Assembly (NCBI GenBank): GCA_036273715.1
Contig: DASUHB010000072.1
Coordinates: 124,001 to 188,000, forward strand
Source: Gemmatimonadaceae bacterium
GTDB lineage: Bacteria > Gemmatimonadota > Gemmatimonadetes > Gemmatimonadales > Gemmatimonadaceae
Length of the DNA stretch: 64,000 bases
Direction: 5' to 3'
A model generated the notes under the pieces. The model ran no database searches. It saw only the letters and a program-made list of their open reading frames with translations, and was not told the DNA's origin. The position numbers were made by a program, and so were the translations under genes. Positions within the stretch are counted from its first letter, which is position 1, and the number at the start of each line of letters is the position of its first letter. Positions 1 through 64,000 of the stretch are shown piece after piece.

Positions 1-1
1 G

Positions 2-619
2 ACGCGGGATGCGATCGAGGCTGTCGTGGACCTGGGTGCGTGGCCGATCCGGTTGATCGATACGGCGGGTCTCCGCGCGTCGGCGGATCCGATCGAGCAG
101 TTAGGCGTGGCGATGACCGAGCGAGCGCTGGCCGAGGCCGACGTGGTGCTGGCGTGCGGCGATAGCGCCTCGTCGTTAGGCGCGGCGGGCGCGGCGGCGC
201 GCGCCCGGACGGCGGCGCCGGTGGTGCCGGTGCGGACGAAGGCCGATCTCCTGGCCCCGGCCGATTTAGTATCTGTGCGATACCAAAGCGAGTCGACGGT
301 GGCGGTGAGTGCCGTCACCGGCGCCGGCCTGGCCGAGCTCAGGGAGCGGCTCGAGGCGATGATCGCGGGGCGTGTCGGCGAGGAGTGGCGCGACGCGCCG
401 CTCTTGACGCGCGAGCGGCACCGCGCCGCGATCGCGTTGGCGCGCGCGGAGGTCGCCGCGTTCAAGCAGGCGTGGAGCGACGGCGAGGTCGGCGTGCCCA
501 TCGTGGTGGCCGCGGTTCACCTGCGAGCCGCGGCGATGGCGCTGGAATCGCTCATCGGCGCGATCGACGTCGAAGACGTGCTGGATCGCGTCTTCAGCAC
601 GTTCTGCGTGGGGAAATGA
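2..619 (+). CDS. mnmE: tRNA modification GTPase MnmE, C-terminal part (5' end outside window)
   Basis: Only the last 205 residues are present; the frame is open to the left edge. MnmE with MnmG installs the 5-carboxymethylaminomethyl group on wobble U34 of certain tRNAs. The fragment holds the end of the G domain: the G3 motif DTAGLR, a G4-like TKAD, then the helical C-terminal domain. It ends with FCVGK, the family's terminal C-x-G-K box whose Cys is needed for tRNA modification. The Asn usually found in the G4 NKxD is Thr here. Identity is secure; the real start lies upstream. Confidence 0.95.
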   Translation, partial: TRDAIEAVVDLGAWPIRLIDTAGLRASADPIEQLGVAMTERALAEADVVLACGDSASSLGAAGAAARARTAAPVVPVRTKADLLAPADLVSVRYQSESTVAVSAVTGAGLAELRERLEAMIAGRVGEEWRDAPLLTRERHRAAIALARAEVAAFKQAWSDGEVGVPIVVAAVHLRAAAMALESLIGAIDVEDVLDRVFSTFCVGK

Positions 620-653
620 GCCGGCGCCGAGCCGGGGCCGCCCCGCGACTCCG

Positions 654-1592
654 TTAGGCGGTGGCCGCCGTCTCGTCGCCGGCGAGCATCTCCGTCGCCT
701 CGGCGCGGAGACACCAGGGGAGGCCGCGCGCCGACACGGCGTTCTCCACCATCCTGCTCCCCACGTAATACCCCGACCGCTCGGGCAACACGTAGCCACC
801 CGGCATCGTCCGCGCGTCGACCGGGAGTCCGTCGGCGAGGTATCGCAGGCGAAGGCCGAGCGCAGCCCGATCGAGTTCAGCGGCGACGTCGGCGGTGATC
901 GTGTGCTCGAGGTCGCGGATGCGGGCATACTGGCGACGGTCGTAGCCGAAGTATTCCCATTCGGCGTGACCCGGGCTCACGGCGCGCGCGGCTTCGACAG
1001 CGAGTCCTTCGTTCACGAGCAGCTCGCGCAGCGATGCTCGACGGGCGGTGTCCCAGTACGAGTAATAGCCGCCGGCGGCATGCACGAGCCGACGCAATTC
1101 ACTGCGTCCGTGCGGCGACGTGTAGCGGATCACATGCGCGACCTCGTGTGCGAGCCACGGACGAATGAGCTCGGGATCTAGTCCGAGCCCGTGCGTTTCT
1201 TCGCTTGCGACTGCAGTGAAATGTTCCAAGCAAATGACCGCGATGCCTTTACCATCGGTGACAAGCTCGCCGGCGTTCGCAGCGCCTACGCCAACCATGA
1301 GGACGACGTCGATGTCAACGTCTATGTCAAGCAGTTTGGAGCAGGCGGAGATTGTGTCTCGCGCGAGCGACAGGACGTCGGTGCGCTCCAACATCCCCAC
1401 GAGGTCGTGCCGATTGGCCAGCACGGTGTTTCGTACCACCTCGTAGAAGTGTTCGCTCTCTGGATCGAGCACGTAGTTATGCCAATACGGTTCCAACACT
1501 CGGCGATTGGCATTGAAGTAGTTCTGGTAGGCAGCGATGGGATCGCTGTTGTCGACAACGGCAAAGAAATCGGGAACCAGGTCAATCAGCAT
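654..1592 (-). CDS. Predicted zinc metalloprotease, DUF2268-like
   Basis: A 312-residue protein without a clear signal peptide. Residues 149-153 read HEVAH, an HExxH zincin motif in a predicted helix, and an acidic/aromatic stretch follows as in DUF2268-type predicted Zn-dependent proteases. Substrate is unknown. The ATG is preceded by a divergent promoter gap shared with the DUF2225 gene. The TAA stop lies inside a GCCTAAC copy (653-659 on the opposite strand). The family call rests on the HExxH and general resemblance only. Confidence 0.6.
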   Translation of the reverse strand: MLIDLVPDFFAVVDNSDPIAAYQNYFNANRRVLEPYWHNYVLDPESEHFYEVVRNTVLANRHDLVGMLERTDVLSLARDTISACSKLLDIDVDIDVVLMVGVGAANAGELVTDGKGIAVICLEHFTAVASEETHGLGLDPELIRPWLAHEVAHVIRYTSPHGRSELRRLVHAAGGYYSYWDTARRASLRELLVNEGLAVEAARAVSPGHAEWEYFGYDRRQYARIRDLEHTITADVAAELDRAALGLRLRYLADGLPVDARTMPGGYVLPERSGYYVGSRMVENAVSARGLPWCLRAEATEMLAGDETAATA

Positions 1593-1745
1593 GGCACCGG
1601 AGGAGGGAACCGGACTGGACGTGTGCGACCGATGTCGTCAGGACGCGGGAAGATACCGGCGAGCGGAAACTGCTACAAGAGGAAACACATCTGTGGCACG
1701 CAACTTTCCTTGATCATTCGGGCGAGAGGAGGCAGGAGCGAGAGG

Positions 1746-2405
1746 ATGACCACGCTGAAGCAAATTGACCTGACGTGTCCCATCTGCGAGACCCGCTTTA
1801 CGTCGCACGCGGTGCTGTCGACGAATTCGTTCGGCGGCAAGCGTACCGACTTTCATGAGCGGGCCGCGGGCGCCCAACCGTTGCCGTATCTGATTCACAT
1901 TTGCGGGCGGTGCGGATACGCCGGTGGCGAGCGCGACTTCAGCGATGAAGCGGACGTCAGTCCCGTGTTGCGCGAGCACGTGTTGGACGAGCTCGCGCCC
2001 AGGCTGCCGGAAGTGGGCGGCACGATTCCGGGTTCGGCAAAGTACGAGTTTGCGGCGAAGGTCGCGGCGTGGCAGGGCGCGGAACCGCGGCGCATTGCCG
2101 ATCTGTATTTGCGCGCGGCGTGGTGCTGCGTGGATGAGGGCGACGTCGAGGCGGAGCGATACTTCCGCCGACACGCGGCGTGGCAGTTCGAGGCGGCGCT
2201 CTCGAGCTACGATGGCGCAGAGCGAGAGGAGCGGGCGGTGCTCACGTATCTTGTCGGTGAGCTCTGGCGCCGCATCGGCGACCTCGCGTTAGCCGGCGAG
2301 TGGTTCGATCGCGTGGAATCCGAAGTCATGGATCCCGCTGCCCAACGCTGGGTGTTGGACGCCGCATGGCAACAGCGGAGCTGCCCCCGCGATTGGTTCG
2401 AGTGA
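1746..2405 (+). CDS. DUF2225 family protein
   Basis: A 219-residue cytoplasmic protein. Two CxxC pairs, C11/C14 and C53/C56, form a predicted zinc ribbon at the N terminus, followed by a helical TPR-like part ending near residue 219. This is the layout of DUF2225, whose function is unknown. The ATG at 1746 is chosen because GGAGGC/AGAGG-type ribosome binding sequence lies just upstream; the frame stays open further upstream without family similarity. It converges with upp. Confidence 0.75.
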   Translation: MTTLKQIDLTCPICETRFTSHAVLSTNSFGGKRTDFHERAAGAQPLPYLIHICGRCGYAGGERDFSDEADVSPVLREHVLDELAPRLPEVGGTIPGSAKYEFAAKVAAWQGAEPRRIADLYLRAAWCCVDEGDVEAERYFRRHAAWQFEAALSSYDGAEREERAVLTYLVGELWRRIGDLALAGEWFDRVESEVMDPAAQRWVLDAAWQQRSCPRDWFE

Positions 2406-2433
2406 GCGCGACTCGGCGCGCACCGGGCGGCTG

Positions 2434-3081
2434 TCAGCGCGTTCCAAAAATGCGATCGCCGGCGTCGCCGAGGCCCGGCAGAATGTATCCCTGCGCGTTG
2501 AGCTCGCGGTCGAGCGCGGCTGCGTAGATCGGAACGTCGGGGTGCGCACGCTGCATGCGCTCGATACCTGGGGGCGCCGCGACGATGCAGAGAAACCGGA
2601 CGCGCGTGGCGCCGGCTCGTTTGAGCGATGACACTGCGGCAACGGCGCTTCCTCCCGTCGCCAACATCGGATCGAGCACGAAAAAGTGCCGTTCGGCCAC
2701 GTCGCCGGGCACCTTGAAATAGTAGTCCACCGGTTCGAGTGTATCGTGATCGCGATACATTCCGATGTGCCCAACACGTGCCGATGGAACCAGCCGCAAC
2801 ACACCTTCCACCATGCCGAGTCCTGCGCGCAGCACCGGGACGAGCGTGAGCTTCTTTCCGCTCACACGGCGTCCGCGCATCGACTCGAGCGGTGTATTGA
2901 CGTCCACCGTCTCGAGCGAGAGATCGCTCGTCGCCTCGTAGGCCATGAGCATCGCGATCTCCTCGACCAGCTCCTTGAACAACTTCGTCGTCGTCGTGCG
3001 GTCTCGCGCGATCGAGAGCTTGTGCTCGATCAGCGGGTGGCGGCTGACGATCAAGTTGCCCAGCGCAGGGGTGGTGTGCAT
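2434..3081 (-). CDS. upp: Uracil phosphoribosyltransferase
   Basis: Converts uracil and PRPP to UMP in pyrimidine salvage. At 215 residues it matches the family length. The PRPP-binding loop is visible as [13 protein letters not shown], and the C-terminal uracil-binding segment ends in [13 protein letters not shown]. The start MHTTPALG is chosen because it aligns with known family N termini; the longer open frame upstream is antisense to the next gene. Divergent from the small ORF at 3109 with only 27 bases between. Confidence 0.95.
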
Positions 3082-3108
3082 GGGCCGCAAACTAGTATCT
3101 TCGGCCGA

Positions 3109-3297
3109 ATGAAAGAATATCAGGCGGTGATCCTTCGGCTCACGCGACGATCGCAGGAGGACGAAGATGCGCTCACCGATTTGCTCAACGAGCGAAGCCG
3201 TGGTGGATGGGAGCCCGCGCTGATGACGCAGGACGGCCAGCGGCTGACGGTCGTGTTCCAACGGACATCGCCGGGAGAGTCGCGTGTCGCCGGCTGA
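3109..3297 (+). CDS. Small protein, DUF4177-like
   Basis: A 62-residue protein starting MKEYQAVIL. The pattern of a leading beta strand, a helix with [12 protein letters not shown] and a final strand LTVVFQR resembles the small DUF4177-type fold (YxxV...L..L...GWE). Function unknown. It overlaps the TetR gene start by 14 bases, suggesting co-transcription. No strong ribosome binding site is visible. The call is tentative, but codon use and the overlap support a real gene. Confidence 0.5.
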
Positions 3298-3895
3298 CGG
3301 GGCAGAATTCAGAGTGACGAACACGGAACACCGGCCGCGTCTCGAGGCGGCCGAACGGATTTTGCGCGCTGCCGTGCGGTGCATCGTGTCATCGGGCGCT
3401 GCGGCGCTCACGATGCACGACGTGGCCGAAGAAGCAGAAGTGAGCAAGGGGCTCATTCACTATCATTTTCACGACAAGGACACGCTGCTCGCGCGCGTCG
3501 TGGAATGGATGGGCCAGAACCTGGTGTCACGAGAGCGCGCAGCGCTCGAGAACTCCACACCGCGCCACGCAATCGATGATCTGTGGGCGTGGCTTGCCGC
3601 CGAGCTGGATCGCGGACATCTGCGGGTGCTGCTCGAGCTGGCGCAGTGGCGAAATCCGCTCGTGCGGAGAGCGATTCACTCGGCGAACCTCGCTCGCCGC
3701 GAGGCGTCCGCCTCTTCGATCGAACGACTCTTCGCCTTACTGGCGCTGCGCCCCCGCATCCCGGCGAGACTTCTGGCCGATGTGGTCGTGCCGTTCGTCG
3801 ATGGACTGGCGATGACCATGGGCGTGGATGCGGAGTTCAATCCGCGCGCGGCATTCGATGTTCTCTGGCTCTCGCTGCTGACGCTCACGGACTAA
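3284..3895 (+). CDS. TetR family transcriptional regulator
   Basis: A 203-residue one-component repressor. The N-terminal DNA-binding domain is clear: [14 protein letters not shown], then the recognition helix [17 protein letters not shown], typical of TetR. The C-terminal ligand domain is divergent, so the effector cannot be predicted. The GTG at 3284 overlaps the preceding small ORF; another GTG at 3314 would also keep the whole domain. Probable targets are its own small operon or the adjacent DUF218 gene. Confidence 0.85.
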
Positions 3896-3964
3896 CGCGA
3901 CCGCCACGCGCAGGACAGTGCGGTCTCTTGCCACAACCGGTCGCTTGCGGCCAGGTTCGCCGCC

Positions 3965-4573
3965 ATGAAGCGCCGAAGATCTCTGAAAGCGCGCATCCTC
4001 GGCGCGGTCGCAGTCGCCGTGTTTCTGGGTTGGGTCGCGATGGTGATCGCCGTGATCGTGGTGGGCGCGCGCGATCAAGCGGCTCCGGCGAACGCGATCG
4101 TCGTGTTGGGCGCGGCCCAATACGAAGGGCATCCATCGCCGGTGCTCCGCGCACGGTTAGACCATGCGCTGGACTTGTATCAGCGATCGCTGGCGCCACT
4201 CGTGATCGTGACAGGAGGAACCGGCGCCCGCGACACGACGAGCGAAGCGCAGGTGAGCCGGCGGTTCCTGCTCGAGCGGGGCGTTCCGGACAGCTCGATC
4301 GTGATGGAGACCCACGGACTGACCACGAGCCAGTCCATCCATGCGGTTGCTGCGATCGTGTCGGCACTGCCGGGGCAGCGGGTGATTCTCGTGAGCGACC
4401 CATTTCACATGTTGCGTCTCTCGATTCTCGCGCACGCATTAGGTCTGACGCCGTTGACGTCACCGACCCGGACGAGTCCGATTTCGAATCGGGCGAGCGC
4501 GCGTTGGAAGTATGTGTTTGCGGAATCGCTCAAGGCGCCGCTGGCATTTGTGATCGAGCGAATCTCGGACTAA
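3965..4573 (+). CDS. DUF218 (SanA/YdcF-like) membrane protein
   Basis: A 202-residue protein with one N-terminal transmembrane segment (about residues 12-34) followed by a DUF218 domain. The diagnostic pattern is NAIVVLGAAQ, then VTGGTGA, then ESxxTxxS-like HGLTTSQS, then LVSDPFHMLR. The family includes SanA (vancomycin sensitivity) and YdcF; roles in envelope metabolism are suspected but the reaction is not established. It is 69 bases downstream of the TetR gene on the same strand. Confidence 0.8.
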   Translation: MKRRRSLKARILGAVAVAVFLGWVAMVIAVIVVGARDQAAPANAIVVLGAAQYEGHPSPVLRARLDHALDLYQRSLAPLVIVTGGTGARDTTSEAQVSRRFLLERGVPDSSIVMETHGLTTSQSIHAVAAIVSALPGQRVILVSDPFHMLRLSILAHALGLTPLTSPTRTSPISNRASARWKYVFAESLKAPLAFVIERISD

Positions 4574-5345
4574 CAGGCCGCGCTGGCGCAAATAAGAGTC
4601 GTTACTGTCGGAAGCCTGGCGCGACTTTATGCGCTCCAACCGGGCGCGAACACGCGGCGCGAGTCGACTAACGGCTCTCTGCGAGGCGTCTCCGAAGCCG
4701 GCTGTCTGGTGCCATACTCTGGCGGGAGGCGCGGAGGATGGGGCCTTTTCTGCCCCGTGGGACGGGACCAGGGACGATGCATTGAACTGCCTTACGTAAG
4801 CGTGTAGGTGGCGTAGCCTCTTGCGTATCTGCCAAGAAACACATCACATTGTCGCCGCCGGCTGTCTTTACACCAGCGCGGCATCTTTTCGCCGCGGGAG
4901 ATCCCTGATGGCGAGGGGAGCTCCGGACCGGTAGGCCCCAGTCGCGGCGTCGGGCCGCAGGCGGCTACCTATTTTGTCGTACCGTTTGAGCTCTTGTCGT
5001 CGAGTGTTTTCTCCTCGTGAGGCGCTGTGCGGTGCTGACGGTTTCGCACCCGCCCTACAGCATTTGTTTCCGCTTTCGCATCGGAGCCATTTTTTCGTGG
5101 GCTACTATCGGTGCGTGTCTCATCGGTCGCATCCTGTCGACGAATATTTTCTCGCCGCAACGGGTCGAGAGCTGGTTGGCGTGTAAGGGGTCGGCTCTGG
5201 TCGGGTCGCTGTCGCTCGAGCGCGGGCTGTTGTCGGGTGCGGAGCGGCCGGGTGGGTGGTGTGGCGGGTCGAGAGGCGATGAATGGAGCTCGCAGTTGGC
5301 CGGTTATTGAAGCGTCGCAGTAACTCTCTCATGGGAGGTTCGTGC
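4574..5345. other. Intergenic leader region before the first PQQ dehydrogenase
   Basis: No convincing gene in 772 bases. It holds a small hairpin (stem 4740-4744/4752-4756), the perfect 10-base palindrome CTTACGTAAG at 4791-4800, and an 11-base direct repeat GCCGGCTGTCT at 4697-4707 and 4857-4867. The stretch 4680-4980 looks less coding-like than its surroundings and could hold a structured RNA, but I recognise no family. The dehydrogenase ribosome binding site GGGAGG lies at the 3' end of the gap. Confidence 0.35.
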
Positions 5346-7076
5346 ATGCGAATCCCAAGGCTACTCGTCGCCGTCGCCGCTGCGGCGCTGTGTGTCGGAC
5401 GCGTCGCCGCGCAGGAGCAAGTGGAGACGACGAAGGGGAAGGCGTCGCAGGAGCCGAGCTTTACCAGCGTGACCGACCAGATGCTGCTGGATGCGCGGCA
5501 GCATCCCAACAGCTGGGTGACGTACGGGCACGACTACTGGAATCAGCGTTGGTCGACGCTCAATCAAATCAACACGTCTAACGTTGGGACGTTGCACGTG
5601 GCGTGGATGTACCAGACCGGGATATCGCGGTTAGGCTCTTTCGAGACGAGTCCGATCGTGATCGACGGCGTGATGTATCTGACGACGCCGTACAACACCG
5701 CCATGGCGGTGAACGCGCGGACGGGGAAGGAGATCTGGCGGTACGAGCACAAGCAGAGCATCGCGTCGCCGATCTACTGCTGCGGTCCGAACAATCGCGG
5801 GGTTGCGATTTCCGAGGGCACGGTGTTCATGGCGACGCTCGACGCGCATCTGGTGGCGCTCGATGCGAAGACGGGGGCCGTGCAGTGGGATGTGCAGGTG
5901 GAGGATCCCGAAGCGGGGTACAGCGAGACGATGGCGCCGCTGATCGTGGGCGACAAAGTGATCGTCGGCATCTCCGGCGGGGAGTACGGCATTCGCGGAT
6001 TCGTTCGCGCGTACAACAAGAGCAACGGCCAGCCGCTGTGGACGGCGTACACGGTGTTCGACAAGGGATGGGAAGGAAAATTTACGCCGACGACTAACGA
6101 GGGCGAGCCGTTGCATCGCAACATCGACGCGGAAAAGGCGGCGATGGCGCAATACGGCGACGCGTGGCAGCGGGGCGGGGGCGGCGTGTGGATGACGCCG
6201 ACCTATGATCCGGCATCGCATCTTCTATTCTTCGCGGTGGGAAATCCCTCGCCGGATCTCGACGGGTCGGTACGGCCGGGCGATAATCTCTGTACTGACT
6301 GTATCATGGCGGTGGACGCCAACGACGGCACGGTGAAGTGGTACTACCAGGAAGTGCCGCACGACGTTTGGGATCTGGATGCGGTGAGTCCGCCGGTGCT
6401 GGTCAAGCTGAAGGATGGGACGACGGCGGTGGCGCAGGCGGGGAAGACGGCGTGGGTCTACGTGTTGAACGCGGCGACGGGGAAGCTGATCCGGAAGTCG
6501 GCGCCGTTCAACCGGCTGGAGAACATGTTCGCGCAGCCGACGCCCGAGGGGACGCGGATGCTGCCGGGCGCGAACGGCGGCTCGGAGTGGTCGGCGCCGG
6601 CGGTGGATCCAACGTTAGGTTACATGTACGTGTTAGGCATCGAGCAGCCGATGCACTACATCACGCACAGCGCGCCGTTCGAGAAGGGCAAGCTGTGGCT
6701 GGGCTCGGCGTTCAAGGCGGTGCCGGGCGAGCGGCAGTACGGGACGTTCAGCGCGGTGAATCTGAATACGGGGAAGATCGCCTGGCAGGTGGAGACGGAG
6801 CAGCCGATGATCGGCGGGGCGATGGCGACGGCGGGGAACCTGGTGTTCGTCGGCGAGGGCAACGGGCACTTCAACGCCTTCGATGCGCGCACGGGCAAGA
6901 AGTTATGGATGTTCCAGGCGGGCGCGGGCTGCAATGCGCCGCCCGTGACCTACATGCAGGATGGCAAGCAGTACATCGCGGTCGCGTGCGGCGGAAACTT
7001 TCAAATGGGCTATCCGTTAGGCGATGCGGTCATGGTGTTCACCCTCCCGGGGGCGGCGCCCAAGTCGTCGAAGTAG
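5346..7076 (+). CDS. Periplasmic PQQ-dependent alcohol dehydrogenase, lanthanide-type
   Basis: A 576-residue quinoprotein with a signal peptide (residues 1-23, ending VAAQ). Predicted eight-bladed propeller oxidising an alcohol with PQQ. The vicinal disulfide C145-C146 stacks over PQQ; metal and catalytic residues are E213, N300 and D343. D345 two residues on (WDLD) is the extra Asp seen in lanthanide-dependent enzymes. It differs from classic XoxF (WDYDG) and has a C316-x-x-C319 pair. Start ATG is 13 bases after GGGAGG. It heads the dehydrogenase region; the substrate could be methanol or a longer alcohol. Confidence 0.88.
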   Translation: MRIPRLLVAVAAAALCVGRVAAQEQVETTKGKASQEPSFTSVTDQMLLDARQHPNSWVTYGHDYWNQRWSTLNQINTSNVGTLHVAWMYQTGISRLGSFETSPIVIDGVMYLTTPYNTAMAVNARTGKEIWRYEHKQSIASPIYCCGPNNRGVAISEGTVFMATLDAHLVALDAKTGAVQWDVQVEDPEAGYSETMAPLIVGDKVIVGISGGEYGIRGFVRAYNKSNGQPLWTAYTVFDKGWEGKFTPTTNEGEPLHRNIDAEKAAMAQYGDAWQRGGGGVWMTPTYDPASHLLFFAVGNPSPDLDGSVRPGDNLCTDCIMAVDANDGTVKWYYQEVPHDVWDLDAVSPPVLVKLKDGTTAVAQAGKTAWVYVLNAATGKLIRKSAPFNRLENMFAQPTPEGTRMLPGANGGSEWSAPAVDPTLGYMYVLGIEQPMHYITHSAPFEKGKLWLGSAFKAVPGERQYGTFSAVNLNTGKIAWQVETEQPMIGGAMATAGNLVFVGEGNGHFNAFDARTGKKLWMFQAGAGCNAPPVTYMQDGKQYIAVACGGNFQMGYPLGDAVMVFTLPGAAPKSSK

Positions 7077-7162
7077 CCGAGGGGGGCAGGCCGGTGCGGG
7101 CGGGGCGAAGGATGCCGCCCGCGCGGGCGCGAGGTGGATGCGGCCGTCACGGAGGGCACGCG

Positions 7163-7579
7163 ATGCGGCGATTGGCGGTTGGCCTGACCGGCGGGTTGAT
7201 CTGTGTGCTGGGGGCGTTTGCCGCGGGTCGTCGGAGTGACGGGGCGGCGATGCAGCCGCGGCGTGCGGCGCTGCTGAACGGCGCCGATTGGGCGGCGTAT
7301 GGCCCGAAGGAGAAGGATGCGTACCTGAGTGGATTCATCGCGGGGGCGGGGGCGGAGCAAGCTCGCGCGCTTGCGGCCTTGGCTGGTGACTCGCTCGACA
7401 GCAGCGCGGTCTCGAGCAGTGCGATCACGCGGCTCGCGGACGAGAAGCAGCTTCGATTTTCGTATGCGCCGTCGGTGTATGCGGCACAGGTCGACGACTT
7501 CTACTGGTGGGTTGACCATCGGGAGATTCCGATCGTGGACGTGATGGTCACGATCAATCGTCAGATGAAGGATCGATAG
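7163..7579 (+). CDS. Secreted protein of unknown function
   Basis: A 138-residue protein with a signal sequence (MRRLAVGLTGG..., hydrophobic to about residue 21). The mature part carries YLSGFIAGAG and ends DVMVTINRQMKDR; I recognise no family with confidence. The start is chosen for the GGAGGG seven bases upstream. It follows the PQQ dehydrogenase by 86 bases on the same strand, so a periplasmic role linked to that enzyme is possible. A long open frame over the dehydrogenase in another frame is a shadow. Confidence 0.6.
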   Translation: MRRLAVGLTGGLICVLGAFAAGRRSDGAAMQPRRAALLNGADWAAYGPKEKDAYLSGFIAGAGAEQARALAALAGDSLDSSAVSSSAITRLADEKQLRFSYAPSVYAAQVDDFYWWVDHREIPIVDVMVTINRQMKDR

Positions 7580-7656
7580 CGATCCACGGCCGGTGACGGC
7601 ACTACGATCACGTTCACCGTATTGGGAGGTGGGGCCACAGAGGTGATTTCTCTTCG

Positions 7657-7678
7657 CGCCGCTACGCCCGCAGCGGCG
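7657..7678 (+). terminator. GC-rich hairpin after the PQQ dehydrogenase pair
   Basis: Perfect 7-base stem CGCCGCT (7657-7663)/AGCGGCG (7672-7678) with an 8-base loop, 77 bases after the small secreted protein and before the porin. There is no T run directly after it, so it may terminate weakly or only fold. Confidence 0.4.
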
Positions 7679-7781
7679 GGGCCTTTGAGCAAAAAAAGGT
7701 AGGTCGACGATTCAGCGATTCCGTGGATGCGAGCTCTTCACGGTTTGGTTGGACACTCAAACTCGACTGGGAGAAGTAACC

Positions 7782-9059
7782 ATGAAACGATCCGCACTCT
7801 GGTGTATCGCCCTGATGCTGGCCGGCGTTAGCACGGCACGGGCGCAGGGTCTCACGATGCAGATGAGTAACGGATGGTCGTTTACCTTCACGGGCAACGT
7901 CAATGCGTTTCTCGTGTACACGAATGGAAGCGTGGATTCGGCGCTCGGTCCGATCGACGGTGGTCTGGTTGGTCCGGAGCGCGTGACCCGCATTCGCACG
8001 GGCTTGCTGCCGGGCTTCGCGAATTTCGAGGCCGCCGGCAAGGAAGGCGACCTGGATCTCAAGGTGCACTTTGGATTCGCGCCGCAGATCAACAGCAACA
8101 GCCTGCACGACAACTTCGGCGCGCAGATCGACATGCGCGAGGTGTATCTCACGTTAGGCGGCTCGTGGGGCACCATTCTCGCCGGCCGCGAGCTGGGACT
8201 CTTCCAGCGGCAGAACATCCTGACCGACATGACGTTGTTCGGAACGGGGGCCAGCGGCGGCACGTTAGGCGCGGGCGGCACGACGTTGGGCCGCATCGGG
8301 TTCGGGTACGTCTATCCGAACTTCAACGCGCAGATCACGTACAGCACGCCGGCGGGCCGGCCGACGCAGTTCGCGATCGGACTGTTCGATCCGAGCGTGG
8401 TGTGCGGACCGAGCCCGTGCGCGGCCGCAACCGATGCATCGTATCAAGGCACACGGCTGCCGCGCGTCGAAGCGGAGCTGAGCTGGACCGGCAACATGGG
8501 CGCGAGCAGCGCGAGCGGTCAGATGGCCAGCGCCAACAAGATCATGTTGTGGGTGAACGGCACGTGGCAAAACACGAATCTCTCGGCTGTCTCGACGCCT
8601 GATTCGAATCCGAGCATCAATTCGGCGGGTGTCGGCGGCGGCGCGAAGATCGATGTGAACGGGTTCTCGCTCGTTGGATCCGGGTACTACGGAAGCGGGA
8701 TCGGAACCACGTTGATGTTCGGTCAGTTGGATGGAAGCGCAATCGATCCGGCGCTCCAGGCGCGCAAGTCATGGGGCTACCTCGGTCAGGTGCAATACAG
8801 CCAGCCCGGCACGCACTGGACGATTGGTGGAAGCTGGGGTGAGAGCCATCTCGATGAGAGCGACGGCGACAAGGCCTTCCTGGATGGCGATCCTGATCCG
8901 CTCGTGAAGTACAACCGCGCTGCGGACGTCATGCTGACGTACCAGTGGACGAAGTCGCTCCGCTGGGTGCTCGAGTACACGTGGGCGCGTGCGGCGTCGT
9001 ACGCCGGCTCGCAGAACACGTCGAACCAGGGCGCAACGGGATTCATGCTGTTCTTTTAA
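7782..9059 (+). CDS. Outer-membrane porin
   Basis: A 425-residue beta-barrel protein: signal peptide (cleavage after ARAQ, about residue 22), alternating amphipathic strands, and the terminal aromatic signature FMLFF expected for assembly by the BAM machinery. An Asp-rich segment lies at 358-372 (DESDGDKAFLDGDPD). RBS GGGAGAAG precedes the ATG. Sitting between two quinoprotein genes, it may admit alcohols or metal chelates, but specificity cannot be read. Its TAA stop lies in the TTTAAA that begins the tandem repeat. Confidence 0.8.
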   Translation: MKRSALWCIALMLAGVSTARAQGLTMQMSNGWSFTFTGNVNAFLVYTNGSVDSALGPIDGGLVGPERVTRIRTGLLPGFANFEAAGKEGDLDLKVHFGFAPQINSNSLHDNFGAQIDMREVYLTLGGSWGTILAGRELGLFQRQNILTDMTLFGTGASGGTLGAGGTTLGRIGFGYVYPNFNAQITYSTPAGRPTQFAIGLFDPSVVCGPSPCAAATDASYQGTRLPRVEAELSWTGNMGASSASGQMASANKIMLWVNGTWQNTNLSAVSTPDSNPSINSAGVGGGAKIDVNGFSLVGSGYYGSGIGTTLMFGQLDGSAIDPALQARKSWGYLGQVQYSQPGTHWTIGGSWGESHLDESDGDKAFLDGDPDPLVKYNRAADVMLTYQWTKSLRWVLEYTWARAASYAGSQNTSNQGATGFMLFF

Positions 9060-9276
9060 AGGCGGACAAGTCCGGACAAGACGGACAAGGCCGGACGGTT
9101 TAAAGGCGGACAAGTCCGGACAAGACGGACAAGGCCGGACGGTTTAAAGGCGGACAAAGCCGGACAAGCCTGACAAGGCCGGACGGTTTAAAGGCGGACA
9201 AGGCCGGACAAGCCTGACAAGGCCGGACGGTTTAAAGGCGGACAGGCTACAAGTCTGACAAAGCCGGACGAGGCCG
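9055..9276. repeat. 44-bp minisatellite, four units plus a degenerate fifth
   Basis: Units begin at TTTAAAGGCGGACAAG at 9055, 9099, 9143 and 9187, each exactly 44 bases; a decayed copy follows at about 9231. Units 1 and 2 appear identical, units 3 and 4 share a few changes. Inside each unit CGGACAAG recurs at about 10-11 base spacing. The array starts on the porin stop codon. It has no unique spacers, so it is not CRISPR. Forty-four is not a multiple of three, so it is not a coding repeat. Confidence 0.9.
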
Positions 9277-9875
9277 GTCTGAAGGCGGGAGAAGTAAGAG
9301 AGCGCGGGCGGGTCCTCGGGGATCCGTCCGCGTTGTCATCTGTGCGCCTGGTCAGTCGCGAGCGCAATTGCGGCACGGGAAGCGAGCGCGGCCTGCTTGA
9401 CACGCTCTCCGGTGGTCTTCAGTTTCTTGCTCCGCCGAGGGACGGCTGATCGCGTTGTGGGAGAGAACCAGGAGTGAGGGGTTGCCGATTGCTCAGGCGC
9501 TGTGCAGGATATGTCGGATGGGTGTTCGGATGGGTGTAATGATTTGATTTGTCACACCACCGACACGAGGGACGCATCGGCGGGCAGCACCCGTGAGCCC
9601 GCCGGCATGACAGAGTGAGCGCGCGAGCACTGCGCGCGGCGTGACGAAATAGATCGCACAAGTTCGAGCGAAGACCGTTTTCAACTCACGTAGTGGTACG
9701 CGTCAGTGTGAGGTGCGATGGTCTGCAGCGAGAGAAGTCCTCCTCGATGTGGCACGCTGTTCCGCTGTTGCCCCAGCGGAACTAGCCCCAGTGCGGCCCC
9801 AACCGCGAGGCCTGGCGGCACAGCGTGCGGATGCGCGGTCATGCTCAATCCTCACTCTCCACAAGGGGCAGCATC
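9277..9875. other. Intergenic region upstream of xoxF
   Basis: About 600 bases with no convincing gene on either strand. A TTGACA hexamer sits at 9397-9402 but no good -10 follows at 17 bases. Short open frames (for example 9493-9684 minus) show no family features. The xoxF ribosome binding site AAGGGG lies about 8 bases before its ATG. The region is the natural place for metal- or alcohol-responsive control, but I cannot point to an operator. Confidence 0.4.
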
Positions 9876-11681
9876 ATGAATCGCTTTACCCGCTTCTCTT
9901 CTTGGGCGGTCCTCGCAGGCACGTTGGCCGTTGGCGCATCAGCCGCCAGCGCCCAGCAACAGCTGATCGAGGCCTCCAAGAATCCGGGCCAGTGGGTCAT
10001 GCCGGGGAGGACGTATGATCTGCAGCGGCATAGTCCGCTCAAGCAGATCACCACGGCGAACGTCAAAGACCTGCAGGTTGCCTGGACGTTCTCGACCGGC
10101 GTGCTTCGCGGGCACGAAGGTAATCCGTTAGTCATAGGCCATGTGATGTACGTGCACTCGGCGTTCCCGAACAAAGTGTTCGCGCTCGATCTTGCGAAGG
10201 CTGGCGCACCGCAGATCTGGCAGTTCACACCGGAACAGCCGGCCGACGTGATTCCGATCGCATGTTGCGACGTCGTGAATCGCGGTCTTGCGTACAGCCC
10301 GAAGTACGATCGCCTCTACATCGAATTGTTGTCCGGCGATCTGCTCGCGCTCGATGCGAAGACCGGCAAGCAGGTGTATCGGGTGAAGAGCGCGGACTAC
10401 AAGAAGGGCGAGACGATGACTAACGCGCCGCTCGTGGTCGGCGACGTCGTCGTGACGGGCATCTCGGGCGGCGAGTTCGGTGTTCGTGGTCGTGTGACCG
10501 CGTTCAGCGCGGTGGACGGCAAGGAGCTGTGGCGGGGCTACAGCACGGGCCCCGACAAGGACGTGCTGATCACGGCGAACACCCTCAAGTCGCCGTATCC
10601 GAGCGACCAGGGCACCGACCTTGGCGTGTCGACGTGGCAGGGCGATCAATGGGAGCGCGGTGGCGGTACGACGTGGGGTTGGTACTCGTACGATCCCGAT
10701 CTCAACCTGTTCTACTACGGCAGCGGAAATCCGGGCGTATGGAATCCGGATCAGCGTCCCGGCGACAACAAGTGGTCGATGTCGATTTGGGCGCGCAATC
10801 CGCAGACGGGTGAGGTGAAGTGGGTCTACCAGATGACGCCGCACGACGCGTGGGACTATGACGGCGTGAACGAGATGGTGCTGTTCGACAAGGACGGGAA
10901 GAAGCTGTTGGCGCACTTCGACCGCAACGGCTTCGGATACACGCTCGATCGCACCACCGGCAAAGTGCTCGTAGCGGAGCCTTACGGCCCGGTGAATTGG
11001 GCGACCAAGATCGACTTGACGACAGGTCGTCCCGTCGAGGATCCTGCAAAGCGCACGAACGCGAAGGGCAACACGCAGGGCATCTGCCCCGCCGCGATCG
11101 GGTTCAAGGATCAGCAGCCGTCGTCGTACGATCCTGAAACTGGTTTGTTCTTCGTGCCGACCAACAACATCTGCATGGACTACGAGGGCGTCGAGGTGAA
11201 GTACTCGGCCGGACAGCCGTACGTGGGAGCCATCGTGCGGATGTTCCCCGGTCCCGGCGGCAACCGTGGCGCCGTGATCGCGTGGGATCCGATGAAGGGC
11301 AAGATCGTGTGGAAGGACAAGGAGAATCTGGCGGCGTATGGTGGCACGATGAACACCGCCGGCGGCGTGGTCTTCTACGGCACGATGGAAGGCTGGCTCA
11401 AGGCGGTCGACGCCAAGACCGGCAAGCTGCTGTGGGAGTTCAAGACGCCTTCGGGAATCATCGGCAGCCCGATGACGTATGTCGGTCCTGATGGCAAGCA
11501 GTATGTGGCGGTGCTGTCGGGTATCGGCGGCTGGGCGGGCATCGGCGTGGCCGCGGGCATCGGCGCAGAGGATCCGACGGCTGGTCTCGGAGCACTCGGC
11601 GCATTTGGCGATGCCGGACACTATTCGAACCAGGGTGGTGTATTGACGGTGTTCGCACTGCCTGGCGCCGCAAAGCCGTAA
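9876..11681 (+). CDS. xoxF: XoxF-type lanthanide-dependent methanol dehydrogenase
   Basis: A 601-residue periplasmic quinoprotein oxidising methanol to formaldehyde (possibly to formate). Signal peptide residues 1-27 (ASAASAQ). PQQ site: vicinal disulfide C130-C131, E200 in GGEFGVRG, N285 in GSGNPG, catalytic D327, and D329 in WDYDG, the Asp that marks XoxF against calcium MxaF (WDYAG). GGTTWGWYSYDP and RPGDNKWSMSIWAR are typical XoxF stretches. No mxaI-like small subunit is nearby. xoxJ and a cytochrome c follow. The gene has no copy of the GTTAGGC motif, unlike most neighbours. Confidence 0.96.
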   Translation: MNRFTRFSSWAVLAGTLAVGASAASAQQQLIEASKNPGQWVMPGRTYDLQRHSPLKQITTANVKDLQVAWTFSTGVLRGHEGNPLVIGHVMYVHSAFPNKVFALDLAKAGAPQIWQFTPEQPADVIPIACCDVVNRGLAYSPKYDRLYIELLSGDLLALDAKTGKQVYRVKSADYKKGETMTNAPLVVGDVVVTGISGGEFGVRGRVTAFSAVDGKELWRGYSTGPDKDVLITANTLKSPYPSDQGTDLGVSTWQGDQWERGGGTTWGWYSYDPDLNLFYYGSGNPGVWNPDQRPGDNKWSMSIWARNPQTGEVKWVYQMTPHDAWDYDGVNEMVLFDKDGKKLLAHFDRNGFGYTLDRTTGKVLVAEPYGPVNWATKIDLTTGRPVEDPAKRTNAKGNTQGICPAAIGFKDQQPSSYDPETGLFFVPTNNICMDYEGVEVKYSAGQPYVGAIVRMFPGPGGNRGAVIAWDPMKGKIVWKDKENLAAYGGTMNTAGGVVFYGTMEGWLKAVDAKTGKLLWEFKTPSGIIGSPMTYVGPDGKQYVAVLSGIGGWAGIGVAAGIGAEDPTAGLGALGAFGDAGHYSNQGGVLTVFALPGAAKP

Positions 11682-11708
11682 GCGAACGAGACGTGCAGGA
11701 AGTGATCG

Positions 11709-11746
11709 AACCCGGTGTCGGAGCGATCGTGCTCCGGCACCGGGTT
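11709..11746 (+). terminator. Strong hairpin between xoxF and xoxJ
   Basis: Sixteen-base stem 11709-11724/11731-11746 with a 6-base loop (GATCGT) and a single G-U wobble. It lies 28 bases after the xoxF stop and 45 before the xoxJ ATG. No T run follows, so it is more likely a partial terminator or a 3' RNA-stabilising element that lets xoxF be made in excess over xoxJ and the cytochrome. Confidence 0.6.
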
Positions 11747-11791
11747 GATCGCGTTAGGCAGTGGCAGTCACTCTTTCGAAAGAAGGACACC

Positions 11792-12685
11792 ATGCAGTAC
11801 TTGCATCGCAGCTGGGTTCGTGGCGCCGCTGTCGCGCTGATCGGCATTCTGGCCGGCGCCGGGTCGAGCGCGCGGGCGCAGGGGGAGAAGGTCAAGCCCC
11901 AGGGGGCGGAGCCGCCGAGCGATTTTCCGATCACGCAGGCGTGGAAGGATTTCAAGATGCTGCGCGTGTGCGGCGATCCGGAGAACATGCCCTTCTCGGA
12001 CCGGCAGCAACAGGGTTTCGAAAACAAGATCGCCGATGTCCTCGCCAGTGCGTTAGGCGACTCGGTGGTGTACACCTGGTGGCCGCATCGGCGCGGGTTC
12101 GTGCGCAACACGCTGAGCGCATCGGAGTGCGACGTGGTGATGGGCGTCCCGGCCGGATACGACCCGGTGCTGACCACGAGTCCGTACTACCGGTCGACGT
12201 ACTACATCGTGACGCGCGCCGATCGCCATTTGAACATCCGGTCGCTGGACGATCCGCGGCTCAAGTCGTTGAAAGTCGGCGTCGGTCTGATCGGCGACGA
12301 CTACACGAACACGCCGCCGGCGCAGGCGTTGGGCACTCATGGCGTGACGCAGAACGTGCGCGGATTCAGTCTGTTTTACGATGAAGACACCCATCCGCAG
12401 GACATCGTGAACGCGGTGGCGAATGGGACGATCGACGTGGCGCTGGTGTGGGGGCCGGTGGCTGGGTATTTCGCCAATGCGTCATCGGTGCCGCTGAGCC
12501 TGGCCGCGCTCCCGGACTCCGACAGCGCGAGCGGTGTGCGGTTTGCGTACGACGTTGCGATCGGGGTCCGTCACTCGGATCGCGAATTCAAGGCAACGCT
12601 CGACTCGTTGCTAACGGAGAAGCGGGATACGATTCAAGGGATCCTGCGGGCCTATCACGTGCCGACGCTGGAGCTCAAGCCCTGA
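11792..12685 (+). CDS. xoxJ: XoxJ-like periplasmic binding protein of quinoprotein clusters
   Basis: A 297-residue protein with a signal peptide (to about residue 30, ARAQ) and a type 2 periplasmic solute-binding fold: LRVCGDPENMPFSD at the mature N terminus, then KVGVGLIGDDYTN and FAYDVAIGVRH. The family accompanies xoxF/mxaF and is thought to help activate or assemble the dehydrogenase, not to serve an ABC transporter; none is encoded here. RBS AAGGA. Same operon as xoxF, downstream of the hairpin. Confidence 0.9.
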   Translation: MQYLHRSWVRGAAVALIGILAGAGSSARAQGEKVKPQGAEPPSDFPITQAWKDFKMLRVCGDPENMPFSDRQQQGFENKIADVLASALGDSVVYTWWPHRRGFVRNTLSASECDVVMGVPAGYDPVLTTSPYYRSTYYIVTRADRHLNIRSLDDPRLKSLKVGVGLIGDDYTNTPPAQALGTHGVTQNVRGFSLFYDEDTHPQDIVNAVANGTIDVALVWGPVAGYFANASSVPLSLAALPDSDSASGVRFAYDVAIGVRHSDREFKATLDSLLTEKRDTIQGILRAYHVPTLELKP

Positions 12686-12762
12686 GGCGGCCGGTCGGGC
12701 CAACCATTCACCTCAAGTCGGTTGAAACCACTCGAACCCGACGCCGACGCGATACAGAATCA

Positions 12763-13359
12763 ATGAACCTGCCGAACGAACACTCTCCGATGCGTGGCCG
12801 GCGTACCTTCAGTCACCGGGCCGGCGGCCTGTGTTTCTTTGCCGTGTGCCTGGTGGCGGTGGCGGCCTTCGCGTGCTCGAAGGACAGCGCAACGGCGCGG
12901 GCATCGACCGCGACACCCGCCGGCTCGACCGCGACCGTCGCGGCAGCGAAGCCGGGGGACACGGTGACGGTGCCCACGGGGACGTACTGCGACAAGCCTA
13001 ACGATTCGGCCGAGGTGTGGAACGAGGCGAATCATCATCGGTCGGATCCGCTGGCGGTCTCGCAGCAGGAGTACGATGGCTGGAAGATGTTCCACGTCTA
13101 CTGCTATCGGTGCCACGGGACGGACGCGTTGGGCAGCGACATCGCGCCCAATCTTCGTCACTCGTTAGGCCCGGAAGGCGGCGTGAACAAGGCGTGTTTC
13201 ATCACGACCGTCTGGAACGGGCGGCCGCCGAAGGGCATGCCGACGTGGAGCACGCTCCTCGATTCGACGCAGATCAACAACCTGTACGCCTACGTGACGG
13301 CCCGCAGCATGGGCGGGTTGGCGCCGGGGCGGCCCCACCTCGGGCAGGTATCGAAGTAG
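12763..13359 (+). CDS. Lipoprotein c-type cytochrome, XoxG-like electron acceptor
   Basis: A 198-residue protein. The N-terminal hydrophobic segment ends in a lipobox with C38 (AFAC), so it is probably membrane-anchored; an Ala/Thr-rich linker follows. The single haem site is C114-x-x-C117-H118 and M159 in KGMPTW is the likely sixth ligand. As part of xoxF-xoxJ-cyt it should take electrons from the dehydrogenase. Start uncertain: the ATG at 12790 would also leave a signal sequence, and neither has a good RBS. Orthology to XoxG is inferred from position. Confidence 0.8.
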   Translation: MNLPNEHSPMRGRRTFSHRAGGLCFFAVCLVAVAAFACSKDSATARASTATPAGSTATVAAAKPGDTVTVPTGTYCDKPNDSAEVWNEANHHRSDPLAVSQQEYDGWKMFHVYCYRCHGTDALGSDIAPNLRHSLGPEGGVNKACFITTVWNGRPPKGMPTWSTLLDSTQINNLYAYVTARSMGGLAPGRPHLGQVSK

Positions 13360-13388
13360 ACCAACGGTCGGAGACGGGGAACGAGGGG

Positions 13389-13414
13389 AAGAGGGTGCGG
13401 TGCAGCACCCTCTT
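13389..13414 (+). terminator. Terminator after the xox genes
   Basis: Perfect 10-base stem AAGAGGGTGC (13389-13398)/GCACCCTCTT (13405-13414) with loop GGTGCA, followed by TCGCGTTT. It lies 30 bases after the cytochrome stop and before the pentapeptide-repeat lipoprotein. Confidence 0.65.
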
Positions 13415-13448
13415 CGCGTTTGCCGGCTATGCGATGCGAGGTGTGCGG

Positions 13449-14246
13449 ATGCGGAGACTCGCTGTGATGCTGGCCGGCGCGGCCGCGATGGCCGTGGCGT
13501 CGACGGTTGCGTTAGGCTGCGACCGGCCGGGCCGGTCCGGCGCGGCGCCAGAGACGGCGGGGACGGCGGTCGCCGACGCGGGGCGGCGGTTGACGCGCGA
13601 TCAAGTGATCGCCGCGCTCGCGCGGGCGACGGACCAGCGGCCGGCGAATTTTGCGGGAGATGATCTCTCGGGCCTGGATCTGTCCGGCGTCGACTTCAAA
13701 GAGGCGAACCTCAGTCGCGCCCGGCTCGTGGGGACGCGCTTCGTGCACGCGAGAATGTTCGGCGTGACGCTGAGCGGCGCGGTGGCCCAGGGAGCGGACT
13801 TCTCGAACGCCGTGTTGGACGTATCGGTAATGCGCGGCACCGATCTCAGTCGCGCGTCGTTCCGCGACGCGAGCCTATACGCGGCGATCATGATCGGCGC
13901 CAACCTCACCGATGCGGATCTCACGCGGGCGCGTGTGATCGCCGCGCTCAACAACGCGACGTTGGTGCGGGCGAAGCTCGACAGCGCGAACCTCGGTGCG
14001 GACCGCGGCAATCAGCCGATGGGCCTCATGTTCACGAATCTCACCGACGCGGATCTTTCCGGCGCCGACCTCTCTCATGCGAATTTGCAGAAGGCGTCGT
14101 TGGTGCGGGCCACGCTGACTGGCGCGAATCTCGCCGGCGCCGACGTCTCGTACGCGGACTTCGATCAGGCCATCGTGACACGGGTGCGCGGCACGAGCGA
14201 GCTCGTCGGCCTGTCGAGAGCGCTCCATGTGCCTAACACATGGTGA
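13449..14246 (+). CDS. Pentapeptide-repeat lipoprotein
   Basis: A 265-residue protein: lipoprotein signal with lipobox VALGC (Cys about residue 24), a short helical part (LTRDQVIAALARA), then about 20 consecutive A(D/N)LxX-type pentapeptides from residue 65 to the C terminus (for example DLSGADLSH), expected to form a right-handed quadrilateral beta helix. Function unknown; such rigid helices often act as scaffolds or interaction surfaces. ATG 13449 is preferred over 13434 for the GAGG upstream. It sits after the xox terminator and ends one base before the convergent DoxX gene. Confidence 0.85.
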   Translation: MRRLAVMLAGAAAMAVASTVALGCDRPGRSGAAPETAGTAVADAGRRLTRDQVIAALARATDQRPANFAGDDLSGLDLSGVDFKEANLSRARLVGTRFVHARMFGVTLSGAVAQGADFSNAVLDVSVMRGTDLSRASFRDASLYAAIMIGANLTDADLTRARVIAALNNATLVRAKLDSANLGADRGNQPMGLMFTNLTDADLSGADLSHANLQKASLVRATLTGANLAGADVSYADFDQAIVTRVRGTSELVGLSRALHVPNTW

Positions 14247-14783
14247 TCAGCCGAGCTTGGCCCACCAGCGATGGGGCCAGCGGGCGCGGATCGCGCCATC
14301 GAGGCCGAAGCAGCGGCCGGCGTGGCCGGCGACGAAGGAGATCATCATGGCGAGCAGCATGACGTGAAAGCCTTGCTGGCCCGAGCTCATGTGCTGCACG
14401 GCGAGCCCGTAGAAGATCACCTGGACCATCCCGCACACGGCGCCTACCGATGTGAACAGGCCGAGGGTGAGCGAGAGGCCGACCGCGGCTTCGCCGAGTC
14501 CGGTGAGGGGGGCGAAGATGTGTGCGTTAGGAATGACGGTGTGCAGGAGGAAATCGCGGTACCCGCCGAACGGATTGTCGGCGGCGTATTTGGAGAGCAG
14601 TTTCGGCATCACCGCGATCCAGCGGTGGTTGGCCGTTGGAACCGGCAGGAAGCCCCAGGCGAGCGCGATGGTCAGCTTGGTGAACAAGCTCCTGACGAAC
14701 CAGATGCCGACGACAATCCGGGTGAATGCGAGCGCGCATTGCGGCGTACGCATGCCGGAACTGGATTCAACACTGGACGTCAT
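14247..14783 (-). CDS. DoxX/DoxD-like membrane protein
   Basis: A 178-residue integral membrane protein with four predicted transmembrane helices (about residues 18-40, 83-105, 108-128 and 135-155) and the arrangement of the DoxX/DoxD family, with ALAFTRIVVGIWFVRS at the first helix. Family members form part of thiosulfate:quinone oxidoreductases or respiratory complexes; here the partner is unknown. Short start MTSSVESS chosen; a longer frame exists upstream. Divergent from the JAMM-like gene. Confidence 0.75.
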   Translation of the reverse strand: MTSSVESSSGMRTPQCALAFTRIVVGIWFVRSLFTKLTIALAWGFLPVPTANHRWIAVMPKLLSKYAADNPFGGYRDFLLHTVIPNAHIFAPLTGLGEAAVGLSLTLGLFTSVGAVCGMVQVIFYGLAVQHMSSGQQGFHVMLLAMMISFVAGHAGRCFGLDGAIRARWPHRWWAKLG

Positions 14784-14830
14784 CGCAGGTTCTCGGTGAG
14801 GGAAGTCCTTCGGATGTGAGCGATCTTCGT

Positions 14831-15373
14831 ATGCGAGCGATGGCGGAAATGGTGGTGGCAGCGTTGTGCGCATCCGCGGTGTCTGCGAGCGCGCAGGGCG
14901 GTGGTTCGTCCGCGCCGAAGGCGCCGGTGAGCGACAGCGCGTTCCGGTTTGCGCCCGAAGCGCGGGGCCCGCTGCACGACTTGTGGGTCAAGAGTCTTGC
15001 GGTGAAGCAAGAGCGCGTGGCATGCCTGGGCGGCTATGTCGTTCATGACGTAGTCTACATCACGCACATCGAGGAGTTGGCGCCGTCGCGCGCCGATTCG
15101 GCGAACATCTCGGCGATAGCTTCGCTTCGTGAGTGCTCGGCGCCGGCGTGGCTCGGGACGGTGCACACCCACATCGCGCGATTTCATGGGCTGCCATACA
15201 GGATTTTCTCGGCGCCGGACCGTTACGTGATGATGTTGTGGCACGAGCGGTGGAAGGCGCCGGGCGTCTTCTGCATCTTGTATTCCGACGTGGATGCGAC
15301 GTGCGAGCTGGGCAATTCGGTGAGCGGTCACGTGCAGTACGAGCATGCGAAGGGCAACGCAGTCGGTTCCTAA
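14831..15373 (+). CDS. Secreted JAMM/JAB-like protein
   Basis: A 180-residue protein with an N-terminal signal (MVVAALCASAVSASAQ). The mature part has HIEE, then GTVHTHI, then FSAPD: a plausible E...HxH...SxxD set of a JAMM zinc metalloprotease, although the spacing between HxH and SxxD is about five residues longer than usual. Most JAMM proteins are cytoplasmic, so export is notable. Start ATG 14831; ATG 14840 is possible. It overlaps the convergent beta-RFAP synthase end by four bases. Confidence 0.5.
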   Translation: MRAMAEMVVAALCASAVSASAQGGGSSAPKAPVSDSAFRFAPEARGPLHDLWVKSLAVKQERVACLGGYVVHDVVYITHIEELAPSRADSANISAIASLRECSAPAWLGTVHTHIARFHGLPYRIFSAPDRYVMMLWHERWKAPGVFCILYSDVDATCELGNSVSGHVQYEHAKGNAVGS

Positions 15374-16386
15374 CGGAGTGCGCGATCGGCGTCGGAGGGC
15401 GGCTCGCGCCATACACGGGCGGCAGCATTGGCGAACGGGCCGCAGAAGACCGCGGCGTCTGGAGCGTGTTCGCGAACGTGCGCGGCGAGCTGCGTTGCGG
15501 CGTTGTCGCCGTCGACGATGCCGTACACGGCTGGTCCCCAGGAGCTCTGCCCAACGCCGGCGGCGCCCCACTCCGTCATCTGTTCGATGAGTGCGGCCCC
15601 GGGTCCGGGGGAGAATGCCCCGCCCTGCGCCGGTGCGAACCAGCGGCCGTTGATGCACTGAATTTCGGTGAGGGCGTGGCCGAACGTGCGGAGATCGCCT
15701 TCGGCGAGCGCGGGCAGCAGCGCCATGAGCACCAGGTGCGAGACGCGCATCACGCTGCGCTCGGGCGGCGGCGGCAAATGCGCGAACGCCGCGTTTTCGG
15801 CCGTTCCGCTCATGCCGGCCTTTCCGGGTGGAATGGCGACGACACAGCGCCACGTTTCCGGCAGATCGAAGCGAGCGAGTCGAGGCGCGGGATCTTTGCT
15901 CCCGGTGCGGCGACCGCCCTCGAGTACGAACCCGCCCTCGGCGAACAGCCACGTGCCGATGGCCGAGCGTTGGGCGCGGCCCGTGATGCGGGCGAGATGA
16001 TCGACGTCGGTGGGCAGCGCGTACAACTCGGCAAGCGCACGGGCGACCGCCAGCGCGAGCTGAGTGCCGGAGCCTAACCCTGAATGCGCGGGGATCGCGC
16101 TGTGGATGCGGATGTGCGCGCCGGTCTCGATGCCATGGTGCGCGAGCACGCGACGGCCGAACTGCACCGCGCGGTTTGCGGCCGGCGACGGGCCCTCGGC
16201 GGTGAGTGATGGCGCGGGCGCTGCTTCGAGGCGAAGCGACGGGTTCGGTACCGCGGCGCCGATGCCGCCGAATCGGCGGCCTAACGCGCCGCGAAGATCG
16301 AGCATGCCGAAGTGGAGGCGCGCCGGCGCCTCGACGAACACGGCGGCCGCCGGCGGCGACTCAGCGCGCACGGGACGCCGGCGCAT
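15370..16386 (-). CDS. mptG: Beta-ribofuranosylaminobenzene 5'-phosphate synthase
   Basis: A 338-residue GHMP-fold protein that joins p-aminobenzoate and PRPP with loss of CO2 and pyrophosphate, the committed step to tetrahydromethanopterin. Seen: the N-terminal substrate segment ARLHFGMLDLRGALGRRFGG, and the GHMP glycine-rich loop HSGLGSGTQLALA near residues 110-122. The family occurs in methanogens and H4MPT-using methylotrophs. It is last in the minus-strand cofactor run, overlapping DUF447 by 26 bases, and directly follows the pab genes that make its substrate. Confidence 0.92.
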   Translation of the reverse strand: MRRRPVRAESPPAAAVFVEAPARLHFGMLDLRGALGRRFGGIGAAVPNPSLRLEAAPAPSLTAEGPSPAANRAVQFGRRVLAHHGIETGAHIRIHSAIPAHSGLGSGTQLALAVARALAELYALPTDVDHLARITGRAQRSAIGTWLFAEGGFVLEGGRRTGSKDPAPRLARFDLPETWRCVVAIPPGKAGMSGTAENAAFAHLPPPPERSVMRVSHLVLMALLPALAEGDLRTFGHALTEIQCINGRWFAPAQGGAFSPGPGAALIEQMTEWGAAGVGQSSWGPAVYGIVDGDNAATQLAAHVREHAPDAAVFCGPFANAAARVWREPPSDADRALR

Positions 16387-16933
16387 GCAGCGTGTCGCGC
16401 ACGTAGGTGTCGAGCAGTGCCATCGCTTCGCGCTCTCGCGGGCCGGCGGTTTTGTCGACGATCACCTGGAGCCGCTCGAAGCCGGCGAGGATCTCCTCGG
16501 CGGGCAGGAGGTGGGTGCGGGTCGACAGGATTGCCGCTTCGAGCACGGCGCCGCGGGCGCGGTTGAAGCCGATGAATTCGCGCTGGGTGCCGTGGTGCAC
16601 GACGCGCGACTCGATGCGCGAGCGCGGCGGCGTGGCGTCGATGGACACGACTTCGATTTCGCGCCAGGAGCACGCGGCATCGAGGACGACTCCCCGGACG
16701 CGCGTCGCAGGGTGTGTCGGAAACTCCGCGGTGCCGATGGCGGTTCGCGCGAAGATCACGACATCATCGGTGGTGTTGATCACGGCGACTCGCGTCGCGC
16801 TGACGTTGTGGAACGTGGTCGTTTCGAGGAACGGCTTGAGGACCAGGTGTTCGTCGCCCCATTCGACGCCCATCGGGGCGATATTGACACGGCCTGCTTC
16901 ATCGAGCGTGGTGAGGATCGATTCGATGATCAT
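16361..16933 (-). CDS. DUF447 family protein of H4MPT clusters
   Basis: A 190-residue protein with a flavin-reductase-like split barrel N-terminal part (VNIAPMGVEW, ETTTFHNV, AVINTTDDV) and a helical C-terminal half. DUF447 genes sit with beta-RFAP synthase and pab genes in methylotrophs and archaea; a role in pterin cofactor synthesis is suspected, the reaction unknown. ATG 16933 overlaps the pabC stop as ATGA, so it is chosen over the GTG nine bases upstream. Confidence 0.85.
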   Translation of the reverse strand: MIIESILTTLDEAGRVNIAPMGVEWGDEHLVLKPFLETTTFHNVSATRVAVINTTDDVVIFARTAIGTAEFPTHPATRVRGVVLDAACSWREIEVVSIDATPPRSRIESRVVHHGTQREFIGFNRARGAVLEAAILSTRTHLLPAEEILAGFERLQVIVDKTAGPREREAMALLDTYVRDTLHAPASRAR

Positions 16934-17865
16934 TGCCGGCACTCGCGGGCCACGAGGTCGTCGAGGGCCGCGGCGAGGCGCGCGGTAACGGGCCCGGGCG
17001 CTCCGTTAGGCAGTGATCGATCGTCGGCGCTCGCTATCGGCGCGATGCCGCGAATGGCGCTGGTGAGAAACGCTTCGTCCGCGTCCGCGAGGTCCCGCGT
17101 CTCGAGCACTTCTTCGCGGGCCGCGAGCTGGAGCGCGGCGGCGAGCTCGAGCACCGCGGCGCGGGTGACGCCCGGCAAGATGCCGCAGCTGCGCGGCGGG
17201 GTGCGAAGCATCGAGCCGCTGACGAGAAAAATGTTGCTGGCGGTCGCCTCCGAGAGGTGGCCTGCGGTGTCGAGGAAGAGGGCGTCGTCGGCGCCGGCGG
17301 CCCGCGCCTGGCTGAGCGCGACGATGTTATCGGCATACGACAGCGTTTTCACACCGGCGGTTGGCGCGAACTCGTTGCGGCGGCCCTCGGCGACGCGAAC
17401 GCGGACTGCGCGAGCGGCGATCGGTGCCGCAGGCGGCATGTCGTGCACGGTGAGCACGGTGACCGGCTCGGAGGCGACGGGCGGCGCGACGCCGCGCGCA
17501 CCGGCGCCGCGGGTGAGCGTAAGGCGGAGGGCCGCGTCGGCCCAACCGAGATCGAACGCGGTGTTCGCAGCTGCGGCGATGGTGTCGGGCACATCCTCCG
17601 GGATGGCCAGTCCCATGATCTTCGCGCCGGCGGCGAGCCGTTCGAGATGGCGATCGAGGCGGAACACGGCGCCGTGCGCGATGCGCATCGTCTCGAAGAC
17701 GCCATCGCCGAGTGTGAAGCCGCGGTCGAACGCGGAAATCGCCGCGCGGGAGGGATCGGCGCGGCGGCCGTCCACCCAGAGGAGCGGGGCGGGATTTCCG
17801 TTAGGCGTCGCTTGCGCCGCGCCTGGGTCGTGCGCGCGACCCGGCGCCGTGCGCGCCGCCGTCAT
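16930..17865 (-). CDS. pabC: Class IV PLP enzyme, probable aminodeoxychorismate lyase
   Basis: A 311-residue fold-type IV PLP enzyme. FDRGFTLGDGVFETMR near the start and GVKTLSYADN with the PLP-binding Lys mark the family; EATASNIFLV and the GILPGVTR phosphate loop follow. Position between pabA and DUF447, with ATGA overlaps on both sides, supports ADC lyase, which gives p-aminobenzoate for H4MPT (and folate). D-amino acid or branched-chain aminotransferases share the fold, so the assignment leans on context. Confidence 0.82.
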   Translation of the reverse strand: MTAARTAPGRAHDPGAAQATPNGNPAPLLWVDGRRADPSRAAISAFDRGFTLGDGVFETMRIAHGAVFRLDRHLERLAAGAKIMGLAIPEDVPDTIAAAANTAFDLGWADAALRLTLTRGAGARGVAPPVASEPVTVLTVHDMPPAAPIAARAVRVRVAEGRRNEFAPTAGVKTLSYADNIVALSQARAAGADDALFLDTAGHLSEATASNIFLVSGSMLRTPPRSCGILPGVTRAAVLELAAALQLAAREEVLETRDLADADEAFLTSAIRGIAPIASADDRSLPNGAPGPVTARLAAALDDLVARECRQ

Positions 17866-18524
17866 CGGACGAGCTCCACGGGAGGCGGCACGAATGCGTC
17901 GGGTTCGGGCGCGGCGAACGCGAGGTCGGCGCGATCGGGAAGCGATTCGCCCCGCGCCTGGTCGCCGTGGAGAAACCGGTCGAGCAGGCGATAGCCGTGT
18001 TCGGTGAGCGCCGACTCGGGGTGAAACTGCACGCCGACCACGAGATGCTCGCGGTGCTCGACGGCCATGATCTCGCCATCATCGGACGTCGCCGTCACCC
18101 GAAGGCTCGACGGCAGCGAGGCGGGCGCGATGACTAACGAATGATATCGCGTCGCGATGAACGGCGACGGCAGATCGGTAAAGACGCCGCTGCCATCGTG
18201 GTGGATGCGCGACGTCTTGCCGTGCATCGGGACGCGGGCCCGCACGATCTCGGCGCCGTAGGCGGCGCCGATGCATTGGTGTCCCAAGCAAACGCCGAGG
18301 ATCGGAACGCGGCCGCCAAAGCAGCGGATCAGGTCGGTGGACATGCCGGCCTCGGCGGGCGAGCAGGGGCCTGGCGAGATGATGATCCGCTGCGGCGCGA
18401 GCGCCGCGACCTCATCGAGGGAAATGGCGTCGTTTCGACGAACGAGCGGCTCGCTGCCCAACTCGCGCACGTAGCGGGCGAGGTTGTAGACGAACGAGTC
18501 GTAGTTGTCGATGAGCAGAATCAT
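17862..18524 (-). CDS. pabA: Aminodeoxychorismate synthase glutamine amidotransferase
   Basis: A 220-residue class I glutaminase supplying ammonia to PabB. Nucleophile Cys in GVCLGHQ, oxyanion segment SPGPCSPAEAG, and catalytic His/Glu in HPES are all present, so it should be active. TrpG of the tryptophan pathway is nearly identical, but the pabB neighbour and cofactor context favour PabA. A C-terminal Pro-rich tail of about 25 residues extends past the usual domain. Its stop overlaps pabC by ATGA; 29 bases separate it from pabB. Confidence 0.9.
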   Translation of the reverse strand: MILLIDNYDSFVYNLARYVRELGSEPLVRRNDAISLDEVAALAPQRIIISPGPCSPAEAGMSTDLIRCFGGRVPILGVCLGHQCIGAAYGAEIVRARVPMHGKTSRIHHDGSGVFTDLPSPFIATRYHSLVIAPASLPSSLRVTATSDDGEIMAVEHREHLVVGVQFHPESALTEHGYRLLDRFLHGDQARGESLPDRADLAFAAPEPDAFVPPPVELVR

Positions 18525-18553
18525 GAGGACGCCGGGTGCGTTGGCTCGCGGGC

Positions 18554-20047
18554 TCAGCGGTGCGCCGGGGCAGTGAGCGCCAGGGCATCGATGAGTGCGC
18601 GCGCCTTGTCGAGAGTCTCGCGGTACTCCTGTTCGGGATCGGAGTCGGCGACGATGCCGCCACCTACACTAAAGTACACCGTGTCGCCGAGCGCCTGATA
18701 GGTGCGGATGACGATGCTCGTGTCCATGACGCCGGTGGTGGAGATGTAGCCGATGGAGCCGCAATAGACGCCGCGGCGCGACGGCTCGAGCTCGGCGATG
18801 ATCTCCATGGCGCGGACTTTGGGTGCGCCGGTGATGGAACCACCGGGGAAGGTTGCAGTGAGCAGGTCCACGGCGTCGCGTCCGTCCTCGAGCTCACCGG
18901 TGATGGTGGACACGAGGTGGTGCACGGTTGAATAGTGTTCCAGTGCGAATAATTCAGGCACGCGCACGGTGCGCGGCGCGCACACGCGGGACAGGTCGTT
19001 GCGGAGCAGGTCGACGATCATGAGGTTTTCGGCGCGGTCCTTTGCGCTGTCGGCGAGGGCGCGGCCCAACGCGGCGTCGTGGGCCGGGTGGATGCCGCGG
19101 GGGCGTGTGCCTTTGATGGGGCGTGCTTCCACGCGGCGTGCCGCATCGAGGCGCAGAAAGCGCTCGGGCGATGCGCTGAGCACGTGGAGTTCCTCGAAGG
19201 CGAGGTACGCCGAGAACGGCGCGGGATTGAGCGCGCGCAGTCGTTGGTACAGCGACCACGTGGATTCGCGCAGCGGCGCCTCGAGGCGTTGCGAGACATT
19301 GGCCTGGAAGATGTCGCCGGCCACGATGTACTCGCGCACGCGTGTGACCGCGTCGAGGTAGCCGCGGTGTGTGAAGGAGGATCGAAGGCCGATGGTCTGC
19401 GGCGCGGCGACGTCGGTGACCGGGTACGCCGGCGCGCGGGCCGCTTCATGCCTAACTGGCATCCGGCCGCCGCGCGATACCTCGGGCTGCGCCAGGCGGC
19501 GCGCCAGTTCTGTTAGGCGGGCGCGCGCGCGGGCGGCGCGGGCCGGCCCCTCGTCTGGTAGGCCGGACGACATGATCCAGGCCCGGTGTTCGTCGTGGTC
19601 CCAGGCGACGACGCAGTCGTAGAGGGCGATGACGATATCGGGAATCGCCAGATCATCGTAGCGCGGCGCCGGGAGACGTTCGAGCACTGCGCCCCAGTCG
19701 TAGGCGATGTAGCCGGCCGCGCCTCCCTGAAACGGCGGCAGGCCGGGCACCGGCTCCGATTCGAAGGGCTGTAGCAGACGTCGGACTTCCGCGAGGCCAT
19801 GGCCGGGCACCGCCGTGCGCGAACCATCGCGATAGTCAATGCGCTCGGCGCGGCCCGCTTTGCATCGCACGACGATCGCCGGATCGGCGGCGAGAAACGA
19901 GTATCGGTCGCGGGCGCCGGCGTCGCGGGCGCTGGTGTGGGCCGTAGCGCTGTCGAGGAACAACACGTACGGCAGTGCGGCGAGGGCGGCGCACGCGGAT
20001 TCGGGGTCCGGCGGCGGGAGGAGCTCCTCGGCGAGCGGGAGGGTCAT
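18554..20047 (-). CDS. pabB: Aminodeoxychorismate synthase component I
   Basis: A 497-residue chorismate-utilising enzyme: N-terminal anthranilate synthase I-like region (FQGGAAGYIAYDWG) and C-terminal chorismate-binding domain with RFLRLD, IKGTRPRG, DLLRNDLSRVC, TFPGGSITGAPK and GGGIVADSDPEQEY. Lys in IKGTRP is the residue typical of PabB-type enzymes. It converts chorismate and ammonia to 4-amino-4-deoxychorismate. Start overlaps the DUF6513 stop as ATGA. Confidence 0.93.
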   Translation of the reverse strand: MTLPLAEELLPPPDPESACAALAALPYVLFLDSATAHTSARDAGARDRYSFLAADPAIVVRCKAGRAERIDYRDGSRTAVPGHGLAEVRRLLQPFESEPVPGLPPFQGGAAGYIAYDWGAVLERLPAPRYDDLAIPDIVIALYDCVVAWDHDEHRAWIMSSGLPDEGPARAARARARLTELARRLAQPEVSRGGRMPVRHEAARAPAYPVTDVAAPQTIGLRSSFTHRGYLDAVTRVREYIVAGDIFQANVSQRLEAPLRESTWSLYQRLRALNPAPFSAYLAFEELHVLSASPERFLRLDAARRVEARPIKGTRPRGIHPAHDAALGRALADSAKDRAENLMIVDLLRNDLSRVCAPRTVRVPELFALEHYSTVHHLVSTITGELEDGRDAVDLLTATFPGGSITGAPKVRAMEIIAELEPSRRGVYCGSIGYISTTGVMDTSIVIRTYQALGDTVYFSVGGGIVADSDPEQEYRETLDKARALIDALALTAPAHR

Positions 20048-21513
20048 TCGGGCTCGGATCCGGTGTCGGGCGGCTCCCTTCCCTCGCGCGCGCGGGCAGC
20101 GCGCTCGGCGCGGCGCGACCGTTGCGTTAGGCGGACGTGCTCGGCGACCGCGTCGTCGGCGGGTGTGAGGTAGCCCCAGTCGAGCTGGCCTTCCTGCCGG
20201 TACGTCTTGCCGAGCGTGATGGCGAGCTTCGCTTTCGCCAGCTCCTTGCCGAGGTAGAAAGCATGGGCGGCCTCGGTCACGCCTAACTGTGAGAAGATCT
20301 GCTGGATGTCCGTGCCGCGCACGAACAGCTCGCGGTTGAGCACGACGATCGATTCGCGATCGGTGAAGATCCGGAAGTTGGGATCGGTAATGTGCGACTG
20401 CAGCTCGCGGAGCTCGTCGTCGCCGTACGACAGAATGCGCTGATCCTTGACCGTGACGAGCCGGTCATCGATGTGCTTCGGCGCGACCTTGTTGCGGATC
20501 GCGTAGTGCATGAGGCGTCGCGCGATGTCCACCTCCCGAACGGCGCCCCGCGCCCAGCCGATGACCTCCGTCGTCAGGACCATGCGCACGCCGAGCTCCT
20601 CGCACATTGCAATGAGGATCGCGTTGACGCCGGTAGTGTCGGCGGCGGTGAGCTCGGTGAGGTTGCCGATGCCCATCATCATCGGCGCCTCGGGATGGCG
20701 GCGCCGGGTGTCGATGAAGCGCTCGAGCGACGCGACGAAGCCGAAGCCGATCGGATCGATGACAGGATCGATGAGATACGGGATGCCTAACGATGACAGC
20801 TCGCGGATGGTCGGCTCGAGTGTGTCGAGCGAGGCGCCGAAGTCGGGCACGGCGACGACGCGTACGCCGCGGCCGGCGAGCTGCCGCGCGACTGCGAGGT
20901 TGGAGCCGTTGATGCTGAGGACGAGCGACGCGCCGGCGTCGACCGCTGTCATGATTTCGCCGGCGTCGAAGCTGTCGACGCTGACGTGCATGCCGGCCGC
21001 CACGAGCTCGCGCACGACGGGTGCCAGCTCGGGGAACGCGAGTCCGGGCGTGCAGCCGATGTCGATGACATCGGCGCCCGTCTCGTGCAGCCGGTGCGCT
21101 TCGGCGAGCAGCGCGTCGCGCGACCAGCGCGGCGCGTTGTTGATCTCGGCGAGGATCTCGATGTCGTAGTCGCCGTAGTCGCGCTGCAGCGCTTCCTGGC
21201 CGAAGTACTCGGGAATCTCGCGCAGGTCCTTCGGTCCCTTGGCGACGCGGACGCCCATGCGCTCGGCGATGACACCCGTGTCGCCCTCGCAGAGGCCGGG
21301 GATGAGGACGAGATCGGTATGGGATGCCGGCGGCGCAGGAAGGAAGCGCGCGATCCACGGTGTGGTCATGAGCGCGGCGACGGTGATGTGCATGACGGCG
21401 ACGTCGAACGCGAACGGAGGCGTCATGCGATCGAGCGTGCGCCGGAGCGCCGGTTCTGCCAGCCGCCCAGTGACGAACAGCACGCGGGTGGGTGTGACCG
21501 CTCGGTCGCTCAC
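20044..21513 (-). CDS. Dihydropteroate synthase-like protein, DUF6513 family
   Basis: A 489-residue protein with an N-terminal family-specific domain (about 1-130), a TIM-barrel region similar to dihydropteroate synthase (ILAEINNAPRWS, GADVIDIGCTPG, MHVSVDSFD, SLVLSINGSN, about 135-330) and a C-terminal extension. It is a known companion of H4MPT genes and is expected to couple the pterin to the beta-RFAP-derived arylamine, though this reaction is inferred. GTG start. Normal dihydropteroate synthase is about 280 residues, so this is not folP. Confidence 0.82.
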   Translation of the reverse strand: MSDRAVTPTRVLFVTGRLAEPALRRTLDRMTPPFAFDVAVMHITVAALMTTPWIARFLPAPPASHTDLVLIPGLCEGDTGVIAERMGVRVAKGPKDLREIPEYFGQEALQRDYGDYDIEILAEINNAPRWSRDALLAEAHRLHETGADVIDIGCTPGLAFPELAPVVRELVAAGMHVSVDSFDAGEIMTAVDAGASLVLSINGSNLAVARQLAGRGVRVVAVPDFGASLDTLEPTIRELSSLGIPYLIDPVIDPIGFGFVASLERFIDTRRRHPEAPMMMGIGNLTELTAADTTGVNAILIAMCEELGVRMVLTTEVIGWARGAVREVDIARRLMHYAIRNKVAPKHIDDRLVTVKDQRILSYGDDELRELQSHITDPNFRIFTDRESIVVLNRELFVRGTDIQQIFSQLGVTEAAHAFYLGKELAKAKLAITLGKTYRQEGQLDWGYLTPADDAVAEHVRLTQRSRRAERAARAREGREPPDTGSEPE

Positions 21514-21525
21514 GGCGTTAGGCGG

Positions 21526-21885
21526 CTACTTGGGATCGCCGCCGCGCACGAACTTGTTGGGTGTCCCCTCGAGCGGTGATCCCGACGGTCGCCAGAGCGA
21601 GCACTCCTCGATGCGTTTCGCGAGCGCGAAGTCCTTGTCGGTGATGCCGCCCGCGCTGTGCGTCTTGAGCTTGACCCACACCTTGGCCCACGTGACGGAG
21701 AGATCCGGGTGGTGGTATGCGGCCTCGGCGACGTAGCCGATGGCGTTGACGAGCATGAGGGTGGTCGGCCAGCCGTCGGTCTTGTACTGGCGGCGGATCC
21801 ATCCGTCTTCGTAGTACCATCCCGGAAGATCGCGGAGCTTCTCGGCGATCTGGTCATCGGTGTAGGTGGTGTCTTTCGCGACCAT
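21526..21885 (-). CDS. Pterin-4a-carbinolamine dehydratase family protein
   Basis: A 119-residue PCD/DCoH protein. The active-site pattern E-AAY-HHP-DLSVT-W followed nine residues later by His matches the family signature. PCDs dehydrate 4a-hydroxytetrahydropterin; versions inside H4MPT clusters probably act on a pterin intermediate or maintain the reduced cofactor. It lies 12 bases upstream of the DUF6513 gene in the same direction. The last ~25 residues (SPLEGTPNKFVRGGDPK) are a tail beyond the core fold. Confidence 0.87.
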   Translation of the reverse strand: MVAKDTTYTDDQIAEKLRDLPGWYYEDGWIRRQYKTDGWPTTLMLVNAIGYVAEAAYHHPDLSVTWAKVWVKLKTHSAGGITDKDFALAKRIEECSLWRPSGSPLEGTPNKFVRGGDPK

Positions 21886-21952
21886 TGTCGTGCTCCTTGC
21901 CGATTGAACGAGCCGCCACCGCGGCGTGTGGTCTGCCTAACTGAAAGCCGAG

Positions 21953-22804
21953 CTACATCACGGCGCCGCCGCCGATCAAGAGCGTCTGGCCCGTCAAATA
22001 CGCGCTGTCGGGCGAGGCGAGAAACACGGCAGCGCGCGCGACGTCGGCCGGCGTGCCCCAGCGCGCGAGCGGAATCGTCCGCGCGATCTTGCGTCGCCTA
22101 ACGGCGTCGAGCCCGCCGCCGAACTCCGTGTCGATCCATCCCGGAGCGAGGACGTTGACCCGGATGTGCGGCGCCACCGTGCGGGCGAGCGACTTGCTGA
22201 ATGCCATCACGCCGCCTTTGACCGCCGAGAACATCTCCGGATTGCGTCCCGACATGCCGGTGAGGACGTGGTCCCAGCTCATGTTCAGAATAACGCCGCC
22301 GGACGATTGTTCGCGCATCACCCGCGTGGCTTCCCAGGACGCGAGGATGGTGCCCCGAAGGTCGACTGACAGAAGCAGGTCGAGCTTCTTCGCGTCGGGA
22401 AGATTGGCGGTGCGACCGGTAAGGATGTCGGCGCCGGCGTTGTTGACCCACACGTCGAGGCGGCCGAGGGCCCGCTGCGCGTCCGCGGCCAGATCGGTAA
22501 TCGACGCGGCGTCGGCCAGGTCGAGCTTGAACACATGCGCCTGACGTCCCAGGCGCCCGATTTCGGCCGCCGTGGATCTGGCTTCGCGTTCTTCGCTGCG
22601 ATAGGTGATCGCGACATCTGCACCGGCCTGGGCGACGGCAAGCGCGATGGCGCGGCCGATCCCTGTCGAGGCGCCGGTCACGACCACGCTGGTACCTGCC
22701 AGCGCCTGGCCGGCGCTGCCGGATCGCGTGGCGCCAGCGTGTCGATCGGTCAACCGGTTGCCTCCGTACCGCGGGTTCCGTAGAGTAGCCGGGAGCGCAA
22801 ACAT
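21953..22804 (-). CDS. Short-chain dehydrogenase/reductase with altered active site
   Basis: A 283-residue SDR: TGASTGIG (43-50) for NAD(P) binding and NNAG (121-124) are intact. The catalytic YxxxK reads F192-SAV-K196, so Tyr is Phe, and the usual Ser position aligns with W177 (NMSW). A 35-residue extension precedes the fold. Placed between PCD and mfnB, it may be a pterin or furan reductase using another acid, or a binding protein. No dmrA-type dihydromethanopterin reductase is visible in the window, so a substitute role is conceivable but unproven. Confidence 0.8.
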   Translation of the reverse strand: MFALPATLRNPRYGGNRLTDRHAGATRSGSAGQALAGTSVVVTGASTGIGRAIALAVAQAGADVAITYRSEEREARSTAAEIGRLGRQAHVFKLDLADAASITDLAADAQRALGRLDVWVNNAGADILTGRTANLPDAKKLDLLLSVDLRGTILASWEATRVMREQSSGGVILNMSWDHVLTGMSGRNPEMFSAVKGGVMAFSKSLARTVAPHIRVNVLAPGWIDTEFGGGLDAVRRRKIARTIPLARWGTPADVARAAVFLASPDSAYLTGQTLLIGGGAVM

Positions 22805-22862
22805 GACCGGCGCGGCGACGCGTCACAAGGGGACTCGAGGGCGAGGGCAAGGGAGAACATCG

Positions 22863-23678
22863 ATGCGGCTTCTCATCAGTGTGTCGAGCGGGGCCGAGGC
22901 GGAGGCGGCGCTCGAGGGCGGGGCGGACATCATCGACGCGAAGGATCCTGCCGCGGGTCCGCTCGGCGCCGTGAGTGGGCGCGCATTGGGCGAAATCGTG
23001 AGGGCCGTGGATGGCCGGCTGCCAGTGAGCGCGGCGCTTGGCGACGCGAGCGACGAGGTGGCGGTCGCGTTGGCCGCACGACGGGTGGCCACTCACCGCC
23101 TGGCGTACTTGAAGATCGGCTTTGCGGGTATTTCAGATCAGGAGCGGGTGGAGTCGCTGGTCGCGGCTGCAGTGCATGGCGCGTGTTTGGTCAGCGCGAG
23201 CATCGGGGTCATTGCGGTGGGATACGCGGACTATTTGCATCCGGATGTTGCTAGTCTGTCGCCATGGTGGCTCGTTGAAGCTGCAGAACGTGCCGGCGCG
23301 TTAGGCGTTCTCCTCGACACCGCCGTGAAGCATACGGACCGCGCGGCTCGCGGGGTGTTCGGAGCGATGTCGGAGACGCAACTGGCGGCATGGGTGCGCC
23401 ACGCTCACGGTGCCGAGTTGACGGTGGCAGTGGCAGGTGGTCTCGCCGGGTCGCAGCTCTCGGAATTGCGCGCCCTCGGCGTGGATGTCGCGGGCGTCCG
23501 CGGCGCTGCGTGCGAGGATGGCGACCGGCTTGGACGGGTGTCACGCGCTCGAGTCGCCGCGCTGGCCCGGTGCGCCGGCCGGCGGAGCTGGGCGCAGGGG
23601 CCGGCGCCGGCTTCGCGACTGCGGCGCGGCGGCGAGGAGCGGCTCGAGCCGTCTACGTCGCCCGCAGCGCTTCAGTGA
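22863..23678 (+). CDS. mfnB: (5-formylfuran-3-yl)methyl phosphate synthase
   Basis: A 271-residue TIM-barrel (DUF556) enzyme making the furan of methanofuran from two glyceraldehyde 3-phosphates. Conserved: ADIIDAKDPAAGPLGA near residues 23-38, YLKIGF, SASIGV and DTAVKHTD with the late catalytic Lys. The final ~35 residues after VAALARC are an extra tail. Plus strand, opposite to its pathway neighbours; its 3' end overlaps the convergent mfnE by 26 bases. ATG 22863 follows a GGGAGAA stretch. Confidence 0.9.
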   Translation: MRLLISVSSGAEAEAALEGGADIIDAKDPAAGPLGAVSGRALGEIVRAVDGRLPVSAALGDASDEVAVALAARRVATHRLAYLKIGFAGISDQERVESLVAAAVHGACLVSASIGVIAVGYADYLHPDVASLSPWWLVEAAERAGALGVLLDTAVKHTDRAARGVFGAMSETQLAAWVRHAHGAELTVAVAGGLAGSQLSELRALGVDVAGVRGAACEDGDRLGRVSRARVAALARCAGRRSWAQGPAPASRLRRGGEERLEPSTSPAALQ

Positions 23679-24219
23679 GTCCGGCGGCATCGGCGATGAC
23701 GACTTCCAATCCGTTAGGCAGGGCCCGCTCGAAGTAGGCATCGACGAGCGCGGACTGCTCGTCGACCACCGGTTTGACGAGCACGAGGCGCCGTGCGCCT
23801 AACTCGCCCGCGACCCACGCGGCGATCGAGTCGCTCGTGACGTCCCAGCTGTGCGGCAGCGGATCGCGGGCGCGCAGCCAGCGGTAGGGCGCGAGCACTG
23901 GGAGCCGGCCATGCACGAGCGCGCCGGTGATTTCGGCCGGGTGTTCGACGAGCCGGGCGCGCGTCGTGCGCGAGGCGATGAGCAAGGCATGCTGGTCCAT
24001 GGCGAGGACCGCCATCCAGTGGGAGGCATCGGCGCCGATGCGCAGCTTCGTGTCGACGTTCCGGACGACATCGGCGAATGGTCCGCCGCCTGGGACGACG
24101 GCCAAACCGTCGGCGTGGGCGATGGCGCTCTCGAGCGCGCGCACGACTGCATCGAGTGGTCCTGGCGTCGCGAGCAGGGCACCGCCCACCTTTACGACGG
24201 TATCCACTCGCGAGGTCAT
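23653..24219 (-). CDS. mfnE: Amino acid kinase family protein, MfnE-like
   Basis: A 188-residue amino acid kinase-fold protein: VVKVGGALL at the N terminus, VVPGGGPFADVV nucleotide/phosphate loop, and DVTSDSIAAWVAGELGA in the middle. In methanofuran synthesis MfnE phosphorylates 5-(aminomethyl)-3-furanmethanol phosphate to the diphosphate. The start MTSRVD overlaps the mfnF stop as ATGA, so the longer open frame upstream is discounted. Role follows from the mfnF/mfnB neighbours. Confidence 0.85.
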   Translation of the reverse strand: MTSRVDTVVKVGGALLATPGPLDAVVRALESAIAHADGLAVVPGGGPFADVVRNVDTKLRIGADASHWMAVLAMDQHALLIASRTTRARLVEHPAEITGALVHGRLPVLAPYRWLRARDPLPHSWDVTSDSIAAWVAGELGARRLVLVKPVVDEQSALVDAYFERALPNGLEVVIADAAGLTEALRAT

Positions 24220-25238
24220 GCCTGGATGCGTGCGCGGAGGACGGCGACGGCGGCGGCGGGCGCCGCGCGCGAGGCGGCGCTGCCTAACGTTTCGGCGAGG
24301 CTCACGCAGGAGACCATGAGCCGTCGCGCCGCGCGCTCGGCGATGAAGGCGCCGAGTCCTGCGGCGACCACGGGAGCCTCCGGTGCGGTGTCCGCGCGGA
24401 CGCGCGCGAGCGCGGCCGACGTGCGCGCGATCTGGGCGTCGGCGACGTGAGCCGCAATGTGGTCGACGGCGCGATCGTCGAGGCTCTCGCGGTCGGCGCA
24501 CACGATGCGGGCGAGTCGTTCTCGCACGAACTCGCGCGCGACGGGCCGGCCGTCGGACGTGCCGGTATCGTAGTCGGCGGGCAGGAGGTCACCGTTCCAC
24601 ACATGCACATCGCCGGACAGGGCGAACGCTTCGGCAGACACGCCGGCCGCCGAGCCGCCGAGCGGCACTTCGTGGACGATGGCTTCAACGGGCGTCCGCA
24701 GGACGCCAAGATAGAGCAGCTCTCCGTTAGACAGGCGCTCGGCGTCGGTGCGGCCGGCCGCGACGACCGCGCCGGCGGCGATGGGAATGATGTCGGTGGT
24801 CGTGGACCCGATATCGACGAGCGTTGCGTCAGGCCACGTGAGCGCGATGACGGATGCCGTGGCGCGCCAGTTTGCGGCGGCGGCCCGAAGCGGGGTGTGG
24901 CGCGCTTCGTCCGGGCTCACAAAGCATCCGTCCACCGTGTAAACCGAGATTTCGTCGTTGCGGAACGCCGCGGAGAAGGCGTCGAGAACGAAGGTCACGC
25001 CCTCGCGCTTGGTGCGGAAGAGCTGCGAGAGCTCGGCCGTCATGGTGAGCGCGTGGGGGCAGCCGGGCGGCAGCGCCGCCGCGCGCGCCGCGGCGTGGAG
25101 CGCGTCGACGAGCTCCGCTGGTGTCCGTTGGATCTCGAACGGGCGCGTGCGCGCATGCACGACGCGTCCGTCCTCGACGACGGCGATTTTGAGGTTGACG
25201 CCGCCGATGTCCCACCCGGCCACGACCGTCGGCGTCAC
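24216..25238 (-). CDS. mfnF: MfnF-like methanofuran-precursor condensing enzyme
   Basis: A 340-residue actin/hydantoinase-like fold protein: GWDIGGVNLKIAVVE at the start, TMTAELSQLF, and a second phosphate loop LVDIGSTTTDIIPI. The family, long labelled H4MPT-linked C1 transfer pathway protein, joins the aminomethylfuran diphosphate to glutamyl-tyramine in methanofuran synthesis. GTG start; 23 bases separate it from the divergent HisA-like gene, a gap that contains a GTTAGGC copy. Confidence 0.88.
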   Translation of the reverse strand: MTPTVVAGWDIGGVNLKIAVVEDGRVVHARTRPFEIQRTPAELVDALHAAARAAALPPGCPHALTMTAELSQLFRTKREGVTFVLDAFSAAFRNDEISVYTVDGCFVSPDEARHTPLRAAAANWRATASVIALTWPDATLVDIGSTTTDIIPIAAGAVVAAGRTDAERLSNGELLYLGVLRTPVEAIVHEVPLGGSAAGVSAEAFALSGDVHVWNGDLLPADYDTGTSDGRPVAREFVRERLARIVCADRESLDDRAVDHIAAHVADAQIARTSAALARVRADTAPEAPVVAAGLGAFIAERAARRLMVSCVSLAETLGSAASRAAPAAAVAVLRARIQA

Positions 25239-25261
25239 AAGGCTCTTCCGTTAGGCGGTGG

Positions 25262-26032
25262 ATGCAGCTGATTCCGGTGCTCGATCTGCAAGGCGGGCGC
25301 GCGGTGCACGCTCGGGGCGGCGACCGGTCGCGTTACGCGCCTCTCATCTCGCGCGCCGCGCCCGATGCGGCGCCCGGCGACGCCGTCGCGATCACGGCGG
25401 CTTTCGCCGCGTTGGGCGCGCGACGCATCTACGTCGCGGATCTGGATGCGATCGAAGGACGCGCGCCGCAGGAATCGCTGGTGCACGAGTGCGCACGCGC
25501 GGGCCTCGACCACGGCGGCGCGCAGATCTGGCTCGACGCCGGTATCGCGCGGAGTGCAGACGCGGCGCGCTGGGGATCGGTCCCGGGCGTGGAGCGGATC
25601 ATCGTGGGACTGGAGAGCATCGCGGGCATGGACGTCGTCGCCGATGTCGTGCGGTTGGTTCGACCACTGCGCGTCGCGTTCAGCCTGGATCTTCGGAATG
25701 GCGCGCCTCAGGCGCGGTCGACGACGCTGGCTCGCGAAGCGCCGCTCGCGCTGCAGCAGGCGGCGGTGCGTGCCGGAGTGAGCGCGGTGCTGCTGCTCGA
25801 TCTCGCCCGCGTGGGCAGCGGCGCCGGTGTCGACGAAGCGCTGGCGGGGCGCATGGTCGCGAGGGCTGGGCCCGCGGAGTTGATCGTGGGGGGCGGCGTT
25901 GGGGATCTCGACGCCGTGCGCCGACTGGCGGTGTTGGGCGTACACGGTGTCCTCATCGGAAGCGCGCTGCACGACGGCCGGATCGATCCGCGTTTGCTCG
26001 CCGCCTTCGCCGCGTCCCCGGCGCCGGCCTAA
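25262..26032 (+). CDS. HisA-like TIM-barrel protein of the C1 cluster
   Basis: A 256-residue (beta/alpha)8 barrel with HisA/HisF traits: IPVLDLQGGRAVHA at the N terminus, FSLDLRNG mid-chain with the second acidic residue, and phosphate loops GGGVGDLDAV and IGSAL. A HisA paralogue is a known companion of H4MPT genes in methylotrophs; its substrate is not established. No other his genes are near, so a histidine role is unlikely. The TAA stop is in the loop of the terminator hairpin. Confidence 0.82.
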   Translation: MQLIPVLDLQGGRAVHARGGDRSRYAPLISRAAPDAAPGDAVAITAAFAALGARRIYVADLDAIEGRAPQESLVHECARAGLDHGGAQIWLDAGIARSADAARWGSVPGVERIIVGLESIAGMDVVADVVRLVRPLRVAFSLDLRNGAPQARSTTLAREAPLALQQAAVRAGVSAVLLLDLARVGSGAGVDEALAGRMVARAGPAELIVGGGVGDLDAVRRLAVLGVHGVLIGSALHDGRIDPRLLAAFAASPAPA

Positions 26033-26043
26033 CGGGCCGGCGC
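26021..26043. terminator. Hairpin terminator spanning the HisA-like stop codon
   Basis: Perfect 8-base stem GCGCCGGC (26021-26028)/GCCGGCGC (26036-26043) with loop CTAACGG, which contains the TAA stop and part of a GCCTAAC copy. It lies between convergent genes and can serve both; no T run. Confidence 0.6.
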
Positions 26044-26057
26044 ACCGAGCGCTCGTG

Positions 26058-27245
26058 TCAGGGCGTGTGATCTGACCCCGTCGAGTCGGCCTTCGGCTGC
26101 GAGGGGCGGCCGGCCGGCATGTTGGGCATGTCGCTCATCGGCATGTCGCGCATCTTGGCGTCCCCCGACGCGCGCGCGTCATGTCCGGCGGCGCCTTTGT
26201 GTTGTTGCGATGCGGTTCCGGCCGGGTGCTCGTTCATGTCGGTCATGATCGGCAGCGTGGCGATATCGCGTTTCACCAGCGGGTCGTTGAGATCGAGCTT
26301 GGGCCAGGTTGCGCCATCGTCGGGGACGAAGGCCCCGTTGATGTGTCCCATGCCTCCGTCCTTGAACGTTTCGCTGGTCGGGTTGTCGTACTCGGCGACG
26401 ACCCGGTATGGATGGTGCGCCTTGAGGGCGAGCGCGTCGCTGTTGAAGCCGAAGATGAAGCGGCCGACGCCCTGCACGTGGCCGTCGTGGTCGCGGCGCG
26501 CCTTGAGGCGGGCGAGCACCTTTCCGTTAGTCGCGTCCTGGAGCTCGAGGGTGCTGCCGTAGTCGTGCAGATGTCCGCCGATGCCGACGAGCTTTCCGCC
26601 GATCGGGAGCTCGAATTCATAGCTGTGGGTCGATTTTCCCGGTGGCACATCGAATGTGGTAACGCCGCCGATGTGGTTATTCACATCGACGTAGAACGGC
26701 ATCACGGACAGCACGTCGTGTCCCGCGGCCGGCGTGTAGAGCAGCGTGACCTCGAGGTAGGCCGCATCGATGTCCTTGCCGGTTTCGTTGTGGAACATGG
26801 CGTACATACCGAGCTTTTCGCCTAACCGCATCGGGACGCCCATGGAGGCGGGGAGCTCGACGGGGTCGGTTTCGGCGCCCCAGCCGAAGAGGCGCTCGAC
26901 GGCCGGGTAGACCAGCTGGCGGCGGTCGAAGTTGACGCCGATGAGATGGTGCAGGATCTCTCGGGGCAGCGCCTTACCGGCGGCATCGCGCATCCGGACG
27001 CTGAAGCCGCGCAGGTATCCATCGACGGGCCAGGTGAACGGCATCACATCGTTCGGCGTCATGTTCGACATGTCCATCTGCGCATTCATCGCCGGCAGAC
27101 GGAACGGTCCCGCGGTGACGATGATACGGGAGTGCGCCGAGTCGACGCGGACTTCGATCTTGGGCGGCGTGACCGGAAGCACGGCCGCGGGATGCGGGGC
27201 CGGGCCGGCGAGCAGCGTCGTGACAGCAAGCAGTAAAGTCACCAT
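26058..27245 (-). CDS. Secreted copper type II monooxygenase-like protein
   Basis: A 395-residue exported protein (signal to about residue 20). It shows the copper-ligand pattern of peptidylglycine alpha-hydroxylating monooxygenase: H99-H100 (EILHHLIGVNF), H152 (AMFHNETG), H225-x-H227 (GGHLHDYGS) and M299 (GGMGH), with spacings of 52, 73 and 72 against 64, 70 and 70 in the mammalian enzyme. The C-terminal 70 residues are Met/His/Asp-rich (MRDMPMSDMPNMP) and may bind copper. Substrate unknown. It is in line with the C1 cofactor operon, 35 bases after the PTPS gene. Confidence 0.6.
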   Translation of the reverse strand: MVTLLLAVTTLLAGPAPHPAAVLPVTPPKIEVRVDSAHSRIIVTAGPFRLPAMNAQMDMSNMTPNDVMPFTWPVDGYLRGFSVRMRDAAGKALPREILHHLIGVNFDRRQLVYPAVERLFGWGAETDPVELPASMGVPMRLGEKLGMYAMFHNETGKDIDAAYLEVTLLYTPAAGHDVLSVMPFYVDVNNHIGGVTTFDVPPGKSTHSYEFELPIGGKLVGIGGHLHDYGSTLELQDATNGKVLARLKARRDHDGHVQGVGRFIFGFNSDALALKAHHPYRVVAEYDNPTSETFKDGGMGHINGAFVPDDGATWPKLDLNDPLVKRDIATLPIMTDMNEHPAGTASQQHKGAAGHDARASGDAKMRDMPMSDMPNMPAGRPSQPKADSTGSDHTP

Positions 27246-27280
27246 GATGTCTATCCTTGACCGTTAGGCATTGAGCAAGC

Positions 27281-27793
27281 TCAGCCGAGCGTTCCGCGAT
27301 ACGTGGCGGATTGGCCGAAACTTTCTTCCACTTCCATCTCGATGGCCGTGAGATGCGCCACGGTGCCTGCGCCTAACTCGGTAAGGAACCGGGTGGCCAG
27401 GTGGCGCGCGAGCATCTCGACGGTGGTATTCGGGATGGGCAGCAGCGCGCAGTCCCGCGCCGGGAACACGTAGCGCAGCGCGCCCTCGTAATCGACGGAC
27501 ACCGTTTGGTCCCTGGTGACGATGCCCAGCTTCGGGTTCTCGAGCGGCAGCAGCACTTTATGGTCGATCTCGTCGCAGAGTTGGCGCATGAGCCGTTTGA
27601 CCAACGAAAAATCGAGCACGTACCAACCGTCTTCATCGATCGCACCGTCGAGCGCCACGCCGACGCGATAATTGTGGCCGTGCAGCGACTCACAGCGGTG
27701 GCCGGCGAACGTGATGAAGTGCGCCGACGAGAAAACGGTGTAGTCCTTCTTGACCCGTATCCTAAACTCGCCGTGGGTTCGCATCTGTTCCAT
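27281..27793 (-). CDS. 6-pyruvoyltetrahydropterin synthase/QueD family, dual-motif type
   Basis: A 170-residue COG0720 protein. Zinc ligands: H25 in FSSAH and H38/H40 in LHGH. The active-site stretch C34-E35-S-L-H-G-H satisfies both the QueD/PTPS-I pattern CxxxHGH and the PTPS-III pattern ExxHGH. Enzymes with both are reported to make carboxytetrahydropterin for queuosine and 6-hydroxymethyldihydropterin, bypassing FolB. In this cluster the pterin product could feed H4MPT. Start MEQMRT is used; the inner ATG three codons on is possible. Confidence 0.85.
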   Translation of the reverse strand: MEQMRTHGEFRIRVKKDYTVFSSAHFITFAGHRCESLHGHNYRVGVALDGAIDEDGWYVLDFSLVKRLMRQLCDEIDHKVLLPLENPKLGIVTRDQTVSVDYEGALRYVFPARDCALLPIPNTTVEMLARHLATRFLTELGAGTVAHLTAIEMEVEESFGQSATYRGTLG

Positions 27794-27801
27794 CCGGAGC
27801 G

Positions 27802-28686
27802 CTAGCTCCAGCCTCCCTCGAGAAGAACGGCGAAAATTGCGGCGGCGGTAAGATCGGCGGTGGTCCCGGGGTTCCGGGAATTGGATGGGTCGCGGAGCGC
27901 GCGATCGAACGCAGCCGCCCGCAGGCGGCCGGCTGCGCTCCGCACGCCGCCGGCAGCGAGCACCGCGCGGCTGCGCCGAGAGATGGCAGCCGCTTCCGCG
28001 TTGCCCACCTTGCGAGCCACGTGCGTGTCGGGCGCCGCGGCCAGCAGCGTCAGGTAGGTCTCGACAATGGCGTCGTCCCATGAAAGTCCATCGCCTCGCG
28101 CGCGTCGCAACGTGGGCGCGCCCAACTCGAACGTGACGGCAAAGTCCGTGGCGTACTCGCGCGCGATACCGTCGTGATCCGCGGCGAGCACCATGACGGC
28201 GCGCAGGCCGCGGGTTGGCGCAGCCGCGACATCCTGCGACGTCGCGCGGCCGAGTCCCCCGGGATGCGCGAGGCGAATGGCGGCATACACATGGGCCGCA
28301 TCGCGCACCGTGGTTCGCCGCAACACGCGCGCCACGCGGCCGCGCAGCGTCCCGCCGCGCGGATCGAGAGCGGCCCGCGCAAGCGGCGCGAGCAGCAGGA
28401 TGATACCGAGATTCGTATTGGCGCGCGTCCAACCCGCGGTCGCGAGGCAGGCTCCGTAGATGGTGGCACCGAGCGTGCGGCGTCGCGCGAGCAGGAACGC
28501 AGGCCCAATCGCGGCGGCGCTGGCGAGGAAGTGCTCGTAGCGCGTGTCGTGAAAATGCGTGCGGGCGGGTGGCGCAACGTTACCGGGTTTTTGTGCGCTG
28601 GCCTCGAGCAAGCACGCCAGTTGGGCAGCGCTCGCGACATCTGCGGCCGTGGCTGGTCGTACGGGCGTGCGACGGTTTGGCGTCAG
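27802..28686 (-). CDS. CitG-like (triphosphoribosyl-dephospho-CoA synthase) family protein
   Basis: About 294 residues of a CitG/MdcB-like helical fold: LEASAQKPGNV near the start, TRANTNLGIILLLAPLA, and SRNPGTTADLTAAAIF at the end. CitG-like genes accompany H4MPT clusters; their reaction there is unknown. No ATG or GTG occurs near the expected N terminus. A CTG at 28686 overlaps the preceding stop as CTGA, copying the ATGA overlaps of its neighbours, and is taken as start with low certainty. Nine bases separate it from the PTPS gene. Confidence 0.75.
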   Translation of the reverse strand: MTPNRRTPVRPATAADVASAAQLACLLEASAQKPGNVAPPARTHFHDTRYEHFLASAAAIGPAFLLARRRTLGATIYGACLATAGWTRANTNLGIILLLAPLARAALDPRGGTLRGRVARVLRRTTVRDAAHVYAAIRLAHPGGLGRATSQDVAAAPTRGLRAVMVLAADHDGIAREYATDFAVTFELGAPTLRRARGDGLSWDDAIVETYLTLLAAAPDTHVARKVGNAEAAAISRRSRAVLAAGGVRSAAGRLRAAAFDRALRDPSNSRNPGTTADLTAAAIFAVLLEGGWS

Positions 28687-29561
28687 CGTCTGGCGCGATA
28701 CGCGTCGAGCAAATGATCGACGATCGCTTGGGCGACGTCGATGGAGGTAGCTGTCTGAAGCCCGTGCCATCCAGGGATGCCGTTCACCTCGAGTACATAG
28801 ACTGATCCGTCTCGAGCGGGCAGGAGATCGACGCCGGCGTACGCCGCGCCGACGGTGCGTGCGGCACACAGCGCCATGGCGTGCCACTCGGCGGGCAGTG
28901 TGATCGCGCGTGCGTGTCCGCCACGAGCCAGATTGGTGCGCCAACCCGCCGCCGAGCGTTCGATGGCGCCCACGACACGGTCGCCGACGACGAAGACGCG
29001 GACGTCGCGACCTTCGTGCTCGATCGTGCGCTGAAGATAATACACCCCGTGAATGGCTTCCAGCGCGCGAAACACGCGCCACGCGATTTCCTCGTCATTC
29101 ACGCGCACCATGCCGAGCCCCATGGAGCCGACGAGCGGTTTGACGATGACATCGCGCAGTGCATGGAACGCATCCATCGCCTGGTCGGAACGCTCGCACA
29201 CGATCGTTTCCGGCGTGGGAAGACCAGCCCGCGCGAGCAGCGCCGACGTGTAGAACTTGTCGACGGTTCGCTCGATCGCGCGCGGCGGGTTCATGACGGG
29301 GACACCGGCGTCCTCGAGGGCGTGGAGCGCATCGACACGAAACACGATCTGCTCGAGCGACCCATTGGGGATGATGCGCGCGAGGACCGCGTCGGCCGAG
29401 AGGAGGTCGGTGTCCTGCGCCTGCATGCGCGTGCGACTGCCGAGGGATGCGACGAGGGTCTCGTACGGGAACACGGCTGCGCGCGCGCCGCGGACCGCCA
29501 GCGCGCGCGCGAGCTCTTCGGTGTGCCATCCGGTGCGCGCGGCGAGGATGGCGACGAACAT
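28683..29561 (-). CDS. RimK-type ATP-grasp ligase, MptN-like
   Basis: A 292-residue ATP-grasp protein: VDKFYTSALLARAGLPTPETI, the ATP-binding VIVKPLVGSMGLGMVRV, YYLQRTIEHEGRDVRVFVVG and the metal-binding VLEVNGIPGWHG. It resembles tetrahydromethanopterin:alpha-L-glutamate ligase MptN and RimK. In this cluster a glutamate addition to H4MPT or MFR is likely. ATG at 29561 lies four bases after the EthD-like stop; a longer frame upstream is discounted. Confidence 0.85.
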   Translation of the reverse strand: MFVAILAARTGWHTEELARALAVRGARAAVFPYETLVASLGSRTRMQAQDTDLLSADAVLARIIPNGSLEQIVFRVDALHALEDAGVPVMNPPRAIERTVDKFYTSALLARAGLPTPETIVCERSDQAMDAFHALRDVIVKPLVGSMGLGMVRVNDEEIAWRVFRALEAIHGVYYLQRTIEHEGRDVRVFVVGDRVVGAIERSAAGWRTNLARGGHARAITLPAEWHAMALCAARTVGAAYAGVDLLPARDGSVYVLEVNGIPGWHGLQTATSIDVAQAIVDHLLDAYRARR

Positions 29562-29565
29562 GATC

Positions 29566-29877
29566 TCAGCCTTCCTGGCCGGTGAGCGCGGTGAACCCGC
29601 CGGTGGCGAAGTTAGGCAAGTCGCCGGCAACGGCGCCGAATCCCGGCGTGGCCGTGCCGCGCGTGAGCGCCGCTTCCGAATCGAACCAGAGTTCGGCCTT
29701 GCGATAGAACGAAGGCTTCGAGCCGTCGAGGTTGCGGGGAAATTTCATGAGCACCGCGCGCGAGAATCCGATTTCCTTGGCGTGCTTGTTCACGAGCGGG
29801 AGGTGGGTGGCGGCGTAGTACTTCTCGAATGCCGCCGGGTCCTTCGGATGGTTGTAGATGACGACGACGCACCACAT
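29566..29877 (-). CDS. EthD family ferredoxin-like fold protein
   Basis: A 103-residue dimeric alpha/beta barrel-type protein: VVIYNHPKDPAAFEKYYAATHLPLV is typical of EthD, with the His of TH(L/V)PL. EthD proteins are accessory or degradative factors; this one is embedded between mch and the MptN-like gene. It may be a bystander or an uncharacterised helper. The frame is intact and spacing to the next gene is four bases. Confidence 0.8.
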   Translation of the reverse strand: MWCVVVIYNHPKDPAAFEKYYAATHLPLVNKHAKEIGFSRAVLMKFPRNLDGSKPSFYRKAELWFDSEAALTRGTATPGFGAVAGDLPNFATGGFTALTGQEG

Positions 29878-29941
29878 GGGGAACCTCGGGGAATGGGAAT
29901 CGGGGAAACGCGGCGTGCGCGCGTTAGGCGCACAGGGACGG

Positions 29942-30898
29942 TCACTGCATCAGCGATGTGCGCAGCACTTCGGGATCCAGCTTGCCGCCGTGGAACGTGC
30001 GTCCGGAGGTGTCGCTGGTGAGCCAGACTTCGCCCGGGCTGAAGAGCATTTTATCGATCTTGTAGAAATCGCCACCGTAGCGCTTGAAGATGTCATAGAA
30101 CGGTGTGCCGTAGTCGTGCGATGCGGAGGCGGGGAGTCGGCTGGCGAGCTGCGAGAGCTCATCGTCGTCGGCGCGAACGGTGAAGTGCGCCTGTCCGCCG
30201 TAGAGCACGCAGTCGTTGGTGCGGCCGATGGCGTGCAGGTCGTCGTGCGCCACGGGCGGGAGCGGGGCGACGCCGATCCCGCTGACCACGCGCCGGACGT
30301 CGAAGCCTAACGACTCCATCTTGTGGAGCGCCGTCTCGAGGATGCGGGCCACGACCTGCACGCCGCCGGCGAGCGACGCCGTCGGCGCGATGGCGATCGT
30401 GACCTGGCGCGGATCGAGTTTGGCGCGCGAGGCGATGTAATGGGCAACTTCGTCGGTGGGCGGCGTTCGTCCCTCGAGGACGAGCACGCCGCGCGTGGCC
30501 TGCTCGGCGTAGCCCAACCTGGTGAAGAGCTCGGTCTCGACGCGGGCATGCGCGCGCAGCGGGCCGGATGCCATCGCGAAATACTTGCCGACCTGGATCG
30601 ACCAGCCGGCGTACTGCGATGCCATGCAGGCGAGCGCGGGATGATCGGTCCACAGGCGGACACCGGGGTACGAGTCGCTGCCAATTCGTAACCAAGTGAG
30701 ACTAATGTCGGCCAATCCACTCGTGCAGAGCTGCGCGAGCGCGATGCCGGCGCCGAGACCGCCGGCGGCTTCGATGCCCGCATCCAGCAGGCGCGTGCCC
30801 GACGGCAGCAGGCTGCTCGCGACGCGGAGTTGGCTCGCGCGCGCGACCATGTCGTCCGCCAGCTCCCAGGCGCGCTCGTTCAAGTGGAGGGCGCTCAC
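29942..30898 (-). CDS. mch: Methenyl-H4MPT cyclohydrolase
   Basis: A 318-residue cytoplasmic enzyme interconverting 5,10-methenyl-H4MPT and 5-formyl-H4MPT. Family stretches: LNERAWELADDMVARA, LLDAGIEAAGGLGAGI, ASGPLRAHARVE, ALHKMESLGFD and NDCVLYGGQAHFTV; length is as expected (about 315-330). Start overlaps the fhcC stop as ATGA. It links MtdB to the formyltransferase. Confidence 0.95.
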   Translation of the reverse strand: MSALHLNERAWELADDMVARASQLRVASSLLPSGTRLLDAGIEAAGGLGAGIALAQLCTSGLADISLTWLRIGSDSYPGVRLWTDHPALACMASQYAGWSIQVGKYFAMASGPLRAHARVETELFTRLGYAEQATRGVLVLEGRTPPTDEVAHYIASRAKLDPRQVTIAIAPTASLAGGVQVVARILETALHKMESLGFDVRRVVSGIGVAPLPPVAHDDLHAIGRTNDCVLYGGQAHFTVRADDDELSQLASRLPASASHDYGTPFYDIFKRYGGDFYKIDKMLFSPGEVWLTSDTSGRTFHGGKLDPEVLRTSLMQ

Positions 30899-31716
30899 CG
30901 GCCGGCCCGCGTGAGAATTTCGCCGCGTCCCGTCTCGGACATGTCGCCGCTGTAACGCAAAAAGGCGGCGCCGCGGGCGTCATCGCCGAGCGAGAGATCG
31001 CGGCGGGAGCGCAGATGCACGAGGGTGACGGCGATGTGCGGCGGCACGTACGTACAATCGTAGAGGTAGGTGGGCGGGACGTCGACGCCGCCGAAGACGA
31101 CGATGCTGCCGCGTTTGTTGAACCGGCCGGGATCGTGCCCTGCACTGCCGAAGACGATCACGTTGCCGGCGATCATGCCCACGCCGGCGCGCGGACCGGC
31201 GTTGCCGGCGACGACCACGGTGCCGCGCCGCATGGACGCGCCGATTTCAGCGCCGGCGTTGCCGCGCACGATGATCTCGCCGCCGGACATGCCGCGCGCC
31301 GCGGCCAGGCGGCCCGCGCCTAACCGATCGCCGGCATTGCCGGCGACGTCGAGCAGGCCGCCGGACATCTCGAGGCCCGCGCCGTAGCCGGCATCGCCGC
31401 CGACGCGCAGCGTGCCGCCGGACATGCGGGTGCCCACATAGCGCCCCACGGCGCCGTCCACGTGCAGGTCGCCGGTCGACATGCCGGCGCCGATGGCGTC
31501 GACGAGCGCCAGGTCGCCGGCGAGGCGCACGGTGCTCGACCGGCCGCCGCGCACCTGGAACACGTCGCCTAACGGAACGACGCATGCGCCATCCCACAGC
31601 GGCAGCCGCGCGATGCCGGCCTCGTCGAGGGCCGCGAACGCATCGGGCAGGATGGACTCCGCCTCGAGGCGGCGCCCGATCGCGCCGCGCAGCGTGAGCG
31701 TGACGGCGTCGCTCAT
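30895..31716 (-). CDS. fhcC: Formyltransferase/hydrolase complex subunit C
   Basis: A 273-residue protein homologous to formylmethanofuran dehydrogenase subunit C (FwdC). The repeated G-x-x-G-x-x-M-x-x-G-x-L/I units (AGMSTGDLHVDGAVG, TRMSGGTLRVGGDAG and following) form the right-handed beta helix shared with the glutamate synthase C-terminal domain. It is structural in FhcABCD, which moves formyl from H4MPT to MFR and releases formate. ATGA overlaps both neighbours. Confidence 0.94.
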   Translation of the reverse strand: MSDAVTLTLRGAIGRRLEAESILPDAFAALDEAGIARLPLWDGACVVPLGDVFQVRGGRSSTVRLAGDLALVDAIGAGMSTGDLHVDGAVGRYVGTRMSGGTLRVGGDAGYGAGLEMSGGLLDVAGNAGDRLGAGRLAAARGMSGGEIIVRGNAGAEIGASMRRGTVVVAGNAGPRAGVGMIAGNVIVFGSAGHDPGRFNKRGSIVVFGGVDVPPTYLYDCTYVPPHIAVTLVHLRSRRDLSLGDDARGAAFLRYSGDMSETGRGEILTRAGR

Positions 31717-32627
31717 GCCGCGGCGCCCGCGCCCATGATCTCGCGGAGATAAAAGTGGTGTGGTCCGAGCTTGCCGCCGTAATTGCCGGCGGAGATGCTG
31801 TGGATGCCGCTGCGGCAGGCGGCGTCGATCCCCGCGCGCATGGCGGCCGCGATCGAGGGCGCGTCCAGGCCGTCGAGCACGATCTCGAGCGCGGCGTTGA
31901 CTCCGTTAGGCAACGACGATGGCGACCGCGAGCGAATGGTGGGCGAGAACGCGTCGTTGGTCGTCGCGATCATCGACGGATAGCGTTTGCTGCCCACCTT
32001 GCTGCCGCTGCGCACGATGCCGCCGGGAAACGGAAGCGCCACCCCCGGCGTTCCGCGCATGGCCTCGACTGCGGCCTCGGCTGCGTCGAGGGCAGCCGCA
32101 TCGCTCTCGGCGAGGATGAGAAAGTTGCCGCCGCCGACACCCTTGATCCGTCCGAACGTCTCCTGCACCAGGAACTCGCCTTCCATCACCGGGATGCGCC
32201 AGTAGCGTTGGCCCCCGATCACCTTGCTGGATTGAAATCCGTCGCCGAACACGCGCAGGGATCGTCCGATCGGCATCCGGTCGGTCGCATCGAGGAGGCC
32301 GTCGAAGCACGCGGTGGTGACGCACGTGAGCACCGTCTGCCCGATGCGCTCGATCATGCGCTTGACGAGACTGTCCGAATCCATCGTGAAGAGCAGCACG
32401 CTGACGCCGGGACGACCATCGGGCGTCTCGGACGGCGAGAGCTCCCGTTCGATGCCTGCTTCGACCTTGCAGGCGATGACGGACGTCGCGAAGCCCGTCA
32501 TCTCGCGTGCGGCTTCGGTCGCCCAACGCCGATCGCGCGCGGTGATGATGACCCGCGCCGCGCGCATGCCGAACGCTTCGGCGAACGTGTTTTCGATGGC
32601 CACACCGCGAATGTTCACGTTAGGCAC
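31713..32627 (-). CDS. fhcD: Formylmethanofuran:H4MPT formyltransferase, Fhc subunit D
   Basis: A 304-residue Ftr homologue. Seen: NTFAEAFGMRAARVIITA at the N terminus, GFQSSKVIGGQRYWRIPVMEG, GRIKGVGGGNFLI and KYPSM-like KRYPSMIATTND. It transfers formyl between formyl-H4MPT and MFR. The GTG start overlaps fhcA by eight bases (GTGCCTAA), and the GCCTAAC motif there is both the fhcA stop and fhcD codons for Pro-Asn. It retains the expected length of the family. Confidence 0.95.
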   Translation of the reverse strand: MPNVNIRGVAIENTFAEAFGMRAARVIITARDRRWATEAAREMTGFATSVIACKVEAGIERELSPSETPDGRPGVSVLLFTMDSDSLVKRMIERIGQTVLTCVTTACFDGLLDATDRMPIGRSLRVFGDGFQSSKVIGGQRYWRIPVMEGEFLVQETFGRIKGVGGGNFLILAESDAAALDAAEAAVEAMRGTPGVALPFPGGIVRSGSKVGSKRYPSMIATTNDAFSPTIRSRSPSSLPNGVNAALEIVLDGLDAPSIAAAMRAGIDAACRSGIHSISAGNYGGKLGPHHFYLREIMGAGAAA

Positions 32628-34269
32628 CCGCGCCGACGGGAACCGGCGCGTCGCGCGGCGGCGCGACCGGATAGTTGGCGAGCGCGATCGTCGCGTAGCG
32701 CTCGAACCACGCCGAGAGGTCGCGCATCACCGCGTCGTCGTACGGCGGCCGCACGTACAGACGACGGGACGGCGGCGCCCGGCGCAGCTGCCCTTCCTCG
32801 ACGACGAGCTCGCCCGCCTTGATGACGTATCGGGGCGTCGAGAACATCGCGGCGATGTTCGCGTCGCGCGCGTAAATCGTGATGTCGGCGTCCGCGCCCG
32901 CGCCCAGATGTCCCTTGTTCGCCAGGCCTAGCTGCCGCGCCGGACCGGCGCGCGTGATGATCGCGATCTCCCGCAGGGTGTACTCGCGCGCGAGCCCGTC
33001 GGCGAGCGCGCTCCCGGCGAGCAGCTTCTGATTCACGGCCTTGAGCCGGTCGTCCCGATAGGCGCGATCCATCAGCAGCCGAATCAATTCGGGGTAGCTC
33101 GTGAACGCGCCGCCGTTGGGATGGTCGGTGGACAGCACGACCCGCCACGGATCCTCGGAGAGCAGGAACAGCTCGAGACCGACGACCCACTGCAGCGCGG
33201 CGACGGCTGCGGCGTCCCGGTACTCGTACGGCACAATGCCGCATCCGGTCTCGAGTTCGACGTCCACGTTGACCCACCGCCGTCCGCTGCTCGCGTGCAG
33301 CAAATACTCCACGGCGCCATCGGCAGTGACCGTCGTCGCGTGTCCGAGCATCACCTGCCCAACGTCGATCGAGACCTCGTCGTGCGCATTGATGTAGGCA
33401 ATGAGCTGCTTGGCACCGGACGCCCACGGCTTGCCGTTTCCTCCGGCATACGCATGGAACTGGGCGTGCGCGAAGTGCGCCCGGCGCCCGGACAGCGCCC
33501 GCATGCTGTCGAGGGTCGTGGAGACGTTGCCAGGGAGACCGAGGTTGTTGCAGTGGATGTGCACGGGGTGCGGAAGCGCCAGCGTCGCGGCGGCGTCCGC
33601 CAGCGTCTCCATGATCGCGCGTGGCGTGGCGCCCGGGACACCGCTCGTGTCATCGATGCTTTTCACCGTGCGGATGTTGCGCTTCCAGAGCTCGACCCCG
33701 CCCGGATTCACGATCTTGATCGCATAGGCGCCGGTCGCGCCTAACAGCCAGGCGGTATAATCGCGGGCGCGGTCGCGTTCACCGGCGGCCACCTGCTGGA
33801 GCAGATAGGCATCGTTGCCCATGAGGGCGAAGAAGCCGGCGTCGATGATGGGCGTATCGTCGAGCTGCGCGTGCGTGTCGCGCGCGCTCACGGGCGCCAC
33901 CGCGGCGTCGAACACCGTGGTGTAGCCGAGCCCCGCGTAGCGGTAGCCGGTGGTGAACGTGCTCGGCACGGTGCCGCCGGTGCCGGAGCGCGGCACGGCA
34001 TCGCGGAGCGCGGGCGCGGCTGTCGGATCGGCCGTGCGCTCGTCGGACAGGATGCGACGGGCGTGATTGACGCTCGAGCCGGCGATGTGCGCGTGGATGT
34101 CGATGCCGCCGGGCATCACGACCATTCCGTGCGCGTCGAGGCGCGGCGCGTCGGTCGGGAGTGCGTCAACGATGCGGCCATCCAGCACGCAGACGTCGCG
34201 TACGTCTCCATCAACGCCGTTTGCGGGATCGTAGACGGCGCCGCCGGTGATGCGCAGGCGGTCGCTCAC
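32620..34269 (-). CDS. fhcA: Formyltransferase/hydrolase complex subunit A
   Basis: A 549-residue amidohydrolase-fold subunit homologous to FwdA/FmdA. The metal site begins with GGIDIHAHIAG near residue 50-60 and later His residues include HIHCNNLG and HFAHAQFHAY. In bacterial Fhc this subunit hydrolyses formyl-MFR to formate and MFR. The GTG start at 34269 overlaps the fhcB stop (GTGA), which decides it over the much longer open frame upstream. Confidence 0.95.
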   Translation of the reverse strand: MSDRLRITGGAVYDPANGVDGDVRDVCVLDGRIVDALPTDAPRLDAHGMVVMPGGIDIHAHIAGSSVNHARRILSDERTADPTAAPALRDAVPRSGTGGTVPSTFTTGYRYAGLGYTTVFDAAVAPVSARDTHAQLDDTPIIDAGFFALMGNDAYLLQQVAAGERDRARDYTAWLLGATGAYAIKIVNPGGVELWKRNIRTVKSIDDTSGVPGATPRAIMETLADAAATLALPHPVHIHCNNLGLPGNVSTTLDSMRALSGRRAHFAHAQFHAYAGGNGKPWASGAKQLIAYINAHDEVSIDVGQVMLGHATTVTADGAVEYLLHASSGRRWVNVDVELETGCGIVPYEYRDAAAVAALQWVVGLELFLLSEDPWRVVLSTDHPNGGAFTSYPELIRLLMDRAYRDDRLKAVNQKLLAGSALADGLAREYTLREIAIITRAGPARQLGLANKGHLGAGADADITIYARDANIAAMFSTPRYVIKAGELVVEEGQLRRAPPSRRLYVRPPYDDAVMRDLSAWFERYATIALANYPVAPPRDAPVPVGAGA

Positions 34270-35519
34270 GAGCGACGGGCGCGGCGGGCGCCGATGCGTT
34301 GGGCGAGCGTGCGCACGATGTCGGCGGCGACCGGCGGTCCGGGCAGGGGCGCGCTGAGTGGAAGCGGCAGGTCGTCCATGCGGAATGCGGTGCCGCCCTC
34401 GTGGACGCCGGCCACGCCGGTGTCGATCGCGATCTCGCACGCGGCGTCCGAGGCTGCTGGGCCGACGGCGACGGTGTGCACGGCGTCGATGGCGAACGGC
34501 AGGCCTAACGGGCGGCCGACCACCAGCGCCGCGTCGATCGCTCCGGCGTCGACGAGCGCCCGGGGCCCGTCGTCAGGCCTGAAGCGCGGGTGGCCGCGCG
34601 AGAAGTCGACGGTCATGGGATAGCCGGTCTGCCAGGTGAGCACGGCCTCGGCGCCGATGCGGTTGCCGCCGCCGCGCAACGGGGTCACGCACGCACGGGT
34701 GCCGGCGTTGAGTCCCTGGCCGAGCGCCGTCAGCGACTCGGCGCGCGCGGGTTGCGCCGGCAGGGCGCCGGGCTCGGCGTCGTAGACGATGGCCACATAG
34801 CGCGCCGCGGCGAGCCGGCGCGCGACATCGGCGAGCGCCGGCCCGAACCGCTCTGTGCCTAACGATCGACCCGCGACCGACGCGCGCAACGCCGCGATCG
34901 TATCGAGCTCCTGTTCCGGCGGGACCTCGAGCCGCACGTCGGCGTCGGCCGGACCGCGGGCGCCGCCGATGTCGACGGCGACGATGGTGCGGCTGCGCCG
35001 CCCGTTAGGCAGGAAGAGACCGGCCGGCTCGGGCGCGTAGCGCGACGCGTAGCGCGGGTACCGGGCCGAAGGATCCGTCCCCCAGAACACGATGCAGTCC
35101 GCGCGGTTGCGAATTTCTCCGAGCGTCGCGCTCACGCGACCGCGTCGCTGGGCGGCGAGTATTCCGGAGGCCACGCTCGACGAACTGATCCCGTCTACGA
35201 CGCCGCGCACCGTGTCCGCCACTTCGACCGCGGCGCGCTGGGTCTCGCACGAGATGTCGGTGCCCAGAAATACCAGGACGCGACGAGCTTCGTCGAGCAG
35301 CGCCGCCGCCGCATCGATCGCCGCATCGATGGAGACGTTCGATCCGCCCGCGCGCGCGATCGCCGGCACCCGTCCATCGCCGAACCACGATGCGCCGAGC
35401 GCGCACGCGCCGCGCGCCTCCGCAATGCGCCCATCGCGCACTGCCACGACAATGTCATCGCAGGAGCAGCCGCATCCCAAGCAGGTGACATGCTCGACGA
35501 GGCCCGACATCTGGGTCAT
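34266..35519 (-). CDS. fhcB: Formyltransferase/hydrolase complex subunit B
   Basis: A 417-residue homologue of formylmethanofuran dehydrogenase subunit B. The N-terminal Cys cluster C13, C16, C18, C20 (CLGCGCSCDD) and a molybdopterin-oxidoreductase-like fold are visible. In methylotrophs FhcB is reported to have lost the redox metal site and to act within a hydrolase complex; at 417 residues this one fits that shortened type. Start overlaps the ATP-grasp stop as ATGA. Confidence 0.92.
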   Translation of the reverse strand: MTQMSGLVEHVTCLGCGCSCDDIVVAVRDGRIAEARGACALGASWFGDGRVPAIARAGGSNVSIDAAIDAAAALLDEARRVLVFLGTDISCETQRAAVEVADTVRGVVDGISSSSVASGILAAQRRGRVSATLGEIRNRADCIVFWGTDPSARYPRYASRYAPEPAGLFLPNGRRSRTIVAVDIGGARGPADADVRLEVPPEQELDTIAALRASVAGRSLGTERFGPALADVARRLAAARYVAIVYDAEPGALPAQPARAESLTALGQGLNAGTRACVTPLRGGGNRIGAEAVLTWQTGYPMTVDFSRGHPRFRPDDGPRALVDAGAIDAALVVGRPLGLPFAIDAVHTVAVGPAASDAACEIAIDTGVAGVHEGGTAFRMDDLPLPLSAPLPGPPVAADIVRTLAQRIGARRARRS

Positions 35520-36745
35520 GCGCTTCTCCTCCCGCTGCCCCCGATTTTCTGATACAGCTTTCGCGCGCGCCGCACAAGCGCGGCGTGGCAGGCGGCGTCG
35601 CTCGCACCGCGCGCGAAGATCGTGCAGACGGGGCTGCCGCTCAGAATTCGCTCACCCGGATGCGGCACGTCGCGCAGCCATCGATCGTCCAACCATGAGC
35701 GCGTATCGCCCATTACCGTCGTCCGCCTGGCGAACAGTATCGCCTTGCCGAAAACCTCGACAGACGAGTCGCGTCGAACGGCGGCGAGATCGAAACGCGG
35801 GGCGACGCCAGCGCATCCGCGGACATGCGCGTCAAACACGGAGAATTCGAACGACCGTTCGGCAAGCTCCATCGAGGCGGAGTAGCGCGGGTTGACCTCC
35901 GTCACGAACGGCGTGCCGTCCCGCGCAATGAAGTCGATCCCGTTGACTCCCACAAGGCGGAGCTCTCGAGCGAGCAGGTCGGCGATGCTGCACGCGGTGT
36001 CGAACACTGCATCGGCTTTGGGAAACGACGTCGAGCCGGCCCGGACGAGGATGCTGCCGCAGTACGTGAAGCCGGCGGTGCCGAACTCGGCTTCACCCAC
36101 GAGCTGCCGGCTGAACGCAAACGGCACGGCGTGCCGGCCGTCGGCGACGAAGACGAGGGAGCCCGGGACACCGCGAATGTGCTGCTGCAAGAAGTGGCTG
36201 CGGCGCAGTGTGTCGCCGCGGTGCCAGCGCGTGATGCCGTGGCCCCCGCCGGACGCGAAGGGCTTGGCGAGCCACGAACGGCTGCGAATCTGGCGACCGG
36301 CTCGCAACCGGATGTCGGGCGCGATGAATCCGTGCTCGCGCATCACGGCCGATACGAGCGACGGCGACCGCGCCCGCATCAGCACGCCGGGCGGGTTGCC
36401 GAGGAGGCGTCTCCCGCGCGCGAGAAGGCGGACGGCATTCGGGTGGTTCTCGAAGCTGGCGACGTAGGCGACCGATTGGCCCGCGATTCCCGCGGCGGCG
36501 CGGGCGATGCCTAACACGTCGTACCGTCGGGGGCCCGGGCCTTCCGGGCGGACGGCGACGGCGGGCGTTCCGCGGTTGTCGAGATCGGCGAACGCGTCCA
36601 CCGACGCGGCGGTGAAACCCGCCGCGGTCGCTGATTCGACGAGCGCGCGCGTCGAAAAGCCGGCGATCAGGACGCTGCCTGCTCCTCGGGCGCCGGCGGC
36701 GGTGCGACCGGGGTTAGTCAACGCCGAGCCGGCGGCGCGCGGCAT
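35516..36745 (-). CDS. ATP-grasp protein of H4MPT/MFR clusters, possible MfnD role
   Basis: A 409-residue ATP-grasp enzyme: N-terminal Rossmann-like part (VLIAGFSTRALVESA), ATP-binding SWLAKPFASGGGHGI and the metal-binding VTEVNPRYSASMELAE. Comparable proteins in methylotrophs and archaea include tyramine-glutamate ligase MfnD; a peptide-bond-forming step in methanofuran synthesis is plausible. The listed start overlaps the DUF1464 gene by 32 bases and may be too long; no closer strong RBS is seen. Confidence 0.8.
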   Translation of the reverse strand: MPRAAGSALTNPGRTAAGARGAGSVLIAGFSTRALVESATAAGFTAASVDAFADLDNRGTPAVAVRPEGPGPRRYDVLGIARAAAGIAGQSVAYVASFENHPNAVRLLARGRRLLGNPPGVLMRARSPSLVSAVMREHGFIAPDIRLRAGRQIRSRSWLAKPFASGGGHGITRWHRGDTLRRSHFLQQHIRGVPGSLVFVADGRHAVPFAFSRQLVGEAEFGTAGFTYCGSILVRAGSTSFPKADAVFDTACSIADLLARELRLVGVNGIDFIARDGTPFVTEVNPRYSASMELAERSFEFSVFDAHVRGCAGVAPRFDLAAVRRDSSVEVFGKAILFARRTTVMGDTRSWLDDRWLRDVPHPGERILSGSPVCTIFARGASDAACHAALVRRARKLYQKIGGSGRRSA

Positions 36746-37790
36746 CCGGGGTGATGAAGAACAGGTGGTCGAGCACGGTGCCGGAGGACTCGCGCAACCC
36801 GAGGGCGTTCAGGAGGGCTTCATTCGGGCCGCCGGCCAGTCCGTCGGCAATGAGCGCGGCGCCCTGTGCGGCTTCTTTGGCCACGCGCGCGAATCCGGTG
36901 AGGCGATGCACGGGCGCGAACGGGCTCAGGCGCAGCCGCAGCTCGCGGGCGATCGCGTCGGCGTGCGTTAGGCGGCCGGACAGCAGGATCTCGTGCGGGC
37001 TCGGGACGACGGTGCACAGCGCGGCGACGGCCTTCACGGCGCTCTCGAGCAGCGCGTCGCGCGCGGTGCGCTCGGGTTCGGTGTTCGGCGCCGCGAGGTG
37101 CTCGGCCAGGTCGGCCGTCGCTCCGATGATGCTGGCCGCGCCGCCGGCGAAGAGCATGGTCTTGCCGATGGCGCCGGCGAGAAACGCCACTTCGCCGTCG
37201 AGGGCGCCCGCGGCGCGCGCGCCCATCGGGCCGGCGGTGCCGCCCATGCCGTCGACGATGCGTCCCTCGCGCACGGCGACGGCAGCCGAAAATGCGCCGC
37301 CTAACTCGAGCAGGATGAACGACACATCGCCGTACGGGCATCCGCGGCGTCGCGCCTGGTCGTGTACGCCGAGCGCGGCCGCGCAGACCTTGTCGGCGGT
37401 GCCCATGTCGACGCGATTGATTTTTCGCGCGGCCGGCACCGAGGCGAGGTGGATGACGCCCGGCGTGAAGAGCACGGGCAGCTGGGCGTCGCGCATGGCG
37501 CGCGCGAGGACGCGCAGGCCGCCGATACCTCCGTGGTCGTCGGTCGCCGCGAGGTATGCGAGGCGCAGGTCGGTTTCGGTGGCGCGTTCGACGGGGATGA
37601 GGGGCAGACCGTAGCCCGACGGGCCGGCAATGAGCGCGGCGCGCGCGTCGCGGAGCAGCGCGATGAACCCCGGCACATCGGCCAGCGCATCGGTGGTGGG
37701 CAGCGACCGGTCGAGGTAGACCGCGCCGTTGTCCAGCCCGCAGACGTCGATGGTGATCGTTCCCGGATCGATGCCGAGCGTGCGGGACAT
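36714..37790 (-). CDS. DUF1464 family (actin/acetate-kinase-like fold) protein
   Basis: A 358-residue protein with LGIDPGTITIDVCGLD at the N terminus and FILLELGGAFSAAVAV mid-chain, the two phosphate motifs of the ASKHA fold as found in DUF1464. The family occurs in archaea and H4MPT methylotrophs; it is predicted to be a kinase-like enzyme of cofactor synthesis, with unknown substrate. Twenty-four bases separate it from the mtdB stop. Confidence 0.82.
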   Translation of the reverse strand: MSRTLGIDPGTITIDVCGLDNGAVYLDRSLPTTDALADVPGFIALLRDARAALIAGPSGYGLPLIPVERATETDLRLAYLAATDDHGGIGGLRVLARAMRDAQLPVLFTPGVIHLASVPAARKINRVDMGTADKVCAAALGVHDQARRRGCPYGDVSFILLELGGAFSAAVAVREGRIVDGMGGTAGPMGARAAGALDGEVAFLAGAIGKTMLFAGGAASIIGATADLAEHLAAPNTEPERTARDALLESAVKAVAALCTVVPSPHEILLSGRLTHADAIARELRLRLSPFAPVHRLTGFARVAKEAAQGAALIADGLAGGPNEALLNALGLRESSGTVLDHLFFITPDAARRRLGVD

Positions 37791-37814
37791 GCGGTCGCGA
37801 CGCTCGCTCGTCCG

Positions 37815-38684
37815 TTAGGCCTGGAGGCCCGCGGCGAGCTCGGCGATGGTCTCGGCGTCGAGGACGGTGTCGTTCTGCTCGAACAGGCGCGCGATGCAGG
37901 CCTTGTGCACTTTCATCTTGAAGCCGCCCACGCCGATGGCGCCGAAGGCCGTCACGCCGCCGCGGTCCTTGCCGTCGTCGTTCACTTCGATGCCCTCGAT
38001 TCCTAACGGCGGCACGGCGTTGAGGTCGCACGCCACCGTCAGGCCCCGGTGCGCGGACCACGCATCGCGCGGCACGAGCAGCACGCCCGCCGGTCCCGTG
38101 TTGAGGAGAATCTCCGGCTTGACGGCATCGAGGACGCGAGCGGCTTCGGACGCGTCGTGCATGCAGACCATCGCGACCGTGCCGCCGAACCGGGACGCGA
38201 TGCCCGAGCGCGCTTTTTCGCCCTCCTCTTCGCGCCGCGATGTGATCGTGACTAACGCACCGGCCTTGGCGAGCAGTCCCGCCGCGCGCGCGCCCACGGG
38301 ACCCGTGCCGGCGGTGACCAGCACTTTCTTTCCGCGCACGTCGCGCGCCGCGCGCGTGATCTTGATGACGGCGGCAACCGCAGTCGTGTTGGAGCCGTTC
38401 GAGTCGAGCATCATCGACACCTTGAACGGTCCGAAGAGCGATTTCTGCGCGGCGGCGAGCAAGGCTTCGCCGGCGGACATGTCGCTGCCGCCGATGAACA
38501 CGGCGGTGTTGTGCAGATCCTTGGGGCCGCGGGTGAAGATGCACCCGTGAATGAGATCTCGAACATCGGCCGCCGCCACGCCGCCGCGCTGCATCACCGC
38601 ATCCGCGCCCGCGTCGTAGGCGACAACTTCGTCGAACGCGCTGGGCAGCTGATTCGAATCGATCTGAAGCAGAAGTTTTTTCAT
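37815..38684 (-). CDS. mtdB: NAD(P)-dependent methylene-H4MPT dehydrogenase
   Basis: A 289-residue enzyme oxidising methylene-H4MPT to methenyl-H4MPT. The Rossmann loop is KKVLVTAGTGPVGARAAG; MLDSNGSNTTAVAAV and LNTGPAGVLL are typical of MtdA/MtdB. The Fae and Mch neighbours favour MtdB (H4MPT) over MtdA (H4F). Start MKKLLLQ is used; MGARMKK 12 bases upstream is possible. Its TAA stop is inside a motif copy (37814-37820). Confidence 0.93.
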   Translation of the reverse strand: MKKLLLQIDSNQLPSAFDEVVAYDAGADAVMQRGGVAAADVRDLIHGCIFTRGPKDLHNTAVFIGGSDMSAGEALLAAAQKSLFGPFKVSMMLDSNGSNTTAVAAVIKITRAARDVRGKKVLVTAGTGPVGARAAGLLAKAGALVTITSRREEEGEKARSGIASRFGGTVAMVCMHDASEAARVLDAVKPEILLNTGPAGVLLVPRDAWSAHRGLTVACDLNAVPPLGIEGIEVNDDGKDRGGVTAFGAIGVGGFKMKVHKACIARLFEQNDTVLDAETIAELAAGLQA

Positions 38685-38702
38685 GCGGGCACCCATCGAT
38701 GA

Positions 38703-38730
38703 ACACGGGGCGCCGCTGAGCGCCCCGTGT
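38703..38730 (-). terminator. Perfect hairpin between fae and mtdB
   Basis: Eleven-base perfect stem 38703-38713/38720-38730 with loop CGCTGA, 68 bases after the fae stop and just upstream of the mtdB start. No T run follows, so partial termination or 3' protection of the abundant fae transcript is more likely than full termination. Confidence 0.6.
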
Positions 38731-38797
38731 GTCGTGTTCGTACCAGCTCGCGAGGACCGCGTGCGCAGCGATGCGCGCGCGCGGCCCAGGCCTGCAA

Positions 38798-39310
38798 TTA
38801 GCCTTCCGCGCCGCTGGCGAAGGGGTGACGGGCCGTCTTCTCGCCGGCGATCACGTCGTCGATCCGCGGCTGTCCTTTGAGCGCGCGCTCGAGCGCCTGC
38901 TTGGTCGCCCGGTAGTTGAAGTCGAAGATTTTCTTGTCGTCCTTCGCGTCCCAGTGGATGAACACGCCCACGAGGATGCAATAGTCATCGACCTTGTCGC
39001 GCGGAATGACACCTGACGATACGGAGTCGACCACGGCGCGGGCCACAGCGGCTTGCGCGGGTCCGAACATCTGCACCGCCTGCTTCGCGCCCTTGATCGT
39101 GACCTTGTTGAACAGGATGGTGTCGGGCTTGGCCGCGAGATTCGGCGTGACGACGGCGAGCAGGCTCGTGAACCCGTCCTTGTTGTTCGACAGCGCGTTG
39201 ACAAACGCCTGCCCCGCATGTCCCGACTTGGAGCCGATGATGAGATCGATGTGCGCCACCTCGTTCCCGTCGCCGATCAGGGATTCACCGATATAGAATT
39301 CCGCTGCCAT
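38798..39310 (-). CDS. fae: Formaldehyde-activating enzyme
   Basis: A 170-residue enzyme, the typical length, condensing formaldehyde with H4MPT to methylene-H4MPT. Near the start, [21 protein letters not shown] carries His20, equivalent to the catalytic His of Methylorubrum Fae. ATG 39310 is chosen because GGAGG lies eight bases upstream; the GTG at 39319 would overlap that site. First gene of the long minus-strand run. It contains no GTTAGGC copy, in line with a highly expressed gene avoiding rare codons. Confidence 0.96.
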
Positions 39311-39407
39311 GGGACCCACCTCCGTACCAAAGTGGTTGAAGACCGCACACGCGACCGCGTGGAAGAAATCGCGACGGAGCCACGCACGTCCCCTCCACCG
39401 ACACCAT

Positions 39408-39433
39408 GAGGCGCGCCGCGGGGACGCGCCTCA
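39408..39433. other. Hairpin in the divergent fae/M16 intergenic region
   Basis: Nine-base stem TGAGGCGCG (39408-39416)/CGCGCCTCA (39425-39433) with an 8-base loop, about 100 bases upstream of the fae ATG. It could fold in the fae leader or act at the DNA level; nothing shows which. I see no convincing -35/-10 pair in this 241-base gap. Confidence 0.35.
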
Positions 39434-39551
39434 CACGGGGTCTAGGGGATCGTGAACATGACGCCCCCTCCAGATCATGTCAAGCAGGAGAGCGCGAGCG
39501 TGCGCGCGCGTCGGGGTTTCCCGTCTCCACCACGTCGTGCAAGTTTCGCAT

Positions 39552-40871
39552 ATGCGCATTCCGATCGAGAGCTATCGTCTGTCCAACGGCCTCGTCGTCA
39601 CGCTGTCGGAGGATCATCGGGCGCCCATCGTCGCCGTGAACCTGTGGTACCGCGTCGGATCGGCCAATGAACGCCTCGGGCGAACGGGATTCGCCCACCT
39701 GTTCGAACACATGTTGTTCCAGGGCTCGGAGCACGTCGAGGCCAATGAGCACTTCGAGCTCATCCAGCGGGCGGGTGGCACGCTCAACGGTTCCACGTGG
39801 CTGGATCGAACGAACTACTACGAAACTGTTCCGTCAAACGAGCTCGCGCTGGCACTGTGGTTGGAAGCAGACCGCATGGGCGCGCTGCTGCCCGCAATGA
39901 CGCAGCAGAAGCTCGACACGCAGCGCGACGTGGTGAAGAACGAGCGGCGCTGGAGCATGGACAACCAGCCGTACGGAACGTGGTCCGAGCGCCTTCCCGC
40001 TCTCACGTATCCGCCGACGCATCCGTTCCATCACTCGCTCATCGGCTCGATGGAAGATTTGTCGGCGGCGAGCCTCGAGGACATCGCGCAGTTCTTCTCA
40101 ACGTTCTATCGGCCCGACAACGCGGTGTTGTCCATCGCCGGCGATTTCGAGCCGGCGCAGGCGCGTGCGCTGGTGGAGCAGTACTTCGGTGCGATCCCGC
40201 GCGGGGCGTCGCCCATTCCGCCGCTCGCGGACATGACGCTCCCGCCCCGCTTCGGTGCGACGCATCGCGAAGTGGTGCCGGACACGGTGATGGTGCCGCG
40301 GCTGTTCCTTGCGTTCCGGGCGCCGGTCTTCGGGAGCGATGAATACTACGCCGGCAGCGTGTTAGGCGCCATCCTGGGACTCGGCAAGTCGAGCCGGCTG
40401 GAACGCGTGTTGGTGCGCGAGCGCGAAATCGCGAGCGAGGCGACGGCGTTCACGTTCGATCTGTCGCAGGGCGCCGACTTGTTGGTGATCGATGCGACGG
40501 CGCGCCCCGAAGTGTCGAGCGATACGCTCGAAGCCGAGGTCACGCAGGTGGTCGACGCGGTGCGTCGCGACGGCGTGACGCGCGCCGAGGTCGAGCGCGC
40601 GATCGCGCTCATCGAGACGTCGTTCGTGACGTCGCTGCAATCGGCGGGTGAACGGGCCGACAAACTCTCGATGTTCGCGGCGATGTTCGACGACCCGCGC
40701 CTGCTCAACGAGCAGACGGACCGCTATCGCGCGGTGACGGCGGAGCGCGTAAACGCGTTCGCGCGCGAACGGTTAGGCACGGACAACCGCGCGGTCCTGC
40801 TCTACGTGCCGAGGCACGGCGAGGAAGGCGAGCCCGACGAAGCCGAGGCGGCCAGCGGAGCGGCGCGGTGA
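39552..40871 (+). CDS. M16 family zinc peptidase, active subunit
   Basis: A 439-residue pitrilysin-type protein. The inverted zinc motif HLFEH is at residues 49-53 and the downstream Glu lies in the ELALALWLEADRM helix about 75 residues later, so it should be catalytic. No signal peptide is evident. It forms a pair with the next gene, whose motif is lost; such active/inactive heterodimers resemble mitochondrial processing peptidase and many bacterial pairs. Substrate unknown. Confidence 0.9.
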   Translation: MRIPIESYRLSNGLVVTLSEDHRAPIVAVNLWYRVGSANERLGRTGFAHLFEHMLFQGSEHVEANEHFELIQRAGGTLNGSTWLDRTNYYETVPSNELALALWLEADRMGALLPAMTQQKLDTQRDVVKNERRWSMDNQPYGTWSERLPALTYPPTHPFHHSLIGSMEDLSAASLEDIAQFFSTFYRPDNAVLSIAGDFEPAQARALVEQYFGAIPRGASPIPPLADMTLPPRFGATHREVVPDTVMVPRLFLAFRAPVFGSDEYYAGSVLGAILGLGKSSRLERVLVREREIASEATAFTFDLSQGADLLVIDATARPEVSSDTLEAEVTQVVDAVRRDGVTRAEVERAIALIETSFVTSLQSAGERADKLSMFAAMFDDPRLLNEQTDRYRAVTAERVNAFARERLGTDNRAVLLYVPRHGEEGEPDEAEAASGAAR

Positions 40872-42274
40872 AGCACGCGTCGATTGCGTTAGGCGGAAAG
40901 GCCGCGGCCCCGCCGCGACCGGCCGCGGCGGCGCCCAAGCCCTACCGCTTTCCGCGCTTCGAAATCGTGACGCTCGACAACGGGCTCCGCGTGATCGTCG
41001 CGCCCGTGCGCACGCTGCCGGTCGTGACGGCGCTGCTGCTCGTCGACGCCGGCGCGTCCACCGAGCCGGCCGGCCGCGATGGCGTGGCGAATCTCACCGC
41101 GCGCGGGCTCCTCGAGGGAACCATGCACCGCGACGGCAACGCGCTCACCGAGCAATTCGAGCGGTTGGGCGCGAGCGTGTTCTCCGGCGCGGACTGGGAC
41201 ACCGCGAACGCCGGCGTGACGGTGCTGCGCGAACACGTCGAACCGGCCATCGCACTCCTCGGCGAGCTGGCGCTCACGCCGTCGTTTCCCGAGCGCGACA
41301 TCGCGCGGCTGCGCGCCGAGCGACTCGCGGATCTGCTCCAGATGCGCACGGAGCCGCGCGGCCTGGCCGACGAGATGTTTGCCCGCTTCGTGTACGACCC
41401 GTTCTCCCGCTACGCGCGGCCGGAAGAAGGCGGATCCGACACCGTGTCCACGCTGACCCGGGATGATGTGCGGCGGTTCTACACCGAGCGCTATCGGCCG
41501 CGCGGATCGACGTTCGTGCTCGTCGGAGACGTGAGCGTCGATGAAGGTGTGTCGATCGCGACGCGCACGTTCGGCGGCTGGGACGGTGTCGTGTCGCCGA
41601 TTGCGCCGCCTGCCGATGCGCCGGCGCGCCGGACCCGCGCCGTGCACCTCGTGCGCAAGGAGGATGCGCCGCAGTCGGAGCTCCGCGTTGGGCACGTCGG
41701 ACTGCCGCGCCGGCACCCGGAATATTTTCGGGTGATGGTGATGAACGCTGTGTTAGGCGGGCTGTTCTCGTCGCGCATCAACCTGAACCTGCGCGAAGCG
41801 CACGCCTATACGTACGGAGCGTTCTCCGGCTTCGCCTGGCGGCGCGGCGCCGGGCCGTTCGTCGTGTCGACCGCCGTCGAGAACGATGTCACCGCGGACG
41901 CGGCGCGCGAAATACTGTTGGAGATCGATCGTATTCGCGCCGCACCCATTTCCGCCGACGAATTGTCGCTGGCCACGAGCTACCTGGGCGGCGTCTTTCC
42001 GATCAAATACGAAACGACGGACGCCATCGCCCGCGCGCTTGCCGCGCTCGCCGCCTATGACCTGCCCGTCGATTACTTCGACACGTATCGCGACGCGGTG
42101 CGCGCCGTGAGCACCGCCGACGTGCTGGACGCTGCCCAACGCTACCTGCATCCAGATGCGCTGCAGGTCGTGGTCGTCGGCGACGCGTCGCAAATCAGGG
42201 CGCCGCTCGCCGCGATGGAGCTGGGGCCAATGCTCGCGTACGGCGCCGACGGCGTGGAAATCTCCAAGGACTGA
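40868..42274 (+). CDS. M16 family protein, inactive partner subunit
   Basis: A 468-residue M16 homologue in which the HxxEH site is replaced (GVANLTARGLLEG), so zinc binding is lost. The C-terminal NLNLREAHAYTYGA supplies the Arg/Tyr pair that completes the partner's active site in heterodimeric M16 enzymes. GTG start overlaps the upstream stop (GTGA), consistent with coupled translation and 1:1 assembly. An Ala/Pro-rich N-terminal segment (residues 10-25) precedes the domain. Confidence 0.88.
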   Translation: MKHASIALGGKAAAPPRPAAAAPKPYRFPRFEIVTLDNGLRVIVAPVRTLPVVTALLLVDAGASTEPAGRDGVANLTARGLLEGTMHRDGNALTEQFERLGASVFSGADWDTANAGVTVLREHVEPAIALLGELALTPSFPERDIARLRAERLADLLQMRTEPRGLADEMFARFVYDPFSRYARPEEGGSDTVSTLTRDDVRRFYTERYRPRGSTFVLVGDVSVDEGVSIATRTFGGWDGVVSPIAPPADAPARRTRAVHLVRKEDAPQSELRVGHVGLPRRHPEYFRVMVMNAVLGGLFSSRINLNLREAHAYTYGAFSGFAWRRGAGPFVVSTAVENDVTADAAREILLEIDRIRAAPISADELSLATSYLGGVFPIKYETTDAIARALAALAAYDLPVDYFDTYRDAVRAVSTADVLDAAQRYLHPDALQVVVVGDASQIRAPLAAMELGPMLAYGADGVEISKD

Positions 42275-42277
42275 CGC

Positions 42278-42829
42278 ATGGCCGAACCCGGACAGGTCTC
42301 CACGACGCGACGCTACAGCGGCCACGTGGTCAACCTCGACGTCGACACGGTTCGCTTTCCCGATGGCTCGGTGGGCGAGCTCGAGATGGTTCGTCATCCC
42401 GGCGCGAGTCTCGTGCTGCCGTTCCTGAGCGATCCTGCCGGTGAAGACCCGCAGGTTCTGCTCATTCGCCAATACCGATATGCAGCCCGAGGCTTTGTCA
42501 TCGAATGTCCGGCAGGACGGCTGGAGCCGGGCGAGTCGCCCGAAGCGTGTGCGCGCCGCGAGCTCCAGGAAGAAGCCGGGTGCACCGCCGAGCGGCTCGA
42601 GCACGTGTACACGTTCTACACGACGCCGGGCTTCACAGACGAGCGCATCCACGCGTTCATGGCGTCCGGTCTGTCGCGCGGCGAAGCGCGCCTGGAAGCC
42701 GATGAGTTCGTCGAGACGGTGTCCGTGTCACTCTCGCGAGCGCTCGCGATGGTGCGCGAAAGCGAGATCGTGGACGCCAAAACCGCGCTGACGCTGCTGT
42801 ATGTGGCCGGTTTCCGTCTGGGCGCCTGA
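42278..42829 (+). CDS. Nudix hydrolase, ADP-ribose pyrophosphatase-like
   Basis: A 183-residue Nudix protein. The Nudix box GRLEPGESPEACARRELQEE with the following AG is complete, and a Pro-like residue set (YTTPGFTDERIHAF) downstream suggests ADP-ribose pyrophosphatase substrate class (NudF-like). It begins three bases after the M16 partner stop, so it is probably in the same operon. Confidence 0.88.
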   Translation: MAEPGQVSTTRRYSGHVVNLDVDTVRFPDGSVGELEMVRHPGASLVLPFLSDPAGEDPQVLLIRQYRYAARGFVIECPAGRLEPGESPEACARRELQEEAGCTAERLEHVYTFYTTPGFTDERIHAFMASGLSRGEARLEADEFVETVSVSLSRALAMVRESEIVDAKTALTLLYVAGFRLGA

Positions 42830-43148
42830 CGGCAACTCTTCGCGGCGTTGGTTGGTCAAACCAAGCGTGCTCGTGCGGCGCACTACTACCCCACAGCCGG
42901 CGAACGTGTCCCATGGTATCGGGCTTTTCGTCTCAGAAAGTAGACACGACGACAGGGCACGACCTGTCTCACCACTCACGGCAGCGATCATGCAAGTCTT
43001 TGTATAAGAGTAACTTAGACGTTATTCAGTTGAAGCGGTTCGGCGGGCACGCGGCATGCTTTTTCGAGTGACGGACAGAATGTGTGCACGGCCGCTTGGC
43101 GCTTCGTCTCTCGGAGAGCGCGAACCCTTCAATGATTGGGGAGCAGCA
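42830..43148. other. Promoter region before the ECF sigma factor
   Basis: 319 bases without a gene. An AT-rich island around 42990-43035 contains TTGTAT (43000-43005) and TATTCA (43023-43028) at 17-base spacing, a weak sigma-70-like pair. GGGGAG at 43139 serves as ribosome binding site for the sigma gene. No inverted repeat stands out. Confidence 0.3.
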
Positions 43149-43784
43149 ATGGCTGACGTTGCACTGAGGCACGCGATCGAGTCGCCGGTTCCGGTTCGTG
43201 AGCGACTCCATGCTCTGGATGACTCGGCGCTGGTAACCGAGTTCCTGAGCGGCGAGGAGCGCGCCTTCCAGGTGCTGGTCGAACGCTACCAGACCCGGCT
43301 GCTCAACTTCATTTATCGCACCATCGGGGACCGCGAGCGCGCTGAAGATCTCGTCCAAGAGGTCTTCATCCGGGTGTACCGGCACCTACATCGGTTCGAT
43401 CGCTCGAAGAAGTTCTCGACGTGGGTTTACACCATTGCGTCGAACCTGGCGAAGAACGAGTTGCGCAACCGCTCGCGGAGTCCGCTGGTGTTCTTCCAAA
43501 CGATTCGGAAGAACTGGCAGGACGATGACCGGCCGCTGCAATTCGAGGATCACGTATCACGGCCCGACGACCTCTATCGCAAGCGGCATCTGCGTGAGCT
43601 GGTCGAGAGCTCGGTGGCGCAGCTGCCCGAGCATCATCGGCAGGTGTTCATTCTTCGCGAGCTCGAGGGCAAGTCCTACGAGGAGATTGCCGAAATCACG
43701 GGCTGCAATCTGGGGACGGTGAAGTCACGGTTGAATCGCGCGCGCAACGCATTTGCGGCGATCATCGAGCCGGCGCTGCGGTAG
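43149..43784 (+). CDS. RNA polymerase ECF-type sigma factor
   Basis: A 211-residue sigma-70 family factor. Region 2: FIYRTIGDRERAEDLVQEVF and FSTWVYTIASNLAKNELR; region 4: LPEHHRQVFILRELEGKSYEEIA followed by GTVKSRLNRAR. No region 3, as in ECF sigmas of RpoE type. ATG 43149 chosen for the GGGGAG just upstream. A zf-HC2 protein that could be its anti-sigma factor lies 1.1 kb downstream, separated by a minus-strand gene. Confidence 0.9.
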   Translation: MADVALRHAIESPVPVRERLHALDDSALVTEFLSGEERAFQVLVERYQTRLLNFIYRTIGDRERAEDLVQEVFIRVYRHLHRFDRSKKFSTWVYTIASNLAKNELRNRSRSPLVFFQTIRKNWQDDDRPLQFEDHVSRPDDLYRKRHLRELVESSVAQLPEHHRQVFILRELEGKSYEEIAEITGCNLGTVKSRLNRARNAFAAIIEPALR

Positions 43785-43804
43785 CGTTCGGAGTGGGTGG
43801 GGAG

Positions 43805-43842
43805 CGCAGCGGGCGGGGCCATCATCGGCTCCGCCCGTTGCG
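43805..43842. terminator. Convergent terminator after the sigma gene
   Basis: Sixteen-base stem (two G-U pairs) 43805-43820/43827-43842 with loop ATCATC, followed by TTTGATG on the plus strand. It lies between convergent genes and may terminate both. Confidence 0.7.
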
Positions 43843-43850
43843 TTTGATGC

Positions 43851-44501
43851 TCAACTGACGAGGCCGAACAGCCGCGCCGCGATGGTCGACCCGTTGAGCA
43901 GCACCGCCGCGCCGATGCCCAACATCGCAATCAGGGTCAGCGTTTGCGGATTGTGGCCGCTCAGGCCCAGAATGCCTAACACGACGGCGCCGACGCCCAC
44001 CAGGAGATCCGATCCCGTGGCGACGTAAGGCGCGTGTTCGAGCATGCCGCGCGAGCCGCTGACGACTTCCGACCGCATGAGCGATTCGACCCGTGCTGCC
44101 GAGCCGCCGACCATGAGCAGCGCGCCGCCGAGCACGATCGCCGCGACGGGCAGGAGCGTGAGCGCGCTCACGCCGATGAGCGCGAGGATGCCTAACACAA
44201 CCCCGGCGACTGCGGCGAGCGCCTCCATCCGCATCCCGCGTTCGCCTTCGTGGCGCTCGTAGACGAGGTCGTTGGTGCGTAGCGTCTTTCCATAGTGGGT
44301 CGCCAGCGCGCTTCCGGCTACCGCCAGTGCGACGCCGACGGCAATCGTCGACACCGCGGCGAAGACGCCGGACAACACGCCGATCAGGCCCAGAATGGCC
44401 AGCACGACTGCGATCGCTCCGGTGATCGACTCGGTGGCCGCGGCACTCTCGGCCTCGTGAACGACTGCGTGTTCGTGCGACACGCCGATTGGGGTGCTCA
44501 T
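43851..44501 (-). CDS. Membrane protein with three internal two-helix repeats
   Basis: A 216-residue membrane protein with about six transmembrane segments arranged as three similar units (each with VxxxILGLIG, a short loop, then a GGALLxxGS-like helix end). A soluble loop of about 25 residues follows unit 1 (YERHEGERGMRMEA). I recognise no family. ATG 44501 is preferred over longer starts because AAGGAGGG lies six to seven bases upstream. Convergent with the sigma gene. Confidence 0.7.
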   Translation of the reverse strand: MSTPIGVSHEHAVVHEAESAAATESITGAIAVVLAILGLIGVLSGVFAAVSTIAVGVALAVAGSALATHYGKTLRTNDLVYERHEGERGMRMEALAAVAGVVLGILALIGVSALTLLPVAAIVLGGALLMVGGSAARVESLMRSEVVSGSRGMLEHAPYVATGSDLLVGVGAVVLGILGLSGHNPQTLTLIAMLGIGAAVLLNGSTIAARLFGLVS

Positions 44502-44919
44502 ACGATCCCTCCTTGCGCGCGCCCGCACGGTCGGGAGCTCGGCAGGAGATGTCGTTGGCAGCGGACATCGGGGCGACTGGGTTGCATCGCCAACTCCGGC
44601 CGAAATGGGGCCGTCGCGCATTGCATTTACAGTGTTCGCCGCGATCGCCACGGCTTCAGCGAGCGCGACGTTTCCCAGCAAGCGGCCTCAGTCACGCGGC
44701 CGCGCGGCTCGCCCTGTCGGCGGCGCGCCGCATTCTCATAGCGGCTGCATTTCTCGCACCCCGTAGATCCACAATTGGGGGTTTCCGCTGGAAGCCGAGG
44801 CTTCGGTTAGGGCCTCTTCCGGGGGCTCAATTCCGCCTCCATGCTTGGTGCCGGAACCCCGCTAGTGCACTCGGGTATCCCATGCCAGTCGTGAGGGAAC
44901 GGGGAGGTTGGCCGCGTCT
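44502..44919. other. Divergent intergenic region
   Basis: 418 bases between the repeat membrane protein and the zf-HC2 gene. Overlapping open frames on the plus strand show no protein-like features. GGGGAGG at 44901-44907 is the likely ribosome binding site of the zf-HC2 gene. Nothing else recognised. Confidence 0.35.
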
Positions 44920-45444
44920 ATGATGTGTCGCGAGTTTCGAGATTTACATCCGGCGTTTCTGGATGATACGCTGTCGGCGCACGACGTCGTCGAGATGCAA
45001 TTGCATCTCACGGAATGTGCGCGGTGCTCGCGTTACGACACCGTGATGCGCCGTGGGTTGCTGGTGCTGCGCAATTTGCCCGCGGTCGAGCCGTCGGCGG
45101 ATTTTCTCGATCGATTGAATAAAAAGCTGGTAGCGGCTCGAGAGGTCGACGCCCGAGCGGAGGTGTTCCGCGGTCCGGGCGTCGGATCGTTTTTGGCGAC
45201 CGCGGCGAGCGTCGTCGTCGTGGGCTTTCTCGCGGCCATAGTGTTCGACGTCGCCAAACCTGCGCGCGATCTGCGTCTGCCACCCGTCGTTGCGGTGCGT
45301 CCGCCGATGGCGCCGAGCGCGCCGCCGGCCGGCGTCAACTCGGCGTTCGTTGCATCGGCATCGATGGGTCTTCCCGTCTGGCCTGCCGCGATGATGGCGG
45401 AACAAGCGCAAGAGCACTTCGCGGCGGAGGAACTGGGACGGTAG
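44920..45444 (+). CDS. zf-HC2 domain membrane protein, possible anti-sigma factor
   Basis: A 174-residue protein with an N-terminal anti-sigma zinc-finger pattern: C3, then H29-xxx-C33-xx-C36 (LHLTECARCSRYD), and one transmembrane segment at about residues 95-115 (FLATAASVVVVGFLAAIVF). The C-terminal part is Pro/Ala-rich and probably periplasmic. That is the layout of anti-sigma factors; the candidate partner is the ECF sigma at 43149. ATG 44920 is used; TTG 44908 abuts the RBS. Confidence 0.72.
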   Translation: MMCREFRDLHPAFLDDTLSAHDVVEMQLHLTECARCSRYDTVMRRGLLVLRNLPAVEPSADFLDRLNKKLVAAREVDARAEVFRGPGVGSFLATAASVVVVGFLAAIVFDVAKPARDLRLPPVVAVRPPMAPSAPPAGVNSAFVASASMGLPVWPAAMMAEQAQEHFAAEELGR

Positions 45445-45471
45445 CAGGCCGCGCGCGTTATATTCGCCGCT

Positions 45472-46560
45472 ATGCCGGACGATCGCGCGTTCTATAAGTC
45501 TCTCGCCTCGCGCTCCTTCGAGCGCGCATACAGCATTCACGGCGAGGAAGAGTTTCTGAAGGATGCCGCGGTGCGGCAGCTTCTGGCTGCGGCGCTCGAT
45601 CCGGCAACCCGCGATTTCAATCTGGACATTCGAGACGCAGCATGGGTGGACGCCGAGGCGCTCGCGTCGCTGCTGGCGACTCCGCCGATGATGGCGGAGC
45701 GTCGCGTGGTGCTCATCCGCGATGCGGCATCGCTGCGCAAGGATGCGCGTGCGGTGGTGGACCGGTTTCTCGAGCAGGGCGCGTCCAAGGACGCTGCGTC
45801 CGACATCATCCTCGTGCTGGTCTTCGGTCCAGCGGACCGCGGCAAGCCGGATCGCGCGCTGGTGCAGCGGACGTTTTCTCTCGAGACGGAACCGTTGACG
45901 GGGAATCGCGTGCCGAAGTGGATCGTGCACCACGCGAGTTCCGTGTTAGGCGTGCTGGTCACCGACGCGGCGGCGGCGCTGCTGTTCGAGCACGCGGGCA
46001 ACGATCTCGGTGCGCTGGCGGGGGAGCTCGACAAGCTGGCCAGCTATACCAACGGCGGCGCGATCGACGAGGCCGCGGTCTCGGCGGTGGTGGGCGTGCG
46101 GCGCGGCGAGACGTTAGGCGATCTCCTGGATTCGGTGGGGCGGCGCAATGCGCCGCGCGCCCTGGCGCTCCTGGGGCACGTGCTCGACCAGCCGAAGGTG
46201 TCCGCGGTGCAGATCGTCATGGCGCTGACCACACAGACGCAGGCGTTGGCGTGGGGGCGTGCGATGCGCGCCCGCGGCACGTCGGCGGGTCGGCTCTCGG
46301 GCGAATACTACGAGTTGCTCAAGAGCGCGGGCGGCGCGTACACGGGACGTCCGTGGGGCGAGGCGGTGAAATCGTGGGCATCATCCATCGACGCGTGGGA
46401 CGATGCCGCGCTCGACCACGCCATGGAGGCATTGCTGGCTGCCGACATCGCGCTCAAAGAAACGCGGGTGTCGGCGGACGAAGAGATCCTGGCGCGACTC
46501 GTGTTGTCGATGTGCGCGGTGGACGAGCGTGCGGCGCGACGGCGCGCCGCCGTCGCCTAA
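45472..46560 (+). CDS. holA: DNA polymerase III subunit delta
   Basis: A 362-residue clamp-loader delta subunit. IHGEEEFLKDAAVRQL at the N terminus and LAGELDKLASYTNGGAIDEAAV in the collar-proximal part are typical; VVDRFLEQG-type AAA+ segments are degenerate as usual for delta. It opens the sliding clamp. Starts 27 bases after the zf-HC2 stop. Its TAA stop lies inside a GCCTAAC copy. The following SPOR gene starts 17 bases on. Confidence 0.9.
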   Translation: MPDDRAFYKSLASRSFERAYSIHGEEEFLKDAAVRQLLAAALDPATRDFNLDIRDAAWVDAEALASLLATPPMMAERRVVLIRDAASLRKDARAVVDRFLEQGASKDAASDIILVLVFGPADRGKPDRALVQRTFSLETEPLTGNRVPKWIVHHASSVLGVLVTDAAAALLFEHAGNDLGALAGELDKLASYTNGGAIDEAAVSAVVGVRRGETLGDLLDSVGRRNAPRALALLGHVLDQPKVSAVQIVMALTTQTQALAWGRAMRARGTSAGRLSGEYYELLKSAGGAYTGRPWGEAVKSWASSIDAWDDAALDHAMEALLAADIALKETRVSADEEILARLVLSMCAVDERAARRRAAVA

Positions 46561-46577
46561 CTTCTGCTCCGAGCGTC

Positions 46578-47573
46578 ATGACGATACGCTGGATCGTGGG
46601 TCTCATGCTGCTGGCGCCGGCGGCTCTGTGCGGGCAGAGCACTGATACGGTGCCCGCGGACTCGGTGCACGCGGATACCGCGGCGGTCGGCAGTACGCGT
46701 CCAACGTCCGTGCATGCCGATTCGGTGCCCGCGGACGCTGCGCGCAGCGACTCGACGGGCGGCGACACGATCTTCCGCGCCGCGCAGCGACTTGCCGCAG
46801 AAGGTCGCGGTGATTCCGCGCGCGCTCTCGTTGGCCAGAGGCTCGATTCGGCGCGACCCGGGTCGGCCGAGTACGTGAACGCGTTGTATTGGCGTGCCGT
46901 AGTAGCGGCGACGGCGGCGGACGCCGAGCGCGATCTTCGCACGATCATCGTGACCTACCCGGCCTCGGCGCGCAGCGCCGACGCCTTGATGCGGCTGGCC
47001 CAGCTCGAACTGGCGCGCGGTGACCGCGATCAGGCGGTGGCGCATCTGCAGCGGATCGTGGTCGAACACCCGGAGAGTCCCAATCGCGGGCGCGCGGAGT
47101 TCTGGGTGGCGCGCACGCTGCTGGACGAGGGGAATCTGGCCACCGGCTGCGCCCGGTTGGCGGACGCCTCGCGCCTAACGCCACCGAGCGAGGTAGAGCT
47201 GGCGAATCAGATCGGATATCTGGGCCAGCGGTGCCAGGGCGTGGACACGACGGCCAAGGCGCAGGCGGCGCCCGCGCAATCGGCCGGCCAGCCGGCGCCG
47301 CGGGAGCCTAACGCAGCGCCGGCGGCAGCGACGGCAACGTCGGCCCGCGGGCGGTATACGGTCCAGGTGGCTGCGTTCTCCACGCTCGCGTCGGCCAGCG
47401 GATTGCGCGACGTCCTCGTGACGCGAGGCTATCCGGCGCGGGTGGTGGGGACCGCGAAGCCGTTCCGCGTGCGCGTCGGGCGGTACGCCACGCGCGCCGA
47501 GGCCGAGGCCGCGGCGCGGGCGCTGCGGGCCAGGAAGCTCAGCGCGTACGTCACCAGCGCGGAGACGCCGTGA
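46578..47573 (+). CDS. Exported TPR/SPOR domain protein
   Basis: A 331-residue protein: signal peptide (MTIRWIVGLMLLAPAALCG), a Ser/Asp/Ala-rich linker with near-repeats of VPADSVHADT (residues 25-60), TPR-like helices (about 70-200, DALMRLAQLELARGDRDQA), and a C-terminal SPOR domain (about 255-331, GRYTVQVAAFSTLASA). SPOR domains bind denuded peptidoglycan at division sites, so an envelope or division role is likely. Overlaps the mutS start by four bases. Confidence 0.85.
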   Translation: MTIRWIVGLMLLAPAALCGQSTDTVPADSVHADTAAVGSTRPTSVHADSVPADAARSDSTGGDTIFRAAQRLAAEGRGDSARALVGQRLDSARPGSAEYVNALYWRAVVAATAADAERDLRTIIVTYPASARSADALMRLAQLELARGDRDQAVAHLQRIVVEHPESPNRGRAEFWVARTLLDEGNLATGCARLADASRLTPPSEVELANQIGYLGQRCQGVDTTAKAQAAPAQSAGQPAPREPNAAPAAATATSARGRYTVQVAAFSTLASASGLRDVLVTRGYPARVVGTAKPFRVRVGRYATRAEAEAAARALRARKLSAYVTSAETP

Positions 47574-50164
47574 GCGGCGAGACGGCCACGCCGTTGATGC
47601 AGCAGTACCGGGAGATCAAGGCGCGTCACCAGGATGCGATCCTGCTCTTTCGGATGGGCGACTTCTACGAGATGTTCTACGAGGACGCCGAGCTCGGCTC
47701 CCGCGCCCTGGGCCTAACGCTGACGAGCCGCAACAACGGCGGTGCCGCCGAAGTGCCGCTGGCGGGTGTGCCGGTGAAGTCGCTCAACGAGTATCTGCGC
47801 CGGCTCGTCGAGCAGGGCCATCGGGTGGCGATCTGCGAACAGGTCGAAGATCCGAAGCTGGCGAAGGGCATCGTGCGCCGTGAGGTGGTGGAGACCATCA
47901 CGCCGGGCGCCGCATTCTCGGATGATCTGCTCGACGGTGCGCTCAACAACTATCTGTGCGCCGTGTTCGACAGCAAGGGCGCGATCGGTATCGCGGCCGC
48001 GGATCTGTCGACGGGCGAGCTGCGACTCATCCGATCGAACGCCGCCGATGCGGCGGCGGTCCTGGCGCGGCTCGCGCCGAGCGAGATTCTCGTGCCGCGC
48101 GGATCGCCCGCGGCCGCGCTGCGCGCGGCGTCGTCGCGCGATGAAGATGCGTTAGTCACCGAGCGGGAGGCGTGGGAGTTCGAGCCGGCGCTCGCATCGA
48201 GCGACCTCGCGCGCCAGTACGGCGTCGCGTCGCTGGAGGGGTTCGGCATCGGCGTAGACGACGCGCCGGCGGTGGGCGCCGCCGGAGCGCTCGTGCGCTA
48301 CCTCAGGGAGCTGCAGCCGTCGGGGCTGCCGCACCTCGCGGCGCCGATCGTCGAGCGCGACGGCGCCTCGATGCCGCTCGACGACATGACGCGCCGCAAT
48401 CTCGAGTTGGTGGAATCGTTGCGCGGCGGCGGGGCCGCGGGCACGCTGCTCGCCGTGTTGGACCGCACGACGACGCCGATGGGCGCGCGGCTGCTGCGCC
48501 AGTGGCTGCTCGCGCCGCTGGCCCAACGCGACGCGATCGACGCACGACTGGATGCGGTGGCCGCGCTCGCATCGGACGCGCTGGCGCGCGCGGCGCTCCG
48601 CAGCGCGCTCGACGGCGTGCGCGACGTGGAGCGTCTGGCGGGGAAAGCCGCGGCGGCCCGCGCGACGCCGCGCGAGGTTGGTGCGTTAGGCGGATCGCTC
48701 GGTGCGCTGCCGGCCGTCGAGCAGGCCGCGCGGCGCGTCGCCGCCTCGGCGCTGGTGGCGGACATGCTCGCACGCTGGGATTCGTGCGCGGACCTCGCCT
48801 CGGACATCGCGGCCACGCTCGTCGATGACCCGCCTGCGGCCGTCGGCGAAGAGCGCGCCATTCGCGATGGGGTCGACCTCGAGCTCGATGAGCTGCGCGC
48901 GCTGCGCGACGGCAGCAAGGACGCCATCGCGCGCATCCAGACGGCCGAGCGCGAGCGCACCGGCATCGCGTCGCTCAAGGTCGGCTACAACAAAGTGTTC
49001 GGCTACTACATCGCGATCACGAACGCCAATCGGCACCTCGTTCCGGAGCATTATCAGCGGCGGCAGACGCTGGCCGGCGAAGAGCGCTACGTGACGCCTG
49101 AGCTCAAGGAATACGAGGAGAAAGTGTTGACGGCGTCGGAGCGGCTCGAGGTGCGGGAGCGCGCGCTGTTCGACGCCCTGCGTGCGCGGGCGGGCGCAGA
49201 GGTGTCGCGCCTGCAGCGCGCCGCGGGGCTCGTGGCCGCGCTCGACGTGCTTGCCGCGCTGGCGGAGGTCGCCGAGCGGGAAGGGTACGTTAGGCCGACG
49301 ATGAGCGATGACTTCGGCCTCGAGATCGTGGCCGGCCGCCATCCGGTGGTCGAGCGGATGATGCCGCGCGACAAGTTCATTCCGAATGACCTGTCACTCG
49401 ACGAACAGGCCCGCGTCATCATCCTCACCGGGCCGAACATGGCGGGCAAGTCCACCATTCTGCGGCAGATCGGCCTGATCGTGCTCATGGCACAGATGGG
49501 CAGCTTCGTGCCCGCGTCGCGCGCGCGGATCGGCATCGCCGACCGCGTGTTCACGCGCGTCGGAGCAAGCGACAACCTGGTGCGCGGGCAGTCGACGTTC
49601 ATGGTCGAGATGGCCGAGACGAGCGCGATCCTGCACACGGCGACGCGCCGCAGTCTGGTGCTGCTGGACGAGATCGGTCGCGGCACGTCCACGTACGACG
49701 GCGTGTCGATCGCGTGGGCGGTGAGCGAGCACCTGCACGATCGCGTGGGTTGCAAGACGGTGTTCGCGACGCACTACCACGAGCTGACGCAGCTCGCCGA
49801 GGAATTAGTAGCAGTTCGTAACTATAACGTGCTGGTGCGCGAGATCGGCGACCAGGTGCTGTTTCTGCACACGCTGGCGCGGGGAGGCGCCGACCGGTCG
49901 TACGGCATCGAGGTCGGGCGGCTGGCGGGTTTGCCGCCGGTGGTGCTCGCCCGCGCGCGCGACGTGTTGCAGCGGCTCGAGGGAGGCCACCTCGTCGTCG
50001 CGCGCCGCGGTGCAGCGCCGGCCGAGCAGCTCGCGTTGTTCACCGAGGCGCCGCACCCCGCGCTCGAGATGTTGCGCGGCATCGAGCCCGACGACCTGAC
50101 GCCGCGCCAGGCGCTCGACCGCCTGGCCGAGCTCGTCGAGGCGGTCCGCCGGCCCACGGCCTAA
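47570..50164 (+). CDS. mutS: DNA mismatch repair protein MutS
   Basis: An 864-residue mismatch-recognition ATPase. The mismatch-reading F-x-E is F32-Y-E34 in RMGDFYEMF; the Walker A loop GPNMAGKST, the LLDEIGRGTST Walker B/signature and the ATHYHEL segment are all present. GTG start overlaps the SPOR stop (GTGA). No mutL is in the window. The stop TAA is part of GCCTAAC. Confidence 0.97.
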   Translation: MSGETATPLMQQYREIKARHQDAILLFRMGDFYEMFYEDAELGSRALGLTLTSRNNGGAAEVPLAGVPVKSLNEYLRRLVEQGHRVAICEQVEDPKLAKGIVRREVVETITPGAAFSDDLLDGALNNYLCAVFDSKGAIGIAAADLSTGELRLIRSNAADAAAVLARLAPSEILVPRGSPAAALRAASSRDEDALVTEREAWEFEPALASSDLARQYGVASLEGFGIGVDDAPAVGAAGALVRYLRELQPSGLPHLAAPIVERDGASMPLDDMTRRNLELVESLRGGGAAGTLLAVLDRTTTPMGARLLRQWLLAPLAQRDAIDARLDAVAALASDALARAALRSALDGVRDVERLAGKAAAARATPREVGALGGSLGALPAVEQAARRVAASALVADMLARWDSCADLASDIAATLVDDPPAAVGEERAIRDGVDLELDELRALRDGSKDAIARIQTAERERTGIASLKVGYNKVFGYYIAITNANRHLVPEHYQRRQTLAGEERYVTPELKEYEEKVLTASERLEVRERALFDALRARAGAEVSRLQRAAGLVAALDVLAALAEVAEREGYVRPTMSDDFGLEIVAGRHPVVERMMPRDKFIPNDLSLDEQARVIILTGPNMAGKSTILRQIGLIVLMAQMGSFVPASRARIGIADRVFTRVGASDNLVRGQSTFMVEMAETSAILHTATRRSLVLLDEIGRGTSTYDGVSIAWAVSEHLHDRVGCKTVFATHYHELTQLAEELVAVRNYNVLVREIGDQVLFLHTLARGGADRSYGIEVGRLAGLPPVVLARARDVLQRLEGGHLVVARRGAAPAEQLALFTEAPHPALEMLRGIEPDDLTPRQALDRLAELVEAVRRPTA

Positions 50165-50165
50165 C

Positions 50166-50187
50166 GGAGCGCCGTCAGGTGCGCTCC
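50166..50187. terminator. Convergent hairpin after mutS
   Basis: Perfect 7-base stem GGAGCGC (50166-50172)/GCGCTCC (50181-50187), loop CGTCAGGT. It begins two bases after the mutS stop and contains the stop of the convergent debranching-like gene. Confidence 0.5.
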
Positions 50188-52442
50188 TCCACCACCAGCT
50201 CCACCGTGCCGCTCGCCGAGAGCAGGTCGACGTCGACGCGGTGCTTCTTCGTTCGCGTGAACCGGATCGAGAGCCGGGATCTGCCCACCGGAAGGTTGCG
50301 GACCTCGAGGCGATCGACGCCATCGGGCAGCGTGGGCCGCACGACGCGCAGATGTCCGGCGAATCCATCGGGCTCCAGGCCTAACAGAGTGCTCAACAGG
50401 TACGGGATGGATCCGGCGGCCCACGCCTGCGGATGGCACGCCACCGGAAACCGGACCGGCGTCTGAAACTCGGCCGTCGAAAATCCGGCGAACACTTCGG
50501 GCAGCCGGTACGACCGAAAGAACGCCGCGGTGCGGAGCAGCGCCGCGAATACGCGCCGTGCTTCGGCGTCGAGCCCGTAGTGACGAAAGCCCGTCGCGAT
50601 GAGCGCGTTGTCGTGCGGCCACACCGTGCCCAGGTGATAGCCCACGGGATTGAATCGCCGCGCCTGCGCCGACAGCGTGCGAATGCCCCACCCCGAGAAC
50701 ATGTCGGGCTCCATCAAGCGCTTGGCGACGCGCCGCGCGCGCGCCGGCCTGGCGATGTGCGACCACAGCACCTGTCCGGCGTTGGACGTCACGACCGACA
50801 GCGGGCGGTCATCGCGCTCGAGCGCGAGTGCGTAGCAGCCTAACTTGGCCAGCCAGAAGTCGCGCTCGAACCGGCCGCGGAGCGCCTCTGCCTCGGCGCG
50901 CAGGGTGGTGGCCCGCGTCGGGTCGCCCGCTCGGTCGTACAGGTCCGCGATCAGCACGCGCGCGAGGAACGCATAGCCCTGCACCTCGGCCAGCGCGATG
51001 GGTGGAGATGCGAGCTTGCCGGACGCCGTCACGATCGCGTCGCCGGAATCCTTCCAGCCCTGGTTGATCAGGCCGTGCTCCGATGTGCTCAGGTAGTCGA
51101 TGTATCCATCGCCGTTCGAGTCAGCGCCGTCGGTCATCCACGTGAGTGCGAGCTCGACGTGGTCGCGCAGCTCGCGGAACAGCGACAGGTCGCCGGTCCA
51201 CATCGCGTGCCGCGCGATCAGGATGAGGAACAACGGCGTGGCGTCCACCGAGCCGTAGTATGGCGTGTGCGGGATGAGGCCGAGTCGCGCCATCTCGCCG
51301 ATGCGAATCGAGTGCAGGATCTTGCCGGGCTGTTCATCGCGCCACTGATCCGTGTCGTGTGCCTGGTAGACGGCGAGGAGTCGCGCGGTCTGCTCGGCGA
51401 TGCGCGGCTCGTACGCGAGCATCTGGATTGCGGTGATGGCGGCGTCGCGGCCGAACAGCGTCGCGAACCACGGGAGGCCGGCGGCGTAGTATTCCTCGCC
51501 GCTGATGCTGCTGCGGAGCAGGCGCAGGTCGGCGAACGAGCGCTCGAGCACGGCGTCGAGCAGCGGGTAGTCCGATGCAACGCTGGTGCGGGGCGTTTTC
51601 GCCAGTGCGCGGTGCGGCGCCGCCTGGTGGGTGCTGCGAGTGCGCGCGGAGACGCGTCCGGCGGTGGCGGTGGACGCGCGCTCGTCGATGCGCAGCGTCA
51701 CGCCTAACGTCACCGCGCGGCGCGGCGCCAGGTGGATGTCGAACCGCGCCGTCTGCCGGCCGCGGCGCCGCGGCGCGCGCGAGAACGCGATGGACAGCGA
51801 GCGGCGGCAGTGGTCGCGTCCGTCGTAGGACAGCGTCAACGACCGGCCGCGCCACCGCGGCGCGTGCCGTTTGCCTAACGTTTGCTGGAAGAGCCCGCGC
51901 ACGGCGAACACATCCTCGAACCGGGCGTCGAACATGAGCGTCAGCGGCAGCGTGATCGGTTCGAGGCCGAGGTTCCGGAGCTCGAGCACATCATCGAGGC
52001 CCGGCGTGTCGCCGTGCAGCGTGCGGGTCCACCGGATGCCCACCGTCTCGCGCGGGATCAACCGTCCGCGTCCGAGACGCAAATCGGGATTCGCCAGCTC
52101 GAGCACGGCGCCGCGGCCGATGTCGTCGGTGGTGGCGGCGAGCACCGTCGGCTGCTCTTTGCCTAACAGCATTTCGTAGCCGCGCAGGTAGCGGCAATCG
52201 TGGAAGTACAGCCCCAGCCCGTGGCCCGGTGCGATGGGGACGCAGCCCGATTGATCCGTCAGGAAGAAAACGTTCTCGACCTTGGCGACGATGGCGTCGG
52301 CAATGCCCGAGGTGACCGACGGCGTGCCGTGCGTGAGGATGCGCTGCTTGCGATCCGCGAGCTCTGCCTTGCGTCCGTTTTTTGTGCCCCGCCCCCGCCC
52401 CCGCCCCCGGCCCCGGCCCCGCCGCCCGTGACCGTCCCTCAT
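50175..52442 (-). CDS. Glycogen-debranching-like amylo-alpha-1,6-glucosidase
   Basis: A 755-residue protein: an N-terminal GDE_N_bis-type beta domain (about 45-240, FFLTDQSGCVPIAPGHGLGLYF and DCRYLRGYEM) and an (alpha/alpha)6 catalytic barrel (about 300-700, GLPWFATLFGRDAAITAIQ, SVDATPLFLI, GTVWPHDNALIA). Such enzymes act on alpha-glucans or related sugars. The first 24 residues form an Arg-Gly tract (see the repeat at 52385). ATGA overlap with the cystathionine beta-synthase-like gene. Substrate not certain. Confidence 0.85.
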   Translation of the reverse strand: MRDGHGRRGRGRGRGRGRGTKNGRKAELADRKQRILTHGTPSVTSGIADAIVAKVENVFFLTDQSGCVPIAPGHGLGLYFHDCRYLRGYEMLLGKEQPTVLAATTDDIGRGAVLELANPDLRLGRGRLIPRETVGIRWTRTLHGDTPGLDDVLELRNLGLEPITLPLTLMFDARFEDVFAVRGLFQQTLGKRHAPRWRGRSLTLSYDGRDHCRRSLSIAFSRAPRRRGRQTARFDIHLAPRRAVTLGVTLRIDERASTATAGRVSARTRSTHQAAPHRALAKTPRTSVASDYPLLDAVLERSFADLRLLRSSISGEEYYAAGLPWFATLFGRDAAITAIQMLAYEPRIAEQTARLLAVYQAHDTDQWRDEQPGKILHSIRIGEMARLGLIPHTPYYGSVDATPLFLILIARHAMWTGDLSLFRELRDHVELALTWMTDGADSNGDGYIDYLSTSEHGLINQGWKDSGDAIVTASGKLASPPIALAEVQGYAFLARVLIADLYDRAGDPTRATTLRAEAEALRGRFERDFWLAKLGCYALALERDDRPLSVVTSNAGQVLWSHIARPARARRVAKRLMEPDMFSGWGIRTLSAQARRFNPVGYHLGTVWPHDNALIATGFRHYGLDAEARRVFAALLRTAAFFRSYRLPEVFAGFSTAEFQTPVRFPVACHPQAWAAGSIPYLLSTLLGLEPDGFAGHLRVVRPTLPDGVDRLEVRNLPVGRSRLSIRFTRTKKHRVDVDLLSASGTVELVVEERT
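52385..52430. repeat. C-rich simple repeat encoding an Arg-Gly tract
   Basis: Short tandem runs of CCCCGC/CCCCGG on the plus strand, read on the minus strand as GRGRGRGRG near the N terminus of the debranching-like enzyme. The hexamer period keeps the frame, so unit changes would alter the tract length without frameshift. Confidence 0.75.
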
Positions 52443-53875
52443 CGCGCCATGAGGAATTGCAGAACGTCGGATCGCGTCACGATGCCCGCGATGCGCTCCT
52501 GGGTGCGCACGAGCACCGCCGGGTTGGACTTCGTGAGCAGCTTCACCACACTGTCGAGCGACTGGCCGGACTCGACTAACGGAAACGGCGCGTCCATCAC
52601 ATCGCCCACCGTCGCATCCAGGAGCTTCGTGTTCTCGAGCGCCTTGGCCGACACGACGCCCTCACTCACCGAGCCGACGCAGTTGTTGCCGTCGATCACC
52701 GGGAGCTGCGAGACGTCGTGCAGATTCATGAGGCGCAGCGCCTGGCGCACGGTGGCGCCTGTTCCCACCGACACCACGGTTGGCCCGTGGTCCGGCTTGG
52801 CCCCGAGGAGATCGGCGATGCGTACGCGATCGGGAGCGAGCAGCTGGTTCTCGCGCATCCAGTCATCGTTGTAGAGCTTGGACAGATATCGCTCGCCCGT
52901 GTCGCACAGGAAGGTCACCACCAACGCATGCGGGTCGTTCACCTCGCGTGCCACCTGCAGCGCGACGTGCGCGATGAGCCCGGACGATCCGCCCACGAAC
53001 AAGCCCTCTTCGCGGGTCAGTCGACGCGCCATCGCGAACGCGTCGCGATCGCTCACGGTGCGGTAGTCGTCGATGAGGTCCAAGTCCAGAGTGCCCGGTA
53101 CTTTGTCCTGACCGATGCCTTCCACCTTGTACGGCGATCCTTCGATGTGGTTCTTGCCCTTGCTCCGCCAGTACTCGGCGAGAATCGAGCCGGCGGGATC
53201 GCCGGCGATGATGCGAATAGCCGGGTTCTTCTCTTTCAGGTAGCGGCCTGTACCGGTGAGGGTGCCGCCCGTGCCCGCGGACGCGACGAAATGCGTGATG
53301 CGGCCGGCCGTCTGCTCCCAGAGCTCCGGGCCGGTCGTTTCGTAGTGCGCCTGCGGATTCGCGTCGTTGTAGAATTGATTGGCCAGGATTGCGTTAGGCA
53401 GCTCGGACGCGATGCGCTTGGCCATCATCACGTAGTTGTCCGGGTGGTCGGGCGGCACCGCGGTGGGCGTGACGATCACTTCGGCGCCGAACGCCTTGAG
53501 CAGCCGCACTTTTTCCTGCGACATCTTGTCGGGCATCGTGAAGATGCACTGGTATCCCTTGAGCGCCGCGGCGATCGCGAGCCCGATGCCCGTGTTTCCG
53601 CTCGTGCCTTCGACCACGGTGCCGCCGGGCTTGAGTTTCCCTTCCCGCTCGGCCCGTTCGATGATCGGCAGGCCGATGCGATCTTTCACGCTGCCGCCCG
53701 GATTGAAAAACTCGGCCTTGCCGTAGACGGGCGTCGCGATGCCGTGCGTCACCCGGTTGAGCCGGATGAGCGGCGTCCATCCAATGGTTTGCAGGACGTC
53801 GTCGTAAGGCAGCCGGTTGCGCTGGCTTGCGATCGAGGCCGCCGGGATCGAGGTGGACGCGGAGGTAGTGGTCAT
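52439..53875 (-). CDS. Cystathionine beta-synthase/cysteine synthase with C-terminal CBS pair
   Basis: A 478-residue fold-type II PLP enzyme. PLP Lys in PGGSVKDR, the substrate loop EGTSGNTG and the phosphate loop GTGGTLTGTG are intact; residues about 350-478 are two CBS motifs (VRQALRLMNLHDVSQLPVID and ILVRTQERIAGIVTRS-like). The layout equals cystathionine beta-synthase; cysteine synthase with CBS domains is the alternative. Overlaps both neighbours by ATGA, suggesting an operon with the TonB-like gene. Confidence 0.9.
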   Translation of the reverse strand: MTTTSASTSIPAASIASQRNRLPYDDVLQTIGWTPLIRLNRVTHGIATPVYGKAEFFNPGGSVKDRIGLPIIERAEREGKLKPGGTVVEGTSGNTGIGLAIAAALKGYQCIFTMPDKMSQEKVRLLKAFGAEVIVTPTAVPPDHPDNYVMMAKRIASELPNAILANQFYNDANPQAHYETTGPELWEQTAGRITHFVASAGTGGTLTGTGRYLKEKNPAIRIIAGDPAGSILAEYWRSKGKNHIEGSPYKVEGIGQDKVPGTLDLDLIDDYRTVSDRDAFAMARRLTREEGLFVGGSSGLIAHVALQVAREVNDPHALVVTFLCDTGERYLSKLYNDDWMRENQLLAPDRVRIADLLGAKPDHGPTVVSVGTGATVRQALRLMNLHDVSQLPVIDGNNCVGSVSEGVVSAKALENTKLLDATVGDVMDAPFPLVESGQSLDSVVKLLTKSNPAVLVRTQERIAGIVTRSDVLQFLMAR

Positions 53876-54399
53876 GGCGAACGGTGTTGGGCGGAATGCG
53901 CCGTGTCGTGCAGCACGGTGTCGCCGGGGAGCGGCGGCATGTCCGGCCGGCGGAAGAACACGGGCAGAAGAATCGAGATGCTCATCGGCTGGCCATGCAG
54001 CATTGCCGGTCGGAAGCGCAGCGATTGCGAGCCGCTCACAGCAGCCGAGTCGAGCGCCGGATATCCCGACGACTCGACGACGGTCGTGGACTCCGGCGCC
54101 ACCCTGCCGGTGGAATCGATGCGAATACGCAACGTCACGTTGGCCTGCACGCGCTGTTTGTAGAGCGATGCCGGGTAAAGGAACGGTGACTTGTCGTTGA
54201 GCATCACCGGCATGCTGTCGGGCCGCACGCCTGCCGATTCCTGCACGCTCTCGATCGCCTTCTGCGCCGTGTCACGATCGATGCAGCCGGCGCCGGCGAC
54301 GAGGAGCGTCGCAAGCACCGCGCCCGTGGCGGCGCGTCGCGCGCGAGAACCAGAGGCAGAATGGTCGAGGCAGCGAGCCGCGGTCCGCGTGACGTGCAT
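53872..54399 (-). CDS. TonB C-terminal domain lipoprotein
   Basis: A 175-residue protein. Hydrophobic segment ending LLVAGAGC suggests a lipoprotein (lipidated Cys about residue 39 from MHVTRT). The C-terminal domain has NVTLRIRIDSTGRV, VVESSGYPALDSAAV and LRFRPAMLHGQP, the TonB fold that meets outer-membrane receptors. No ExbB/ExbD neighbours. The start is uncertain: a longer frame to 54438 exists, and MHVTRT is used here. Confidence 0.75.
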   Translation of the reverse strand: MHVTRTAARCLDHSASGSRARRAATGAVLATLLVAGAGCIDRDTAQKAIESVQESAGVRPDSMPVMLNDKSPFLYPASLYKQRVQANVTLRIRIDSTGRVAPESTTVVESSGYPALDSAAVSGSQSLRFRPAMLHGQPMSISILLPVFFRRPDMPPLPGDTVLHDTAHSAQHRSP

Positions 54400-54461
54400 G
54401 GCATCAATGTAGCCGCGCGGTCTACCTTGCCGCACCATCCGAGCGCGCCCATCCTTCCCCC

Positions 54462-55517
54462 ATGAAGATCACGGTGCTGTTGGGTGGAACGTCGGCGGAG
54501 CGCGATGTGTCACTGGCCTCAGGGCTTCGCATTGCGCGGACGTTGCGAGACGGGGGACACGACGTCACGTCGCTCGATCCGGCGCGGGGCGTGATCGACG
54601 AGGGCGAAGAACGCGCGATGGAGAATGCCGGAGTGATGAAACCGGCGCCCCCATCGCTGTCTTCACTCGAGCAGATGACGCGGACGTCGCTCTCGCCCTC
54701 ACTCGGCGCGCTGCCCGCGGTGCGCAAGGCCGACGTCGTCTTTCTCGCCTTGCACGGCGGTTTCGGCGAAGACGGAACGGTGCAGGCGCTGCTCGACATG
54801 GTCGGCGTTCGCTATACGGGAAGCGGTCACCTGGCGAGCGCGCTCGCGATGGACAAGGATCTGTCAAAGGTGTTGTTTCGCGCGGCCGGCGTGCCCACGG
54901 CGGACTGGCTGCTCGTTAGCCAAGCGTCCTGTTCTCGTCCAAAGGCCGAGCAGGTCGAGAAGAAGTTGGGCTGGCCGGTGATCGTGAAGCCGTCGAAGCA
55001 AGGGTCGACGGTTGGTCTTTCGTTGGTTCGTACTGGAGCTGATCTCGCGCCGGCGGTGACCGAGGCGCTGCAGTACGATGACGAGGTAATGATCGAGCGA
55101 TTTGTTCCGGGAAGAGAACTGACGGTGAGCGTGCTCGGCGACCAGGCGCTGCCGGTGGGCGAAATTTTCCCGCGTCACGAGATCTACGATTACGAGTGCA
55201 AATACACGCCTGGCATGGCGCGCGAGGAGTTCCCGGCCAAGCTCTCGGCAAGCGAGACGGCGGAAGTTCAACGGCTGGCGCTGGCTGCATTCTGCGCGCT
55301 CAAGCTTGACGGCTACGCGCGCATCGACTTCCGTATGACGGACCGCGGTGAATTTTTCTGTCTCGAGGCGAACACACTGCCTGGGATGACACCATTGAGC
55401 TTGCTGCCTCAGGCCGCGGCGGCGATGGGACTCGATTTCGGTGCGCTGTGTGAGCGCATCGTGCAACTCGCGGTGACGAAAGCATCGCCGGCGAGCGGGG
55501 GGAGAGACGACACGTGA
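54462..55517 (+). CDS. ddl: D-alanine--D-alanine ligase
   Basis: A 351-residue ATP-grasp ligase for peptidoglycan precursor synthesis. Seen: VLLGGTSAERDVSLASG, ALHGGFGEDGTVQALLD, VIVKPSKQGSTVGLS, and the metal/ADP loop LEANTLPGMTPLSLLP. An insertion of about 25 residues (ARGVIDEGEERAMENAGVMK) sits between the first strand block and the second. Divergent from the TonB-like gene; stop overlaps the next start as GTGA. Confidence 0.94.
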   Translation: MKITVLLGGTSAERDVSLASGLRIARTLRDGGHDVTSLDPARGVIDEGEERAMENAGVMKPAPPSLSSLEQMTRTSLSPSLGALPAVRKADVVFLALHGGFGEDGTVQALLDMVGVRYTGSGHLASALAMDKDLSKVLFRAAGVPTADWLLVSQASCSRPKAEQVEKKLGWPVIVKPSKQGSTVGLSLVRTGADLAPAVTEALQYDDEVMIERFVPGRELTVSVLGDQALPVGEIFPRHEIYDYECKYTPGMAREEFPAKLSASETAEVQRLALAAFCALKLDGYARIDFRMTDRGEFFCLEANTLPGMTPLSLLPQAAAAMGLDFGALCERIVQLAVTKASPASGGRDDT

Positions 55518-56176
55518 CGGCGCGCACGACGGGACCGGCGGCGGCGATCGCAGGAATTTCGCCCGGGATTCAGAGCCAAGGCATCTGGATGGGGCGACGA
55601 CAACTTTTTGTGCGATTTGCCGCGGAAGCGGAGACGGCGGTGCTGTACACGCCCGAGATGCTGGCGCGGCATATCCAGCGGGTCGTCGGGCAGTCGCCGC
55701 TGCATTCGATTTCCCTCGGCGGGCGCGATCCGTTGGCGAGTGAGGAACTTATCATCGACGCGCTTCAGCGGTGGCAATCGACCATTCCGGTGATGCTCGA
55801 CTGCGACGGTGAGCGGCCCGACGCGGTGACGAAGGTGGCGCCGTACGTCGGGATGGTGCAGGTGACCGTCGAGTTCGTGAATACGGCGTCGAGTCTGGAC
55901 CGCGCGTTGGCGTCGCTGGGTGCAGCCTCTGCCGCCGGTCGCGACCACGCTGCCGTATTGACGCCACACGAGGGGACGACCGACGGTCAGATGCTCTGGT
56001 TCATCGAGCAAGCACACCAGGTGGCGCCCGGCACGAAGATTGTTGTCCATCCGGTAGTTGGGTCGGAGCGCACGGGTGTGGACCGGCGGTACGCGTCGCT
56101 AGTGGAGCGGGGAATGGCGATCCATCACGACCTCGCGTTTTGGCTTCGGATCCCGGGCCCGGTCGGTGGTCGTTAG
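55514..56176 (+). CDS. Cysteine-less QueE-like (radical-SAM-fold) protein
   Basis: A 220-residue protein that resembles QueE: GIQSQG (18-23) for the SIQGEG motif, GRRQLFVRFA (27-36) for GRPAVFVRLAG, LGGRDPL (68-74) for TGGEPLL and VMLDCDGE for the ETNG strand. The CxxxCxxC cluster that should follow FVRxAG is gone, and C97 is the only Cys, so no radical-SAM chemistry is expected. GTG start overlaps ddl. queF lies two genes downstream. It could bind a deazapurine or have a new role. Confidence 0.6.
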   Translation: MTARTTGPAAAIAGISPGIQSQGIWMGRRQLFVRFAAEAETAVLYTPEMLARHIQRVVGQSPLHSISLGGRDPLASEELIIDALQRWQSTIPVMLDCDGERPDAVTKVAPYVGMVQVTVEFVNTASSLDRALASLGAASAAGRDHAAVLTPHEGTTDGQMLWFIEQAHQVAPGTKIVVHPVVGSERTGVDRRYASLVERGMAIHHDLAFWLRIPGPVGGR

Positions 56177-56264
56177 CGCTTTGAGCAGCTGCGGGCAGGG
56201 TGAGAGGAACCGCCCTGATTCGATCGTGTTATAACGACAAGGCCGTCCACGTACGCAGGTCCGC

Positions 56265-57209
56265 ATGTCCTTCACGAGCGTCGACGAACAGGAAGCCCCG
56301 CGCCTTACTCCGGCCGTCCAGTGGCTGATCGCGCTCAACGTCGCGGTCTTTTTCATCCAACTGACGCTGGTGGGGCAGGCGGATGTACAGCGGGCGCTCG
56401 CGTTCGAAGTGCGCGACCTCACGACGCGTCCGTGGACGATCGTCACCTACATGTTCGTGCACGCGGGCTTCTGGCATCTCGCGCTCAACATGTGGATGCT
56501 GTGGATGTTCGGCCCGCGCGTGGAGCGCGCATGGAATGCCCGGAGCTTCACGTTCTTCTACGTGTTGTGCGGGTTAGGCGGATGGCTGTTCCACCTGATG
56601 ATTGCGCGCGATGGCCAGTATCTGCTCGGCGCATCGGCGGCGATCTTCGGCGTGATGCTCGCCTATGCGATGCGTTGGCCGGACGAGGAAGTGACGCTCT
56701 TCCCGTTCGTGTTCATCTCGATCAAGGTGCGTTGGTACGTCGTGCTGCTGGTCGGGCTCACGCTGGTGCAGGGCATGGTGTCGCTGAACGGCGGTGACAC
56801 CGGCGTGGCGTACATGGCGCACCTGGGCGGATTGTTCGTGGGCTATCTCTACCTGCGCGTCGCCGCGGCGCACAACGGTGCGGCTGGCGGCACGAGCGGC
56901 ATCGACCGGCTTCGCCAACGGATGTCGCAGGTGCCGGACATCAACGACGAGACGCCGCGCGCGATACCGCGCGCTCAGCCGCGCTCGCGCGAGCGGACGA
57001 ACGAAGTGGATGACATCGTGGCGCGCAGCAACGCGCTCATGGCCAAGCGCGAGACGCTGGGTCCATCGCTCGCCAGCAAAGTGGGCAAGAAGAAGACGGA
57101 GGAGCTCGATCTCGTGCTCGACAAGATTTCCGAGCGCGGCATCAGCAGCCTGACGCACGATGAGCGGCGGCTGCTCGAGGAGATGTCGAAGCGGTTGCGG
57201 AACGACTGA
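56265..57209 (+). CDS. Rhomboid family intramembrane serine protease
   Basis: A 314-residue membrane protein with six predicted helices in residues 15-200. Catalytic S124 is in GASAAIFG and H186 in YMAHLGG; H71 and N75 (HLALN) complete the oxyanion-site pattern. The soluble C-terminal 110 residues (Arg/Glu-rich, ending LTHDERRLLEEMSKRL) are a cytoplasmic tail seen in related bacterial rhomboids. Substrate unknown. It follows the QueE-like gene by 88 bases. Confidence 0.9.
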   Translation: MSFTSVDEQEAPRLTPAVQWLIALNVAVFFIQLTLVGQADVQRALAFEVRDLTTRPWTIVTYMFVHAGFWHLALNMWMLWMFGPRVERAWNARSFTFFYVLCGLGGWLFHLMIARDGQYLLGASAAIFGVMLAYAMRWPDEEVTLFPFVFISIKVRWYVVLLVGLTLVQGMVSLNGGDTGVAYMAHLGGLFVGYLYLRVAAAHNGAAGGTSGIDRLRQRMSQVPDINDETPRAIPRAQPRSRERTNEVDDIVARSNALMAKRETLGPSLASKVGKKKTEELDLVLDKISERGISSLTHDERRLLEEMSKRLRND

Positions 57210-57257
57210 GCGCGCGCGTCGCGTTGCTCGTTCCTCGGCGGCGGTCTATTCTTGAGC

Positions 57258-57650
57258 ATGCCGCGCCCAGAGCTGCTCGAAGCCTTTCCCAATCCGCATA
57301 TCGGCCGCACTTACGAGATTCATCTCGAGTGCCCGGAGTTCACATCGCTCTGTCCTGTGGGCGGCATCGAGAGTGACGCCGCGGAGTTGTCGCTGTTGCA
57401 AGGCGGCGCTCCGGATTTCGGCACGATCCGGATCACGTACGTGCCCGCGGAAAAGTGCATCGAGCTCAAGAGTCTCAAGTTGTATCTCTGGAGCTTCCGC
57501 AACGACGGAATTTTTTACGAGCGAGCGGTGAATCGCATCCTCGACGATCTCGCCGCGTGCGCATCGCCCAGCTTCATGGAGGTCGTGGGCGACTTCAACG
57601 TCCGCGGCGGGATCAAGTCGGTGGTAACGGCTCGGTACGGGAGCCGGTAG
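57258..57650 (+). CDS. queF: NADPH-dependent 7-cyano-7-deazaguanine reductase
   Basis: A 130-residue unimodular QueF (YkvM-type) reducing preQ0 to preQ1 in queuosine synthesis. Catalytic Cys32 in FTSLCPVGG forms the thioimide; the NADPH motif is ELKSLKLYLWSFRN. Start ATG 57258; a TTG six bases upstream is less likely. Ends two bases before the convergent cupredoxin gene. queC and an intact queE are not in the window. Confidence 0.95.
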   Translation: MPRPELLEAFPNPHIGRTYEIHLECPEFTSLCPVGGIESDAAELSLLQGGAPDFGTIRITYVPAEKCIELKSLKLYLWSFRNDGIFYERAVNRILDDLAACASPSFMEVVGDFNVRGGIKSVVTARYGSR

Positions 57651-57651
57651 G

Positions 57652-58530
57652 TCAGGTTCCCTTGACGGTGAAGTCCTGCATCATGCCGTGGGCGGCGTGC
57701 GGTTTTCCGTCCTTGCTGTCCGGCACGAAGCAGAGGAACGCGTAGTTGCCGGGGGTGAGATCGGCGGGGAAGTAGGCCGTGTCGCCCGGCGCGATGGCCG
57801 TGACGCCGCCTAACAGCGCACCCGGCGGCGGCCCCTTCATGCCGTCGGTCCACTGGACGAACTGTTTGGCGGTCTTGCCGGGCTCGAGACGGACGAGCAC
57901 GATCTCGTGCGACTGCGGTCCGCTGTTGATGACGCGGAGCACGTGCTGGCCGGCGGTGAGCGGCGCGGAGGAGGTGAAGCTGTAGTCGGCGAGCGTGACG
58001 GTGGCATCTGCGTTCGGCGCAGGAGCGCTGGCCGACGACGGGGTGACGGTGAGCTCCCGCACCATGCCTTTGGCGACGTGCGGCGTGCCGTCGGGGCTCG
58101 GCACGAAGCACACGATGGCGTAGGTGCCCGGCGCGAGATATTCGGTGGCCTCCGACGTTCCGTTAGGCATCGGCGGATTGGGCCCGCCGGCGTCGACCGC
58201 CCACGCGGGCGGCGGGCCGGCCTGCTTGAGCGCGGCCTGGAAATCGGCGAACGACTTGCCCTGCTCGAGGCGCACGAGCGCGGCCTGATGGACTTCCTTG
58301 CCGTTCGACACCATGCGGATGGTCGTGTAGCCGGCGGGGATCGACGCCGGCGCATCGAACGCGTAATCGGTGGCGGTCACAGTGAGAACGTTGGGCGCAA
58401 CCGGCGCCGGCGCAGCGGCGGTCGTGCTGTCACCGGATTTGGCGTCGGGAGTGGAATGACTGCACGCGGCGACGACGGCGGCCGCCAGCATCGGCGCGAC
58501 GCAGGAACGCAATGAATGCGACATGGTCAT
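57652..58530 (-). CDS. Lipoprotein with two tandem cupredoxin-like domains
   Basis: A 292-residue exported protein with lipobox VVAAC (C23). Two similar cupredoxin-like domains follow (about 45-165 and 172-292). Each has a type 1 copper pattern: H81, C141, H151, M156 and H208, C267, H278, M283. The CFVP(S/D)...PHxAxGM loop is longer than in plastocyanin. Likely a periplasmic blue-copper electron carrier or copper-binding protein. Start MTMSHS is used; a few upstream starts exist. Confidence 0.78.
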   Translation of the reverse strand: MTMSHSLRSCVAPMLAAAVVAACSHSTPDAKSGDSTTAAAPAPVAPNVLTVTATDYAFDAPASIPAGYTTIRMVSNGKEVHQAALVRLEQGKSFADFQAALKQAGPPPAWAVDAGGPNPPMPNGTSEATEYLAPGTYAIVCFVPSPDGTPHVAKGMVRELTVTPSSASAPAPNADATVTLADYSFTSSAPLTAGQHVLRVINSGPQSHEIVLVRLEPGKTAKQFVQWTDGMKGPPPGALLGGVTAIAPGDTAYFPADLTPGNYAFLCFVPDSKDGKPHAAHGMMQDFTVKGT

Positions 58531-58730
58531 GACTCGGGAAACGGGGGAGAAACGGCGATTGGCGTGAAACAATACTTGGTTGTCCCATAGATCGCGTCAA
58601 GCTACTGTCCTGCCCGCCACGACCTGGACATTTCGTATGACGTAGGCGACCGGCGCTTCTGCTCACGCCCTCGGGCGCCTCCGGGGTCCGCTTGAGGACG
58701 GCACGGTGACTGGCTACCTTTTTGTGCTCC

Positions 58731-58803
<73 letters not shown>

Positions 58804-58813
58804 TCGAAAACGC

Positions 58814-58856
58814 GAACGAGGGGCGAAGCGCACATGCGGCGCTTCGCCCCTCGTTC
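58814..58856. terminator. Strong terminator after tRNA-Phe
   Basis: Perfect 18-base stem 58814-58831/58839-58856 with loop ACATGCG. It lies between the tRNA and the convergent S10 peptidase gene and can serve both directions. No T run follows. Confidence 0.8.
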
Positions 58857-58877
58857 ATCTCGGCGAGCGAATCCGGG

Positions 58878-60485
58878 CTACTTCGACGTCGCCGTCGCCA
58901 CGCGGCCGGCTGTTCCGTTCACACCCGACGTCGCATCGATGAACGACGCGATGTTCTCCTTCAGCTTGGCCAGCGACGGCTCGTACACATACATCATGTG
59001 TCCCGCGTCGTATTCGGCGAACTGCACGTGGCCGCGGAGATCCTTCGGCAGGTCCATCTGGTCAAACGTCCACTCGGCTGCGTAGTACGGCGTCGCCAGG
59101 TCGAACAATCCGGAGTTGAGCAGCACGTGCAGGTGCGGGTTGAGCTGCAAGGCCTGCGCGATGTCCACGGCGACGTTGGTGTGGCCCGGCCATCCGCCGC
59201 GGCGCCCGTGTTCCCAGTTCCACGGGTTCACGTTCCCGCTCACCGCGTACTGCTTGTCGCGCGGGAAGTTGAGATCCGTGTGCAGGTAGGTCTGGAACGT
59301 CGAAACGAACGCCGAGCTGATCGAGGATGACTGCGGGTCATACGGCGACCGCTGCGCGAGCATGTCGAAGGTCGGACCCGTGAAGCGCGCATCCAGTCGG
59401 CCAATCACTTCGCCGTGCTCGCGGAGCAGCTCCTTCTCGAACTCGGGTGCATCCACCTGCAAGTTCGCGCGGTCGATGTAGCCGGTGTCGAGTCCCGTGT
59501 ACTTGTGCAGCTGCTCGATGATGCGCGCGCGCTCATCCGGCGCGAGCTCATCGCCCTGCATGAGCGCGTGCAGGTAGTCGGTGGTGGCAAAGTGCTCGAC
59601 TTCCTTGAGGAACGGCCGGAGTTGCGCCGGCTGGTCGGGCAGGACTTTGTGATACCAGGCGACCGCGGCATACGACGGCAGATACATCACGTACGGCATC
59701 AAGTTGCCCGGGTCGAACGTGATGGTTTGGAAGTCGAGTACGGACGACATCAGGATGACGCCGTTGAAATCCATGTTGTCGGCCTGCTGCAGATAGTTCA
59801 CGAGCGCAGCCGAGCGCGTGGTGCCGTAGCTCTCGCCCAGCAGATAGCGCGGCGAGTTCCACCGATCCTGCTCGGTGAGGTAGCGGCTGATGAATTGGGA
59901 CAGCGAGCGGACATCTTCGTCCACGCCCCAGAACATCTTGCCCGTCGCCTTGCCTAACGGATGGCTGAAGCCCGTGCCGATCGGATCGATGAACACCAGG
60001 TCGGTCTTGTCGAGCGGGCTGTAGGCGTTGTCGACCAGCTGGTAGGGCGGCGGCGGTGCGTGCGTCGTGTCGGGCGTGACCACGCGTTTGGGGCCGAAGG
60101 CGCCCATGTGCACCCAGAGCGACGACGAGCCGGGGCCGCCGTTGTAGGCGAAGGTGATCGGCCGGTGCGACGGATCGGTGACGCCGCGCTTGATGTAGGC
60201 GGTGAAGTAGAGCGCGCCGATCGGTTCGTTGGCGGTGTCGCGGAGAATGATGTCGCCGACGGTCGCATCGTAATCGATGCGCTGTCCGCCGATGACCACC
60301 GAATGTTGCGTGGTGACGCGCTGGACGGTCGTGTCGGACGGCGACTCGCGGTTAGGCGCTGGCCGCGGCGTGGTGTCGCGGGCTTGCTCCGCGGCGCGCT
60401 GGGGTTGGCGGCGCTGCTGCGCCGGCGTCGTCGCCGGCAGGGCGGCGGCAACGAGAAACAGAGCAACGAAACGCGAAGGAGACAT
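58878..60485 (-). CDS. Secreted S10 family serine carboxypeptidase
   Basis: A 535-residue exported protein (signal MSPSRFVALFLVAAALPATTPAQ, then a Gln/Arg/Pro-rich linker). The oxyanion-hole segment is TFAYNGGPGSSS and the nucleophile elbow is GESYG; the late Asp (LNSGLFDLATPY) and His (DAGHMMY) complete the triad. S10 enzymes are acid carboxypeptidases; bacterial members are less studied. The start MSPSRF is chosen for its signal peptide; a longer frame upstream is discounted. Confidence 0.9.
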   Translation of the reverse strand: MSPSRFVALFLVAAALPATTPAQQRRQPQRAAEQARDTTPRPAPNRESPSDTTVQRVTTQHSVVIGGQRIDYDATVGDIILRDTANEPIGALYFTAYIKRGVTDPSHRPITFAYNGGPGSSSLWVHMGAFGPKRVVTPDTTHAPPPPYQLVDNAYSPLDKTDLVFIDPIGTGFSHPLGKATGKMFWGVDEDVRSLSQFISRYLTEQDRWNSPRYLLGESYGTTRSAALVNYLQQADNMDFNGVILMSSVLDFQTITFDPGNLMPYVMYLPSYAAVAWYHKVLPDQPAQLRPFLKEVEHFATTDYLHALMQGDELAPDERARIIEQLHKYTGLDTGYIDRANLQVDAPEFEKELLREHGEVIGRLDARFTGPTFDMLAQRSPYDPQSSSISSAFVSTFQTYLHTDLNFPRDKQYAVSGNVNPWNWEHGRRGGWPGHTNVAVDIAQALQLNPHLHVLLNSGLFDLATPYYAAEWTFDQMDLPKDLRGHVQFAEYDAGHMMYVYEPSLAKLKENIASFIDATSGVNGTAGRVATATSK

Positions 60486-60598
60486 GGTCGGGCGAAGCGG
60501 CTGGAAGGTGAGCGGGAGACCGCGAACAACCGATGTGAATAAGGCGAAGATTCCCGCCACGCGCCACTCCCGCGACGGAGACCGGCGCGTTCGTTCGG

Positions 60599-61333
60599 CT
60601 ACGGGTGCGACTCCTTGTCTTTGGACCCGCTCATGAGGCTGCCCATGATGCTGGTCACGCTCACCTTCTTGTAGCTCGGCGGCGGTGCGAACATCGATGC
60701 CGGCACGCTGCCTTCCTTGATGTTCCGGAGCTCCATGTGGTCGTCGCGGTCGTCGGCCTTGGATACCACCTGCAGGCGGTCGTCGATCCACACCGTTCCG
60801 GTTCCACCGTCCTTCGCGTCATCGATCCACTGCCATTTGTGCGCGGGGCGTCCGTCCACCTTGTCGCTGCCGAGGCTCTTGCACGTGAAGTGGGGCGGCG
60901 TGTGCGACTTGTCGTGCGAGACCGCGGCGAACGGCATGGCGGTGGTGTTCCACTCGGTGCACGGGTCGCCGGCGCCCGCGGGGCGGAAGAAGCGAAGCAC
61001 GGGGCCGAAGGTCGCGGTGACGAGGGACGTGAACATGCCGGCGTCGAAGTATTCCTGCTTTCGATCGTTGATGAGCAGCGTGCTCTTGTGCGCCGGGTCG
61101 AGCACCAGCGCGCCTAACTGCGACGTGTCGGTCGACTCGATGCGCAGCTTGCCATCCGACAGATAGATGTGGGTCGTCGAATCGGTGGGCTGGCTGGGGT
61201 CCACGAGGTCCGCAGAAAAGGACGGTCCGGTCCAGACCGGTGCGCCGGCGTCGCCGCCGAAGCACGCCGCACCGAGCGGCGCTGCGCCTAACGCGGCGAT
61301 CATGAACCAACGGGACGGGCGTGACGTGCGCAT
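60599..61333 (-). CDS. Secreted lipoprotein, DUF4412-like
   Basis: A 244-residue protein with a lipoprotein signal (APLGAAC, lipidated Cys about residue 24). The mature part alternates beta strands: IYLSDGKLRIES, STLLINDRKQEYF, RPAHKWQWID, GTVWIDDRLQVVSK, similar to DUF4412 or LolA-like outer-membrane lipoprotein-sorting folds. Function unknown. 113 bases upstream of the S10 peptidase on the same strand. Confidence 0.65.
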   Translation of the reverse strand: MRTSRPSRWFMIAALGAAPLGAACFGGDAGAPVWTGPSFSADLVDPSQPTDSTTHIYLSDGKLRIESTDTSQLGALVLDPAHKSTLLINDRKQEYFDAGMFTSLVTATFGPVLRFFRPAGAGDPCTEWNTTAMPFAAVSHDKSHTPPHFTCKSLGSDKVDGRPAHKWQWIDDAKDGGTGTVWIDDRLQVVSKADDRDDHMELRNIKEGSVPASMFAPPPSYKKVSVTSIMGSLMSGSKDKESHP

Positions 61334-61511
61334 CGGGCCTCTCCTTCAGTCGGGGTCTGTCGCGAACGGGGTGCAGCGCCTCCTAGACATACCCGACGGC
61401 ATCCGCGGCGCAAGAGTTTCAGCCGGGGGCGGCGCGGTCGGCCGCCCGTGCGCGCGATGCGGGCGCTCGACGGCCACGGCGGCCCGCCGCGTGCCTAACG
61501 AAACGCCAGCG

Positions 61512-64000
61512 TTAGCCGCGCGCGCGCACCAGGCGGCGCCGCGCCGCCTCGGCGAGCGCGGCCCGCCGGCGGAACGCCGGGTCTCCGTGCTGCCAGCTCC
61601 GGGCGACGATCGCATAGTGCGCGGCGGCGCTGTCCGGCTCACCCGCGGCCTCGAAGCTCCGCGCGAGCATCTCGTGGACCTCGGTGCGCGTCAGATAGAA
61701 GCTGGACGATTCCACGGGTCCCCGCAGCGCCGACGAAAGAATCGCCACCGCTGCGCGCGGCTGTCGCGCGGCCAGCCAGGCCCGGGCCAACTCGAGGTTC
61801 GCGCGCGTGTAGCCCTCGCTCGGCGAGAAGATCGCATGCGAGAACTCGCTCAACGCCCGCGCCGAATCGCCGCGCGCGCGCCAGAGCAGGCCGCGCAGAT
61901 AGTGCGGCAGCGACCAGTCGCGGCCGTACGAGCTCAAGCGCGCCGATCCCTCCACCGAGTCGGCGAGCTGTGTGAGGCGCACCGTGTCGCCATCCGCCGC
62001 CCAGGCCGTGCCGGCGTGGGTGAGCATCCAACTGCGCTGCCGGGCGAGCGAGCCCGGTGCGTTAGGCGCCGCGTCAGGCGGGACGGCGGCCATGGAATCG
62101 AACATTCGCGCCGCGGCACGATAGTGTCGCTGCTCGAACAACACCTGCGCTTCCGCGTCGCCGCTCAGGTCGCGCTGCGACACGTTCGCGGCGAGCGCGC
62201 GGGCGGCCGTGAGCGCGTCGCCTAACCGTCCCTCGCTGCGGAACGCAATGACCTGCCACCACAGCACCGACGTCGCAGCGTCCGGCCCCGCCGTCTGCAG
62301 GCGCGCGGACAACAGCCGGTCGGCTGCCGCGTAGTCGTCGGCGTGTATCGCGATCACCGCCATCTCGACTGCCACGTCCGCCGAAGGATCGAGCGCGGCG
62401 GCAGTGCGCTCCGCCTCTTCCGCCTCGTGCTCGCGGCCCGACCGCGCGATGACACCGACGAGCGCGACCCACGCCGCCGCCGAGCGTGGCTGGCGCCGCA
62501 CCCATTCGCGCGCCACGCGCTCGCCCGCGCCAAGCGAATCCGCCATGATGTACGCCTGGACGAGGTTGTCGAACGCGACACAGGCCGCGCACAACGGCTG
62601 CGCCGTGATTACCTCGCTCGAGTCCATGTCGATCACGTGTCGCAGGTGCGGCACCGCGCCCAGGAAGTCGCCGGCGGCGATGAGCGCGGTCGCGAGCGCG
62701 ATGTGTCCTTCCGGTTCCGTTGGATAGCGTGTCGCGAGCGACTCGGCGATTTCCATCCGGTTCTGGTCGTAGGTCCCGGATGCCCACGCGGTTTCAATGA
62801 TGAGGCGCTCTCGCTCACTGGCGCGCGGCGCAAGCCGTTTCGCGCGGATCATGAGGGAGGGTCCTTCCGGCGAGCCCAGATCGTATGCGCACTGCGCGGC
62901 GTAGTACGCGGCCATGGCGAACGACGTGTCCTCGTCTAACGCATCGAGGAAGAGCGACCGCGCCAACCGCGCGTCGCCGTGGTCGTAGAGCGCGCGAAGC
63001 CCGGCGGTGAAGAACCGGGCGGCGATCGGCGAGGCGGTGGTGACGACTTCGTGCGGCGCGCGCGAACGCCTAACGGAACCTGGCGCGCCGTCGACCGTGC
63101 CGGCGCTGGCGTCGGGCGGCTGCTCGCCGGACCGCACGGCCACTGCGCCGTAGGTCGCGCCGGCGGCCAGGAGCAGCGCCGCCGCCGGCGCGAGCCATCG
63201 GCGCGCACGCCTCCCCGTCGAGAGTCGCAGCATCGCGTCGGGCGGCACGCTCGACCCCTCGGGCGCTGCCTCTGCCGCCGCCGCTGCTTCCTCGCTCGGG
63301 CGAGGCGCCGGTGCGACCGGCGCGCGCGCCGGCATCGCGGGCGGTGCATCGGTTACCGTCGCTGAAGCCGTGGTCCGTGCGCGGATCGCCGTGACCAGCG
63401 CCTGTGTCTCCGCCGATGGCTCGGCGTCGAACTCGTCCCGCGCGCGTCGGACGAAATCCTCGTACGCGCGCAGTGCCCCGGTGCGATCGCCGAGCCGATC
63501 GAGCAGGGCGATGAGGCGACGGTGCGATCGCTCGTCGTCGGGCGCACGCGCAGCCGCCCAACGCGACCACCGGACTGCGTCTGTTCCCGACCCTGCTGCC
63601 TCGCACCGATCCGCGAGCGCCCACGCGGATGCGATAGCTTGCTGCCGACGGCTGGAGCGCTGGTGCGCGAGCCACTCGTCGAACTCGTTCGATGCGCCTG
63701 TGACGAAGAAGCCGTGCAGCAAATCGCCACCGTACAACTCGAGCGCCTCCGCGGCCTCGCCGCGAGCGAGCGCATCATCGAATGCGCGCGCGTCGCACCA
63801 GAATTGATCCGAGACGATGCCCAAATCTTCGGCGCCGTGTCCCTGCACCGTGTCTGCGCCCAGGGTCCTTCGCAGAAAGTGAACCGCCTGCCTGAGTGCG
63901 CTGCGCGCCCGATCGCCATCCATCTCGGGCCACAACAAGGCGAGGATGGTATCTCGGCGGTGATAGCCGGCAGGCGTGGCGATCGCGAGGTATGCGAGCA
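61512..64000 (-). CDS. BTAD/TPR transcriptional regulator (N-terminal part outside window)
   Basis: At least 829 residues, open to the right edge. The visible start (YHRRDTILALLWPE, then RSALRQAVHFLRRTLG) belongs to an OmpR-type winged helix plus the bacterial transcriptional activation domain (to about residue 180). A Pro/Ala-rich linker and one transmembrane segment (WLAPAAALLLAAGATYGAVAV) follow, then about 500 residues of TPR-like helices. Cytoplasmic DNA-binding plus a probably periplasmic TPR sensor suggests a one-component membrane regulator. The 5' end and target are unknown. Confidence 0.8.
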   Translation of the reverse strand, partial: LAYLAIATPAGYHRRDTILALLWPEMDGDRARSALRQAVHFLRRTLGADTVQGHGAEDLGIVSDQFWCDARAFDDALARGEAAEALELYGGDLLHGFFVTGASNEFDEWLAHQRSSRRQQAIASAWALADRCEAAGSGTDAVRWSRWAAARAPDDERSHRRLIALLDRLGDRTGALRAYEDFVRRARDEFDAEPSAETQALVTAIRARTTASATVTDAPPAMPARAPVAPAPRPSEEAAAAAEAAPEGSSVPPDAMLRLSTGRRARRWLAPAAALLLAAGATYGAVAVRSGEQPPDASAGTVDGAPGSVRRSRAPHEVVTTASPIAARFFTAGLRALYDHGDARLARSLFLDALDEDTSFAMAAYYAAQCAYDLGSPEGPSLMIRAKRLAPRASERERLIIETAWASGTYDQNRMEIAESLATRYPTEPEGHIALATALIAAGDFLGAVPHLRHVIDMDSSEVITAQPLCAACVAFDNLVQAYIMADSLGAGERVAREWVRRQPRSAAAWVALVGVIARSGREHEAEEAERTAAALDPSADVAVEMAVIAIHADDYAAADRLLSARLQTAGPDAATSVLWWQVIAFRSEGRLGDALTAARALAANVSQRDLSGDAEAQVLFEQRHYRAAARMFDSMAAVPPDAAPNAPGSLARQRSWMLTHAGTAWAADGDTVRLTQLADSVEGSARLSSYGRDWSLPHYLRGLLWRARGDSARALSEFSHAIFSPSEGYTRANLELARAWLAARQPRAAVAILSSALRGPVESSSFYLTRTEVHEMLARSFEAAGEPDSAAAHYAIVARSWQHGDPAFRRRAALAEAARRRLVRARG

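Follow-up and report, generated by a model that had tools for sequence, protein, structure and literature searches.

We found that the gene at 26058-27245 on the minus strand of the window, the stretch of 64,000 nucleotides analysed here, encodes a protein predicted to adopt the fold of peptidylglycine monooxygenase (PHM), and that its homologues form a bacterial family whose role is probably that of a copper oxidase or monooxygenase, as deduced from fold and ligand residues. PHM and dopamine beta-hydroxylase (DBH) are dicopper enzymes with two separated sites and a mechanism that is under debate. A natural experiment on the purpose of the CuH site is offered by a large bacterial family with a predicted PHM fold in which five of the copper ligands are kept and loss of the sixth is tolerated. 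About one third of the sampled Gemmatimonadota genomes have the gene, to which the assignment would also give a name and a chemistry open to testing.

The encoded protein and its predicted fold

The open reading frame at 26058-27245 (minus strand) has an ATG start and encodes 395 amino acids, none of them cysteine. It is a real gene, with the codon composition of one (GC3 of 0.85 against GC2 of 0.44) and with purifying selection against four orthologues, for which dN of 0.018-0.14 and dS of 0.12-1.02 give a dN/dS of about 0.08-0.15. A hydrophobic segment resembling an export signal occupies residues ~1-27 (27165..27245, minus strand); it is also present in relatives and is unstructured in the model, which agrees with the original prediction of an exported protein. 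The predicted Met/His-rich tail was likewise recovered as a disordered C-terminal segment (residues 334-395; 26061..26246, minus strand; pLDDT below 50), and similar tails recur throughout the family. Additionally, a Met/His-rich loop lies between the first strands (residues 53-68; 27042..27089, minus strand), with M57 present in 28 of 30 homologues and M53 in 24 of 30. The recurrence of such segments in the family sequences suggests copper acquisition. They occur at either end of family members, at the N-terminus in L101 and at the C-termini in L039 and L074.

Sequence searches against Pfam and NCBIfam assigned the window protein to no family, and neither phmmer nor profile searches returned a significant relative in the PDB. 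The Cu2_monooxygenase families PF01082 and PF03712 gave no match to it up to an E-value of 10, nor to any of 77 members up to an E-value of 1; PF03712 also had no match in the protein's own genome, an uninformative result, as the control genomes gave no match either. Upon aligning the family profile with a single PHM by hhalign, the HxH motif fell in the correct register with a weak score (E = 0.05), which we did not use as proof of a relationship to PHM. SURNod19 (PF07712) was rejected as the true family, its matches being sub-threshold only (E of about 0.2) and confined to two members in the set of 30 and two in the set of 77; across 151 genomes of the order it had no member, and here too the controls gave no match. 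We found no literature on bacterial PHM-like proteins in Gemmatimonadota or Acidobacteria among open-access papers. Apparently, this is an undescribed PHM-fold family outside the coverage of Pfam and NCBIfam.

The fold assignment comes from predicted structures, the gene being annotated from its reading frame, its AlphaFold2 model and the Foldseek matches of that model to PHM. The model, built from an alignment of 30 homologues, contains two beta domains at high confidence, with 292 of the 395 residues at a pLDDT of 70 or above. Against the PDB, its top 29 Foldseek matches were all PHM (E-values of 6.7e-10 to 7.5e-8), whereas the best non-PHM match was a phage capsid jelly roll (E = 9.3e-6). 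A second model, of the relative L074, which has Glu instead of H152 (pLDDT 92), returned PHM or DBH as its first 22 PDB matches (best E = 7.8e-12), and a viral structure library, a background rich in jelly rolls, yielded generic jelly rolls only, with a best E-value of 8e-6. The TM-scores to PHM are moderate (0.36-0.58), partly because the domain hinge differs. For the window model the highest were obtained with the citrate-bound mutants 5WJA_D (0.47/0.58) and 6ALA (0.45/0.57), against 0.36-0.44 (query-normalised) for the remaining PHM entries, and for the L074 model with 6ALA_A (0.55/0.57, against 0.44-0.51 for the others); this best fit of both models to citrate-bound CuH mutants is suggestive only, predicted hinge angles being unreliable. 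A predicted fold lacking two jelly-roll domains would have spoken against the original prediction of a PHM-like protein. The window model contains two beta domains and both models match PHM or DBH first, so the prediction withstood this comparison, and we assign the window protein, as modelled, the two-jelly-roll PHM fold.

Copper ligands and their conservation

The six ligands expected for the two copper sites (HH, H, HxH and M) occur in the PHM order, as originally predicted, with spacings of 52/73/72 in the window protein, near the 64/70/70 of rat PHM, whose ligand residues (HH107-108, H172, H242/H244 and M314) were checked on PDB chains. The predicted CuH ligands are HH99-100 (26946..26951; PHM H107-H108) and H152 (26790..26792; PHM H172), and the predicted CuM ligands are H225-L-H227 (26565..26573; PHM H242/H244, aligned by hhalign with the weak score given above), which is followed by an invariant D228, and M299 (26349..26351; PHM M314), all on the minus strand.

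Within the set of 30 homologues, HH, HxH and M are each present in 30 of 30 and H152 in 20 of 30. We observed the same in a larger and more divergent set of about 78 homologues from Gemmatimonadota and Acidobacteria, with identities to the window protein down to about 30-35%, in which HH (78/78), HxHD (78/78) and M (77/77) do not vary in any sequence that includes the region. At the position of H152, 39 of about 79 homologues have His, among them all island-linked orthologues; the others have Ala, Glu, Tyr, Asn, Ser, Gln or Asp, and a tree computed with this column left out shows at least nine changes. Furthermore, E125, D187 and N288 are nearly invariant across homologues. The expectation that all six ligands would be conserved was therefore borne out in the close orthologues and the island-linked clade, which keep the complete set, but not for the third CuH ligand in half of the family. 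Given this conservation, the two predicted beta domains and the first rank of PHM in Foldseek, the ligand pattern is not due to chance.

In rat PHM carrying H172A, the CuH copper is absent, CuM is unchanged and no peptide is bound (PMC6123673). Since half of the family is without the third CuH ligand, the canonical dicopper mechanism cannot be family-wide; judged by their residues, the window protein and its clade are compatible with it. A further difference concerns R240, N316 and Y318 of PHM, which we take to bind the peptide carboxylate. By ligand spacing, the window protein has G223, H301 and N303 at these positions, and as the equivalents are absent, peptidylglycine is an unlikely substrate.

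Family distribution and position in the C1 island

The window holds an H4MPT/methanofuran island with fae, mtdB, mch, ftr, FhcA-like and FhcC-like genes, together with RimK-like, CitG-like, PTPS, pabAB-like and pterin genes. On the minus strand we located fae, for the formaldehyde-activating enzyme (38819..39292; PF08714, E = 7e-69; genome position G000:C72:162819-163292), an ORF with the mtdB domain whose true start lies inside it (37815..38981; PF09176, E = 4e-31), the formyltransferase gene ftr/fhcD (31713..32627; PF01913/PF02741) and mch, for methenyl-H4MPT cyclohydrolase (29942..30898; PF02289, E = 8e-118). A putative fhcB at 34266-35519 was assigned by position only. The window also encodes a PQQ-dependent methanol/ethanol-type dehydrogenase (9825..11681, plus strand; TIGR03075, 701 bits against a cut-off of 480), a second one at 5283-7076 (493 bits, same model and cut-off) and a MoxJ-like quinoprotein-associated binding protein (11693..12685, plus strand; TIGR03871, 300 bits against a cut-off of 212). 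A DUF1464 gene (36714-37790; PF07318, E = 3e-87) lies between mtdB and the fhc genes, and most of the H4MPT islands examined have it there too. The ORFs 22605-23678 and 23653-24501 match MfnB, the (5-formylfuran-3-yl)methyl phosphate synthase, and an MfnE-like kinase below the NCBIfam cut-offs; we assign both to methanofuran synthesis in the island.

The minus-strand run ends with the PHM-like gene, which lies 35 bp downstream of an ORF with a PTPS (6-pyruvoyltetrahydropterin synthase) domain (27281..28432, minus strand; PF01242, E = 1.4e-20; true start inside the ORF), and is convergent with a HisA-like gene (25262..26032, plus strand; PF00977, E = 7e-31). The claimed location within a C1 gene island thus holds, at the operon-like end of the H4MPT run, and nine other MAGs with the closest orthologues have the gene in the same place after PTPS. 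Ten genomes keep this linkage, with identities as low as about 54-58%, and the PTPS-linked orthologues fall on one side of a branch, a single origin with modest support (SH-aLRT 76). We find the gene island-linked in one Gemmatimonadaceae clade only, and on the stretch read it is absent from 18 H4MPT islands of other genera of the same phylum; presence in islands across lineages, as for an H4MPT pathway component, was therefore not observed. In 11 other islands with both ends seen, the PTPS-HisA junction measures 23-123 bp and contains no gene. Two genomes of genus g8 have a junction of 4-5 kb, which holds a SoxYZ-like carrier and a quinoprotein-relay-type metallohydrolase. This variable slot spans 25262-27281 in the window, 2240-7665 in L111 and 317-6959 in L112. 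A SoxYZ-like carrier match (TIGR04557, below cut-off) lies elsewhere in the genome of the window, at G000:C34:65032-65683.

When the family was examined across Gemmatimonadota, homologues were present in 125 of 395 genomes, and they also occur in Acidobacteria. The family is found in 37 of 41 MCH-bearing genomes versus 88 of 354 others (Fisher test, p = 1.6e-16, a figure inflated by relatedness), and by genus in 13 of 16 with MCH versus 45 of 122 others (p = 0.001, to which shared descent contributes). Most homologues are not linked to an H4MPT island, their neighbours being unrelated and lineage-specific. As to a conserved partner gene for these non-island homologues, the candidates were rejected, the neighbours varying among NlpC/P60, GroES, HAD hydrolase, lipoyl synthase-like, Fpg-like and amidohydrolase genes. 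In two loci, two PHM-like genes are adjacent or close (L043, ~177-2600; L060, 4319-7000), which suggests duplication.

The original prediction that the enzyme feeds formaldehyde to the H4MPT pathway is not supported by these distributions: beyond the 18 islands without the gene, 88 of the 125 family-bearing genomes have no MCH, other homologues lie in unrelated neighbourhoods, and the island already has Fae, the PQQ methanol-type dehydrogenases and the MoxJ-like gene. A new input to methylotrophy is accordingly unproven, and the C1 link of the gene, derived from its C1 neighbours in one lineage, is weak. If this clade-specific linkage is functional, a copper enzyme would be added to methylotrophy.

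Function, alternatives and known systems

On balance, we lean towards the window protein being an exported PHM-fold copper protein that would serve as an O2-dependent oxidase or monooxygenase of a small non-peptide substrate. Copper would most likely be bound by HxH...M in a CuM-like site and by HH together with H152 in a CuH-like site, the Met/His-rich segments would collect it, and the oxidation would take place in the cell envelope. In the one Gemmatimonadaceae clade, the gene would have reached the end of the H4MPT/C1 run a single time and then stayed, and this single placement and retention make it possible that the protein assists methanol/formaldehyde oxidation in the periplasm there.

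The main functional rival is storage, sensing or chaperoning, with the PHM fold kept for binding copper and the Met/His segments delivering it to another envelope enzyme. We regard it as rather unlikely, although the recurring Met/His-rich loop and tails fit it, most homologues have no adjacent conserved redox partner or substrate gene, and the third CuH ligand has been lost at least nine times, a loss that in rat PHM abolishes CuH occupancy (PMC6123673). Invariable retention of HH and HxHD...M, with E125, D187 and N288 nearly always kept, exceeds the needs of a simple delivery protein. PHM-type copper sites are, to our knowledge, otherwise known from monooxygenases, which also argues against such a role. 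A different arrangement of the metal, a merged single copper site or a closely coupled pair formed at a closed domain interface by HH and HxH (with M) from opposite domains, is an unlikely alternative. It would explain why HH and HxHD...M are fixed and the residue at the H172 position is free to change (H, E, A, Y, N, S, Q, D), and it draws on the top TM-scores of both models falling on citrate-bound CuH mutants (5WJA_D and 6ALA for the window, the closed 6ALA for L074). In H108A-PHM with citrate, the protein closes by about 18 degrees and a single copper is bound via H107, H242 and H244 (PMC6123673). Such a site, if it exists, would represent copper chemistry new to the PHM fold, in this case recruited to a C1 island.

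Two further readings concern the neighbourhood. There is a real, if less than even, chance that the PHM-like gene is a passenger in a PTPS-HisA slot that takes unrelated genes, so that its C1 neighbours would be uninformative on function; this bears on linkage and not on chemistry, and is compatible with the other readings. The empty junctions of the 11 islands and the other genes found there in g8 favour it, but the genes in g8 look like quinoprotein-associated ones, which may mean that the slot is not filled at random, and the PHM-like gene stayed in it over deep divergence in one clade. Periplasmic oxidation of an N- or O-methyl compound by a PHM-like monooxygenase, with the formaldehyde passing to the H4MPT pathway, is possible in one clade and on the whole improbable. 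The same-strand position 35 bp after PTPS in ten genomes, the six ligands kept in that clade and the co-occurrence of MCH with the family, inflated by relatedness, would be expected under it, but 18 islands of other genera are without the gene, most homologues are in genomes without MCH, the window's methanol-type PQQ dehydrogenases already supply formaldehyde, and in the neighbourhood we identified neither a transporter for methylated substrates nor an amine gene.

Returning to the favoured oxidase or monooxygenase, we compared the gene and its protein with known systems. H4MPT islands with xoxF have already been described in soil Gemmatimonadetes, and in the passages of that source considered here (PMC5103831) they are of the same type, with H4MPT synthesis, Fae, MtdB, MCH, Fhc and PQQ methanol dehydrogenase, and with a PHM-like gene unmentioned. 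The copper-regulated plant family SURNod19 gives the sub-threshold match reported above, a relationship that is not established; plant Nod19 is a target of the copper-responsive miR398 (PMC3882225). DBH (4ZEL) is matched by the L074 model (E = 7e-8) and has the same copper core, whereas the window protein has neither a DOMON domain nor a sequence match to it. PHM (1PHM, 1OPM, 6ALA) shares the two jelly-roll domains, the ligand order HH/H/HxH/M and secretion, but is only about 10% identical and contains disulfides, whereas the window protein has no cysteine and carries a Met/His-rich tail, and its family has a variable third CuH ligand and an invariant Asp after HxH. Among the features of copper type II monooxygenases (PHM/DBH), the window protein has the predicted PHM fold and the putative CuM ligands HxH...M. 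For the CuH set HH...H the picture is divided, with all three His in the window protein and its clade and the third missing from about half of the family.
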